A DNA stretch of 64,000 nucleotides from Ashinkailepas kermadecensis (taxonomy: Eukaryota > Arthropoda > Thecostraca > Neolepadidae): positions 368,501 through 432,500 of the forward strand of contig JAOTOM010005105.1 in NCBI GenBank assembly GCA_034440615.1. The letters are read 5' to 3'. Made by a program: the position numbers and the translations under genes. Below the pieces are notes generated by a model. The model saw only the letters and a list, made by a program, of their open reading frames with translations, had not been told where the DNA came from and did no database searches. Every line of letters starts with the position of its first letter. Positions within the stretch are counted from its first letter, which is position 1. Of this stretch, positions 1 through 64,000 are shown piece after piece.

Positions 1-55
1 ACATAGGGGCGCCGGTAGCTCCGGTTAAGCTGAGCGTCTGGCACGCCAGAGGTAC

Positions 56-1107
56 GGGCAGTGATAAATTATTCGTGAAATAGGGTGGAATATACCACTT
101 TCTGAGCACCGAATAAACATTCTTTCCAAGGAGGTATCGACATCGTGCTTGTTGATGTGTGCTTATGAAGTCTCCATGGCTCGTTTTTGAGCATTTCGTG
201 TAAAAGTATCATGCTTATGCTCGCCATTATGGATTATGATACACCAGCATCTATTAACACAATTCCAGGTACAGAGGTTATCTATCATGTGGTCTGTTAA
301 ACAATACCATCTGCTGATACTATGGTATTGCAATCGTTATCGTTAGCATAGGTATCCGTATATTAGATGTCGCGGGCGCTACATAACCAGTAGCAGTTGA
401 TGCGCCCCTAAGCGCAATCAATCAATCAATATCAGATGTCGCACAAATTGACGAAAGCTACTGATTTATGAGTGCACTATTGGCTAAAATTGAGTTTCAA
501 GAACTGAAATGATATTTTAATTGGCATGCCTCCATGACAAAATTTCGACATCCTACTGTAATCGTTTCAGCATCTCGCACCTAACGAAAAACCATTATTT
601 TAACACTGCCTGAACCAGTGTTAACATAATGGTTTTTCGTTATGTGTTAGATCTCGAAACGATTACAGTAAGATGTAGAAATATGTCATGGAAGCATGTC
701 AATTAAGATATAGTGTCAGTCCTTCAAGCTCCATTTGAGCCAATAGTGTTCTCATCAGTGCTTGTGTTTGCTTAAATTTTGGAGGCATCCAATATATGGA
801 TACCTATGTTAACGATAACGATTGCAATGCCATGTTACAGCAAATCGCATTGTTTAGCACACCACATCATATATAATCTCTGTATCTGGAATTGTGTCCT
901 GAGATGCTTGTGTAATGAACTTGTAAATGCGAGCACAAGCGCGCTACGTTTACGCAAAATACTCTTAGGAAAGAGTCGTGAAGATTTCATAAGCACACAT
1001 CGACAAGCACGATGTCAATACGTCCTTGGAAAGGATGTCTATTCGGTGCTCAGAAAGTGGCATATTCCATCCTATTTCACGAAAAATTGATATCTGCCCT
1101 GAACTAT
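56..1107. mobile_element. Foldback-type element (~1 kb imperfect palindrome)
   Basis: Two arms of about 500 bp, in inverted orientation, meet near 618. The left arm starts gggcagtgataaatt... and runs through gtggaatataccactttctgagcaccgaata. The right arm ends with the reverse complement (cggtgctcagaaagtggcatattcc ... tatttcacg). The innermost arms around 555-612 and 625-680 (ctgtaatcgtttc / gaaacgattacag) pair well. Arms are roughly 85-90% alike by eye. There is no convincing coding capacity; the 103-aa reading frame at 779-1090 lies inside an arm. No target-site duplication was found. Confidence 0.7.
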
Positions 1108-1240
1108 TGATATCATCATGTCCCTAAGAGAAGCCCTGAGCTCTGTCATGTCCCTCAAGGAAGCCCTGGGCTCTATTGCCATGTCCCCTAGGGGAACCTG
1201 ATGTTTACCATCATGCCCTCGGGAGGCCCTGAACTCATGT
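1108..1240. repeat. Degenerate ~40-bp repeats
   Basis: Several divergent copies of a phrase like ccctgagctctgtcatgtccc, each with an aggaagccctg-type segment. Unknown function. Confidence 0.4.
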
Positions 1241-1244
1241 GGGG

Positions 1245-1398
1245 GATGAGTAGTCTAGGGGTAAGTTGCCCGTCTCACAATCGAAAGATTGTGGGTTCGG
1301 CCTCACCTGTCGCTACTCTTCGCCCGCAATCAATCGGCGTGAGAGATTGGCGACGCTACAGGACTCAACGGTCGACGTGTCGTAAAAACCAATAACCA
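1245..1398 (+). mobile_element. tRNA-derived SINE, family A, copy 1
   Basis: The tRNA-like head has a box A-like tagtctaggggtaa and a box B-like gggttcg. A conserved body follows (gtcgctactcttcgcccgc ... ggcgtgagagattggcgacg), and the 3' end is cgtaaaaaccaataacc. The same body occurs inverted at 55735-55901 and 57545-57711. This copy lies upstream of the ZFAND gene. Confidence 0.8.
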
Positions 1399-1435
1399 CC
1401 ACCTGAACTCATGTGTCACTGGATTGGGTTTGGTG

Positions 1436-1820
1436 GCTGTGACGCGTTTGACTCGGTCAGCTGATGTGTGTCCTGTTGTGGCGGGTCAGCTGAAGGGTAA
1501 CTAGAGGCGGTATTGTCGGCCGGTCGGCTGTGAGGTGGCTGAGCTGTGAGTCGTGTCGTGTTTGACTCGGTCAGCTGATGTGTGTCCTGTTGTGGCGGGT
1601 CGGCTGAAGGGTAACTAGAGGCGGTATTGTCGGCCGGTCGGCTGTGAGGTGGCTGAGCTGTGAGTCGTGTCTGAGTTGGTCGTTTGTCGTGTTTGGCTGA
1701 GCTGTGAGTCGTGTCGTGTTTGGCTCGGTCAGCTGAAGTGTGTCCTGTTGTGGCGGGTCGTCTGAATGGTAACTAGAGGCGGTATTGTCGGCCGGTCGGC
1801 TGTGAGTCGTGTCGTGTTTG
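1436..1820. repeat. Tandem repeat (~115 bp, about 3 imperfect copies) just upstream of the ZFAND gene
   Basis: Copies of gtgtgtcctgttgtggcggg recur at about 1465, 1579 and 1738, each followed by aactagaggcggtattgtcgg and ggctgagctgtgagtcgtg. The third copy carries extra sequence (1660-1725). The array ends about 100 bp before the start codon, so it probably covers the promoter or 5' UTR. No TATA box was seen. Confidence 0.75.
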
Positions 1821-1922
1821 GCTCGGCCAGCTGTGAGGCGGGCGAATGTCGTGGCTCGGGACTGTCGAGTGCCGCCGGCTGGCAGTGCCGGCGACTGACC
1901 GTGTGTGTGGACCGCCATAGCG

Positions 1923-2064
1923 ATGGACCAGGAGCAGAACCAGCGGCAGTCGGCACCGCAGCTGTGCCGCAACGGGTGCGGCTTCTACGGCAGCCCCTCC
2001 TTCGACGGACTCTGTTCCAAATGCCACAAGGACACTGCCAAGGAGAAGACTACGTCGCCGGCAG
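1923..2064 (+). CDS. ZFAND6: ZFAND5/6-like exon 1 (start codon, A20 zinc finger)
   Basis: ATG at 1923 (context cgATGG) opens MDQEQNQRQSAPQLCRNGC. The complete A20 finger lies here. The donor after 2064 is GCAG|GTGAGC, leaving phase 1. Confidence 0.92.
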
Positions 2065-5000
2065 GTGAGCCGCCGCTAGCGTGCGACATTGCCAATCGGG
2101 TGATTGGCCTCTCGAGTCTTTTGGAGGGCGAAGGAACGAACCTTGTGTTGTTTTTGGCACTGAGTGGCATGTCGTTGACTGTCATTGGCTTTGTCATGAC
2201 ATTTCTTTTTTCAAGGAAAGATTTGCACTTTGATCTCTACTGTTCATCCATAGTTACATCGTTGAGCTGGATACGATTAATATGGCAGGAATTCGACATT
2301 TTATTGTAGACAAATGGATTATTTAATTAAGCCTTCCAATACTGCAAATGTATTAAGTTTTTCAAACAGTCGTTAAAGATTACACAATGTTGCAAACGCA
2401 GGTTGTCCCAACATTTGGAGGCAATTATTAAAATTATCTTGGAATACGGTGCATCATGCATATTCGATGGCATTTGGTTTTGTAAGATCAGCCTTATCTT
2501 TGCCTACCGTGCAGTCCTATCAATTATCAATCCGAAATATCAATTCACCTATTACATGAGTGGTGTGTTCGACCTTGTAAAAAAAATGATTCGGAGAATG
2601 CTGCTGTATGCCAGTTCGTTGTGTACTTGTTGATGGTCGTTGCTTGATGCATAATTAAAACTGCGTTTCGGTTGGTTTTGGGAATGTGGAAAATTCAATT
2701 GAACGCCCTTGTATCCTGGTGATATCAACAAATGTGTATACGTGCAACTTTTGCTTGGAAGTCAGTCGCGCCATGCGTACCTAGCCGGGCGATATGGCTG
2801 TTCAAGGGTTGCGTAAATCATCTGTTAGGTGAAGATCGTCTGAGGTAAGCATCAAAACAGTGCCGCACCGCAGCCGCCCACCATCTGGTCCATCAGATGT
2901 CTGTCAGGTGGAAGGATTCATCGGAACTGCTGCTAGATTTACTGGTGCAGGCATTTTGGGCGCTAAATAGACAAGCATTCGATGTGCCCTGAAGTTATAA
3001 TGAAAAATACATCAGTGCAATTATGTCCGTTGTGCTTCCTGTTTGAATTTGTGTTGATTTTCATGTGCAGTGAATTCGGTGACACGTTATGATCGGAACT
3101 ACATGTTTTCAATGGAATGTTAGACGATTGTTCGACGCACCAACGTTCCCAGCATGAAATGTAGCCGCCGCCTTTCCAATGCCGTTGTGTGTCACTGTAT
3201 GTGGCCGGCTGTTTGGGGCGTGGTGGGCCCATGCGCCCGTTGTCTGACCGGCCGGCGCGTGCCGTTTCAGAGGCGACCCTGGCCGCCAACAACCTGAGCC
3301 AGGCGCTGCACGAGACGGCGCTGCTGGCCGCCACCGCCCAGCCCACTGTGCCCGTGCTGCCGGCCGCCGCCGACAAAGCAGAAGTGAGTCGGCGCACGCC
3401 GCCATCTCGTCAGCCTCAACCGCCTCAAAGCTTAATCGTGGACGTGAACAGGAATGTAATTGATCTTGCATTGCACTCATTATGCCACCAACGTTTCATG
3501 GCACGACGATCCGTCCTGCAAAGCTTATCTAAGGTATGCAAACCGTTGCAGCAATATGCGGGTCGATAAGTGTATGCTTCGATAATGTATGTGTCATCCA
3601 CCATGCAGAGGTCGGAGCAGACTGCCAGGGTCGTAAGCATGGCTGGGTTTGGTGTGGCAGATGACATGTGTGTCAGTTGTTATCAGCCTCTCATGGTCAT
3701 CTTCTGTGGCTGGGTACCGATGGGCGCTAAATGACCTCGTAGTCGGCGCGCCCTTAAGCCCAAATAACTAACTGGCCGGGTATCGATAGCTGGTCGGGGT
3801 GCGACAGCATGGAGTTCCACGATAACTCTGGCCAGCAGCTGACGCCCGGTGTTTGGGCTGACACTGTTTAAAGCTGTATCGGCGATCTCGAACCGGGGTC
3901 GGACCTGCATCTTGTATGAGTATCCAGCGTGTCGTTTCCTGTCGTTCCGGAGCTCACCGCTGCACAAACTGGATGATCTCTGTATGAGTGGAGGCATTGG
4001 GGTCGGCCAGTGGTGTGGTGGTCAACTGGATGATCTTTGTTGTAGTGGGGGTATTGGGGGTCGGCCAGTGGTGTGGTGGTCAACTGGATGATCGCTGTAG
4101 GAGTGGAGGAATTTGGGGTCGGCTGGTGGTTTGGTGGTCAACCGGAGCACGCCCGCTTTATAGTTTGTCGCCAACGTCGCCAACGATTTATTGTCGTTAT
4201 ATAGTCGTATAATCGTCGCCAACGATTTATAGTTCAAGGCTCGCTTACCACGCGCACTTTCTGCTCCGCCGCTTTCATTAATTGTGATAAATGGTGACTC
4301 GCTGTAGCAAGCTTATTGTGTGCATCTTGGAATGACTCAAAATTATTATTATGTCTTGGGTACGAAATAGGCTCATTTTGATGGTCAAGGAAGAGAGTAG
4401 TCCTAGGTGACGACGGAGTTTGTGCTGAGAACGGCGCAATGCGAGAGGACCTGTTGACGCGCTATGGTACCGCTGTCCGCTGGGCACGTCACTGTCCGCT
4501 GGGCACGTCACTGTCCGCTGGGCACGCCACTGTCCACCGGATGCACTGCTGTCCGCCGGGTTGGGAGGATCGTCCTGGCGACTGGTGGCAAGTTCAATTA
4601 TCATTGCCATTCTGTAGCCGGAGACAATCGACCCCAGCACTGTTTTTCGGAAGCGGCGGGATGGTCAAAGGGCATGCTGTACGTCATCGCTCGCTATGTA
4701 TTCGTGGATTTTCAGTTCGGTGTAGTTTTTCATATACTTATGCTTTTAATATACTACTTATGCTCTGCTCTGATCGGCGATCACCGTTCAAAGAATGTCT
4801 AGAACTGCGGGAAGGCTATGTCCAGCTACAGCCAATTCACTTGTTTATTGATGGATTGATCGAAATTCGTGCGCATTGTCATTTCATAGTCTATGAACTC
4901 ATGCACCGTCACAGTCAAACGGTGTTAAAATATTGAATTTTCGTTTGGTGTGAGATGTCGAAACGAGTACAGCAGGATGTCGAAATCGGCGTGGAAATAA

Positions 5001-8000
5001 TGCTGTTAATAATATTACGGTTCTGAAACCCAGTTTTTAGACAATTGCGAACATATTGCTGCACGTTTTGAGTGTTTTGTGAGGTACCTAAATTGGGGAT
5101 ACCGATATCAACGATAATTAACGATACAAATACCTATGCTATAAACTGGCGTTGTATATCATACCACACTATAGGTAATCCCTTTATCTAGAATTGCACT
5201 ATGGGATGTTCGTTATCACGATCCCGGATCCGTTATGGTGAGCATAAGCATGATACATATAAACGGATAATGTTAGAAACGAGGCATGAAGACTTCACAA
5301 GCATGCATCAAGAAACACGATGTCGATATTTCTTCGGGAAGATGTCGATTCAGTGTTCAGTAAGTGGTATATTCCACCCTATTTCTTGAATAATTTGTAA
5401 TTCCAGTCAAACTTATGTGATCTGTTGAGCAGCCTTGAACTTGAGAGACGGATGGTATTTCATGGTGCTCCCGTGGTAGCCGGATGCAACATGACCTCTC
5501 TCTCTTTCCCTTCCTCTGGGGCTTCCACGGATAGGGGCCCTGTGCGGCTCTTCGAGCATAATTCACCTTCCCGATAAGATATACACTGTGAAGTTAATAT
5601 TTTAAATAGGCCGTGGGTTGATAATATTTGCGTAAAAGTGAAGGTGGCCTTTGTACTGTGCACGATGTTTTCTACTTTGGAATTCAAGGCATTTATTCAT
5701 CGTATTCATCTTGTTATCGCTTTTTATCGTTGTTCAACTTCTAACCAAAATTATCTGTTCTTTGCGCCAAATTGATTTCGTGACTATAGACTTTAGGCAT
5801 CACAAATCATGGATATCACTAAAAACCGTCTTCGTTGATCCCAAATTGGAAAATGCCGAAGAATGGGACTATATCCGGACGCCTCGGAATATGTATGATA
5901 TTTATCGGTCCTGCGCCAGATTCTGAAAGGACTCACGTGAATTTCTGTTTTTCTGTTGTTACGATATTGTTTCTCTCTCCTCGAGGTTTGCTCCTTTGCC
6001 TTGATGTAGGTGCTGTGTACAAACGACCGGATGACGAATGATCCATTGTAATTCGCCTTACCTTAAATTCGGTTACTTCATTTGCAGTGAAAATATGTTG
6101 GCGATCCCGAGTTGATGTCCTTCATTCATTTAACGCAGTGCTGTGTTCGGGCTTGTAACATAATGGTCCTTCCTCCAGAAATCGGCTGAGGCCTCTCCTC
6201 CCAAATCTCCGTCGGCCTCGGTCGCCTCCACTTCCGCCGAAGTCTGCCCGGAGGAGAGCGTGGACACAGCGCCATCGCCAGCCGATGGCTCCAGCAAGAA
6301 GAAAAAGAACCGCTGCGAGGTGTGCCGAAAGAAAGTCGGCCTCACCGGTAAGGACAGAAGCCATTCTGGTTTGATTTAACTTCGATTTCATGTTGCATGA
6401 AGAGGTTGCACACCAAATATTGTTCACTTGTCATTTAATCATAGGGATTTATAAGATTCTGTGCGAACTACTTGCGTCAGATGGTGTATGAATTATCATG
6501 GGCTTGTAATCTACATAATAGGTTCTCAAATTTGACCTGGAAGCATGAAATCGGTTACTCAAGGTGAAATACTGTACATTGGATATTCAAAAGCGCCCTG
6601 TAGTTTTACTGGGTATTTGAAACCGATGGTCAAAATCAGTCCTATTGAACCGATATTGAGCCAGAATCATTTTTACCAAACCGATATCGGCTGTTGGTTT
6701 TAATTTGCTCCAAAAATGATGAATAGCTTATCTTCGTTGTGTAGTAATTGTTGAATACTGCTTCTAAAAAAGAAGAAAGCATACGACCTTCAATATACCA
6801 GGAGGTGCTGAGTTGACATCAAAAGTAACGTTAAGGATTATACTTTATTACTCAACGTTTCGGCCAGGGGCCATCGTCAGGAGTCTCTCCTGACGATGGC
6901 CCCTGGCCGAAACGTTGAGTAATGAAGTATAATCCTTAACGTTACTTTTGATGTCAACTCAGCACCTCCTGGTATATTGAAGGTCGTATGCTTTCTTTAC
7001 ACGCAATGTCTAAAACCCAGGAGCATCTAAGAGCCATTCTTCGTTGTATCTAAAAAAGAAGACAATTTTATCAAACGTTTTGACATAGACTCCTTAATAA
7101 CGTTTTAGAAATACATTGTAATATAGACTGTCAGTTTCATGGCCTTGGATTTATGCATCTGCAAGAAAGAACAGTGCTGGATAAATTTACTTTTCAAAAG
7201 CCTTCAAATGTATGTAGGTAACCAGATTTCAGTAGAACATGAAGTGGCTCGAATCTGTTCGAATTCGCGTTTTCTCGATTTTGTACAGCTTATCTGTGGT
7301 ACGAAGAAGCAACTGAGAAAATCTTTCAAATATAGGACCTGTTATGACTGATCTTAAGTCGCAAATTAAGCGCAAACAACCCCCATGCGATAAAAACAAA
7401 TTGAGTGAAGTGCACAGGTTCAAATAGCAGACCTCCAGTTCTATTCAAAGCTGGCTTTCCTCGAAAGTGTTAAACCTCAACAAACATTTGGCGAGCCCCA
7501 TAGTATTTTTTTGTCGGATTTCAAACATGCCACGAGATTATGCATGCATCTGTCTATGGCTTACAGTTCGCAGATGTTTTTACTTCAGGGTAAAAGTTGT
7601 GAAAGTTAGCTACCTGTTTTATGCGATATTACCTGTAAATTGTAGCGGGGTTATTATGAACCAATTTCTAGACATTTGGACACAAATCAGTTTGAATCAT
7701 CATGAGTTTGAATTCAATCATCAATTTGAGATCAGTTATATTGAGCTATCAGCAGTTGAGGAGACAGTTTCGAACCACATCTTCAAGGTCCTGTACTATG
7801 TTCAGGGCATCACTTAAAAAACATTAATCTTGAAGGTTAAACTTCGATGGTGCTTCAATCTTCCAAAATCTGTGCCACTGTGTAAGGGGCATATTTGAGC
7901 CGAGGTGACCAAAGCGCATGTACTTGACTTAGCACATCGACTATAATGTCGCGGTCTTGTGTGCCATTAATCCAATGCATTGGTAATCCGCAGGTGACGA

Positions 8001-10799
8001 AATTACACCAGAAGCGAGTTTCATTTTTTTTAAATAACCGTCACTGACGGAAAGTAAAATTCACGCCATGAGAAATACGCAGGGTCGTATTTCGGGTTTC
8101 ATGAACCGGCGACGGAAAATCGTACGTTTTTTTCTGAAGTGCGACGGCTTTTGTCCGGACGAATAATATGACAATGGATGCCGTGATACCCAGGAACAAA
8201 CTTTTTAGGTACATGGGAGTTATAGTGTATTGACGCTTTTTAGGTGCCTTCCTTCGCCATGATTTAATATTAATGATTGCTTTGAGTAGATGAAGATTCA
8301 TATCCTGGTTTATTTTATTTACAATGTCTGCGATTGCGCCAGAAGTTGCCTCTATTCTTCGTTCTGCCGAGGGCCATGTCGCCAGGTGGATCGAATCGTT
8401 CAGACATGTTGATAGCCGTGTGTTCAGTTACCCATTTCGTGATACATAAGGTACTTAGACATCAAACAAGGAGCTATTTATTTTCATCAAATATCACACA
8501 GATATAAACATTGTTGGTTTTCCAGTGGTCCTGGGTTTCGCATCATCTAACATCGCTACATGTAGTGTCTTAAAACACGTGGGAAGACTTTGTGACCAAT
8601 ATAATAGGTCGTACCAAGCTCTCATTTCAAAGCATTTGGCATGTTTGACATGTATTGACATGTTCCGCAAGCACCCTGTGTAGCCAAATAGATATTTGAT
8701 AACCGTTGATTCACTTGATTGAATGGGATGCCGTTTTCATATTCAGCTGTACATGAACTGTGAACGGTTGACTAAGGCCATCCTCTGATCTGTATCTTGA
8801 CGACAGAAAGACATGCACCGCAATGCGTTGCGAAGACTGATGAACATGACAAAGTAATTAAAGCCTGAATGAATATCCATGTGTACGCGAAATAAGCATT
8901 CTTCAAGTTGGTTAGAAATCTATACTCAGATGCTTGCCTCATATTTAGATCAGTAAGTTATAACCCAGCCTACTTTAAAATAAGTGTTGCCCTAGGGGCA
9001 GCTTCTTTTACATCAAATTATGTGAAAGTTCCATGATTCTATACCCTTCGATAAATACTGAGGGTGGAATGCTCCATGAAAGTCCAAATTCGTGCCTTAC
9101 ATACTATATAGCCATGTGGGTATTTCCGGTAACGAGTTGGCGGATGCTGCGGCGAAGCGAGCAGCGCGCGCGCCTTACACTCGCTCGCTGCCACTTCCTG
9201 CCACGGACCATTACCGAGAGGTGTCCACCTTCCTCTTAGACAAGTGGCAGGCAATGTGTGGCGCGACACAGGCGAACAAACTGAGAGCCATTAAACAACG
9301 TCTGAAACCATGGAGCTCACCCTGTCGTAAACATAGACAAGAAGAGGTTACACTGTGCCGCCTCCGCATTGGGCATACTTATGCCACTCACGGTTATCTG
9401 TTGTGCGGTGGCGACAAGCCACGGTGCACAAGATGTCGTGCACCACTGACAGTTCGCCATGTTTGATCTCGTGCCCTTTTTATGCTGACGAGCGTAGACG
9501 TCACTTTGGATTTGCACAGGTAGACTCACTTAGTGATATTCTGTCTGACAAGTCTAGGACCAGTACAACTGATCAAGTCCAAGTCCAACCAGGACAACTG
9601 ATCGACTTCCTTTCTGATGTATCGTTCTCGGTAATATATACTCCAAACTGATATGAATTACATGTAACATATATAGCACAGTAGCACCACTTAGGCGGTG
9701 CCCACAAGGAGAGGCTTGACACTTCTCTAACCGTATTTCGATGAATATCTTAGTTATGGGCGCAATATGGCCATAGTTGTCGACACGCCCTAAAGCCCAA
9801 ATAACTAACTGCCTTACCTACTATGGTAAGAATATAACTGCAGGGGGAATGTGAGAAATGAAAAATGAACGAACAAGCCAATTGCTAGGCCAATTGGACT
9901 AGTGCTATTCATTCATCCAGTTTCATGTTTGCTTTGTTTTAAGTTGTCCGCAAACGGCCTAGTTCGCGTACCATTACGCCGGATACGATTGCCAAGACCA
10001 CAGTCAGTGTGAGAGATCCAACGGACGTGGCTCTTTGTTCGGTATGCATAGCAATGAGCATGATTCAAGCAGTGCATATCAAGTATCCGATGATTGCGTG
10101 CCTCGTCTGATGCGTTGAATCCATCACAGGCACCACCTGGGCAGTTACATAGAGGAGCCTGAAATGGTGCATTGTTATGCTGCCTGTTATACTCGTGCTC
10201 CTATTTCGACATGCATTATGTATCCTGTGCGGACTTTCTGTAGCATCGTTTATATTGCTTGGACCATTCAAGCTGGTAAATATACAGCTTAATGTTTTGA
10301 ACTCAAGCTAACATCTGGACACCCAGTAGTGTGACTGCTTCGCATTTCCTCTGGTCGAATTGTGTATTGAATGGGACTTCGTCGATGCTTTCTCTTGTTT
10401 TTTTTTGCGTTCTGATGAAACCATAACAAGAATGCTTGCATCGAAAGGTTTGCCAGCATTCATCAGAATTGCACATATTTGCCTACTTAACGGGAAAGGC
10501 ACCTGGTATTGAAAGAGATAACTACCGGTAAGTTAGTTTACGGGTATGTTCGTTTCATACAGCGGTTGGTCCATCCACCTGTGTTTGTTCCCCACGGTGC
10601 CCTGGGGGCAGACGGCAGCCGTGTGACGTGTGATGACGTCTGGCCGGCAGGGTTCACCTGTCGCTGCGACGGCCTCTTCTGCTCGCTGCACCGGTACAGC
10701 GACAAACACAACTGCTCGTTCGACTACCGCCAGCTAGGTCAGCAGGAGATTCGCAAAAACAACCCCGTCATCGTCGGCAAGAAGGTCAACAAGATCTGA
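1923..10799 (+). CDS. ZFAND6: AN1/A20-type zinc finger protein, ZFAND5/6-like (4 exons, 190 aa)
   Basis: Join 1923-2064, 3271-3383, 6179-6347, 10651-10799; 573 nt, in frame to a TGA stop. The family binds ubiquitin through the A20 finger and acts in the cytoplasm in protein turnover, NF-kB and stress signalling. Seen: an N-terminal A20 finger with the pattern C-x3-C-x11-C-x2-C (LCRNGCGFYGSP...CSKC, residues ~14-34), a Ser/Pro/Ala-rich linker (exons 2-3), and a C-terminal AN1 finger with all Cys/His ligands (NRCEVCRKK...FTCRCDGLFCSLHRYSDKHNC) followed by the family ending GKKVNKI. Length is slightly below vertebrate ZFAND5/6 (about 210 aa). All introns are GT-AG (donors GTGAGC, GTGAGT, GTAAGG). 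The start is the first ATG before the A20 finger. I cannot separate ZFAND5 from ZFAND6; invertebrates often carry one ancestral copy. The introns hold several mobile elements but the coding sequence is intact. Confidence 0.93.
2065..3270. other. ZFAND intron 1
   Basis: AT-rich intron with GT-AG borders. I see no gene, tRNA or recognisable mobile element in it. Confidence 0.6.
3271..3383 (+). CDS. ZFAND6: ZFAND5/6-like exon 2 (linker)
   Basis: Acceptor GTTTCAG at 3270, donor GAA|GTGAGT. It encodes EATLAANNLSQALHE... rich in Ala/Thr/Pro. Phase 1 in, phase 0 out, matching both neighbours. Confidence 0.85.
3715..3776 (+). mobile_element. Non-LTR retrotransposon 3'-end fragment (shared tail)
   Basis: gatgggcgctaaatg ... 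gcgcccttaagcccaaataactaact matches the 3' end of the element at 9107-9813. Related pieces lie at ~369-430, ~20092-20150 and ~20548-20585. Probably a severely 5'-truncated insertion. Confidence 0.55.
3960..4147. repeat. 57-bp tandem repeat, ~3 copies
   Basis: Three copies of a unit containing aactggatgatc, then ggggtcggccagtggtgtgg. The last copy is more divergent. In ZFAND intron 2. Confidence 0.75.
4463..4560. repeat. 20-bp tandem repeat, ~4 copies
   Basis: The unit ctgtccgctgggcacgtca is repeated from about 4472 to 4535 and decays at the edges. In ZFAND intron 2. Confidence 0.7.
4915..5400. mobile_element. Single arm of the same foldback family
   Basis: It matches the right arm of the 56-1107 palindrome in order: gtgttaaaatattg...ttttcgtttggtgtgag, gatgtcgaaacga, then gagcataagcatgatac, cacgatgtcgatat, cagtaagtggtatattcc and accctatttcttgaataat. 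Only a half copy is present, so it is either a deleted palindrome or a solo arm. It sits in ZFAND intron 2. Confidence 0.6.
6179..6347 (+). CDS. ZFAND6: ZFAND5/6-like exon 3 (Ser/Pro linker and first half of AN1 finger)
   Basis: Acceptor CCTCCAG, donor ACCG|GTAAGG. It encodes KSAEASPPKSPS... then KKKKNRCEVCRKKVGLTG, the first Cys pair of the AN1 finger. The AN1 domain is split across intron 3. Confidence 0.92.
6773..6997. mobile_element. 111-bp near-perfect inverted repeat carrying hammerhead-ribozyme-like cores (Penelope-like element remnant)
   Basis: The arms 6773-6883 and 6887-6997 are reverse complements with one mismatch (aata/aatg), separated by TCT. Each arm contains CTGACGA (6890-6896 on +), a short self-pairing GGCCcctGGCC, then GAAAC (6909-6913). 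This order matches the conserved CUGANGA-stem II-GAAA core of hammerhead ribozymes, as carried by Penelope-like elements and retrozymes. Downstream, ACGTT and AACGT could form stem III. Direct repeats tctaaaaaagaaga at 6763 and ~7051 may be a target-site duplication. The ribozyme call is by motif only. Confidence 0.6.
9107..9651 (+). pseudogene. Non-LTR retrotransposon RNase H / C-terminal fragment (frameshifted)
   Basis: The reading frame starts in HVGISGNELADAAAKRAAR, the RNase H block of I/Ingi/Jockey-type elements, and continues through CRLRIGHTYATHGYLLCGG with the Cys/His cluster CTRCRAPLTVRHV. It then breaks near 9465. The frame continues in another register as LISCPFYADERRRHFG to a stop at 9651. 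The upstream reverse transcriptase is missing, so this is a 5'-truncated dead copy. It lies in ZFAND intron 3. Confidence 0.8.
9652..9813 (+). mobile_element. 3' UTR and tail of the non-LTR element
   Basis: Continues directly from the degraded RNase H reading frame and ends atgggcgcaatatgg ... cgccctaaagcccaaataactaact. This terminal ~55 bp recurs elsewhere in the window, which defines the element's 3' end. Confidence 0.65.
10651..10799 (+). CDS. ZFAND6: ZFAND5/6-like exon 4 (rest of AN1 finger, stop)
   Basis: Acceptor GCCGGCAG. It encodes FTCRCDGLFCSLHRYSDKH, NCSFDYRQLGQQEIRKNNP and VIVGKKVNKI, then TGA at 10797-10799. The two nucleotides GG complete the split Gly codon. Confidence 0.95.
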
Positions 10800-11196
10800 G
10801 CGGCGCGCACCTGGCCATAGGACCCAGCACGTGATAGTTGCGCCTCGTCTCCCAGTCACACGTCGCTTCGGTTGCAGTCGGAGCCGGCGCACGTGTGGCC
10901 GCCACGGCGCGCGCTGCTCGGCCGGCGGGAGCGCGTGCACACGACTGTACAGGGACGCCGCCGTCGTACTAACCGCACCGGACCGGACGGCAATTGCCGT
11001 GCGCCTGGTAGAGGCGCTGCTTGGCTTTGTGCACAGGACAGTGTGCGACGTGTGCGTGTGTGTGTGGGGGCGGGGCGGGACGGGACGGGACGGCACGGGT
11101 GCAGCGCCGCTGGCCGGAGCCGACCGGCGCCGGCGTGCCCTCGCACGGCATAGGTTGTTTTGTGTAGCTCAATTCCCATGCGTGTAATCCATTAAA
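10800..11196 (+). other. ZFAND5/6-like 3' UTR with ATTAAA poly(A) signal
   Basis: GC-rich sequence after the stop, with G-runs near 11066-11100. ATTAAA at 11191-11196 is a common variant poly(A) signal, and GT-rich sequence follows it. The UTR is inferred from the signal alone. Confidence 0.5.
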
Positions 11197-11879
11197 GTGC
11201 GCGAGTCATCCCGATCCTGCAGCGTTGCCTTCGAGCGCTTTCATCGGCTTAGAGTATTGCGGTGATGTGGCTTGGCCTCCCTCGCCTCCCGTACAGTTCA
11301 TGATCATTTTGGGGTGTTAAATCCTTCGTAGTGGCAGTGTGTGCACTGTGTATGTCAGTTGTGGTGTTTCATGTGAATGAGACTGCTGTGTTGGATAAAT
11401 TGCATGCATAATTATCGAGATGTCTCTGACGTGGGTTTCTATATTATCGATGTGGTGTAGTCGTTGTGGACTGTTGCTTTTGGGCAGCCGGTTGAGGGGT
11501 GCCATGTAGATGGCGCTGGACGTGTTGGTGGTACGCGGCTTGCGACTCTGCAGCGCCCATGTTGCATGACGCGACTGTATTGCCAGGTATTAGTTGATCG
11601 GACAGTGGTGGGCGGCCCCTGCCGGACGGGCTGGTCGGTCGCTGGTTAAGCTACTGATGGATCCGGGCACCTCCGCTTTTCTAACAAGAGCACCTTGGTA
11701 ACATCACCCGCCCGGCCTGCGGGAGGCATACTCTGCATCGGTTGATTTAATCACACTTATAATGGTATATCAGCAAAATAAAGATTCAAAGTGTTGCCTG
11801 TCGTGTGGTCCGGTGAGCAGTGGAAGGATCCTGGGGCGAATTGCTGCGTGTGATTGTCAGCGCACGTAGTTGGATCCTG

Positions 11880-12055
11880 AACTAGAACTTTGTGTTCGTT
11901 TGCGACGCATTCGAGTGCTGGGCAGTATGGCGCCGCCAGCCTCTCACGGAAATTAGCAGCGAGTGTACCCGGTAATCCCGCCGGTTGTAGAATTCGAACC
12001 CACCACCCTACGATCAAGACTAGCTTCTCACCGATTGAGCTATCACGACTCACAG
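11880..12055 (-). mobile_element. tRNA-derived SINE, family B (minus strand)
   Basis: On the minus strand: tgatagctcaatcggtgaga (box A-like), a loop with ttgatcg, then gtgggttcgaattc (box B-like), as in an Ile-like tRNA head. A body of about 110 bp follows. It is too degenerate at the acceptor stem to call a functional tRNA gene. Confidence 0.6.
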
Positions 12056-12990
12056 CTATTGAACGCAGTTATTTCGCCGACATGACGTTCACTTTTATCT
12101 TTGTAGTGAAGGCTAGGAAACTTTATTTTCATGGCGGATATCTTTCCCATTTGTACTCAACCAAAACATGGCAGGATGTAGACATGAGTGTGAACAAGCT
12201 TGAAGCGTAAGAGCTCAAACTAAGGACGTATGAGCATTCCGAGGTGTCTTTGCTGTTGACATGCGCACTGGGAAAATTGCGATATGGCCGGAATAAATTA
12301 AAGAAATTTGTTTCCTGATTTCTTAACATTTTTGGGCTGCAGATTGTTAAAATGTTGGTAGTTTTCATAAATCGTGCCGGTTTTAACTCGTCTGTAACTG
12401 TTTTGTGCATGACCCAACCTGATTTCATTGCGACCATTTGCGACCTGACAAAGTATTCAGTTCCAAACATGTCTGTATTTTAGCACGTCGCGCGGCCAAC
12501 CGAGGTAAGACTGCGTGCCCGAGCCCCCACCGCGTGACGTCATAATCGGTCAACCAATGGGTGCTATTTAATTATACCTGAGAATAGATATTCAATTTGT
12601 TACAACGAAAGGCAACACAGTTAACAGGTGACTGTGGTACCTGTGGGTACCTTGCAACTTTGCTTTGATCGCGTGCTATTAGAGCCGCGCTATTTTAATA
12701 CTTGCATAGTCGAGGTGGCATCTCTTCGTCTTCAACCCAGAATGTATTTTTCGGGAAGTCTTGATCTAGACTTTCCATTGCACGGATTCACTTGTGAGGA
12801 GATGCAAAGGATATATGCTAGCAGCCACTAGAGAGCGTTGGGCGTCAGTGGGGTGGAACAAAGCAAGGTTTGTGAGCCGTTACGACTGGCTGGCTGCGGT
12901 AGAGTCCGTGCCAAACCGAGTACCTGTGTCACCAAATCCCAACGCTGGACGGCCGATTCTACGGTTTTCAGGCAGGGGGCACAGCCAGGC

Positions 12991-13242
12991 TCATCTCAAT
13001 GCTGATGTCCGGCACATACAGTGGTGCGTGTGATGAGATGCGATGAGCGCCCTTCTAGTCAAGGTTTGAGTTCCTCATCTCAATGCTGATGTCCGGCACA
13101 TACAGTGGTGCGTGTGATGAGATGCGATGAGCGCCTTTCTAGTCAAGGTTTGAGTTCCTCATCTCAATGCTGATGTCCGGCACATACAGTGGTGCGTGTG
13201 ATGAGATGCGATGAGCGCCTTTCTAGTCAAGGTTTGAGTTCC
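12991..13242. repeat. 84-bp tandem repeat, exactly 3 copies
   Basis: Copies start at 12991, 13075 and 13159 with tcatctcaatgctgatgtcc and end aggtttgagttcc. They are almost identical, so the duplication is recent. Intergenic. Confidence 0.92.
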
Positions 13243-13538
13243 TCTCGAGATTGATGTTCCTGTGGTTCACTCACTCGGCGTCCTTTGAACAGGTTTGGCA
13301 CACCTCCCATGCGGGACCGGTGCCCTTCGATTTATCTAGGCCCCCTTGCTGAATTTTGTATTGTGCCGCTTAATTGATCATTGAATTGACGTGTAGAAAA
13401 AGTTGGTGTCAGTATTATGTCTAAGAAAGAAGAGACGGAGGGAAGGATAGAGAAGGTTATAATCATGAGAAGTGCTTAATAAATAACCAAAGAGGTGTGA
13501 ACATGTGTTCTAGACGTACCTATCGTAACCTGTGAGGA

Positions 13539-13844
13539 CACTGGCGGATCCAGGGGGGGCCATTCCGGCCATGCCCCCCTCCCCCTCCCCCAAGCGCTTC
13601 AAAGGGGGGCCATAGTGTCTTTTGGCCCCCCCAAACCAACAAAAGTAAACTGAATTAAAATGCAGTAACCTTTGCTGAGGTAAAAAAAAGCGTTCCGGGT
13701 GAAATAATCTCCAATTTTAAAGGTATTTTGTTATAATTGTTTGGTCAGCCTCCCCCTCCCCCTCCCCCCGGGAGGGGGAGGGGAGGCTGACGCCGTAAAC
13801 CGAAAGTTTCCCTCCCCCCAATCGGTGGGCTAGATCCGCCAGTG
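13539..13844. mobile_element. hAT-like MITE with 8-bp target-site duplication
   Basis: Terminal inverted repeats CACTGGCGGATC(C)AG / CT(A)GATCCGCCAGTG are flanked by the direct repeat TGTGAGGA at 13531-13538 and 13845-13852. An 8-bp duplication is typical of hAT-superfamily transposons. The interior has G/C homopolymer runs, an inner palindrome near 13749-13797, and no coding capacity. Related copies lie at 48164-49313. Confidence 0.85.
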
Positions 13845-15029
13845 TGTGAGGATACGGCGCTTAGTTTTGAATATTTTTTTTGCCTTAAGCATGGCATCTA
13901 GGGGGAGTAAGCAGTTTTAATGAGTTCACCAAGGGGAGCGACACCCCTTGCTCGCGCAAGGGGACATAGTGCCCTAGCACACCATACGTGCCGCCGCCCC
14001 TGGCATCACGCACAGCTCGCCATCTATTTGGGTTCGAACTTGAAAAAATGCGAAATCTACGGAAATCAGCCAGGATATGTTAGCGAACTGTTCACGACCT
14101 GAGAACATGTTCTCAGATCATTGACCTGACCTGACGACAAGATACATGCCAAAAGTCATGCCATGGATGTCCACAGTTTTGCGCAAAGTTTCACTTAATT
14201 ATATATAGTCACTAGAATCTGCCCATTTCCGTTGCAAAATTTTCGGCAGCCACCAGTTTGGCGTCAAAGAACATTGAGCAAACCGTATGCCTGACTTTAA
14301 AGTAATTAAAAGAGAAAAATAACGAAAGATCTCCGCGGTGCCATCTCGACCTCCTTTCACATAACCGCCAACATGCACAAACATCTTCACCACTCGAATG
14401 GGGATTCACGAACGTGATGGTTTGTGAAATGCTGATTAACTACCTTGGTTAATATGGTCAAGCTGAATGCTTGGGGTTTCTGAAGAAGTTGAAATGGTAC
14501 CACATGGATTGGCGAAATTTTGGAAATGCACATTATCTCCGAAATGCAGATGGGCACATACACCCAATTTGATGGGCCTAACTGGAAGAAGAAGGTGCTT
14601 CAGTGTGCGCATTAGAATAGACGTTGCACCAGCAGTATGTTGGGTTTGAACGCTCACCACCAACGATGGTGAGCGGTGCTGGCTCGCTAACGGTGCTCAG
14701 TCACACTTTTTCAATATGTGGGCTGGCGCGCTACGGTTCAAGACACGATGTGGGGAGCGGATCCACCATTGTACGAGCACTGGGTTGGGAGGGGTTCTTC
14801 ACTTCCAGTGTCACCTGTTGCGAGTGCTGGATTCAGCGGAGGAGTTTGGGTAACCTTATTTCCTCCCATTGAACGAATGAATTTCCCAAATGCTCCGATA
14901 TGATTCCTAATGGACGCAAATGCTCCAATGCTTCCAATGGACGCAAACTTAGGATTCAATTCATGGCCCGGTGGCATGTACGAATTATGGTCGTTTCGGT
15001 GCAGCAACATACAAATTAACTGGTAGACA

Positions 15030-16040
15030 TATACGCATCCTTTTCCAGTTCCATTATCGGGTCCCCTTCCCTGTTCCCCTTCTAGATCCACATCCCAAGT
15101 CACATCACCGTGCCTGTTCCGCCCCCATACCTTGTACCATCCTCGGCCTGCATTCCTACTCCCCTGCCCCGTTCCTATTCATAGTTCATCCTTCCAGTCT
15201 TCTTCCCCAGTCCCAATTTCCAGGCCCTTCTGGGCCCGCAGTGCCGGTCTCCTTCCCCGACCCCTTCCTCAGACCGGTTCCTCGTCGCCATTTCCAGTTT
15301 CCTTCCACTGTCCCCTTCCTCGCTTCCCTTCACCGGACGCTGCCCCATGTGCTTCACCTATGCCCTTTCCGATTCCCTTCCCCGACCCCTTCCCCAGTCC
15401 CCATCCCCTGTACCCGTCCTCAGTTTCTTCCCGATCCCCTTCCTCGATGTTCTTCCCTGCACCGTCCATTTTCCCCTTCCCGTCCCCTCCTCATTCTCCT
15501 TCCCCGGTCCCATTACCTGATCCCGTCCCCGGTTCCCTTCCCAGGCCACATTCTCCGGTCCCCTTTTTCGGTCCTTTCCTCGGTTCCCTTCTCCGGACGC
15601 TTCCCCGTGCACTTCACATATGCCCATTCCGATTCTCTTCCCCGACTCCATCACTCGGTCCCCACCCCCTGTCCCGACCCCGTCCTCAGGTCCTCCCTTG
15701 GTCCCCATCCCCGTTCCTCTTCTCCCGTCCCCTTCTCCGGTCCCCTTCTCCGGTCCCCTTCCCCGGTTCCCTTCCACGATCCCATTCCATGTCTCCTTCC
15801 CGGTCCCCTTTCCCGGCCCCCTCCCTCTGTCCCCTTCCCCGGTCCACCATTACGGTCCAATCTCCAGCCCCTTGTCCCTTCCCCGATTACCCTTCACGGT
15901 CTCATCTCCAATAACATGTCTCCTTCTTCGGTCCCCTGCACCTGCCCCCTATACCAGTCCTCTGTACAGATTCCCTTCACTGGCCTCCTGCACCGGTCCT
16001 CTCCACCTGTCCCTTCACCTATCCCATTCCTGGATCCGGA
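15030..16040. repeat. C-rich degenerate satellite (ttcccggtcccc-type)
   Basis: About 1 kb of imperfect repeats of a ~12-15 bp phrase close to ccccttccccggtc on the + strand. Stop codons are rare because of the C-rich composition, which creates long Pro/Ser/Phe-rich reading frames on + and Gly/Glu-rich ones on -. None looks like a protein. Intergenic. Confidence 0.8.
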
Positions 16041-16832
16041 TCCTCCCAGGCGGATCCAGGACGCAAAACACGAGCGCCACGCCATCGATCTGAACGCTGT
16101 GCCTCGATATTACTTGTCCGAGACGTCACCACGAGCCCACCAGCGCCGGGCTAGAGAGATACCTAGATACTTGTGCGCCACTTATTCCGCATCAAATAAT
16201 TCTCTAAATCTAGCGTCAAGTGAAGTATATGCTGCCTTGTGTACAGCAAGACAGGGTGGACGCATGTATTGGTGTTTAGCCAAAGGGCAGTCTTCACTCC
16301 AGTGTTTTACGTGCGCCTACATGCAGTCCATGAACCACCAGGGACAGAGTACCGAGACTTGCGCCGTCCGGGGTTCAGCCGTCTACACGAACAATGTTCC
16401 CGGTGGAATATCCGATTAACAGAGTCGACGAGCTTAAATGACGTCAGGCAGCAATTCAGAAAAGTCTGTGCGGGCGAACGCAGCAGAGTGCGTTCGAACG
16501 CGGTACTGCAGTAATAAACAGGTTACTTATTCGAATGAGAGTACTTTTGAAGAATGAACTGGCGCGACCACGTCATCAGACCATTCCACGCCTTGCGTTC
16601 AGAGATTTGTTGCAGTTGCAACGAGCCGTCGTGAGAAACCTAGCATGCAAACCCGCAAAAAAAACGCCAGTGCTTCTGGTAATCCCACTCGTATTTGGAC
16701 ACTGACGGGAAAAGTGGTTTGCTGCAACCACACGGATCCGAGGCACCAATGGCTCCTGCTGTAACCCAACAAACATGATGCGACATGCTACGCGCTCTAA
16801 CTGAACGTATTGTTTGCAAAGCCAAGAGCTAA

Positions 16833-17420
16833 ATGGCGCGCCTAAAGACTATGGACCAACGGCACCTTTCACATTCTTGGTCCACAAACACCATCATTCC
16901 TATCGCTAAACCTTGCCACCTGCCCTCGAGCTATCGCCTCATCCCTCTTACCAGTTGTGCCTCGGAAATATTCGTGCGAACGGTCAATGGACGAATCTGG
17001 GTCTACCTCGAAAACAACCAAGTTATCTCCCCCTTTCATAGCTGCTTTCGGCCCAGACGTAGTACCACTGATGACCTAATCCAAGTTGTTGACGAACGAG
17101 GTTTAATAAATAAAAAAATACATGCAACAGTCACTTTTTCTCTATCCAATTTCCGCATTTAATAAAGTGCACAGTTCTGCCATCCGAATCAAATTACACC
17201 CAATTGGTATCAAGGGCAAGATGACCACATTTCTCACGAACTTTCTCGCTAACAGAACATTCACTTTCCGCTGCGGCAACATCCACTCTCGGCCCCACAA
17301 ACTCGACCAAGGCGTCCCACCAAACGAGAGGAAGCCATTTGAAACCAAACGCAATCATCCTCTCCGATGTCGTATACCACATACATATAGGTTATTTCGC
17401 ACTACGAAGGCAGGGACCGA
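16833..17420 (+). pseudogene. Reverse-transcriptase fragment of an Ingi/Jockey-like non-LTR retrotransposon
   Basis: One frame reads WSTNTIIPIAKPCHLPSSYR, then LIPLTSCASEIF, YLENNQVISPFHSCFRPRRS and TTDDLIQVVDE, the RT palm/fingers blocks. After a frame change near 17130 it reads AFNKVHSSAIRIKLHPIGIK and LTNFLANRTFTFRCGN, then PHKLDQGVP. The catalytic YxDD block is absent and frames are shifted, so it is a dead copy. It may belong to the same family as the RNase H fragment at 9107. Confidence 0.8.
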
Positions 17421-17421
17421 T

Positions 17422-18632
17422 CCAATTTGGCAAAAACTGACGGTTTCCCCAGATATTGCGCTTGGTTGTTTACCTTCAGGCTTTCTAAGAAGCTTGGCTT
17501 TTCTTCCTACGGCTGTGTTTACCAAGCTTAGACTAAAATACATCACACCCAAGATTGTGTCCGGTCCCCCACGGCTCGCCCTGGGCGCCGGACATCTGCT
17601 TCGCTTCAGGTCGTGGTGGCCAGTGTAGCTTGATCGGGGGGCAGTGATGCTGGCCATCCTCCAAATGTTCTTTCGCGCGTGATGCATGAACCCATGCATG
17701 TCCCGAGCGTGCCGTATGATACGCATGTACCCCAACCCCTGCACCACTTTTCTAGTCTTCCGCGTCGCTCTACTTTCCTCCCTAGATTGCCTGATGCCGG
17801 ATGCCACATAAGCCGGCTTAACTTGGCCCTTTCCTAAGCGTAACTAACCTCTAGCGCATAGCACTGCCACTGCTTAGGGACAAAAGTCCCGTAAGTCGCA
17901 ACCTTCAGGTACACATTCAACATATCCAGATGCTACCAATATTTTCCCGGGCGTTACTCCCTCGAGGTGCACCACGAATTTCATACTGGTGATCTTTATT
18001 TCGGAACGTTACATATCGATGTACAAAGTCACAGACATCTTATCGAAACACGAAGACTGGCGTTTGTACCAGGATAAAGGTGGACAGGGATAGCAAATAA
18101 ATACACATAGGGCGGATGTTTCAATAAACATGATTAGTGGTCTTGTCCTATTTCAAGCCAGGCCATTTGATCCATTAAATCAAGTTTTGCCCGAGCCTGG
18201 GAGGTGTAAAATAAGATCAACTGGAGAACAGTACTCCTCACAATGCAGTTTGAAACGCTAAAAAATATACCATTCGGGCTATACATATTTTTCAGTTTTA
18301 TGTTTTGTTCTTTTTATGGGAACCAACATCGCCGGCAGTTCGCTTTGTTTGCATATATTCGGGTTAGTACCGATCCATGTCCAATAAACAATTTCATGAA
18401 ATCTATTTACCAGAAGGTACTATCCCCGACACAGCAATATTTGCAAACTTAAGGCATCCTGTGCGAACGAAAATTAATGTCATTTGGTTATCAAACCAAC
18501 CTATTATTGTCAGCTGATGTCAGAGCCGGCGTTGAGCGCCACGGGGGCGCCCCGGCGGCCGTCGGAGCGGACGCCGGGGCGCCACACGCCGGCGTGTGTG
18601 GCCCGGCAGGCCGGTGGCGCGGGCGGGGCGGC
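17422..18632. other. Intergenic sequence and probable CPEB 3' UTR
   Basis: Minus-strand AATAAA (plus TTTATT near 17996-18001, in gatctttatttcgg) lies ~635 bp beyond the CPEB stop and is a plausible poly(A) signal. No other gene was seen. Confidence 0.4.
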
Positions 18633-18830
18633 TCAGACGCGCGCGCCGCCCGACGTGCGGCTGTTGCGCATGAGCGGCTTGTGGCTGCGAAAAGCGTCGG
18701 ACGAGTGGCGCCACGTCCAGCAGACGCGGCAGAAGTACTTGAAGCAGGTCAGGTCGCGGCAGAAGTAGGGGCCCTGCTGGGTGGCGCACACCGAGCACAG
18801 AGAGTCCTCCAGGTACGGGTCGATCTGCAC
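18633..18830 (-). CDS. CPEB1: CPEB1 last exon (ZZ zinc-binding domain, stop)
   Basis: Acceptor CCAACAG, then [37 protein letters not shown] and [20 protein letters not shown], ending SGGARV and TGA. The Cys/His spacing matches the CPEB ZZ domain. Confidence 0.95.
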
Positions 18831-21800
18831 CTGTTGGCAACAGCACGACCAATCAAGTGAGGCCCGCCGGGCTGGGGTCACCGAACTGCAGGGCAGAGTC
18901 CGGCACTCGGCTTTGGCTGCAGTGTCTCGATTCGCAACTGTTCGGGACTGGCGGTGACCGGACCTTACGCGGCGACTTGCAGCAATATTCTGTGTTGATA
19001 TATTTATAAGCAGAGGCACAGAAACTTCTCAGAAGTTCGGGGGCAAGAGACATTTTGAAATAGATGCTTTTCATTCAACCCATACATGGCTAATGCTAAA
19101 GTACTCGAAATGTTGGGTGTTCTGCGCTCTCCAAGGTTTCAAAGTCTGTATCAGCCAGCTGGTCTGGTTTTTGGTCCTTCAGCTTCGTTGAAATGAAAAA
19201 GAATGACCATGCCGTGATGGCGATAAACGAGAACATATTATGGTCAATCCGGTTCCGGGAATTCGCGGTCAATCTCACCTTCTTCGTGAACTTGAGCGCT
19301 TTGATCTCTACGAACGCGGCAGCCACGGCCTTCATGAAGGACTTCTGGTTGTTGAACGTTACCCTGCCGGACCCGATCGGGTACTTGTGTTTGTCCGTGT
19401 CGATGCCTGCAGCATACGGTGTTACTCCTAGAGTGCGCGACAAGCGAGACCCGGAGGCAGACATGGGCAAGGTTAGCTGGCAAAGAACATGCATTCTTGG
19501 GAGTGTGCGGTAACTGGCGCTACCCTCCACGTTTTCAAGCAGAACACAGATAGTTGTACCCAGATTGGAGGCCCCGGGTCTCATTGAAGGGTACAGAGGA
19601 GCCTCACAGGAGAATGGACAAGTATTATGTGTAACGTAGATCACCTCGGCGTTAAACGTTGGACAATGCCGGGGAAGAGCCCACAATGCTTGCAACTCAC
19701 TAACGATTTCCTTGCCAAGGGCCTTTGTTAACACGCCCCACAGGAACGAATTGCAGAATCGATCGAGCGATACGAGGTTTTGCAAATTACATAGTTGTAG
19801 CGTTATAAGCTCAAAATGCACTAACTTTGTTAAACCTGCATACTTACCGTTGGCACTCTGGCATGTTAAAAGGTTGGTGCGACAGTTCTGCTTTATGTAA
19901 GCATTTTCCACGTTAATATCCAGTCAGATTATTTTCTATGCCAGATTAGGATTCCGTGCCCACTTGTATGTCAGACGAGCCCAATCTTAAAAAAAGTCTC
20001 CAGAAGTCTGTAACCTAGATAAATCACCTCCAATGCTGATCACTTTAAAAATCCTGTGTTAGACTTCGAGCTTAACTGGAATACAGTGTCCAGTTAGTTA
20101 TTAGGGTTTTTGGGCGCATCAACTGCATTGGTTATACAGCGCCCATAACGAAGAATGCAGTGTCCAAATTTTCCCTAGGGGAGTCGATGGTTACGAGGAT
20201 CTGAAAATGTACTCGTAAGATACACAGTCAATTCCGGATATTATTTTTAGAAAATGACTGCTTTAGTAACACTAAGCTCAAGATGTCCGATTTATTCGAA
20301 ATACTATCAGAACCGGCACATGCCAACTGATGTGGCAATCAGAGATGTTTATTCTTTTGCAATAGCAATCCCGAAATGATTTTAGTTTGTATGTGTGCTT
20401 ATTTTGGTTTTCGTACAAAGGAACCATGTACAAGCTCGTTCGCTCAACATTTACCTTGAATATGAATGAATTAATTTTGCCCACAACATCGGGTCACAGA
20501 TGAAACGAGACTCGCGAACCGGAAACAATCAGTCGGCAGTGGTATCGGTTAGTTAGTTATTTGGGCTTTAGGGCGCTCCGACCAGGCAATGGTATCGGCA
20601 CAGACTGCACTGCACACCTCTTGAGAAAACGTGCAGTGCGTGACTTTGCGCGGCTGACCTGCGTAGACGACGCCGCCGAACAGGTCAGTCATGATGCGCG
20701 CCAGGGCCTCGGCCGTGAGCATGCCGTGCAGCGCGCCCACGAACACAGTCATCTGAGAGTCTAGCCGCTGCGACGGACAGCGCACGTAGTTGCTGTCCGC
20801 GATCACCCAGGGAATCACCTGGACCTGCCGGCCGAGCGGCACATGTACAGGCGATCCGGGGAGGTGGACATCACCGGAGATAATCGAGCCGGATCGACGC
20901 CAAAAGAGAAAGACAAGAGGGAGACGGAAATATAAATATAGTAGGGAAAACGAAGTCCGGCGGAAGGTGGAGTTACATAATTGGAACCTCGATTTCAGTC
21001 AAGCTTTCAACGATAATGAAACAACCAGCACAAGGTGCCCGTCGGGGGCGATGGACGAGTGAGGTACAGTTTTCAAAGCGCGTATGAAGTCGAATCTCCG
21101 TGTATGGCGCTCGTAGACAGCGCTAGAAATGCGAGACCATTCTGGATTTGAGCTCAGACTGGACATCGGCTCATCTTGCGTGATGCGGTCTGGCCAATTA
21201 AGCGACCTTATCTGGCAGTCACATGGTTCCCTGGTCGTCCATGTCACCAGGCCGATCGGGTGGTAACGTGCAATAATGGACCACCCGGCTACTTCCGTTC
21301 TCTGAATAGCGCATCCAGTAATGTCTAGTATTTCCGGCCATGAAAATCCAAGGGTTGTCTCGAGTATTATACCGCTACACGCCTCGAAGCATGTATGCGG
21401 ACCCAAGGCGATTTCGGATGCGATACCGGTGAATACTAGTGCGATACTAGTGCATTAATAAAAGTATAATCAATAAAAACGTCACTCCTCCAGAGGCCTG
21501 GAGTCGAGATTTCAGGATGCAAACCAAAGACTGTACTCATTTCGCAACGGGGATAGACGAATGCCGGCTGCGGTCGGGGTCTACGGTTTGGTTCCCGCAC
21601 GCTGAAGTGTCACCGCAAACACCTTTATAAATCAAATATAAGAATACCTAAGGCAAACTATTTGATGAAAACTATCAAAATGAAAAGAACGAATCTTGCT
21701 CAAAGCTAGATAATCTGAACATGAAACACTGCACCGTGCATCACCGTTGAAGGTTTCCAAAGAGCGGAGATGCCGTCGCGAGCCCCTTCTTTGGACAAAG

Positions 21801-24800
21801 AATAAGAGCCGAGGAGTATTAGGATACAAGTTAGTAAAAACAAAAAGCTAGGATTGCAGAATGATGAAATTAAGACGCGAAGCTCTATAGCAGACAGAGG
21901 TTTACGATTTCAAAAGAGTGATGGCCTGATCAGACAGAGCCGCTCATACTAACTTTCGTACCATATCCACAGGTCGAGTCGCTCGGTCCTCGTTCTCGCC
22001 CGTAAGGGCGTGGACAAACCTGCGATTGATGTTGCATACGTACCTCCTTGGACCTCATACGCCTAGACGAGATCTTGAAGTAGCAGTTGCCGCCGTTTCC
22101 CAAGTCGTACGTGCACGCCTCTAGCATGGCCTTGACCTGCTTTTCAGACTCGAACAGAACGTAGACGTAGCCCTTGGGAGGGTTACCGTTGCTATCCTTC
22201 CCAGGCCACTCGACCCTGATGGGCCCGAACGGCCTGAAGGCGAAGGCCAGGGCAGATTCAGTGATGTCCCATGGCACGCCGCCCAAGAATACCTGCCGGC
22301 AAGAAGGTGGAGCGCTTAAGTGATTTGAGGAAGCGGCTCAATCACGGAGAGCGATACCACATGGACCGCATCGATTGCCAACTACACCTAGTTGGAAATT
22401 ACTTTCGGGATTCCAGCCAGATACGATAGAGGCACTGACGAAAAAAGCACTCCGGCACTTTGGATCGATATCATGCTAAACAATGGAAGCCAAGAAAGTA
22501 GCCACTCGTGTTGACATTGATAGGCGTAACACTCCGCTGTCATTTTAACGAACCAAGTCGTCGGGCCGGTAGTACCAAGTACATTCCAAGGATTGAAGAT
22601 AACCCAGCCTACCTATCATACACGGATGGAGGAAACTAAGCCTAGGTCCAAATATTTTGCTTTAGACTGATCAGCAAGGTAGCTTCCAAATAGTATAGAG
22701 AGCGGAGCATATACGGCAGAGCAAAGTTTACTGCGGAAAAGATGAAAATTAGCAAAGCAATCGCGGCCATTGGGCATGCGGTGAAGCATCTGAAGGATGA
22801 CCATGGGCAGTCTCCGCTGGCGAAGACGTTTGCTCACCTTGCAGGAGTAGACGGGGTTTCTGTGCACCTTCCTGGGCAGTTGGCCGGACCAGGTGCAGGT
22901 CGCGTCATAGACGGAGGCGGCGCTGCGGTGCTGTTTGGCCGCCTGCTCGATGGCGCGTTGGTCGCGCGGCCCGACAGAGCCAGGCGCGCCGCCCGGAGCG
23001 CCGCCCGGCAGCCGCTCGTAGCGCGGCGAGGCGGCGCGCGCCACCGGGAAGTGCGGCGCCGACGGCGACAGGTCAAACTCGGCTGGCAGCGGCAAGTGGC
23101 GCGACCCCAGCAGCGACTGCAGGCTGGCCGGCACGCCCGACACCCCGGGCACACCGGACACGGCTAGACCACCGCGGCCGCAGCCGCCACCGCCGCCACC
23201 GCCGCTGCCGCCGCTGCCGCCGCTGCCGCTGCTTCCGTAGCCGATGTTCAGGCTGTTCTGCAAATGGGAGGCGGTCGGTGCTGAAGACCGGCTATAGTCT
23301 CATTGCTGGCAGAAGACATGACGCAATGTCTACGACATTCATGTAGCGTCAGGAAAATAAACATTTTACTCGATCGATACACCCTTAGCATAGTATTTGG
23401 AAGCTAAAAGGGCTCGCTTCCAGTCTGGAAAGACCAAACAAAACTGGGGGTGGTTCCCCAGCTGCTGATTCTGATTTAGTTCGAAGTGAACCACCATCGC
23501 GACCCTGCCGCTGCCCTGGCCGGAGTCGCCGAGCAGCCCGAGTAAGCCCCTCCGATCCGGCACTGACCATCAGGTCGGAGAGCATGGAGCCCTCGCTGCC
23601 GGTGATGGTGCCGACCCCGCTGGTGTCCGAGTCGGCCGGCGACGGGCTGCGGTAGTCGCGGCAGCCCATCAGGATGGCCTGCTCCAGTGTCGGGCTGCCA
23701 GTCTCGCCGGCGCCGCTGTACGAAGAGGAGGAGCCGGAGCCGGAGCCGCGGATGGCTCGCAGCGTCGGTGACGGGCTGCTGCCGGTGAAGCTGTACAGCA
23801 GCTTGCTGAGGTTGCGCTCCTGCAGCTGGGCGTCCAGCTGTCAACGCCAGCCAAGTTACCGGGTAGTCAGCCAACTTCTTACCGGGTAGTCAGCCAAGTT
23901 ACCGGGTCGGGTGCCGCTCTCGAGACGAGGCTCAGACGAACGGACGACTGAGTCAGTCACCAGGTTAGCTGCGCAGAGTGTGAGATCCTAGTCCAAGCAA
24001 ACACTGTTCACGGCACTAAGTCTCGGGAAGAACAGGGTTTCAGATTTGTGCAGTACACAAATAACATGAACTTCGAATAATGATGGACTAGGCTGGTTGC
24101 TGGTTTTTATGACTCTCCAACTGCCATGGTTGTACAGGGTCTGCCATCTCTCACATAGACTGGTCGCTGAAGTAGAGTAGCGACTGATGGGACTCGAACC
24201 CACAACCCTTCGACTGGGAAACTAGCATCCTACCTCCTCACTACTCGTACCTCGTTTTCAAGCCTCAGGACGACTATCGACTTGTTCAGTTTCTACAGAC
24301 AACCGTTTCTATTTGGCAACTGCCTTTGCCAGCACTGCAGCTTAAAGGACCTATGCTGGCATGAAGGAAACTACTCATTTCGGGCATTGATTTGTTGTTT
24401 GCGGCGCCTGGGAGCTATTGTAGAGTTATTTTCGCCACAGTTCGCACCACACCTCAATTTCGCAAACAAATATCCAGCCCTGATCTGTGATGAATGCATT
24501 CGAGCTCGTGAGATGGACTTATAGGTGGATGTTGTGAATGGCTTATCGTCAGGTTGGCTATATCACGATGAGCAGGGATTTCGCGACGTGTGCTTGCTAG
24601 GAGACACAGCAGAGGTGCCGACCACGCCCACTGCGAGCAATCACATCAGGCACAGCCAAGAAGCGCACCGATCATCTCCATACGTCGTGATCGAAGTGAG
24701 CTAACTGCGAGACTCACGCCCATCGGCCGATTCGCTGTTGGTGATCTGTAACTCTCTTTGAACACATTCTCGGAGTAGTTGTTCACCAGGCTGTCGAGTG

Positions 24801-27800
24801 TCATGGAGGAGTCTGGAACACGCATAGGCCACGACGTCTCAAATCAAGCTGCCCAACACGGGATACCGGCCCGCCTCTGTGCTGCTCTTTGTGCTCTTGT
24901 ATCTACTGCTCCATGTGCTGGATTTGAAGGACATGGAACCGTATCAGAAACTTAGGGAAAGCATCGTACAAGAACCTTCTCCCATGCAGTACATTGATGT
25001 CATGGCAAGCACATGCCGTATTATGTCTAATGCTATTGCACATCGTTCCATCATCTTTAACACCGCATATGCTAGCATATATTGGACATCGAAAAAAGCA
25101 ATGTGGAGGAGTCAGCATCCAGAATAACAATTCCACGAAAGCAATTACACAAATCAAGACCAATTTAAGACAGCTTTGAATGGCACTAGCGAGTGCATTG
25201 TGTTAACGAGGGCAATTAGCCACAAAGTGCTAGATGCTGGACTATCGGTGTTAGAGGCGAAGACGCCTTAACAATGCAATTTACTCCCAGTGCCACTAAC
25301 AAGGAACTCTGAAAAAGCCACAATCATGGAGAAGACCAAGGCAGTGAAAATGTAAGCGCTACCTTGTCATTCAGAAAGGTATTCAGTATGCATCCTCGCC
25401 AAGGTTGCTCTCCGACATCAGGTCCGACTGAACAGGACACGTTCAGCCCCCACAAGGTTTGCTGCCGTCTAAATCACAATGCGCACGTTTACGGTGAATT
25501 GGTTTTAATCGGCATCGCCCTTCCCTTCCAATTACCGGCATCAGAGCGACAAGCGTCACGAGACAAAGCTAAGATAGCTTTACCTCGTGATGCTTGCCGC
25601 TCTGATGCCAGGGAATGATCGGGAAGGGCGAGAAAGTCAGGCAATCAACGACCGTCAGGAAACAATTTCAGGAGACGTATGATGGTCAACGAACTGAAAG
25701 CCAACAAAAATGTCTGGGTATTTCCGAAGAGAATTCCACAGTGCAGTATTTCATGGCATTTAATAAACATGCAAATTGGCCATTGGACGTAGAGATCAAG
25801 AAGCGAATCAATGAGTCAAACGCCTATTAGTATTCAAGCATACCTTATTCGTTTATTTAGAACAATCTGTACCAGTTTGGCAACTCAGCCCTAGCACTTG
25901 GCGGCTAGTATGGTTAGCGGCACCGCTACCCCATGAAGCTGCGATCCGACCCACCAAACCGGACCGACTGACATTCCGCTGCCCTTGGCGGTGTTGGTTA
26001 GCGGCACCGCTACCCCATGAAGCTGCGATCCGACCCACCAAACCGGACCGACTGACATTACATCTCACGGCTAGCCCTTGGCGGCTAGTATGGTTGGCGG
26101 CACCGCTACCCCATGAAGCTGCGATCCGACCCACCAAACCGGACCGACCGACATTACATCTCACGGTGCTGCGACGTCGGCGTTGCGTTCAAGGTTTTCA
26201 AACCTCGCAAGCTTCAACAATAACGTCTGCATTTGAGTGTAAAAGTAGCAACAACACAAGAAACCATTGCTAGTGTTCCTGCCAAACCTTGATCACAAGA
26301 CGTGCCCGGCGGTGACTGGCCCCACAGGCTGGATTTGCGAGAGGCTCAAGTGCGTGATACGATTTTGACTCACTCAATGTAGAAATTACAATGGAGATTT
26401 TACAACCGATTGCAACAGTTTTCTCGCCAAATTCCTATCAAGTTCGATGCGAATAACTTAACGAATTGATGCAAGTATATTGAGAAGCATCTATTTAATG
26501 CATGAAGGGTACCAATGTTGCCTTTCATTGCGACGCACGCCGACTCGTGCAGCCAGGAAAGAATTTCTCAAATATATTTGCCATAGCGCGGCGACGCGGC
26601 GCTTGCCATGAGATTTTCACCACACTATGAACCTAACTCAAGAGTAAATCAAATTCGAGACCGAACAGCTTCCTACTCCCAGCCCAGAAATATGTCTGGC
26701 TGTGTGTAGACCACAGTCGCCAGCAGGGCGCACCAGCCCTGCACTGGGCTGTCCGCGCACCAGTTGCCCCCGGTGGCTTACCACTGCCGAGTGTGGATCG
26801 CCGCCGCACCTCCAGACTGGCAGAACGGCAGTTCAGACCGTCTGAAAGCGCACCATCACCAGCATCACACAACCGGCATAGCCGTGTCGACGAGAGGAAC
26901 AGACGGCAATAACTTGACACGCTTCGAGCAAATGGTTCGTTAGCCCGATGTTTGATCGTAGGTAGCCCAGCCACCAAAAGACGTGTAAAAATAGAGTACC
27001 ATGCATGCCACCAGACACAGAAGCAATTCATGGCAGCAAAAAGTATGCTGTAAACCACCCTTTCTACCAAACCATTAACCATAAAACCACTATGGATGGA
27101 AACCATGATTCTGTGCAGTGTGGGGCAACCGAAAAAAAAACGGACTGGGAAAATTTATCAGGAGCTAGATTATTACTAGTCACAACATAAACCCGCACAT
27201 CACTACATAGAACAATCAGACCCTCAGCACCTGTTTGAGACTTCCGGAATGCAAACGCCAACCTGAAAGCAGCACGATGCACCAACATTGCTTACATAAA
27301 CGGCACATAATTGGCACATAACTTGGCGTGACGCGAGCCTGCAAACGCCACCATCCTAGAATAGTTGTGGAGACATGGCATCGACAAATTTATCATGGGG
27401 GAGAAGTAGCTTGGCAGGGTACAACGCCAACGTCTACTAGGAAACAGAGTTGGGAGTAGAGCTGCCATTCTTCCAAACGCTGGCACGGGTCGCGGCACTG
27501 GCACAGAAAATATTGGCCGGCAAGGCACATAGCACGGCAAGCTGGATGATGGTGCACCGAAAGGCAACAAAAGACAGTGATACTTGCAAATGAAAACCTT
27601 AATTGATGAACTATAGCACAGCTGTAAAACATTCCACACAATGACTTAATTAGCACAATCTTCATTATAAAATCCTCATTTGATAAAACGTTCTCTCTTG
27701 CCATCGGTTCAGCAAAGGCAATGATACACCTATATTGCAATTTTGTTATTAAGGGTAGGATCGCACTGGCACGGCAGTGGCACGATAAATTATGATAGGA

Positions 27801-28397
27801 AACAGAAAAAGACGCGTGCCATCTTACGGGCTGCCGTCCCGCGCCATCGTGCCAAAAAGTGGTAACTCTAGCAGGAAAGACTGAATAGAATGCACATGCT
27901 CCCTCAATATTAGAACTACACCTCCAAAAATATTTTCGCACATTAATAACGCCACATTACCAATTAACCATATTAGCAATTAGGTCGGAGATCGCCAGCG
28001 AAGTTGTTGCAATGTGCAAAGCAAACTTCTGAAAACGACAGCTGATATTGCAAAACGAACAGCGAATAAATAATGAAGGAAATCCGGCACTGCATGCTAC
28101 ACAAAAAAAAATCGATCTCAGTCGCAATACATGCGACATGCAATTCTCAGTTACGCCAGCAGCATGCGAAACAAATGATGAAGTAGATGCCCCATTCACA
28201 GCCCGGACGTGCCCCGAAGACGGCTTACCAACGGGGGCACCTCGGCGCTTGTCCACGCCTATGGTGCTGAGGTCAAGCGAGTTCTCCAGCATCTGGTTGA
28301 TTTTCTGAAATGTCTCCATATTTTTGCTGCTGGTGCTGGCATCGCTGATTTTAGAGCGATTGTCTTCTCGTGGCATGTCCGGGAGCAGGTAATTACC
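18633..28397 (-). CDS. CPEB1: Cytoplasmic polyadenylation element-binding protein, CPEB1/Orb (9 exons seen, 5' incomplete)
   Basis: Minus-strand join, 5' to 3': 28397-28229, 26841-26782, 24812-24718, 23837-23568, 23257-22838, 22292-22044, 20824-20659, 19406-19279, 18830-18633; 1755 nt, phases continuous. CPEB1/Orb binds the cytoplasmic polyadenylation element in mRNA 3' UTRs and controls poly(A) length and translation in oocytes and neurons. Seen: a Ser-rich N-terminal half with SDTSG-type phosphosite-like sequence, a Gly/Ser tract, the CPEB signature CTWSGQLP...[19 protein letters not shown]1, RRM2 ([16 protein letters not shown]), [16 protein letters not shown], and a C-terminal ZZ-type zinc domain ([12 protein letters not shown]...[10 protein letters not shown]...RH). 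All introns are GT-AG. The most upstream exon begins at an acceptor, so the start codon lies further right and was not located. CPEB2-4 are excluded by the CPEB1-type C terminus PLMRNSR. Confidence 0.93.
19279..19406 (-). CDS. CPEB1: CPEB1 exon (end of RRM2)
   Basis: Acceptor GCTGCAG, donor AAG|GTGAGA. It encodes [20 protein letters not shown] and [20 protein letters not shown], then KK. Nearly invariant in CPEB1 proteins. Confidence 0.95.
19407..20658. other. CPEB1 intron with two retrotransposon tail fragments
   Basis: Minus-strand copies of the non-LTR 3' tail lie at ~20092-20150 (cagttagttattagggttt...gggcgc) and ~20548-20585 (ttagttagttatttgggctttagggcg). Nothing else recognised. Confidence 0.5.
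20659..20824 (-). CDS. CPEB1: CPEB1 exon (RRM1-RRM2 linker and start of RRM2)
   Basis: Acceptor CCGGCAG, donor GCAG|GTCAGC. It encodes [20 protein letters not shown], then [19 protein letters not shown] and [10 protein letters not shown]. Confidence 0.95.
20825..22043. other. CPEB1 intron, no recognisable feature
   Basis: Single-copy-looking sequence. No reading frame with recognisable protein similarity and no repeat seen. Confidence 0.5.
22044..22292 (-). CDS. CPEB1: CPEB1 exon (RRM1)
   Basis: Acceptor CCGGCAG, donor GAG|GTACGT. It encodes [19 protein letters not shown], then [30 protein letters not shown] and [13 protein letters not shown]; the RNP motifs are recognisable. Confidence 0.95.
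22838..23257 (-). CDS. CPEB1: CPEB1 exon (Gly/Ser tract to CTWSGQLP signature)
   Basis: Acceptor TTTGCAG, donor AAG|GTGAGC. It encodes [17 protein letters not shown], a long Gly run, an Ala/Pro/Ser-rich stretch, and [10 protein letters not shown]...NPVYSCK, the segment directly before RRM1 in CPEB1. The opposite-strand 141-aa frame is a shadow. Confidence 0.92.
23568..23837 (-). CDS. CPEB1: CPEB1 exon (Ser-rich regulatory region)
   Basis: Acceptor TTGACAG, donor ATG|GTCAGT. It encodes [20 protein letters not shown]..., [20 protein letters not shown] and [20 protein letters not shown]. The [11 protein letters not shown]...LSDL pattern parallels SSPSDSDTSG...LSDL in vertebrate CPEB1. Confidence 0.85.
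24100..24255 (-). mobile_element. tRNA-derived SINE, divergent family A copy (minus strand)
   Basis: On the minus strand: box B-like gtgggttcgagtccc, then gtcgctactctac, gtgagagatggcag and cataaaaaccagcaacc, the same modules as the 1245 SINE but much diverged. In a CPEB1 intron. Confidence 0.65.
24718..24812 (-). CDS. CPEB1: CPEB1 small exon (95 nt)
   Basis: Found by phase: the 60-nt exon upstream leaves phase 1 and the next exon needs phase 0. Acceptor GTTCCAG, donor GGC|GTGAGT. It encodes [20 protein letters not shown] and [12 protein letters not shown], and fits both phases exactly. Conservation could not be checked. Confidence 0.7.
24813..26781. other. CPEB1 intron with tandem repeat
   Basis: Holds the repeat at 25888-26165. 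The rest shows no recognisable gene or element; a short inverted pair (gcgacaagcgtcacg...cttgccgctctgatgcc) lies near 25545-25615. Confidence 0.45.
25888..26165. repeat. Tandem repeat, 3 copies of a ~70-bp core
   Basis: The core ggcaccgctaccccatgaag ... accaaaccggaccgactgac occurs at about 25911, 25993 and 26091, with spacers built from the phrase ctagcccttggcggcta. Copies are over 95% alike. The 103-aa minus-strand frame over it is a repeat artefact. Confidence 0.88.
26782..26841 (-). CDS. CPEB1: CPEB1 micro-exon (60 nt)
   Basis: Acceptor GCTTTCAG, donor AGTG|GTAAGC, phase 1 in and out. It encodes [20 protein letters not shown]. The RRRSTLGS segment resembles a basophilic-kinase site. Multiple of three, so skipping would keep the frame. 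Confidence 0.6.
26842..28228. other. CPEB1 intron, no recognisable feature
   Basis: AT-rich sequence. The long minus-strand reading frames here lack recognisable similarity and overlap the flanking exons by chance. Confidence 0.45.
28229..28397 (-). CDS. CPEB1: CPEB1 upstream exon (N-terminal region, 169 nt)
   Basis: Acceptor CATTTACAG, donor GTTG|GTAAGC. It encodes [40 protein letters not shown] and [16 protein letters not shown]. The leucine/asparagine-rich heptad-like part resembles N-terminal CPEB sequence. It begins at a splice acceptor, so at least one exon lies further right. Confidence 0.65.
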
Positions 28398-30589
28398 CTG
28401 TAAATGCCACCAGGATGTCAACATTCGCCAGTGTGCAGCGTTTCGTCAGCGGAGAAGTAGCGGCTGGTGCAACCTGCCGCAGTTTCCAAACGAAACGCGC
28501 CGGAGATACAAAACAAAAACGTCCGGAATCAAAAATGGATTAAGATGTCGCGATTAACACCTTTTTGTACCAGATGGCCATAGGTGACCCTTAAGGTCAG
28601 GTCAAGTCAAAGTTGCGCACAAATCGATTGTTCACAACTTGCCCGCAAACGCTTCCTGCGCTGCAGCAGGAATCCATGTCGTTATTGTCAATCTTCAGTG
28701 TTTATCGCATGTAAATGACAAACCTCAAACAATTTAAAGCATAGATCATGGGTTACGGGTCAGGTCAGGGCAAGCGTTGACCCCGCATTTGAACACTTGA
28801 AGGAATGCTGGTTAAGGCACTTACACCCATCCCAGGCTAACAATGGACCGCGATATAGGATTCAGGACTTACAATAACGAAGTCCTGTCAGGATAGATAG
28901 GTCACTAGGTGAAATTCGGTCGATGACCTTGAACACTGATTGAACATCAACCCCACATCACGTATTATTCGTATCGCAAATGGTTCCACCGAAGTACGAG
29001 CCATTTACGATGCATCCATAGATAGGGGAAAAGGTGGACATCGAAACATCGTAGGGACCAAATTTGAATTAAATGGCAAACATTCCCATTACCTAAGGAT
29101 GAGTTTTGTTAGCTTTGTCGTATTTGAAATGCATTGGCAGCAATACACTTCCAGACACATGGCTGACCAAGACCGAAACGCCAAGTTATCGACGAGTAGG
29201 TGATGAATAGAGGACGAATTCGAATTCAGGACCTAAAAACAGACTATTCGCGAACACTAGAAAGGTCGCCAGATTTATATCTTCGACGGTGGCCTTGAAT
29301 CGCCTTGAAGTAAAGGAACAAAATTCCAATGTCTCAATCCAGCCAGCTATTAGCCTACGCCGCATAAAATGTTTCGAGGTCAATGTATCAAAATGAAATG
29401 ATCAGTGAATTCGTTGAAAATAGTCACGAGTTTTTCTCTTTAGGACGTCAGCTCAGATCGGACCATCGGACAATTGTCTTACCAAGAGCTACGAAAAAGA
29501 CCCAGACGGTCCCAAACCTTAGGACGGCAGTTGAATCAGCCTCCTCTCCTCTCCCTTACAACGACGAAAGTTAAAATTCACACGACCACAGTGCTGAGCA
29601 TACCAACGTCATTGTAATCAACGCATAATGGAGTCAATGTAAATTGTTAGTACTTTTGCCCCACCCCAAAAAAAAAAAATGCTTGCTCACGAATAATCCA
29701 GGTATGTAGGTGCATTGGAAGCAGTCAACAGCAATGCAAACATTACATTGCCCTCAAGTTCGAAAACAGGCGAGCTGCGAACAATTTCGCTCGTCTTGAT
29801 CACGACATTGACATGAGCAGGTCAGCAATCATGGGCCTCAGATCGGCTATGGTAGGTTTGTATACGCTTGGCTTATATACATGCATGGATGAGTTTAGCA
29901 ACGTAAAAGACCAACATATGCGATGACTGAAAAAAAACTGAACACTTCTATATAACGCAGAATGCACAGTCACACGACACGGCGATATTACAGGAGACTG
30001 TCGGATAGTCCGGAGGACACCGTCACAGACGACTATTCCAATATCACAGAAGACTGCCCAATAGCATCGACATGCGAATCAAATTGCAGGATAATTGTGG
30101 AATTGCACTTTAGTCTTGATGCTACAGTCGACCCGGGTAACTACATGCAATTTATAACATCCATGATAATCCTGAAGTAACAGATAGACTTGCGCCAGCC
30201 CTCTTGTGCAATTGTCGAAGTCTAACGCGATATTCGGGCCTCTGTGCGAATTTCCGAAGCCCTGCCGTTCGCAAGGCCCCCGGTGGAATTGTTTGGTCCG
30301 CGGTACGATCTTCGGGGCCATGCACGATTTTCAGGCCCCGGCGCTAATGTCCGCGACCCACTGGTCTTTGTTTCGGCCACCGATCATATTTTGGGGGGGG
30401 ATTTTAGGATCCGACGGGCATTTTGGAGTCCCAGTGAGATTTGTTCGGGGCCCCGGCGAAATCTGAACACTGACGCGATCCTTGGGAGCCGGCCACCTCT
30501 GAGGCGGCCCCTAGATGTGGTCACCAGTGGGCGAGCTAAATTTCAGCGCGCGAAGAGCGCCGAAATGATGCCCCTCTCCACGACAGGGG
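28398..30589. other. Probable upstream CPEB1 intron / intergenic sequence
   Basis: Mostly unrecognised, with a poly(A) run near 29668. A missing CPEB1 5' exon may lie here or further right, but none could be supported. Confidence 0.4.
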
Positions 30590-31010
30590 GCTACAGCCCT
30601 CTTAGCCCTCCCCTTGGTTGCGCTACAGTGCATCGCAGTTATCTTTTCTCAATCAGATATTTGCCAACGATATGCGCTTGCATATTCCAGAAGAGATCTT
30701 CGCGAGACTTCGACCAGATTCGTTTCGGTGGCACCACCACCCGTGAGCGAGGTCTGCCAAATAGCTTAGCAATGGACGGCCACTTAACATACAAAGCGCA
30801 TATTGATAATATTGAGCCAAACTCTACATTGCATACCACGGTTCACAGCGACACCGATTGTCGCACCACTGGTAGCTTGCGTTACTGCATCGCCATGCTC
30901 GGCGCACGTCGAAGTACAGAACGACACCGTATCCAAAGGATATTAAACTTCCGTACTAAAATGACAGGTGACCAAATAAAAGACCATGTGAGTGATGTTT
31001 TAAAACATGA
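30590..31010 (+). pseudogene. Degraded non-LTR reverse-transcriptase C-terminal fragment
   Basis: A frame reads FQKRSSRDFDQIRFGG..., then LAMDGHLTYKAHIDNIEPN, which resembles the LGVTLDxxLTFxxHI(D/N) block after the RT domain in Jockey/Ingi-type elements. The rest is unrecognisable. Confidence 0.4.
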
Positions 31011-31447
31011 ACAGGCCGAGTACAACGAATTTGGCAATGCACCACCGTGCATGTGCAGTTCAGCAAATATTATAGACAGATACGATATGTCTCGTAACCA
31101 GAAGGGAACTGAACTACGCAATAGGCAATGAACAACCATCAATTTATCCCAAAATACGTCCTGAAACAGACAGGTGTCGACTGGTATACCGGGATGCTCT
31201 GTAATAATCTTCGCAACCAAACTGGAAATATTGGTACAAGTGCCAGAAGTTCCCGCCAAAATGCTACGCCTCTATTAGCAGAACAGACAGCACAGAAACC
31301 GCAATAGGTCACGACGCAATATGCTCCACTTGTTATTGCCCACATTTATCGGTGTCTAAGACATCACGGAGGTCTGATGCCATGTCAGGACTCACGGTAG
31401 TCATGCAATGCATAATGAGATAACAGTGTGCATTGCGCGAGTCAAAT

Positions 31448-31560
31448 AGTCACATGACATCGCGCAAGTCACACGACATCGCGCAAGTCACACGACATCG
31501 CGCGAGTCACACGACATCGCGCGAGTCACACGACATCGCGAGGGATCGCATGACATTGCG
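31448..31560. repeat. 19-bp tandem repeat, ~6 copies
   Basis: The unit gcgcaagtcacacgacatc is repeated with a/g variation at one position and decays on both sides. Intergenic. Confidence 0.9.
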
Positions 31561-32439
31561 CGAGCCGAATGCCTATACGTGTATCCTATAGCATTACACT
31601 TGTCCCATTGCATCACGGAAACCTCAAGGGATTGTGGAAGTCCAGATATTAATCGCAGACGAGTTAAGAGATTGCGGGATTGCCATGAAACAGTATCTGG
31701 GGACTACGGCAATTCCATGAAATTGCGCTACTCTTCGCGATATGTCGAATTTCGCTTCATATTATGGCAAAGATCATTAAATATCGCTGGGGGAAGTTTT
31801 TGAAAGCATACCGAGGGCAGTCCATTTGGACATGTGAATGTGATTAGTGGTGTTGTGGTCAGATATGTTCAGCACCATGGAATGCACCATTGCTGCAAAA
31901 CTGGAAATGTATATAAACCGATTTTTATGGTGATGTATGTTCTACTTTGCTTACGCAAGTATGCTTGCCGATTATTTTTTCACCCTATTTTTAGGTGGTT
32001 CTTAGTTCAAAGATGGTCAAAGAAAAGACGGTTTTCTTGGGTAAAAACCCATAGCTCAATTCAGATATTAAGGGCACCGGAGCAAAAAATAATGGCCTTT
32101 GCTGGAGCATCCATTCTTGGATACACTTAATATGTACTAAGCAAATGAAAACAACATTTCCTCGATTAAGTCAAACATGCGTTGAGTAAACGAATGACAA
32201 GAGTTCAACTGGTACCTGCGAGCGGGAGGACGTACGAAATTTGCACTGAAAGGCAGTCATATTGCATTCAATGATAAAGCTCGTTCACTTTGCACTCACA
32301 CATCAGACAGCCTTGCAAAGCAAACTTCAGTGCGAAGTGCTTACCCGTATTTGCTCCATGGCATTCATGCTTAATTATCTTCTTTAAAAACAACTAAAAA
32401 ACATTAACACAGGATTGCAAGCTTAAAATTTCACTGCAG

Positions 32440-32680
32440 ACTACAAATCACCCTCCAGCAGGCCCGGGTCACAACTGGCGGACTGCTTCTGCTGACCCCT
32501 GACCTTGGATCGTCTGGTTGCCGGGGGCGATCACCTTGGCAACGGGCCGGCCAGCAGGAACTGAATGTGATTGGTCGTTCAAAACGCGTGCCAGTCCAGC
32601 CCACCACGCGCTGCATCAGCTGACTGGTGACATACGTAAACAAAGCCATGCTGTTGGTCTTGAAGGGTACTGATGGGAAT
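32440..32680 (-). promoter_or_regulatory. Candidate promoter-like GC-rich patch (speculative)
   Basis: A GC-rich island in AT-rich DNA. Minus strand shows a CCAAT box (gaccaatcac) followed by gttgccaaggtgatcg and cggcaac, half sites like an RFX X-box. Its position upstream of CPEB1 fits a promoter, but there is no direct evidence. Confidence 0.2.
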
Positions 32681-33646
32681 TCTCCATTGGCCTGCTCATT
32701 GTAATGCCCACGATGACGACCATGCATTTGGACTAGTCACGTTCCCGATTAACTGACGGCAGTCACCGCAGAGCACACATATGCTCCGAACAGATAGATA
32801 GAGGAAATATTTAAGTTTTTCAAGTAGGTATTTGGACATGTAAGAATAATACAGACAGACTTTCTCATGTTATACACGGTCAGTGGCGGTTTTGAAGCAT
32901 CGGCAAAACAACATTGCTACCAATTCGTAGAAGCAGTGTCATGTTTAGCAGACATTTTTTAATTGAAAATTACTTCAATTAGATTCAAAATATATCAAAA
33001 CCGATAGCAATTGTTTCCCTCTTTCATTCTGACTCACCATTTTCCCACCAAGTTGAATCTTTCTATATTTTGGCCTATTACTTGTATACCTGGGGCCGCC
33101 CTGTACATACGACATACTTATACTGACATATACAATTCTGATAATGATGTAACAGTTTTAATATAATAATGCACATAAAAGCACGAGTTTTCTCCATGGC
33201 TCTGTGTAGGAAAATGTGATCCTGACTTGATTGTTTTGTCAATGTGTTTATATGTAGCTTCAGCGGGTTCGCATCAATAATCAAATTAGCCTATCTAACT
33301 AGTCGTAATTGTGCCGTGATATCCGCCGTTGTTCCCTGAAACGGCAATAAGCCCAATAGCTGAGTGCGCCTCCAGGTGCTACGTCGTTGGCAGCCCTTCA
33401 TCGTGGTGTTGCCCGGGGAGGAGCGCTGACACCTGGTGTCGTAGTTGGACGCTCCCCTCCCCGATAAGATCGTCTCACAGACCGGTTCGATGCCGAGGCC
33501 ATACCGGGAAAAACAGCCGGAAGCAACTGCTAGCTAGATGATATCGGAGTTCAGCCAGCTCGGACAGGTCGGCAGGTCTCCGCAGTTGTTCCTCGCGAGA
33601 GGGTGCGGACGCCGCCAGCCAACGGACCAGTGTGCGGATCACCGCC

Positions 33647-33865
33647 ATGGACACGGAGACGGTGATGGAGACGGTGATGGAGACGGTGACGGGGACGGCG
33701 ACGGAGACAGCTGAGCTGCGACTGAGAGATGATGACGTGAGCAGCTTCCTGACCGAGCTGTGTGCCGGGCTGCAGGTGTCCTCTCTGCCGCCGGCCAGGG
33801 CCAGAGACGAGGCCCTGCAGCACGCGCCTGTTCGTGCCACGCATCTCTCGCCCGAGGAGAAGAAG
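33647..33865 (+). CDS. UROC1: UROC1 exon 1
   Basis: ATG at 33647 in a strong Kozak context (caccgccATGG). It begins with a repetitive Met/Glu/Thr/Val tract encoded by gacggtgatggagacggtga-type repeats, then [20 protein letters not shown] and [15 protein letters not shown]. Donor AAG|GTACGC, phase 0. Confidence 0.9.
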
Positions 33866-36800
33866 GTACGCTGCGAACGCGGCAGCAACGTCATGGGATG
33901 ATCTGCTTCAACTCTCTTACTGGCCGCCGACACTTGGTTATGTGGCATATTAGGTCAGGTGTGTGTACGTGTCATGGCATATTCCTTGAATCCGTGTTGC
34001 TTAGAAATCGTTTTGCCCATGAAAGGTATGATTTTTTTTCCCATATGCAGCATCATAGCTGGTGGCTTCGAATTATCGGTGTTGCCAAGATGTGATTCAA
34101 CCACATTACTTCATATACTGGCATGGACTGAATGTTAAGTCATGAACAATAATTATGTTGCATCGATGGACCCAAATACATAGACCCTTCCATCAACAAA
34201 AAGGTCTGCTGTACTCTGAAATAGTGAACAACATTTCCGTGTACCTTAGCCCACCTTCCCGGTCAGAGCCGCACGTCCCGTCTCGGGGCTCCTTAAAGGT
34301 CCCCAGCCGAACTTCCGAACTGAGCGTTGCACCAAAACTAACTGGATAATATCGGAAAGCCCTCGTTCAATAGGGGCCGGAAATAGTATTACTTTTTATT
34401 TCGAGATCCTTCTTAATCGATTTGTCAAAAACATCGCCAACAAAATGTCAATAAATTCAACCAAGCAAATTCAAAATATATTAACATCGAACACAACCAA
34501 ATATCTGCTTGTTTGGACAATTTAGGTCGTGCAATGCAATTTTGATATTATTTAGGCCATGAAAACGAAAAATAATCATAAAACAGCAGTGCCTAAATAG
34601 GCCTAGCCCACATTTTGCACTTTATCGTAACTTGACCTCAGACCACTTGACGAAGGACATGCAGATTGGATTAGAAACTTCTCCTGGTGCGTCTGCATGC
34701 ATACCAAGGTAAAAATTATGTTGGAAGACCATGCATGTTATACAAATATGGCAATTGACCCAACATAAGACAAAATTGGTCATGACCTCCTCAGTTCACT
34801 AACCTTACCTCAAGCAAAAATCCGAGATATGCGGTTTAGAGGAACTGCTGAATTGCGCTTACGTAGCAAGTGGCATCTAAATATATCTCCGTGTGTATTA
34901 GTTATCGATCCTCAAACGTAACATCATCCGATCCCAAACATCAAACAGAGCACGGGCCTCCAACCTTGTGCAGCATATAGCCGTGAGTGCTTTCATGATG
35001 CACTCTTCTCCGATGAGAACAATTTGGTGTAGTCTTGGTCAGTCTAGTCTTGATCGAATAGTCCATTGATTATTATCAGCGACTTTGTTCCACTCCGCGA
35101 ATGGTTCTCCTCACCACTGCAGCAGCCTCACCCTGTATCAACTGTTTCGCCCTCACCTACGATTCTCCCCACCATTGCAGACGGCTGTTCGCAACGCGCT
35201 GCGCTACTTCCCCGCCTCCTGTCACCCCGAACTGGCGGCAGAGTTTGCCGGAGAACTACTGCAGTACGGGCACATCTACATGTACCGCTTCATGCCCGAC
35301 ACGGAGCGGCTGAGGTCAGTGTGTGTACCGCTTCATGCCCGACACGGCGCGACTGAGGTCAGTGTGTGTACCGCTTCATGTCCGACACGGAGCGGCTGAG
35401 GTCAGTGTGTGTACCGCTTCATGTCCGGGGGTTCAGTTTATGCCTGCCCGACACGGAGCGGCTGAGGTCAGTGTGTGTACCGCTTCATGCCCGACACGGC
35501 GCGACTGAGGTCAGTGTGTGTACCGCTTCATGTCCGACACGGAGCGGCTGAGGTCAGTGTGTGTACCGCTTCATGTCCGACACGGAGCGGCTGAGGTCAG
35601 TGTGTGTACCGCTTCATGTCCGACACGGCGCGACTGAGGTCAGTGTGTGTACCGCTTCATGTCCGACACGGAGCGGCTGAGGTCAGTGTGTGTACCGCTT
35701 CATGCCCGACACGGCGCGACTGAGGTCAGTGTGTGTACCGCTTCATGTCCGACACGGAGCGGCTGAGGTCGTGTGTGTACCGCTTCATGCCCGACACGGA
35801 GCGGCTGAGGTCAGTGTGTGTACCGCTTCATGTCCGACACGGCGCGACTGAGGTCAGTGTGTGTACCGCTTCATGTCCGACACGGAGCGGCTGAGGTCAG
35901 TGTGTGTACCGCTTCATGTCCGACACGGAGCGGCTGAGGTCAGTGTGTGTACCGCTTCATGTCCGACACGGCGCGACTGAGGTCAGTGTGTGTACCGCTT
36001 CATGCCCGACACGGAGCGGCTGAGGTCAGTGTGTGTACCGCTTCATGTCCGACACGGCGCGACTGAGGTCAGTGTGTGTACCGCTTCATGTCCGACACGG
36101 CGCGGCTGAGGTCAGTGTGTGTACCGCTTCATGTCCGACACGGAGCGACTGAGGTCAGTGTGTGTACCGCTTCATGTCCGACACGGAGCGGCTGAGGTCA
36201 GTGTGTGTACCGCTTCATGTCCGACACGGAGCGGCTGAGGTCAGTGTGTGTACCGCTTCATGTCCGACACGGCGCGACTGAGGTCAGTGTGTGTACCGCT
36301 TTATGCCTGACACGGCGCGACTGAGGTCAGTGTGTGTACCGCTTCATGCCCGACACGGAGCGGCTGAGGTCAGTGTGTGTACCGCTTCATGTCCGACACG
36401 GCGCGACTGAGGTCAGTGTGTGTACCGCTTCATGCCCGACACGGCGCGACTGAGGTCAGTGTGTGTACCGCTTCATGCCCGACACGGAGCGGCTGAGGTC
36501 ATGTGTGTACCGCTTCATGTCCGGCACGGCGCGACTGAGGTCAGTGTGTGTACCGCTTCATGTCCGACACGGCGCGGCTGAGGTCAGTGTGTGTACCGCT
36601 TCATGTCCGACACGGAGCGGCTGAGGTCAGTGTGTGTACCGCTTCATGTCCGACACGGAGCGGCTGAGGTCAGTGTGTGTACCGCTTTATGTCCGACACG
36701 GCGCGACTGAGGTCAGTGTGTGTACCGCTTCATGTCCGACACGGCGCGACTGAGGTCAGTGTGTGTACCGCTTCATGCCCGACACGGAGCGGCTGAGGTC

Positions 36801-39800
36801 AGTGTGTGTACCGCTTCATGTCCGACACGGCGCGACTGAGGTCAGTGTGTGTACCGCTTCATGCCCGACACGGAGCGGCTGAGGTCAGTGTGTGTACCGC
36901 TTCATGTCCGACACGGCACACTCATGGTAAGAAAAGAACTAATCATCGAATTGAATTGATCGAATTTCCCGAGTGAACCCCCTATACGAAGCATACCAAA
37001 CGCCAAATGTGGCACAAGACAGTCATGTGGCAGCAATTAGCAAAACTTAGGAGGCCAAGCAGAAACCGGAGAATCGCACGAAGTGTGGCGAATGCACCGA
37101 ATGTGCAAGGCGGGTGTACACGTGCACGAGCTTTGATGTTTTGACGACCGGGCGTTATTAACTGGATTGCATGAAATTTAAAAATTGTACATTTTTATTG
37201 ATTTGCACAGCTGTACTTTCAGCAGTGTGAGGTCACATGCAAGGATACAAAAACCTTCGAACAAGATGAGGGAGTAAGGATTGAAATCCGGTGACTCAGA
37301 GACGATGGTGGCAGATTTGGCCCCATTCACAGGACAATTAAGTTGGTCACTATTTATTTTACTAATACAAATAAAAATAGGCCACTTTGAGAAAATAACG
37401 GTCGAGATCCGGGGACTTATTAAAACTGGGGGTAGGTGATTCCCCTCTAAAACCGTTCCCCCCCTCCACCTCCCCTAGCGCCAATCCTAGGTACGCCACT
37501 GCCTGTCACCGGCTTCATCGCTCAAACTGCAGACTTCTGCAGTCTCAGCACGTCTTGCAATGAATTCGGCACTATGCTCTCGGCGCCAGATCATGCATTA
37601 ATGCACGTGGCAAGCATCAAAGCGGAAGAAGTGCCAACACCGCGAGCCGGAATCTGATTAGCTGATTGCCTAGCTTGCTGCTGAACTAGCGTCGCAGAAC
37701 CACGTGATTTTCCAACGACCGTCCGAACACGAGTTCACTGCCCCTGATTCCCTTGCAGGTGGCCGGAAGGCACACACCGGTCAATGCTGATGTGTGCCCG
37801 GAGCGTGCTGATGCGCCTGTACTCCAGTGTGTCATGGCGAGTGTCTCGTCAGGGGTGCGCCTGTACTCCAGTGTGTCATGGCGAGTGTCTCGTCAGGGAT
37901 GCGCCTGTACTCCAGTGTGTCATGGCGAGTGTCTCGTCAGGGATGCGCCTGTACTCCAGTGTGTCATGGCGAGTGTCTCGTCAGGGATGCGCCTGTACTC
38001 CAGTGTGTCATGGCGAGTGTCTCGTCAGGGATGCGCCTGTACTCCAGTGTGTCATGGCGAGTGTCTCGTCAGGGGTGCCTGACCCATGTGTGTCTCCTCA
38101 TATCGTACCGGTACACATGTACCCGTGTGTGTCTCCTCATGGCGTATCCGATACGCATGTACCCGTATGTGTCTCCTAATATCGTACCGGTACACATGTA
38201 CCCGTGTGTGTCTCCTCAGGGCGTACCCGATACGCATGTGCCCGTATGTGTCTCCTTATATCGTACCGGTACACATGTACCCGGGTGTGTCTCCTCAGGG
38301 CGTACCCGATACGCATGCACCCGTATGTGTCTCCTCATATCGTACCGGTACACATGTACCCGTGTGTGTCTCCTCAGGGCGTACCCGATACGCATGTACC
38401 CGTATGTGTCTCCTCATATCGTACCGGTACACATGTACCCGTGTGTGTCTCCTCAGGGCGTACCCGATACGCATGTACCCGTATGTGTCTCCTCATATCG
38501 TACCGGTACACATGTACCCGTGTGTGTCTCCTCAGGGCGTACCCGATACGCATGTACCCGTATGTGTCTCCTCATATCGTACCGGTACGCATGTACCCGT
38601 GTGTCTCCTCAGGGCGTAACCGATACGCATGCACCCGTATGTGTCTCCTCATATCGTACCGGTACACATGTACCCGTGTGTGTCTCCTCAGGGCGTACCC
38701 GATACGCATGTACCCGTATGTGTCTCCTCATATCGTACCGGTACACATGTACCCGTGTGTGTCTCCTCAGGGCGTACCCGATACGCATGTACCCGTATGT
38801 GTCTCCCCATATCGTACCGGTGCACATGTACCCGTGTGTGTCTCCTCAGGGCGTACCCGATACGCATGTACCCGTATGTGTCTCCTCATATCGTACCGGT
38901 ATACATGTACCCGTGTGTGTCTCCTCAGGTCGTATCCGTATGTGTCTCCTCATATCGTACCGGTACACATGTACCCGTGTGTGTCTCCTCAGGGCTTATC
39001 CGTATGTGTCTCCTCATATCGTACCGGTACACATGTACCCGTGTGTGTCTCCTCAGGGCGTACCCGATACGCATGTACCCGTATGTGTCTTCTCATATCG
39101 TACCGGTATACATGTACCCGTGTGTGTCTCCTCAGGTCGTATCCGTATGTGTCTCCTCATATCGTACCGGTACACATGTACCCGTGTGTGTCTCCTCAGG
39201 TCGTATCCGTATGTGTCTCCTCATATCGTACCGGTACACATGTACCCGTGTGTGTCTCCTCAGGGCGTACCCGATACGCATGTACCCGTATGTGTCTCCT
39301 CATATCGTACCGGTATACATGTACCCGTGTGTGTCTCCTCAGGGCGTACCCGATACGCATGTACCCGTATGTGTCTCCTCATATCGTACCGGTATACATG
39401 TACCCGTGTGTGTCTCCTCAGGTCGTATCCGTATGTGTCTCCTCATATCGTACCGGTATACATGTACCCGTGTGTGTCTCCTCAGGGCGTACCCGATACG
39501 CATGTACCCGTATGTGTCTCCTCATATCGTACCGGTATACATGTACCTGTGTGTGTCTCCTCAGGGCGTACCCGATACGCATGTACCCGTATGTGTCTCC
39601 TCATATCGTACCGGTATACATGTACCCGTGTGTGTCTCCTCAGGTCGTATCCGTATGTGTCTCCTCATATCGTACCGGTATACATGTACCCGTGTGTGTC
39701 TCCTCAGGGCGTACCCGATACGCATGTACCCGTATGTGTCTCCTCATATCGTACCGGTATACATGTACCCGTGTGTGTCTCCTCAGGTCGTATCCGTATG

Positions 39801-42800
39801 TGTCTCCTCATATCGTACCGGTATACATGTACCCGTGTGTGTCTCCTCAGGGCGTACCCGATACGCATGTACCCGTATGTGTCTCCTCATATCGTACCGG
39901 TATACATGTACCCGTGTGTGTCTCCTCAGGGCGTACCCGATACGCATGTACCCGTATGTGTCTCCTCATATCGTACCGGTATACATGTACCCGTGTGTGT
40001 CTCCTCAGGTCGTATCCGTATGTGTCTCCTCATATCGTACCGGTATACATGTACCCGTGTGTGTCTCCTCAGGGCGTGCCCGATACGCATGTACCCGTAT
40101 GTGTCTCCTCATATCGTACCGGTATACATGTACCCGTGTGTGTCTCCTCAGGGCGTACCCGATACGCATGTACCCGTGCGTGTCGGGTCAGGCGGCCGCC
40201 ATCATCCTGATGATTCTGAACAACCTGGACCACCGCGTAGCGCAGTTTCCGCAGGAGTTGGTCACGTACGGTGGAAACGGCCAGGTGTTCTCCAACTGGG
40301 CGCAGGTACGCCTCCTCTCACGGCCCCCTCCCACGCCCTGACGCGATGGTAGGGACAGTCGGTGCCCACTCAAACCTCCTGTGTGTGAAGTGGTACGGTG
40401 TGAGGCAAAGGCTTGTCGTGTGATCACAGGATAGAACGGACCATATACCAGCCCATCTACTCACGAGTGTGGATACATGCAGCTCCTGTTGACGGACCAT
40501 ATACCAGCCCATCTACTCACGAGTGTGGAACATGCAGCTCCTGTTGACGGACCATATACCAGCCCATCTACTCACGAGTGTGGACACATGCAGCTCCTGT
40601 TGACGGACCATATACCAGCCCATCTACTCACGAGTGTGGATACATGCAGCTCCTGTTGACGGAGCAAATAAGACAGAAGGGCACTTCGACTTGTCGTAGA
40701 TCAGCCAGCCTACTCGGGTACTCTGGTACTCGTCGTTTGCTTGCATCTGCAACTTGCCGTTATCTCGCGCGCGACTATTCTGTTGTCATTGAGCGAGTGG
40801 TGCCGTTACCGTCCGACTTCCGTGGCCTTTTAAATACTCGTCTGTTGACGATTAGTATTCACTTTTTGCTCCCAGTTCCATCCAATTCGCACTGCGCCTC
40901 AACTCTGCTCCAACTTTCCCCCCATCAGCACTTCGGTCTGATCCGGACTAATATCCTGCACTGCCTCCAATCTCGTCTGATTACAATCCATCCCGTCACC
41001 AATCCCGTCTGACTACAACTCGCCCCGTCCCTAATCCCGTCTGACACCTCATCCCGTTCCTAGTGCCGCCCGATGCTTCACTTCAGCCTGTTCCTGGCAA
41101 GCACTCTCTCCCGGCCCGAGTACCGCATGAACCATGTCCATCAGCCTCGTCCCCAGTTTCATGCGAGCTACACCCGATCCTCCCCTTATCCAGGTCTACA
41201 TACCCCCCCCCCACACACACCCTCCCCCAGTTTCGTTCGCTTCAACATGCCGTTCAGTCATCAGTTCCATCTTACGTTGCACTGGAAGAACCGTGCAGTA
41301 GGCAAGTGCCTAACGTCACGATGTCAATTATGAGCAGAGAACTCTAGTGCTGTGTTCTGCTCCTCCTGCCACCTCCAGTTGACTGACCGCCCACCCGTCC
41401 AGTTCCGTGTGACTCTGCAGTACCTGTCGACCATGACGGAGCAGCAGACGCTGGTGCTGTACTCTGGCCACCCGCTGGGCCTGTTCCCGTCGAGCGCGGC
41501 GGCACCGCGCGCTGTCGTCACCAACGGCATGGTGGTGCCCAACTACTCGAGCACACGCAACTACGACCGGCTGTTCGCGCTGGGCGTCACACTGTACGGC
41601 CAGATGACGGCCGGCAGCTACTGCTACATCGGCCCGCAGGGCATCGTCCACGGAACCACGGCACGTGAGCCTCGGCCGGCCACTGACCATCGGCCCCCGC
41701 CGTCGCAGGGTCTCTCCTGCTGCCAGCCTCTATCTGGGGCACCGACGCTGGAAACCGGCCTGCTGCATTCTCGGAGCTTTGGGCGCCCTTTGGCATGCCA
41801 CCTTTTGTCAGAATGCAGGCTTTTTACATAGAAATGCGTGTCCATGCCATGAGCACAGCACGAGCACAGGCGTCCACAGCACTTCAGGCATTGGACGACA
41901 GACGGGCATGTTTGTTAGCATGTCCACAAGCCATCGCAAGATGGTTACACGGCTCCGCTCTCATTTATTCACTGGAATTGGTACACGTACTTACTGAAAA
42001 ACATAAAAGAGAATGGGCTAAAACTTGTGAAGGATCACAGCTAACCTGGTTCCGTTCAGCTTTTCAGTGCCGTGCCAACCGAATGTTTGTGTTCCTGTTA
42101 CTATTAAGGGATGGAGGGGAAGTTCTGCCGACAATGAAACCTAGTGGTGTCGTTACTTTGACTCATGGCGGCATGGCGTTCTCCACCCATGGTTCAGAGT
42201 TATTGCAGTGCGCTTCCGGGCACCACGGAATAAAGTCCGATGAGAGACTACAGCGCCGATAAAGGCTATCCACCGGGAAACTGTAATGCAGTTCAGGAAG
42301 GTAGATACCCGAGAGACTGCGACGTCGGATCAGAGACATCACTTGGCAAGACTTCAATGCTGAAAAAAGTACAAAATTGTGGGGTTTGAACGCGTTTGAT
42401 ATGCATTACGAGGGCTGGGGATTGCCGCCTAGTTGGCTCAACAGATTAAGTAGGCATTGGCCTGCACATACCATCATTGGCCTGCACATACCATCATTGG
42501 CCTGCACATGCCATCATTGGCCTGCACATACCATCATTGTCCTGCACATGCCATCATTGGCCTGCACATGCCATCATTGGCCTGACATCACATTTGCCAT
42601 CATTGCCTGCACATGCCATCATTGGCCTGCACATGCCATCATTGGCCTGCACATACCATCATTGTCCTGCACATGCCATCATTGGCCTGCACATGCCATC
42701 ATTGGCCTGCACGTACCATCATTGGCCTGCACATACCATCATTGTCCTGCACATGCCATCATTGGCCTGCACATGCCATCATTGTCCTGCACATGCCATC

Positions 42801-45618
42801 ATTGGCCTGCACATACCATCATTGGCCTGCACATGCCATCATTGGCCTGCACATACCATCATTGCCTGCACATACCATCATTGGCCTGCACATACCATCA
42901 TTGGCCTGCACATGCCATCATTGGCCTGCACATACCATCATTGGCCTGCACATACCATCATTGGTCTGCACATGCCATCATTGGCCTGCACATACCTCCC
43001 CGTCTTGGCACAGCGGGTCGAGTCGCTTCACACGCTCGCCATGAACGCCTCCGACTGGGATGGCCAGTTGGTGACTGGTCAGGCAAGGTCCAGGGCGCAG
43101 GCATCAGGTGACAGTGCCGCCTGTGTGGGCACGCTAAACTCTGTCAAGATTGTGCTCAGAACTGAAATTGTCTGACCCGATGGTGGTTCAGGCTTCAGGA
43201 TCAATACAACAAGCTTACGCTTAGCATTGACTCTGGTCCTGTGAAACCTCGCCAACAATAATTCGAACTAAGTTCATTTTTAGGTTGAAAATACAAATAG
43301 AAAGGAGGCATTCCTTTTGGCTCAATTATTCATAAAGACAATGGCGTTCATCTTATGCTTCGAATGGTTTCTAGATAGTAAAATTTGAAAAGTCTAAAGC
43401 TTTTGAAAAGCACTGGGAGACTACAGACTTGAAAGAGAATTAACATGTATTTTTGAAGGCATAGTCTTTCATAACTCTGATTCCGTACTCAATAAAAAAA
43501 AACTGGAGGATCCTTAAAGACTATATATCGTGGGGCTAGGCACGCCCATTACTTTACCATTGGTGACACTCTGTACCTAATTATCACCTACCATTTACTA
43601 TGAAAACTCACGAAGCAAATCTCGAGGATCAGAAACCCGTGATAAAAATGTAAGACGCAGTATTTTATATAATCCACATCAATTATGTTTCACCATGCAT
43701 AGAAAATAATTGATCGTTGTGAAACATAATTAGCTTAAGCCATATAAAAAGTAAGCCATTTTCACGGTAATGAAGCAGGGCCATGGTCCGAGGGAGAATA
43801 CAGGACTTGAAAGGCTCTGACAACTCTGTGTATGTTATGTATGATTCATCTTATTTATATTTATTTATTGCTGAGTCACTCGAATAAACCTTTTTGTATG
43901 TACGACAAAAGACACCTCGAACTTTGCCTGTACTCGCAAACGGTAGTCCATGGTTTCTGAAGTGGTCTGAAATGTGGCGAATTTCTAATGGATGAATCTA
44001 AGCTTGTAATGGCTAACGCTAATGCAAATGCACAGGTATATTCCCTTCCAAGCCTGTCTTTCCACCTGCACTGTCGAAAACTGAGGTATTCGAAATCCAT
44101 TGACATCACGCCCACCAGTTGACGGATGGCGCCACGCCCACCAACTGACAGATGACGTCACGCCTACCAATTGACGGATGATGTCATTGCCGGCACTTAA
44201 CGGGAACGTCACGGCCGGCGGTTGATGAATGACGTAACGGCCAGAACTTGACAAGTGACGTCACGTCCACCAGTTGACCGCAATGACGTAACTGCCGGCA
44301 GTTGACGGTGCTGAACGCCGGCCGGCGGTACCTGGGCTCAGACGACCTGGCCGGCCGTGTGCTGCTCACCTCCGGTCTAGGCGGCATGAGTGGCGCCCAG
44401 GCCAAGGCGGCCATCGTTAGCGGCTGTGTTGGCGTCATCGCAGAGGTCAGCCGGCACGCCGTCGACAAGCGGCACGCCCAGGGCTGGCTGGACGAGGTGG
44501 TCGACAACCTGGACGCGCTGGTAACGCGTGTGCGCGCCGCCCGCACCGCCCGCCAGCCTGTCAGCATCGGCTTCCACGGCAACGTGGTGGCCGTGTGGGA
44601 GCGGATGGTGGAGGAGCACCGACGCAGCGGCGACCTGCTCGTCGACCTGGGTACCGACCAGACCTCGTGCCATGCGCCCTTCTCCGGTGGCTACTACCCG
44701 GTCCAGCTAGGCTACGAGGAGGCGCGTCGCGCCATGGCAGAACGTCCAGACGAGTTCCGCGCGCTCGTGCAGCAGTCGCTTGTGCGCCAGGTGGCCGCTA
44801 TCAACTACCTGGCCGACCGTGGCATGGCCTTCTGGGACTATGGTAACGCGTTCCTGCTGGAGGCGCGCCGTGCCGGGGCCGATGTTGGAGGCGTCGGCGA
44901 CCCGACCGCACTGCGGTTCCGCTACCCCAGCTACGTGCAGGACTTCATGGGCGACATCTTCAGTCTGGGCTTCGGTCCGTTCCGCTGGGTGTGCGCGTCC
45001 GGCGAGTCGGCCGACCTGGCTGCCACCGATCGCATCGCAGAAACGGTCATGGAGAACATCATGAAAGGCAGGTGTTTGTTTTTCGTTTATTGGGTGGTTC
45101 TCGGCGCACTTTATGCACGATCATGGCTAATGGCGCCGCCTACACTGTTTCGCCGGTGGGCAGCGAGATTGGGAAATGTCCCGAGTGGTGCAGGTGTTGA
45201 ACCCGGGACCTTTGGTACCAAAAGCTCAGCACTTTAACCATTCAGCCATTCCCGCCCCATGAAAGGCAGGTGGATTGGAGCTGTGGCGGCAGAAGTGGAG
45301 GCTAGTGTGCCTTTGGTATTGTCAGTACAACACCACAAATAATGGTGTTGCATGGCAACACGTACCTCCTACCAGACTTGTGCTCGACTCAAACTGTTTT
45401 GGGTCGACTCACATGTGACTCATAGATCTTGAGACCTGATTCGACTCATGATTCAGAGCAGGTCAAAATTATTTGATTCGACTCAATTCAGACTCAGAGC
45501 TCACAAAGCATGATTTGACTTGCGACTCAAACAGACTGACAGAAATTTGAATCGATTCACATCCGACTCAGTGGTATCAGACTCATGAGCCATATGATTC
45601 AGTGTGCACTTCCCACAC

Positions 45619-45691
<73 letters not shown>

Positions 45692-45731
45692 TTGAATATA
45701 ATGTATATATATATACATACATATATATGTA

Positions 45732-45804
<73 letters not shown>

Positions 45805-48800
45805 TATATAATTCCCCTATTTAATAAGACACAGGTAAATATGCTTTGACATCAGAATTCTTAACATTAATACTTATTTGTAGTTATTGTCATTGTTTTT
45901 GGTAAATAACTTCAGTACTCCTCATTCTTTACTCACTAGCAGCTAACAAGTTGACAATTGTAATGCTAAGCATGAATAATTATGCTGTGTTTTTACTCCC
46001 TACTTTGTGTCATGGCATACTATTCACAAAGATGCATGCTTTATATCATTTGTTCATAACTTGCATTTGAGTCATAAGACTCAAATGATTCATTGTGATT
46101 TGAATGATTGACTCATGATTCGACTCATTTTTTTAGAAAGATGTGTTTCAACTCACGACTCAAAATATATTTTGGGGAAAAGAATCGATTCAACTCGCGA
46201 CTCATCCAAAAACGATTGATTCATGAGTCGATTCTCGATTCATCTCGAGTCGAGCGCAAGTCTGCCTCCTACTGGCCGCCAAACACTGTCTTCCTATTTA
46301 CTCTCTGAATCTGTAGAATACACCAAGCTCCTTTCAAAGGCAAATAGGCGCCAATATTTCAGTGCACACCGGGCGTTTTGCATAGTAGAAACTCTTGAAT
46401 ATATTGTCCTGCCAATGCAACATCAATAATTTTCACAATTTAGCGTTCGGTGTACGTTGTTGCATGGATGGTACCTGGTAGAGTAGCATGTTGCATTGTT
46501 GCAACAATAATAATTATGCGGAGCCTATGCCTGTGTGATAGGCTGCTGTCGATCGGTCAGTGATATCCATGGGCTGTGTTCAGTGGCCGCTTTTGCAAAA
46601 CCGTTGGCGCACGTTTATATTTATTTTGGCACATTTGATATGAAAGGTAATTGGCCATATTTAGGTGTTCCTTAGGATGCTTACCAGCACTATTTCGTTG
46701 CTATTTCCTCTCTTGAATGATTTGCATTCCATATTCATACTTTGGCCCTTTGCGCACACATTGAATATCACTGATGGATCTAGAATTTCGCCAAGGGGCC
46801 ATAGTTTTTAGGGAAAGCCCACATGCCATCAGGGGGTGCCTGCCTGAGCTCGGAGGCGTATGAAGGGGCGCCATCTCCCCGAAGAGATGCCACTGACTAA
46901 TATAATTTCAAGGTGGACTGCACTCAAGCTTTCCTGGATGGGTCTGCCCTCCCCATCCCATTCCTCATTATTTCTACTCCTTTTCGACTTTCTACCTTCG
47001 AATGAAAAATGCGAGGCGGTACACTCGAGCGTCCTGAAGCCTTTTCAGTCCGACGGGCATAGTGTCGGGACCAGGGGTCATGGGATCATCCCCCACTCCT
47101 GGATTTCTTTGGGACCAAAGGTCCTGTTGAACACGCTTTGTTTCAACATAGGTCGCACAAGCACACAAGGAATTTGACGTTCCAGTGAGATTGTGGGCGA
47201 TCGGTGATGCTCCCAGGGACGACTTGAAAGGCCATGGATCGACATGAAGGGCCCCTGGGCCGATGAGAGAAACCCTGGGCTGATGGAAAGTGTCCCAAGC
47301 CGATGAAGAGGGTCTTCTAGTCAACAGAGGGTTCCCAAGGACTCATGCTGAGGGGCCTCGGTCTGGGCGAACGTGAGGGTCTGCGGGTCGACGGAGGAGC
47401 CCCGGGTCGTTTGAAGGGCCTCCGGGCTGGCCGACAGGACCCGACGGTAGGGGATCCCGAGCTAACGAAAAGGATCCCTGAGCCGACCGAGATGGTCACT
47501 GAGCCGACCGACACACCTGGCGACCGGAAAAGGCCCTGTACCTATATGAAGGGTATCTAGGCCCAAGGACGCACACATGATTTTTCGTAATGGGGTGCAC
47601 ACATTCTTAAAGGGCCCTGGTAGACTGGGACCCCTCTGAATGACTTGGGTCCTTGATTACTCAGGAACTTGCTCCGTTTTTTTTTCTCTCGAAATGAATC
47701 GGCTTGTTCGGCGTTCGAATCTTGCATACGCTTAATTGTTCTCAGCACTGCAAAAACGGAGTGTGGTTGAAAATGTCGAAGAAGAATATTAATTTGCATG
47801 AAACGAGCTGCAGAAATAACCAAATTGTGTCAGAATTCATAAGACCTTGCAAAACTGGATAATGCGTTGCGTTCATGTGGTTTTATAAAATAAGGGTTAT
47901 ATGTGCATCGGAAATTTAGCTAGCCAGCAATGACAACATAATACGCGGTCATGTCTCTTCGATGAAGTTTATACCTGCTTTCCACCAATGCTGTCTCTTC
48001 TTTATTGATTAGTTCTGCATGGGCGCCACATTTGGTACGAGACCTCCAGAAGAGGAAATGCTACACGTGGACCTCAACATGCTCCGCACACCAATTTCTT
48101 TGGAGGCCCTTTTCTCACAGAGGTTATCCAGAGATGATACTTCAGTAGTAATATGACAACCATCACTGGCGGATCTAGCCCACCGGTTTGGGGGGGGGCA
48201 ACTTTCGGTTTTCGGCGTCAGCCCCCCCCCCCCCTCCCCCTCCCCCCAGTGGCGTACTTAGGAATTGCATCAGAGGAGGGGTCGAAGGAATTTGGAGGGT
48301 GCCCATTCTGCCACTATTTTTTGTTAAAAGCATCGGATTTCTACCACTATTTGTCAAATGGACCCATTTTTTACAATAATAATTAATGACAACATAATTT
48401 CCTTTGTAGGGGCCCCAGCCTACCTCCACCGCTTCTAAGTTACGGGATTTTTGTTCTTGTTTACCAAAACGTTCATGTTCACGTTCAACGTCTTGTACCA
48501 CGTCAACGTTCGTGCACGTGTACACACTGGCAGATCCGATTTTGTCAACTCTTGCTGTAAGCAGAACTTGAGCAGCATAGAACCCTCGATGCGTGTCAGA
48601 ATGTACTATGCTACCATATTGACTTCGAAACAATTATAAAAAATACCTTTAAAATTGGAGATTCTTTCATCCAGACGAAATTTTTTAACCTCGGCAAAGG
48701 TTACTGCATTTTCATTCAGTTTACTTCAGTTGGTTTCGGGGGCCAAAAGACACTATGGCCCCCCTTTTAAGCGCTTCGGGGGAGCCATGGCCGGAATGGC

Positions 48801-51800
48801 CCCTCCCTGGATCCGCTAGTGAATGTAGCCTGTCTCTTCATCTTAGCAACCCCAACACCAACATACGAAACATGCTGCTCAACTGGACTCAACTGGTCAC
48901 TCACACAAAACATCCTGTTTAAATTCCGCTTTCGAAATCTGGCTCACTGGGTCCGCTTGCCCGTTACTGGCTAAACAAACTTCATGAACCTATCTGACGA
49001 AGGAATAATGAAACTGCTGATTTCGTCATCTCTTGCTGGCAGAACTTCAACAGCATAGAACCCTTGATGCGTCAGATTCTACTATGCTACCATATTGGGC
49101 TTCCAAACAATCATAACAAAATACCTTTAAAATTGGGGATCATTTCTCCCGGAAAGCTATTTTTTAACCTCAGCAAAGGTTGCTGCATTTTAATTAAGTT
49201 TACTTTTATTGGGTTTTTTTTTGGGGGGGCCAAAAGACACTATGGCCCCCCTTTGAAGCGCTTGGGGGGGGGGCCATGGCCGGAATGCCCCCCCCCCCCT
49301 GGATCCGCCAGTGACCACCATTCCTTCCTAACTTCGGCATTCCACTAAGGATCTGCCCTTAGAAATTTCCCTTATCCAAAGTTCCTGTACCGCAGGTCGA
49401 CTACCCAAAGGACCTGCCCTGCCGATCTGTCCCCTTTTCTAGGAGTCGGTCCTTCCTCTCATCCTCTACTTCGCTGACATAGTCCCTGCTACCCTTCGTG
49501 TCCTAATTAAGGATCTGAATTTAACTTTTCTAGAGGATCTGAGCTTCCTTTCTCCAGAGGATTTGAGTCAGACTATTCTCCACTAGAGTTCCGAGTTTCC
49601 TTTTCCCTAGAGCAGGTAGCTCTCCGCTTCTCCTTAGGATCTGACTCAATCCTTTTCCAGAGAATATGACCCTTTCTGCAGTGGATTTAGGATTTATTCT
49701 CGTCCCTCCCCGCAATAGATTGTGATGTACAGAAAGTCTGAAAGAGGACAAACATGACCAAATTGGGTGGTTTCAATGTCCATGATATTAGCAACGCATT
49801 CGCATTCGCATTCAGCATCCTATTCGCATACTCTCCGAATTCGTTCATTTTTTTCAGGATATGATCTTTGTCGCTTGCAAAAGTAAGGCAAACAACGATT
49901 CTTCAGTAGGACGAGCGGTTCGATCTCCAGAGGTCCAGAGAGGTTACTCGGGTCAAAACGGTGTACCGCATAAAATTCGAAGTATTTCACTTAGCCGAAT
50001 GATTCCAACGCCTAGATATCCGCAGTCCATCAAAGATGCAGCACATCGAATTACGTGAACTTCAATTTCACAGTTTGATCTCAGGTCACCGAAGTTGATT
50101 TTACTCATGCACTATATCTATTTACGGGGTACCGAATAAAATAATGGTGACACATTGGATATACCTGATTTTTGCAGGTCATAGTCTACATAGCACGTAC
50201 ATAGAGCACATCGATTAAAATGACCCATTATGGCCAGTGATTCATCACCGTTCGCCAAAAATCCCAAAAAATGCAACTATACCAAATTCTTGTGTACACG
50301 ATAATTTCCGCAAAATTTTACTTCGCACGACGAAAAAACACCCAGACATTGGTTATGCCCATGGATGCAGCACATTAAAGCGTATGACCTATAATCTCAT
50401 AGTTTGACGTATATTCGCAAAATACTGTTTTGACCATGCATTATTGCCATCTACGGGGTACCTGATAATACCTTCCTAAATACATTCATCGGATGGACAT
50501 TAGCGCCAAAAAATATCCCATCGGACAAGAAAGCAGCACATACAAGCATGTCACCTTCAAGTTCACCATTTGACCTCAGGTCAACGAAGACTTTAACATT
50601 ACACCCTATGGGAAAATCACGGTGTACCGAATACAATTTTTCTGAATACATTTATCGGACGGATATTAGCGTTGAATAATCGCCCACCGAGCAAGGACCG
50701 TCATGTGACCGTCAGCAAGGTCCGAGCATGTGACCGTCAGCGCCAGCGTTTGACCTCGGGTCAGGTTTTATGAAATTCAGAAAAAGAAAGTAGTCCACTT
50801 GGGTACCGTATGTGCACCAAACGAAGCATTGAATGTAGACTATCTCAACACTGATGCATGTACTAGCAACACAAGAAGCAGCACACTGCGTGATCTGACC
50901 TCTATCGATGACACATTTCATCAGGTAGCACTAGCGTCCCATTCAACAACGCATTCAGAAACGATTTCACCAATGTCCTCCGATTCGTCTGAAAATTTGA
51001 CACAACCTTCGCAGACATGCATCCCGCATCCCGAAACCATGTTCTGCTACCACGAACTATTTCGCCTTCAGAGGCGAAAAGGTCAGCCAGGTCAAATCTG
51101 GGGTACCGCATAACTTGCCGGAGAATTCACTTATTGGAATGATTCAAACGCTTGTGCCACCGCAATCATGGTGGCATGCAGCACACAAAGTCAACTGGTT
51201 ACTCGAGGTCACCATTTGACCTCAGGTCAACGAAGACTAACATTACACCCGATGGGAAAATCACGGTGTACCGAATACAATTGGTTGTCCAATGGTTCAC
51301 CAATGTCCACCAATGGTGGACATTGGTGAATTCGTTTCTGAATGCGTTGTTGAATGGGATGCTAGTGCTACCTGATGAAATGCGTCATCGATAGAGGTCA
51401 GATCACGCAGTGTGCTGCTTCTTGTGTTGCTAGTGCATGCATCAGTGTTGGGATAGTCTACATTGAAAGCTTCGTTTGGCCCACATTCGGTACCCAAGTG
51501 GACTACTTTCTTTTTCTGAATTTCATAAAACCTGACCTGAGGTCAAACACTGGCGCTGACAGTCACATGCTCGGATGTGCTGCGTCCTTGCTCGGTGGGC
51601 GATTATTCGACGCTAATATCCATCCGATAAATGTATGCAGGAAAATTGTATTCGGTGTACCGTGATTTTCCCATAGGGTGTAATGTTAAAGTCTTCGTTG
51701 ACCTGAGGTCAAATGGTGAACTTGAAGGTGACATGCTTGGATGTGCTGCTTTCTTGTCCGATGGGAGATTTTGGGCGCTAATGTCCATCCGATGAATGTA

Positions 51801-54800
51801 TTTAGGAAGGTATTATCAGGTACCCCGTAGATGGCAATAATGCATGGTCAAAACAGTATTTTGCGAATATAGGTCAAACTATGACATTGTAGGCCAGACG
51901 CTTTAATGTGTTGCATCCAAGGGCCATAACCAATGTCTGGGTGTTTTTTCGTCGTGCCAAGTAAAATTTTGCGGAAATTATCGTGTACACAAGAATTTGG
52001 TATAGTTGCATTTTTGGGGATATTTTGGCGAACGGTGATGAATCACTGGCCATAATGGGTCATTTTGATCGATGTGCTCTATGTACGTGCTATGTAGACT
52101 ATGACCTGAAAAAAATCAGGTATATCCAATGTGTCACCATGATTTTATTCGGTACCCCGTAAATAGATATAGTGCATGAGTAAAAACAACTTCGGTGACC
52201 TGAGGTCAAACTGAGACATTGAAGTTCATGTAATTCGATGTGCTGCATCTTTGATGGACAGCGGACAGCTAGGCGTTGGAATCATTCGGCTAAGTGAAAT
52301 ACTTCGAATTGTATGCGGTACACCGTTTTTGACCCGAGTGACCTCTCTGGACCTCTGGAGATCGAACCGCTCGTCCTACTGAAGAATCGTTGTTTGCCTT
52401 ACTTTTGCAAGCGACAAAGATCATATCCTGAAAAAAATGAACGAATTCGAAAAGTATGCGAATTGGATGCTAAATGCGAATGCAAATGCGTTGTTAATAT
52501 CATGGACATGTGGTTTTAGCGGAAATAGGTGCCATACATGCACTGGGAAGCACGCAAGATTTTCATGATGGGAAGGTCTAGGATGGGTGAAGATGCTTGA
52601 ATTTGTATTTTGAGAGCAGGCGGTGGTGGTAGTGATGCTGGTGGTAACGTTGGTGTTTATTTCCCCCCCCCACACACAACAATTGCGGAGAGTGATAGGG
52701 CTGGTTCGAATGCTACGGGTGGAGCCTACCCGAAGTCCCAGGGTTGATCTTTATGTTCAAGTTTTCGAGTTCCGGAAAATAATATCAATCCTGAAAGGAA
52801 CCGGCTTGGGTGGCTTCTATGGTGCGCTGGTTAATAAGCATACCAAAAAAAAAATAACGAGCAAACCCAAATATTGCAAATATTGAACGGGGCATGTCTT
52901 CCAGCTCCCTCCCCCATCTTACAAGAGAAAAAAGCCCAGTCGATCTGCCCTGTGTCTTCTTCAGAGGATCTGCCAGATCCTGTGCGGCAGCAGTACCACG
53001 ATAATCTGCGCTGGATCCGCGAGGCGGGCCGACACGATCTGGTGGTGGGATCCCAGGCGCGGATCCTCTACAGCGATTGTCGAGGACGCTCCGCCACTGC
53101 GCTCGCCTTCAATGCGGCTGTAAGGAGCGGCACTCTGAAGGTTAGTGACGGTTCGCAGCGACATTCCGAAGGTAACGGATCCTCACCGATGCAGTCTGAA
53201 AGTAAGTGAGGATCCGTAGCGGTGCTGTGTTGGGTGTCACACGTCTGATAGCGACACTGTGGATATGCCATAAATGATACCAAGTAATTAGGTTCCAAAA
53301 AAGTGGTAAAATGGCCTCACTCACTCGTATGTATTTACAGGAAAAATACAGAATCAAGGGTGTAGCTTTGTATACTTCGAGGCAGCGGGCACTTTACACT
53401 CCCATTCGAATCACATCTCGTCACGCATGGGACACGAGTTTGTCCTGGTTCCCACCAGGTGTCATATGCGCCCTGGCTGGATGCTGTGCCGCAGGGTGCC
53501 GTCATCATCAGCCGAGACCACCATGACGTCAGCGGTACTGACTCTCCGTACCGCGAGACCTCCAACGTGTACGACGGCTCGGCCTTCACCGCCGACATGG
53601 CCGTGCAGAATTGCATCGGGGACGCCTTCCGCGGCGCCACCTGGGTCTCTCTGCACAACGGAGGCGGTGTCGGCTGGTGAGACACCAAACGGTGGCGAAC
53701 AAAACTTTTAGTATCTGCTTCACTCACCAGTCTTTCCTCAGGCGGGTGTTCCTGGCAAAGCATTGTTTCCATAATCTGTAGTGTACACCATCTGCCTCAT
53801 AGTGCATTTGTTTCGGAGCCCAGACAAGAGGTGCAGCCAAGGGGATGGGACCGCCCCCTCCAAACATATAGCATCCGAAGATACACTAGATAAAACAATA
53901 TGTTTTTTTGATTTTCACCACGCGAAAACCTAAATTTTCGTAGCGCATTATCAACTTCAGCAAATTATCAATTTTTGTTCTGAATTAAATAGAAGGATCA
54001 GGTAATCGACACGACGTAGCTCCGTCCTTGAACTTTCAGAGCTACTTGGAAGAACTACCTCTTTCGGTTGACGTTTCATTTTGGATCAAAGGGATCAATA
54101 TCGGGATGCTCTTCAAGAAAACTAAGGAAATCAAATTTGAATCGTTCCCTCCCAGCACTGCAAAGGATAGCATTTATAATTACTAAATTTGCAACGCGGG
54201 TGTCCTACGGGAAAAAAATAAACACAACACGTGTGCTGTTCCTCGCGATCATTTCGCCGACCCGATTACCAAATTGGTGGACGCAGCCTGAGATCTCATC
54301 ACACATTGGTGGGCCTCACGTATGTCGCTAGAAAAGAAAAGAAAGTGGGAAGGCGGATAGAAGTGTCAATTTGTACGTTAGGTATTTGGGGAGCTATTGC
54401 CGCTCCTTTAATGGTCGATATCTCGTTCATGTCTTCTAAATTTAGCATGAGGTCGTATGAAGCTAGCCTCGTCAACAGTGTAAGCTCCCATAGCTAATAT
54501 GTATATTGCCTTCACCTCTCCCTCTCCTCTCCTTTTCCACCACCAATCGGTTTGATGAAGATCATCCGTTGAAGGGGAATGGCACAAAGCATAGACTAGC
54601 ACCACCATGTATATATGTGCATATATACATGTGCATCATGCATATATGAAATATCCAGTAAGTCTTTGATCTCAGTATATCTAGAGATTGATACCTCAGC
54701 CCAGGTCAACCTTTTTCACACCACTTTACCTGCTACCATGATCTCATCCAGCTTTACCACTGCCACATGTCCATAGGCGCACCGGAGGGGGGCCCAGGGG

Positions 54801-57800
54801 CCCCCCCCCCCCATGAGACCAAAGTGCCCTTTTGGCCAAAAGTGCCCTTTTGACCGAAAAGTGCCCTCTTGGCCGGAATGTCCCAAATTTAGCCCAAAAA
54901 TCACCTGCCTTATGTGCCCCGCCTGTGCCAAAGGTGCCCTTTGTTATTGCATAATGCATGCGGGCCCCGCTTAACAAAATCCTGGCTGCGCCACTCCAAG
55001 ACGATACTTATCCCACAACTCCACGTCCGAATTCAATATTGTGCATATTCAATACGCGACAAGATCCCCCTTGCCAACCGGCCCCATTGTAACATTCAGC
55101 ATCGCCGCATGAAAACAGCGGAAGACAGCATCAGCCTTTTAGAGGAGGGACGAGGTGACTCACGCTCCCTGCCATGTACCGACCCATAGATAACATATGT
55201 AATGCACCAGTTATCTGATGAGGGATCCAAGCACCTAGGCTCAGGGGTGGATCCGGGAATTGTCACGGGAACACATGTCAAGAGGGGCGCCTTTGCTCCG
55301 AGGGACACCTCTGGCCGAAAAACTCGATGGGAGTGCACTCGTGCCTTCCCAGAGGAGCACTTCTTCCTAGCCGGAGGGGCGCCATTTTCTATGGGGGCAC
55401 GTGCCACCAGTGCCCCCCCCCCCCTTGCATCCGCCTCTGCCTAGGTGTCACGCACATTGTACGCAGCTCACGTGTGTATTACTAACATAACATACAAACA
55501 AAGAATAGAAAAGCGGCCGCCCTGTTTCAGGGGGGAGGTGATGAACGGTGGCTTCGGGATGGTTCTCGACGGGTCAGAGGAGGCGAGTGGACGGGCCAGC
55601 AGCATGCTGCACTGGGACGTCAATAACGGAATCGCGCGCAGGTGGGGCCTGCTGGAACGGTATGTCGCCTGTTGAAGACATCGCTGGAGGGGACGTTGAT
55701 TATGTCGTTGCGAGAGGATGTCACAGGTCAAGTCGGTTGGTTGGTTGGTTATTGGTTTTTACGACACGTCGACCATTGAGTCATGTAGCGTCGCCAATCT
55801 CTCACGCCGATTGGTCGCGGGCGAAGAGTAGCGACAGGTGAGACTCGAACCCACAACCTTTCGATTGTGAGACGAGCATATTACCCCTAGACCACTCGTC
55901 CTCACAGGTCAAGTCACGACGAGGTATGTCACATCTGAGGAAGGTTCACTGGGAGATGATGTCGTGGATGAGGTCACCGGACTGGAAGCCACAAGTAGGG
56001 AGGTCCGGTAGAAGAGTAGGAAACGGGTAGCGAGGTACACCTGGAGTCGGTGCCCTGAAAATGTTTTTTTTTCAATTGAGGGGGAGTAGGGTGATGCCAA
56101 AAAGTCAACTGATGTGTTAAAAAATGTGCAAATGTATGTGGATAATACCCATTGATGAGTTATTTTCTTTGACCCTTGTTGATTGTTTGATAATGGTGAT
56201 GTTAGAAGTGTACCTGTTGCCTTTACCAGTCGGCAGCGCTGCTGTCAGAAGCCATGCACGCTTTTAAAAACGCAAATCTCACTCATAGCCTGTAGTAAAA
56301 ATCAAAACAAAAATTACATTTAATGATTTCAAAAAGAAAAAATGATGTCAAAAACAATTGTCATAAGGTGTGGGTCTCCACTCAAATTGCAGGGCACTAC
56401 CTGGAGTTGATGTTACCGTGGTTAACACGTGTTGCAACCGTAGCACTGTATGACTTCCGAGTTGGACGCGTCGATGTATTATCAGAAAATGGATCGGCAA
56501 GCTTTTAATTATCCGTATATGGTTCAATGTGCACAGGTTTAAAATCTACAAGGGAACTCATTCATAAAACCCCACATTGCCCTTCAGGGTGGCCAAGGAC
56601 CCTCGGAAGCATGCAATTCTCAACACATGATTAGGTGTAAAATAAAGGAGCAAGCTCCTTCTCAACGAAATGAAGTTGATTAACCTCCACCGCAACCTTA
56701 TTCAACACTTGTTTTTACTTTTTCTCCCACCCCCTGACAAGTGGAATGTTACAGCCAAACGCATCGTGTGTTCCCAGAAAGCTTTGCGAAAATTACTCCC
56801 GTGCTACACCGCTGCAGTTGGTGCCTGAAATGATTGGCACGGTTCCCTCGGTTGTCCATGAATCACTAGAGCATCGTCATTTTCGCTTTCAATCCTGTGT
56901 GCGAATTGCATCGACCATGCTTGTTGCGTACCAACAGGGGCTTGAAGGCCATGCCACAATATATAATGCAAGGCCGGCTGCACGGCCGCCAGTCTTGTGA
57001 TCAATGAGTTGTTTGGTAACGTTGCCGAGCATCACGGACCCACCTGGCGTCTGGTATGCGGCAATGCCCCCGCCCAACGTCGGCTGCTGGCCCATAGTTG
57101 ACTGAAAACGAAGACAAAATCGACAATGCTGTGAAGAACGACAAGACACCGACACCCTTGCAAATAACGGTAATGCGGTGGATACCGTTACAAATAACGG
57201 TAATACACTGCACTATTGAAAAACTGTAATATCTTGACGATGTACCCCACCATATTGCAAACATGTGTGGGGGATCATGGGGAAGAGCGTGGAGAGCGCA
57301 GTCATGGCTCGTCAGATATGAGGTACAGGACACGCACAGGCTTCATTTGTTCAATAGAAATAACGAATTAGCTTATTTTCGGCGCATCAACGTGAGTCTC
57401 TCGAACTGTGTGCAGCCCATTATCACTTTATCACTTTATTGAATTTCACTGGAGGTATTTGATCATGAGCGGTTCTTGCTCCTCTCACTGCCGAAAAGAA
57501 AGGCACGCAGACATGATCATGAGGACCACCTTCTCCTTTAAGGGATTGGTTGGTTGGTTATTGGTTTTACGACACGTCGACCGTTGAGTCATGTAGCGTC
57601 GCCAATCTCTCACGCCGATTGGTCGCGGGCGAAGAGTAGCGACAGGTGAGACTCGAACCCACAACCTTTCGATTGTGAGACGAGCATCTTACTCCTAGAC
57701 CACTCGTCCCCTCTCCTTTAAGGGAAAACCAGTGCGTTTTTACCCCCCCCCATATGCTTGCATTTATCGTTCCATCTCCCCACCGATACACGCTGAACCA

Positions 57801-58087
57801 TGGTCGTCATTTTACCCTTTGTCTGCCCTTCACGGGGTAGTCACAGAACATCCACACGAAGACGCAGACGGTCGTCTGTATAGCTGATTGCGGCATTTGG
57901 CACGAGGCGTGCTCAGAGTGCCCGATCAGCTGTTGCGGTTACGCGACGTGTCGGCAGGAGCTGGTCGGGCAACGAGAACGCCGAGCTGGCTATCTCGCGA
58001 GCCATGCAGGCCGAGCCGCTGCTGAGGGTCACACGAGCCCACCGAGTGCGACAGGACGACCTGCTGGACCACGCCCTCTCGCAGTGA
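33647..58087 (+). CDS. UROC1: Urocanate hydratase (9 exons, 709 aa)
   Basis: Join 33647-33865, 35181-35314, 40152-40305, 41403-41660, 44302-45067, 52965-53140, 53495-53676, 55531-55641, 57958-58087; 2130 nt, in frame throughout. Urocanase (EC 4.2.1.49) hydrates urocanate to imidazolone propionate, step two of histidine catabolism, in the cytosol with tightly bound NAD+. Seen in order: [76 protein letters not shown], the glycine-rich [107 protein letters not shown]. Collinear with vertebrate UROC1 (676 aa) with no gap, plus a Met/Thr/Glu-rich N terminus. Introns 4 and 5 need GC donors to keep frame. Intron 2 is bracketed by splice-site minisatellites (see findings). Confidence 0.95.
35181..35314 (+). 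CDS. UROC1: UROC1 exon 2
   Basis: Acceptor CATTGCAG, donor CTGAG|GTCAGT, phase 2. It encodes [40 protein letters not shown] and TERLR. Its last 32 nt are the template for the 43-bp array that follows at once. Confidence 0.95.
35315..36917 (+). repeat. 43-bp splice-donor minisatellite (~37 copies) at the 5' end of UROC1 intron 2
   Basis: Each unit is the first 11 nt of intron 2 (gtcagtgtgtg) joined to the last 32 nt of exon 2 (taccgcttcatg ... cggctgag). The array begins exactly at the exon border and abuts the exonic original. Variation is confined to a few positions (ccc/tcc, gagcgg/gcgcga/gcgcgg), and copies alternate between types. One unit near 35417-35450 is disrupted. Each unit carries ctgag|gtcagt. 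43 is 3n+1, so use of an inner donor would shift the frame. Confidence 0.95.
36918..37810. other. Central part of UROC1 intron 2
   Basis: Non-array sequence between the donor and acceptor minisatellites. It includes a G/C-run segment near 37425-37502 resembling the edge of the CACTGG-type DNA elements. No gene seen. Confidence 0.5.
37811..38078 (+). repeat. 44-bp minisatellite, 6 copies
   Basis: Copies begin at 37813, 37857, 37901, 37945, 37989 and 38033 with gcgcctgtactccagtgtg and end gtgtctcgtcagggat. Copies are almost identical. Each contains an acceptor-like tctcgtcag|gg. It leads directly into the 79-bp array. Confidence 0.93.
38079..40151 (+). repeat. 79/64-bp splice-acceptor minisatellite (~26 copies) at the 3' end of UROC1 intron 2
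   Basis: Each unit carries tgtgtgtctcctcag|ggcgtacccgat, i.e. the intron 2 acceptor plus the first ~25 nt of exon 3, and a second half-unit in which ag|g is replaced by at|at (tctcctcatatcgtaccgg). The ~40-bp ancestor was thus doubled and the dimer amplified, a higher-order repeat. A 64-bp variant (caggtcgtatccgtatg) lacks 15 bp and recurs ~8 times, interspersed. The last unit is the real exon 3 border. Stop-free in all three + frames, which explains the 570-841 aa reading frames. Confidence 0.95.
40152..40305 (+). CDS. UROC1: UROC1 exon 3
   Basis: Acceptor tctcctcag at 40151. G completes Arg from exon 2, then [40 protein letters not shown] and [11 protein letters not shown]. Vertebrate UROC1 reads RAYPIEQYPC here, so this border is fixed by homology. 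Donor GCAG|GTACGC, phase 0. Confidence 0.92.
40437..40663 (+). repeat. ~56-bp tandem repeat, 4 copies, in UROC1 intron 3
   Basis: Units start ccatataccagcccatctac at 40441, 40497, 40552 and 40608, and end cagctcctgttgacgga. It lies 130 bp after the exon 3 donor and shows no obvious exon-derived sequence. Confidence 0.92.
40860..41200. repeat. Degenerate C/T-rich repeats in UROC1 intron 3
   Basis: Divergent ~30-bp phrases such as atcccgtctgactacaactc recur, with C-rich decay towards 41200. They may simply be pyrimidine-rich intron sequence. Confidence 0.4.
41403..41660 (+). CDS. UROC1: UROC1 exon 4 (donor uncertain)
   Basis: Acceptor CCCGTCCAG. It encodes [40 protein letters not shown] and [19 protein letters not shown]. 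To join exon 5 in phase the exon must end ACCACG|GCACGT (GC donor). A stronger-looking GT site, GCAC|GTGAGC, lies 4 nt downstream but breaks the frame. Confidence 0.85.
41661..44107. other. UROC1 intron 4
   Basis: Contains the 20-bp array at 42455-42996. The remainder (41661-42454, 42997-44107) shows no recognised gene; long frames over the array are artefacts. Confidence 0.5.
42455..42996 (+). repeat. 20-bp minisatellite, ~27 copies
   Basis: The unit cctgcacataccatcattgg is repeated, with ata/atg and ggcc/gtcc variants interspersed. One irregular unit (tgacatcacatttgccatc) lies near 42583. 20 is not a multiple of three and the unit has no stop, so overlapping frames are open. Confidence 0.95.
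44108..44310 (+). repeat. ~26-bp acceptor-derived array at the UROC1 exon 5 border, ~8 degenerate copies
   Basis: Units of the type ccaccagttgacggatgacg recur at about 44111, 44137, 44163, 44190, 44215, 44241 and 44266. The last is the true border ccggcag|TTGACGGTG at 44295-44310. Each unit has a cag-like acceptor and a version of the first 9 nt of exon 5. Perfect CRE palindromes TGACGTCA lie at 44153-44160 and 44256-44263. Copies are older and more divergent than the intron 2 arrays. Confidence 0.8.
44302..45067 (+). CDS. UROC1: UROC1 exon 5 (largest exon; Rossmann-type core)
   Basis: Acceptor GCCGGCAG. It encodes [116 protein letters not shown] and ENIMK. The border giving the right phase is ATGAAAG|GCAGGT (GC donor). 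The GT 4 nt on (GGCAG|GTGTTT) cannot be joined in frame to exon 6. Confidence 0.92.
45075..45257 (-). mobile_element. tRNA-derived SINE (family C) inserted at the UROC1 exon 5 splice donor
   Basis: A 15-bp target-site duplication CATGAAAGGCAGGTG flanks it at 45060-45074 and 45258-45272. This sequence is the end of exon 5 with its donor. On the minus strand the head reads gaatggctgaatggttaaag (box A-like) ... tccgggttcaa-like gtcccgggttcaacac (box B-like). The insertion leaves one donor copy attached to the exon and one 198 bp downstream. Confidence 0.88.
45373..46264. mobile_element. Non-autonomous hAT-like element with (TA)n core
   Basis: Terminal inverted repeats CAGACTTGTGCTCGACTC / GAGTCGAGCGCAAGTCTG are flanked by the 8-bp direct repeat CCTCCTAC at 45365-45372 and 46265-46272. 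The sub-terminal regions are full of gactca/gattcg motifs, possible transposase-binding repeats. No coding capacity. Confidence 0.88.
45622..45801. repeat. (TA)n microsatellite
   Basis: Two long TA runs interrupted by tgtatttgaatataatg and similar sequence, inside the hAT-like element. The Tyr/Ile frames over it are artefacts. Confidence 0.97.
46300..48163. repeat. UROC1 intron 5 segment with degenerate G-rich repeats (47170-47550)
   Basis: 47170-47550 holds decayed ~30-bp phrases of the type cctgggccgatgaagag. The rest of the interval has no recognised gene or element. Confidence 0.45.
48164..49313. mobile_element. Composite CACTGGCGGATC-type DNA element
   Basis: The outer ends CACTGGCGGATCTAG (48164) and GGATCCGCCAGTG (to 49313) are flanked by ACAACCAT / ACCACCAT, a near-perfect 8-bp duplication. 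Inside, the 3' half is present twice (about 48530-48823 and 49010-49313, sharing cagcatagaaccc and aaaatacctttaaaattgg). The first copy ends ggatccgctagtg. Related to the MITE at 13539. Confidence 0.7.
49340..49720. repeat. Degenerate pyrimidine/aggatctga repeats
   Basis: Divergent ~25-30 bp phrases with ctagaggatctgagcttcc and similar. No coding signal. In UROC1 intron 5. Confidence 0.45.
49776..52509. mobile_element. Large foldback element (~2.7 kb palindrome)
   Basis: The ends are inverted copies: atgtccatgatattagcaac at 49776 and its counterpart ending catggacat at 52509. Arms of ~1.2 kb match in order (e.g. actggccataatgggtcat near 52044 against 50226). The centre (~51000-51290) is less symmetric. 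A sub-repeat containing tttgacctcaggtcaacgaa occurs at ~50567, ~51214 and, inverted, ~51697. No transposase-like frame. In UROC1 intron 5. Confidence 0.85.
52965..53140 (+). CDS. UROC1: UROC1 exon 6
   Basis: Acceptor TCTTCTTCAG. It encodes (E)[40 protein letters not shown] and [18 protein letters not shown]. Donor AAG|GTTAGT, phase 0. Confidence 0.92.
53495..53676 (+). CDS. UROC1: UROC1 exon 7
   Basis: Acceptor GTGCCGCAG. It encodes [39 protein letters not shown] and [16 protein letters not shown], the most conserved part of urocanase. Donor TG|GTGAGA splits the Trp codon. Confidence 0.96.
53677..55530. mobile_element. UROC1 intron 7 with two G/C-run DNA elements
   Basis: About 54770-54998 (gtgcccttttggccaaaa repeats between gcgcaccgg and tggctgcgcc) and about 55243-55440 (ggtggatccgggaatt ... 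ttgcatccgcctctg) look like short non-autonomous DNA elements. Ends and target duplications are not well defined. Confidence 0.45.
55531..55641 (+). CDS. UROC1: UROC1 exon 8
   Basis: Acceptor CTGTTTCAG. It encodes [20 protein letters not shown] and [16 protein letters not shown]. Donor CGCAG|GTGGGG, phase 2. Confidence 0.94.
55735..55901 (-). mobile_element. tRNA-derived SINE, family A, copy 2 (minus strand)
   Basis: Flanked by the 14-bp target-site duplication TCACAGGTCAAGTC (55721-55734, 55902-55915). It starts with the (ggtt)n tail ggttggttggttattgg and ends with the tRNA-like head (accactcgtcc side). Intact-looking boxes A and B. In UROC1 intron 8. Confidence 0.93.
57545..57711 (-). mobile_element. 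tRNA-derived SINE, family A, copy 3 (minus strand)
   Basis: Flanked by the 13-bp duplication TCTCCTTTAAGGG (57532-57544, 57712-57724). Almost identical to copy 2, so both are recent. In UROC1 intron 8. Confidence 0.93.
57958..58087 (+). CDS. UROC1: UROC1 exon 9 (C terminus, stop)
   Basis: Acceptor TGTCGGCAG. G completes Arg, then [20 protein letters not shown] and [22 protein letters not shown] and TGA (58085-58087). WSGN matches the RCWSGN segment of vertebrate UROC1. Confidence 0.92.
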
Positions 58088-58572
58088 TTCGCAGCTCGGC
58101 CAGCGCAGCACACAGCACCGGCCCCGGCCCAGTGGCAAGTGCGCTACTGAAGGCGTTCTGATTGGACTACGACAGAACGCTTGGGCCAGTGTCCACATGT
58201 GCGAACTGTGCTAAAATAACGGCGACGATTGTAGCTCGACTGGCTGGACGTAAGCGAGGATATTCCGTACATTTCAGTGTAATGCTTATAATATCCTGTA
58301 CAGACGTACTGCAGTTTTTAAACGTCGCGACGTGTTGATCTGAACTTATAAGTGTGGTGTGTGACCCCGGCCGGTAGCATTATTGAAGCTTTGATTTTGG
58401 ACTCGTGCGTCCCCCACCACGACTACCTGTGTAACCACATAACATTGACACGTCCGGCAGTCTTCTTTAGCGTTAATATGCGACAAGGGAACTTCAATAT
58501 CCCTTCGATCGAATGATATACATTTTACAACACGCTTGGATGGCGTAGCGTTATGTACGCTAACACGTGCAC

Positions 58573-58607
58573 AATAAACAAATCGTGTATGAGTGTATGA
58601 GTTTATT
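58573..58607. terminator. Back-to-back poly(A) signals of UROC1 (+) and the ZC3H4-like gene (-)
   Basis: AATAAA on + at 58573-58578 and AATAAA on - (plus TTTATT) at 58602-58607, inside the perfect inverted pair caataaac / gtttattg. Each lies downstream of its own gene's stop codon (486 and 128 nt). Confidence 0.7.
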
Positions 58608-58734
58608 GCGCGGTCGACAGTAACTCACTGCATAACCTCGCCTCATAATAAGTAACAGCCTGGCTCGGTAAACGCCCACGGTTTGGGTTGCACAAAGTGT
58701 CTGGGCCGGCGGCCCTGAAAGCCCACAACACCGA

Positions 58735-60178
58735 CTAGAGGGGAGGGGTGAAGGCCCGCTCATCCAAGGGTGAACGCATGCCCCGACCCCCGCCCATACC
58801 ATCCCCGTAGTGTACGTTAGGCCCGTAGCCGGGCATGTGCGGCATGCGCGGTCGGTGGTGCGGGAACATGCCGGGGCCCATGGGCCCGGGCACGCCGGGC
58901 ATGAGGCCCAGCAGCCCCGGTTTGGCCGGCGGCATGTTCTGATACATCATGGCGCGGTTCATAGCATGCATGGGAGGCATGACTGGCGGCCCGGCCATGG
59001 GGGACATGGGCTGCGTGGGCGCGGGCGCAGCAGCGGCGGCGGCGCGGCGTGGGTCGGCCGCAGCGCGCGGCTCGGCCCGGTAGCGCGGATCCTCACGCTC
59101 CTGCACCATAAGCCGCTCGTACTCGCGTGCCGGCTCGGTAGGGATCACCTTGGCGGTGGGCGGCCGCTCCTCCTGCGAGCTGGTGCGGCGCGCCACCTTG
59201 AGTCGCGGGTCGACACGGGCCAGCGGCTCGGCCACTCGGTACCGCTGCTGCGAGTAGTCGAGCCGCTCCACCGTCACGTGCACCACCACCCACTCCATCG
59301 GCGGGTGCGAGTTCACCGACGCGTCAATCTCCACGCACGGCTTGAAGTCGACCGGCTTGAAGGGCAGCGGCAGATCTCCCACGTCCTTGTCGAAGTCCAT
59401 GGCGCCCACGTCCCAGGCGGGCCGCGCTGCCACGCGCATATCGCGGTCCTGCAGGCGCAGATCTACGTCGCGCATGCGCTGGTCCACGTCAGGGGTCGGC
59501 CAGGTGGCGGCAGGCTGTGGGCGACGTAGGTCTACGTCTCGACTGGTGGCCGCCTTCTGTGTGTCGGTGCCTCCCCACCGCGGCTCTGCTCCGTGCGAGC
59601 GAGGGTCAGCGTCCCGAACACCACGCGGATCGCGCGCGTCCACGTCTCGCACGGCGCGAGGATCTCGTGAGTCTACATCTCGCGTAGCGCGTGGATCTCT
59701 TGAGTCCACATCTCGTGCAGCTCGGGGATCTCGTGAATCAACATCTCGCGAGGCACGAGGATCCCGCGAGTCCACATCTCGCGCTCCACGGGGATCTCGT
59801 GAGTCAAAATCTCGTGATCCACGGGGATCTCGCGATCCACGGGGGTCTCGTGCGTCGACGTCCCGCGTACCGACATGTATGGCTGGTCGGTGGTCTCGCG
59901 GGTCGCGACCGTCGTGTGGCCGCCTCGCCTCGTCGCTGCCCTTCCTGGGCTGGTGTCGACCGGCGGCGTCCCTCCAGGGGTCGCGCTCGTCCGAGCCAGA
60001 GCGGCCGTCCTGCCAGGAGCGGCGCCGCTCGGACGGCCGCGAGGACCGCTGGTCGCGGTCGCGCTCCCGCCGGTGCCGATCGTCCGGATCGCGCCGGCCG
60101 CGCTCATCTTTGGAGGAGTCGCGACGCGTCCGGCTGACATCCGCGGTGGCCGACTGACGGTCTCCGGTGTCGGAGGAC
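58735..60178 (-). CDS. ZC3H4-like last exon
   Basis: Acceptor TTTGTCAG. It encodes SSDTGDRQSATADVSRTRRD, the RDVDSRDPR repeat region (about 59580-59880), LPLPFKPVDFKPCVEID and the MAGPPVMPPMHAMNRAMMYQ-type C terminus, ending FTPPL and TAG. The + strand frames over it are shadows. Confidence 0.88.
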
Positions 60179-63100
60179 CTGACAAACAGAGCGATATCAT
60201 CAGCAGGTCATCAGGAGAGAAGTGTTCACCACAAGGCGCAGCACCAGAATATCGCGGTAAATAACATGCTGATACACGGGCATGCTGATGCAGTGTTAGG
60301 TGCAATACTCCCTTTCGCATAATTCTGAAATTCGCATTTCGTAGGGTGTAGGTATCAGCTGAAGACGTTAAAACTAGCAATGACGTTGACATAATGGTTC
60401 ATAAAGAGGATGCTACGAAGACGGGTCCTGAACGCTAGTGGCACTTGGTGACATAACTTACTTATGAAACTGCCAATATTATGACATTGTTTGGAACTGT
60501 GAGACCTGCAAATACTCTTACAAACAAATACCATTCTGCCACATCTTATGGGACTAAATTGATGAACCAACACATCTTTCACGGAAAGTCAAAACAAGAT
60601 TTTACAAAGCATTGGTTTCTACTTCAATCATGCTTTTTCAGGACACCGTTCTTTCGAGTGATCGAATTATTCGTAGTGGAACAGGTGATGCCAGATACTA
60701 ATGTTACATAAGGTCCTATACCACACTTGTTTGGAAGTGATAAGTAACGCAATAGTTTTAGAAATTAAGTTCACCAATTTTAGTGCCCAAAATGTCAGTG
60801 TGCCAAGATGATTGGGATGGAAAACGACACACAGCTGGGATTGCCTCTTCCCCTTACCTTTAATAGCAACAAATAACTTCCATCGCCTATCGTTGCATGC
60901 TCAGATGCCATTAATTATAAACAAACTGAAAATATAACTACACGAACACATCTCACTTACCTTCCACACATTGGTGTCTTACGTCACAGTAATTACGTCT
61001 GCACCAGCCACACCATTCACTATTTATATGAATAATATGCTGGCACAAAACGTCATTTCTGTCCCTTTTACATGCAACCTCATGTTCTCACACAATCAGA
61101 TGTAATCTTCCACCCAACACCCTCAAGAAACTTATTTTTGGGTCATTTACTATTTCATCAACCCTTAATGTCACGACGGGTATGACGCGTGAATAATGGA
61201 AAATGAAAGCATGAACACTGCCTCTAATTGGTTGAATAAAGTTCGCTGAACTGTTAGAATCAATAAAATTGTTGTCCTAAAATATGTGAAATCTGGCCGA
61301 AATTGAATAAAACCCATCGCTAGGGAGGTGTTCAACAAATGGTTGGTTATTGGTGCTTCAGAGAGCACCGACAGACAAAGCATATGGTGCCTGCACAATT
61401 TTCAACAAAGCGGCTGGTGTATAAATGGAAGAAAGACGGGGAAATCGTGGTGATTTGGATAATCTAGTGCTATACAAATTCAAACCTACAACACTAATCA
61501 TATCCACAAGTACAAATGTTTAGGAACAGACCGCCTTCTGAAGCCGCCTTCTGCATTGCGAGTTCCGGGTGCAACGTAAGCTGCGAAGCACGGAATATTT
61601 TAGGACTTCCACGATACAGAGCGCAGGCAGCGGTGTATCTCGTACTCGACCACCACGAGATGGACTTCACTCAACAATTGTGTGTCTGCAAGCATGAATG
61701 CCGTACCGTGGGTCCTGATCGGCGGTGCTTTGTCTGATCGTGGTCAACAGCTGGTTGATGGCATCGGCAGGGTTCATGGTAGCGACGGCACCGGTCCCGG
61801 CAGCACCGGCGGCATTGGCGGCATCATTCACTGCACCCATCCGGTTGGGCTGAAAAAAAAACTCAATGAAATGATACGTAAGATTAAATCCATAGCCGTC
61901 TGACCAGTAGGGTAAGAACATCGGTTGTTACAGATCAAACCCTTCAAGGGAACAAGACACCTTGGAACAGGATTGGACAAAAACTCGGTCCCAGATCGGC
62001 AATAGCTCGACCGTTGATTGATGCAAGGATGCAAGGATGTCGCTCGGCCCTGATCAAGTCTCTTCCGTGTCTCTCTTCGTCTCACCGAACACGGGCACGA
62101 CCAGCACTTCCATATGATCTTTTACCAGCATGTGCTTTGTTGTGTCAAAACGTCTTTTAACAGTCGGTACGCCCTGAAGTATAAATAATCCATGAACCTT
62201 ACAAATTAAATTGGCTATATGTCTACATGACAGATGGCAAAAAAACGCAAAGCCAATCCGTATAACTAAGCAGAACACTTATAAATCTACATCATATTGC
62301 CGGCTGTGGAAATCCAAGGCTGTGATATGGAGAAAAACATGATAGTAGGAAGCTACAAGTCTTCCATTCCGAATCGTTCACCGTGTAGCCCCTTGTTCTG
62401 CCACTTAAACAGCATTCCAAATATGCACAAACTTGTGGCCAAAAATATATCTTGGGAATATATGATCAATATGCATGTGTACATATGTGGAAGCAAAACA
62501 AAAAAATGCCGGATCGGTTCTTTTAATAGACAGCCGCTGTGAATTTGATGGTGATCCTCGGAAGCGTGAAGTGTTTTTTCCTGCCCAAATCGTGGACGAG
62601 GAGTACTACACAGAACCCGCAAGTTGGTAGACATGTGATAGTATTAAACCGAAGCGATTCACATCGACAACATACACACATCACCTCTGCTTGGTATTGA
62701 TCAGCGGTCCGCATACCAAGGAGTGCCCTTTGACCTCTTCCCGAGATAAAACGACATGATCACTCACCTCACTCCAAAAATGAAAGGATCCTCTCTGACG
62801 AGTACACTCCTGAGACAAAAGGGATGGACCTGCACCATCCCTAAGATGGACGTGGTGCCCCCACTCGCACCCAGCAATAGGCGCTGAGATGGCAGCGCGA
62901 CATCACCCACCTCAGACGACATTTTCTTGAGCACGTCGGTCAGTCGCGGAACGTCGTCGTCGTCGCTCGAGTACCAGTTGTCGTCGGCGGCGCGGTCCTC
63001 GTCATCCTCGGTGGGCTGAGGCGTGTCCTAGGCGGACACGTTCAGGTCAGCATGGCTCAGCAAATATCATTGTACACCGCGAGTGCAGGGCAGCACAGGC

Positions 63101-64000
63101 CAGCACACAGCACACACGGCAACACGGGCCAGCACAGGCTAGCACAGACTAATAGAAACCGTTCGGTGCGCCGCCAAAACATGCGGACCCCTATTCGGAG
63201 TACATCCAGATCATTGACCACATCCCTTCCCTCTGCCCCTAATTAACAAGTGGGGAGAGCACTCACGTCCTAGCATAACTCCTGCTGAATCCAGAGGCGA
63301 TAACGTGTGCACCCCAATGCCATCCGATTGCATCGCAAGCCCAGCTGCCTATGTACACATGCCCATGCATTTTGGAATCACATCATGTACACGTGAGATG
63401 GCTGTGGCAATGGTATTCATTCTGAAAGCCCAGACACATCCTGTAGGTGCTTACCACTAGAGACCGTATACGATCCTGTACCAGCGATCACAGTGATGGC
63501 CACACCACCATCACATAATCCTATCACCACCTCACCATGCAATGGCAGCCACAGCTGTGGGCTGAGCACACCACACATGGCAGCTGTGACCAACCGAGAC
63601 CACAGTCCACCACCTACCTCTCTGGGTGCGTGCTCTTTCTGCTGCTGGTGGATCCGCAAGTACAACTGGCGCTGGCTTGCCGGCAAACTGTTGATGAATT
63701 CCATGTTTGGTGGCTCGTGGTCCCGATCTGCGGCCGACGGGCCATTCGGTGCAGCCGCGCGCTCCGACGAACCGGGTCCCTCCTGGAACTCAGGCCTGTC
63801 CTGGGACCCGAGCCTGTTCTGGGACAGGAGCCTCTCATGGGACCCGAGCCTGTTCTGGGACAGGAACCTCTCATGGGACTCGAGCCTCTCCTGAGATCCG
63901 GACCTCTCTGGCGAGTCCAGTTCGGCTGGCTCGGTCGGCTCGGTCGGCTCGGTCGGCTCGGCCGGGTCGTACCGGTTCGGGTCGGGCGGCGAGCCGTTGA
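58735..64000 (-). CDS. ZC3H4/Su(sable)-like CCCH zinc-finger protein, C-terminal part (4 exons seen, continues past the right edge)
   Basis: Minus-strand join, 5' to 3': 64000-63618, 63015-62911, 61849-61707, 60178-58735; phases continuous, TAG stop, ~690 residues. Members of this family act in the nucleus; ZC3H4 restricts non-coding transcription. Seen: an acidic Pro/Glu segment, MEFINSLPASQRQLYLRIHQ, the acidic DDNWYSSDDDDVPRLTDVLK block, an Ala-rich exon with INQLLTTIRQSTADQDPR, a long Arg/Asp/Ser-rich region with ~10 RDVDSRDPRG-type repeats, PFKPVDFKPCVEIDASVNSH, DPRLKVARR, and a Met/Pro/Gly-rich C terminus. No CCCH finger lies inside the window; it would be upstream. The assignment rests on the NWYSSD and DPRL/DPRY pattern and overall composition recalled from this family. 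SCAF4/SCAF8 or PCF11-like proteins, also rich in such repeats, are alternatives. The gene reality is firm, the name less so. Confidence 0.6.
60179..61706. other. ZC3H4-like intron
   Basis: AT-rich. No recognisable gene or repeat. Confidence 0.5.
61707..61849 (-). CDS. ZC3H4-like exon (Ala-rich)
   Basis: Acceptor of a long T-run then TTTCAG, donor CCACG|GTACGG. It encodes PNRMGAVNDAANAAGAAGTG and MNPADAINQLLTTIRQSTAD, then QDPR. Phase 0 in, phase 2 out, matching the last exon. Confidence 0.8.
61850..62910. other. ZC3H4-like intron
   Basis: No recognisable gene or repeat. Begins with a pyrimidine tract that serves the downstream exon's acceptor. Confidence 0.45.
62911..63015 (-). CDS. ZC3H4-like exon (acidic)
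   Basis: Acceptor ACGCCTCAG, donor GAG|GTGGGT; 105 nt, phase 0. It encodes PTEDDEDRAADDNWYSSDDD and VPRLTDVLKKMSSE. Too short to appear as a long reading frame. Confidence 0.75.
63618..64000 (-). CDS. ZC3H4-like exon (partial, runs off the edge)
   Basis: Donor GAG|GTAGGT. The frame reads NGSPPDPNRYDPAEPTEPTE, then repeated SHERLLSQNRLGSQ-like units, and DHEPPNMEFINSLPASQRQL followed by YLRIHQQQKEHAPRE. The 5' border lies beyond 64000. Confidence 0.85.

Follow-up and report, generated by a model that had tools for sequence, protein, structure and literature searches.

Candidate mirage minisatellites at both borders of intron 2 in a barnacle UROC1 gene

In this work we describe two tandem arrays in intron 2 of UROC1, the urocanase gene of a barnacle, each built from units that span an authentic border of the intron. 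We think it probable that both are mirages, i.e. tandem-duplicated exon borders that would be removed by exon-proximal splicing and are near neutral. The window analysed is a stretch of 64,000 nucleotides, and all positions count from its first letter.

Two arrays in one intron

The UROC1 model has nine exons (Table 1) and an intact frame of 709 amino acids, established from open frames and tblastn with the Amphibalanus and Pollicipes orthologues. The protein is 80% identical to the first of these and 79% to the second. Barnacle orthologues being its best matches, amphioxus was rejected as the source organism. Joined exons 2 and 3 align without gaps to both proteins and to PDB 6uek_A, so the exon 2 border had been placed correctly in the initial annotation. 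An assembly search found the DNA of exon 5 once, representing one haplotype. About 82% of intron 2 consists of tandem arrays.

Table 1. Coordinates of UROC1 exons and tandem arrays in the window (a slash within a sequence marks the exon border).
Feature	Position	Strand	Remarks
Exon 1	33647..33865	+	ATG; donor AAG/GTACGC; open frame and orthologue tblastn
Exon 2	35181..35314	+	authentic donor GAG/GTCAGT at 35314/35315
Donor-border array	35281..36917	+	43-bp unit: 34 nt from the end of exon 2, 9 nt from the start of intron 2
44-bp array	37810..38078	+	x6, with TCTCGTCAGGG; TRF
Acceptor-border array	38082..40184	+	alternating 40-bp and 39-bp units; 27 TCTCCTCAG
Exon 3	40152..40305	+	authentic acceptor tctcctcag/GGC at 40151/40152
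Exon 4	41403..41660	+	putative GC donor ACG/GCACGT
Two diverged 26-bp arrays	44101..44307	+	second enters exon 5 by 6 nt
Exon 5	44302..45067	+	putative GC donor AAAG/GCAGGT
Exon 6	52965..53140	+	decayed donor copy at 53191ff, 24/31 identical
Exon 7	53495..53676	+	
Exon 8	55531..55641	+	
Exon 9	57958..58087	+	includes stop

The 43-bp array that had been reported at the border of exon 2 and intron 2 is borne out by TRF, with calls at 35281-35427 and 35448-36916, and by unit parsing, which gives 38 unit starts from 35281 to 36893. However, it does not start exactly at the junction as first described, but 34 nt inside the exon, and its unit is divided as in Table 1 rather than into 32 exonic and 11 intronic nt. 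Thirty-four units are exactly 43 bp long. Two have 42 bp, each missing one base of GTCAGT, one has 66 bp through a 23-bp insertion, and the last is truncated and lacks the donor. GAG/GTCAGT is intact in 35 copies. Six columns vary among the 34 full units and all of them are exonic; the intronic nucleotides are invariant.

At the other end of the intron lies a mirror image of this array, outside the coordinates of the earlier finding. It has 56 unit starts, and its unit includes 26 exonic nt of exon 3. The 40-bp units carry ctcag/GGCGTACCCGATACGCATGTACCCG with a live AG, and a 25-bp short form is also present, whereas the 39-bp units read ctcatat and their AG is dead. In all, 29 of the 56 units are without AG and tctcctcag occurs in 27 copies. 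When the acceptor is compared with exon 3 sequence shifted by exactly 40 nt, which equals the period of the array, 20 of 26 positions match; the next best among offsets 20-79 gives 11. This match may possibly be the seed of the array. The 44-bp array scores 23 against the acceptor unit, while the maximum was 22 both among 300 shuffles and in a second null (0/1500), a weak hint that it might be a distant relative.

Could the arrays, or their lengths, be artefacts of assembly? Tandem arrays are frequently mis-sized in assemblies. One rhizocephalan assembly was suspected by its own authors of collapsed tandem repeats (PMC9582164). At UROC1, however, the order of variants along the arrays is irregular, with indels, the locus lies inside a 963-kb contig, and a like structure is found at the unlinked gene CCT2. 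We regard an artefact as scarcely credible.

We make no claim of periodicity among array units: those three apart resembled each other more (P 0.0135) and adjacent ones less (P 0.0225), with 12 lags tested. Folding gave no clear signal as a cause, either for RNA (four pieces, z of 0.49, -0.90, -1.06 and -1.78, the last equalled by 7 of 200 shuffles) or for DNA (three pieces, z from -0.65 to 0.64).

Choice of splice sites

Among 945 donor and acceptor pairs the full frame is kept in 14 and broken in 931. The conserved protein length results from one pair only, the first donor copy (35314) with the last acceptor copy (40151). The thirteen non-standard pairs with a full frame join the first donor to six upstream acceptors, adding 74 to 434 amino acids, or the second donor to seven acceptors, adding 62 to 501. 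Paired with the last acceptor, each of the 34 inner donors gives a closed frame. Read-through into a stop, as had been predicted, is confirmed and occurs 85 nt past the first donor. The accompanying frame logic was mostly right, in that 43 is 3n+1, but the suggested rescue by three units fails: the frame-restoring addition of 129 nt is also closed, because the stop comes first.

Judged from these combinations, the first donor and the last acceptor copies are the authentic sites. The arrays are most likely neutral for splicing, with the exon-proximal sites used, and the conserved open frame is consistent with regular splicing despite the repeats. Exon definition would probably favour whichever copy lies closest to the body of exon 2 or of exon 3, and use of an inner copy would mostly give frameshifted or interrupted mRNA. 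The arrays would then leave with the excised intron, and so be near neutral.

An alternative is that the arrays are functional, their inner sites tuning UROC1 output or yielding isoforms as in human UBC. Every intact donor unit does carry AG/GT, 26 upstream acceptors are apparently intact, all three forward frames of the acceptor array hold long open stretches, and the thirteen non-standard pairs above keep a full frame. There is also a precedent, since the report on the dual-specific arrays of UBC and VCX3A describes AGGT in each tandem unit, as in the UROC1 donor array (PMC10809524). The UBC units are, however, coding and their sites act as both donor and acceptor (PMC10809524), whereas the UROC1 donor array is closed by its stop, has no acceptor context and, with 43 bp, no in-frame coding unit. 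The broken frame in nearly all pairs, the stop after 85 nt, the donor units that by eye have no pyrimidine tract and the many acceptor units without AG also speak against function, which we consider unlikely.

Border arrays in other genes and the origin of the repeats

Under our preferred reading, a tandem duplication across each border of intron 2 would have started one array from the 5′ border and one from the 3′ border. Both would have grown by slippage or unequal exchange, an origin that had been proposed for the donor array and is plausible. The backdrop would be a genome of which about 15% is minisatellite in sampled sequence, with exon borders not clearly avoided in a small sample. The UROC1 arrays look like a by-product of a minisatellite-crowded genome.

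Of four genes examined (UROC1, su(s)-like, CCT2 and CPEB1), three contain mirages. The su(s)-like gene, which adjoins UROC1, has a donor mirage at exon 4 (20-21 bp x4.2), and CCT2 has one at exon 6 (30 bp x12.5), a junction without a gap against PDB 4b2t_B. Within UROC1 the second 26-bp array copies the acceptor region of exon 5 (CCGGCAG/TTGACGG). Minisatellites cover 15.4% of 20 spaced 10-kb stretches. These were cut at 40001-50000 from one contig in every 160, starting with C1600, a regular and not a random sample. Six of 55 borders lie within arrays, from four genes, one being UROC1, chosen by the initial annotation, compared with 609 of 4000 random positions (15.2%) drawn from these stretches, of any kind rather than in intron interiors (P = 0.45). 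In this small sample, arrays neither seek nor clearly avoid exon borders.

Are splice junctions nonetheless preferred sites of minisatellite birth in this lineage, e.g. through R-loops or splicing-coupled breaks? Significant local border copies occur at 6 of 16 UROC1 borders (control 13.4%, P about 0.014). The su(s)-like gene has them at four of its 12 borders; in that gene the borders of exons 1, 6 and 7 have weak or no homology support. In contrast, there is only one in 15 for CPEB1, with one acceptor left out, and one in 12 for CCT2, where two further borders stand at 2/300 shuffles, the exon 3 donor is one nt off and the exon 3 acceptor is left out. Together with the 55-border comparison, these low counts make a border-targeted process rather improbable. 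The excess at UROC1 points rather to an effect of borders or of the locus, and counts against our main explanation.

The 6/16 and 6/55 counts use the corrected set of 16 UROC1 borders. One of the six UROC1 positives, at the exon 2 acceptor, is a copy of intronic sequence alone. Another, the exon 5 donor copy, falls outside arrays in the 55-border count; we reject it as a mirage, as it is a 15-bp exact direct repeat with copies 198 bp apart, more like a target-site duplication. The exon 4 acceptor was likewise rejected, having failed a shuffle test on its own intron (24/200); a nearby array at 40967-41045 scored above 1500 random 60-mers. An ungapped test of 13 borders and the start codon, with exons 8 and 9 left out, showed no enrichment: at least 20 copies lay nearby at 2 of 14 positions; for 1000 positions drawn at random from the window the share was 7.7-9.9%. 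For this test and for the exon 4 acceptor, the end of exon 5 and the start of exon 6 were slightly off.

Mirages beyond amphioxus

The initial annotation knew of no described family of exon-border satellites. This was mistaken, as the mirage minisatellites of amphioxus are such a family, with units of 10-160 bp in Adh3, the globins BflGb6 and BflGb9, TnC and PGBD5 (PMC3087553, PMC3902484). The UROC1 arrays are also minisatellite-like tandem repeats whose unit spans the authentic border, and they keep splice signals in many units (35 donors, 27 acceptors). Since such structures are described in amphioxus, those of UROC1 would be mirages in a new lineage. They differ from the amphioxus cases of these papers in that the host is a barnacle and not a cephalochordate, both borders of one intron are amplified, live and dead acceptor units alternate, and there are 38 and 56 unit starts instead of the 3 and 6 units of two BflGb6 haplotypes. 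Among the literature matches listed, in a search with subscription papers mostly outside it, no 'mirage' appeared beyond amphioxus.

Internal tandem repeats of human segmental duplications are likewise minisatellites at exon-intron boundaries and can alter splicing; they average four 30-bp units and sit in recent paralogues (PMC2812944). UROC1 has many units, and its exon 5 is single in the assembly.

A further alternative is that intron 2 is young, made by tandem duplication of an AGGT-bearing exon segment, with the arrays as remains. Tandem genomic duplication of an AG/GT segment is a listed route of intron gain, shown in vivo (PMC3443670), the same motif recurs in every intact donor unit, and the amphioxus globin authors suggest mirages as a source of intron gain. 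However, about 0.9 kb of array-free sequence separates the two UROC1 arrays, donor and acceptor units look unrelated, and it is an existing border that is amplified here. We find a young intron very improbable.

Exon 2 encodes a Glu at a position that is Ala or Ser in the three closest orthologues (two of them from barnacles), and the donor array contains both Glu and Ala forms. A wider proposal, which we judge evenly balanced between right and wrong, is that barnacle mirages occupy several per cent of exon borders, i.e. thousands, arose independently of those in amphioxus, have their exon-proximal copy routinely picked, and exchange sequence with exon ends.

Mirages would extend from a cephalochordate curiosity to at least one arthropod. 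With both ends of the intron copied dozens of times, the cell has to select the correct splice site from many identical decoys. The authentic core is shared by 34 donors and 26 acceptors within the arrays, so intron 2 of UROC1 is a natural test of position versus sequence strength. Furthermore, it may be a site for observing how introns grow and are gained, and how arrays and coding ends convert one another.

Repeat arrays at both borders of UROC1 intron 2

The UROC1 (urocanate hydratase) gene is complete on the plus strand of the window, with nine exons and an uninterrupted frame of 709 amino acids. Its protein is 80% identical to that of Amphibalanus amphitrite (78% for a second Amphibalanus entry), 79% to that of Pollicipes pollicipes and 77% to a JGI protein, while the top-scoring named match outside the barnacles is from the termite Zootermopsis (71%). 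CPEB1, UROC1 and a su(s)-like gene are consecutive at this locus. Their Amphibalanus orthologues (P0121, P0051 and P0241, respectively) are each assigned to a 569,249-base contig, presumably one and the same. The assembly comprises 907.7 Mb in 4689 contigs, and the window is C4608:368501-432500.

The initial annotation had reported an array at the exon 2 donor of UROC1. This array is real and well defined, with 38 unit starts and 35 intact copies of GAG/GTCAGT (the slash marks the junction), the first of which is the authentic donor. The unit consists of 34 nt of exon 2 and 9 nt of intron, and 34 units are exactly 43 bp long; two others lack one base within GTCAGT, another has gained 23 bp by insertion and the final unit is cut short. 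Six columns vary among the 34 full units, all of them exonic. Two of these are linked and define a Glu form (GAG..CGG, 18/38 units) and an Ala form (GCG..CGA, 15/38), with three recombinant units and two that were not coded. At this position exon 2 has Glu, and the three closest orthologues have Ala (P0002 and P0003) or Ser (P0001). It is fair to infer, without this being proof, that sequence has been exchanged between exon 2 and the array.

The opposite end of the intron carries a mirror image of this arrangement. Exon 3 starts with tctcctcag/GGCGTACCCGATACGCATGTACCCG (AYPIRMYP), and the identical sequence is repeated by the acceptor array. There are 56 unit starts. At the acceptor position, CAG is present in 27 of these units, 19 of the long form and 8 of the short form, and absent from 29; the two kinds alternate strictly, except for the first three units, all of which lack CAG. 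The sequence TCTCCTCAG occurs 27 times, the authentic acceptor being the last. Shifting the 26 nt around the acceptor by exactly 40 nt into exon 3 gives 20/26 identities, and the runner-up among offsets 20 to 79 gives 11. Because this offset equals the period of the array, exon 3 contains the outermost copy produced by the duplication or else the sequence that seeded it. Intron 2 is 4837 bp long and about 82% repeats, counting a 44-bp array with a weak, putative relation to the border.

Predicted splice products

We computed the products of joining each of the 35 donors to each of the 27 acceptors, 945 pairs in total. The full frame is kept in just 14 of these, and the conserved protein length results from one pair only, the first donor with the last acceptor. 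The first donor joined to six upstream acceptors would give in-frame gains of 74 to 434 residues and the second donor joined to seven acceptors gains of 62 to 501. The last acceptor yields no working product with any inner donor. Read-through from exon 2 into the donor array meets a stop after 85 nt. Therefore, the three added units (129 nt) of the earlier proposal restore the frame only downstream of that stop. The sites in use are expected to be the exon-proximal ones, through exon definition.

Other arrays and their frequency at borders

Further arrays at exon borders are found in the neighbouring su(s)-like gene and in the unlinked CCT2 gene (see table). The joined exons at the CCT2 exon 6 junction align without gaps to T-complex protein 1 subunit beta (PDB 4b2t_B). 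Two near-equal TCP-1 matches elsewhere in the assembly may be two haplotypes or paralogues. Within UROC1, a diverged array of 26-bp units lies at the exon 5 acceptor, and a second, decayed copy accompanies the exon 6 donor. A candidate at the exon 4 acceptor was rejected: an array in intron 3 resembles this acceptor, but the acceptor does not rise above shuffles within its own intron. Across the exon 5 donor, an exact 15-bp direct repeat, CATGAAAGGCAGGTG, flanks 183 bp. This looks like a target-site duplication left by an insertion at a donor; the putative insert has no further copy in the window and no tRNA was detected within it.

Coordinates of arrays and other features. L010 is the DNA of C4608 just downstream of the window, L036 the unlinked CCT2 locus
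Feature	Location	Strand	Details
UROC1 donor array	window 35281-35427 and 35448-36916	plus	43 bp (TRF)
UROC1 acceptor array	window 38082-40184	plus	
Acceptor array region	window 37812-40352		open for 573, 676 and 846 codons in the three forward frames; donor array not so
Intron 3 array	window 40967-41045		32 bp
UROC1 donor	window 41660	plus	best taken as GC donor from orthologue frames only, ACG/GCACGT
UROC1 donor	window 45067	plus	best taken as GC donor from orthologue frames only, AAAG/GCAGGT
Direct repeat	window 45060-45074 and 45258-45272		
tRNA-Val (CAC) gene	window 57636-57711	minus	near UROC1 exon 9
su(s)-like exon 4 donor array	L010:1505-1590	minus	20-21 bp x4.2, GCGCACCTCG/GTAGGCACCCC; gene extends into L010
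su(s)-like array	L010:4050-4913	minus	27 bp x32, ends at exon 2 acceptor; CTCTGACAG in many units
CCT2 exon 6 donor array	L036:7441-7793 (C4378)		30 bp x12.5, CTGGGCATCA/GTACGTCAGG...
TCP-1 matches	C4646:273707-274117 and C3901:6597-7001		

How common are such arrangements? We compared 44 nt around each border with 350 nt on the intron side, and scored a local copy if at most 1 of 300 dinucleotide shuffles was as good. Positive borders number 6/16 in UROC1, 1/15 in CPEB1, 4/12 in su(s)-like and 1/12 in CCT2. The controls are 13.4% of 500 positions in the window (7.5% of the 467 lying outside the two intron-2 arrays) and 65/400 positions in 20 other genome stretches. UROC1 by itself exceeds the window control (P about 0.014). 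Pooled and compared as raw counts, the four genes (12/55, 22%) are not clearly higher than the other stretches (65/400, 16%).

A second test counted the borders that lie inside a TRF array which extends 5 nt or more in each direction from them. This holds for 6/55 borders (three in UROC1, none in CPEB1, two in su(s)-like, one of them in a repeat of just 1.9 copies, and one in CCT2) and for 609/4000 random positions (15.2%), which do not clearly differ (P = 0.45); nor is there a clear difference when UROC1 is removed (3/39 borders, P = 0.26). Minisatellites of 10-200 bp make up 15.4% of the sequence in 20 spaced stretches of 10 kb each; for the window the figure is 11.6%. Judged by this small sample, an exon border is crossed by an array about as often as any other place is.

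Mirages in a barnacle

In structure, the UROC1 arrays are mirages, minisatellites that span an exon-intron border, a kind already known from amphioxus. They share the structural features set out in passages of the amphioxus papers (PMC3087553, PMC3902484). The arrays on the su(s)-like exon 4 donor and the CCT2 exon 6 donor are classed as mirages too. What is new relative to amphioxus is the lineage, the occupation of two borders of a single intron and the number of units. Literature on mirages, barnacle minisatellites and tandem repeats of barnacle genomes, as represented by titles and passages among the matches listed, gave no mirage outside amphioxus. Related minisatellites at human exon-intron boundaries are described, without the name, in passages of a further paper (PMC2812944), and the words minisatellite and intron are absent from the main text of two barnacle genome papers.

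The border counts are a first sign that arrays are indifferent to borders in this genome. As borders are crossed at an ordinary rate, many more mirages are predicted here, and their occurrence across barnacle genomes in general is sufficiently likely to justify a genome-wide count.
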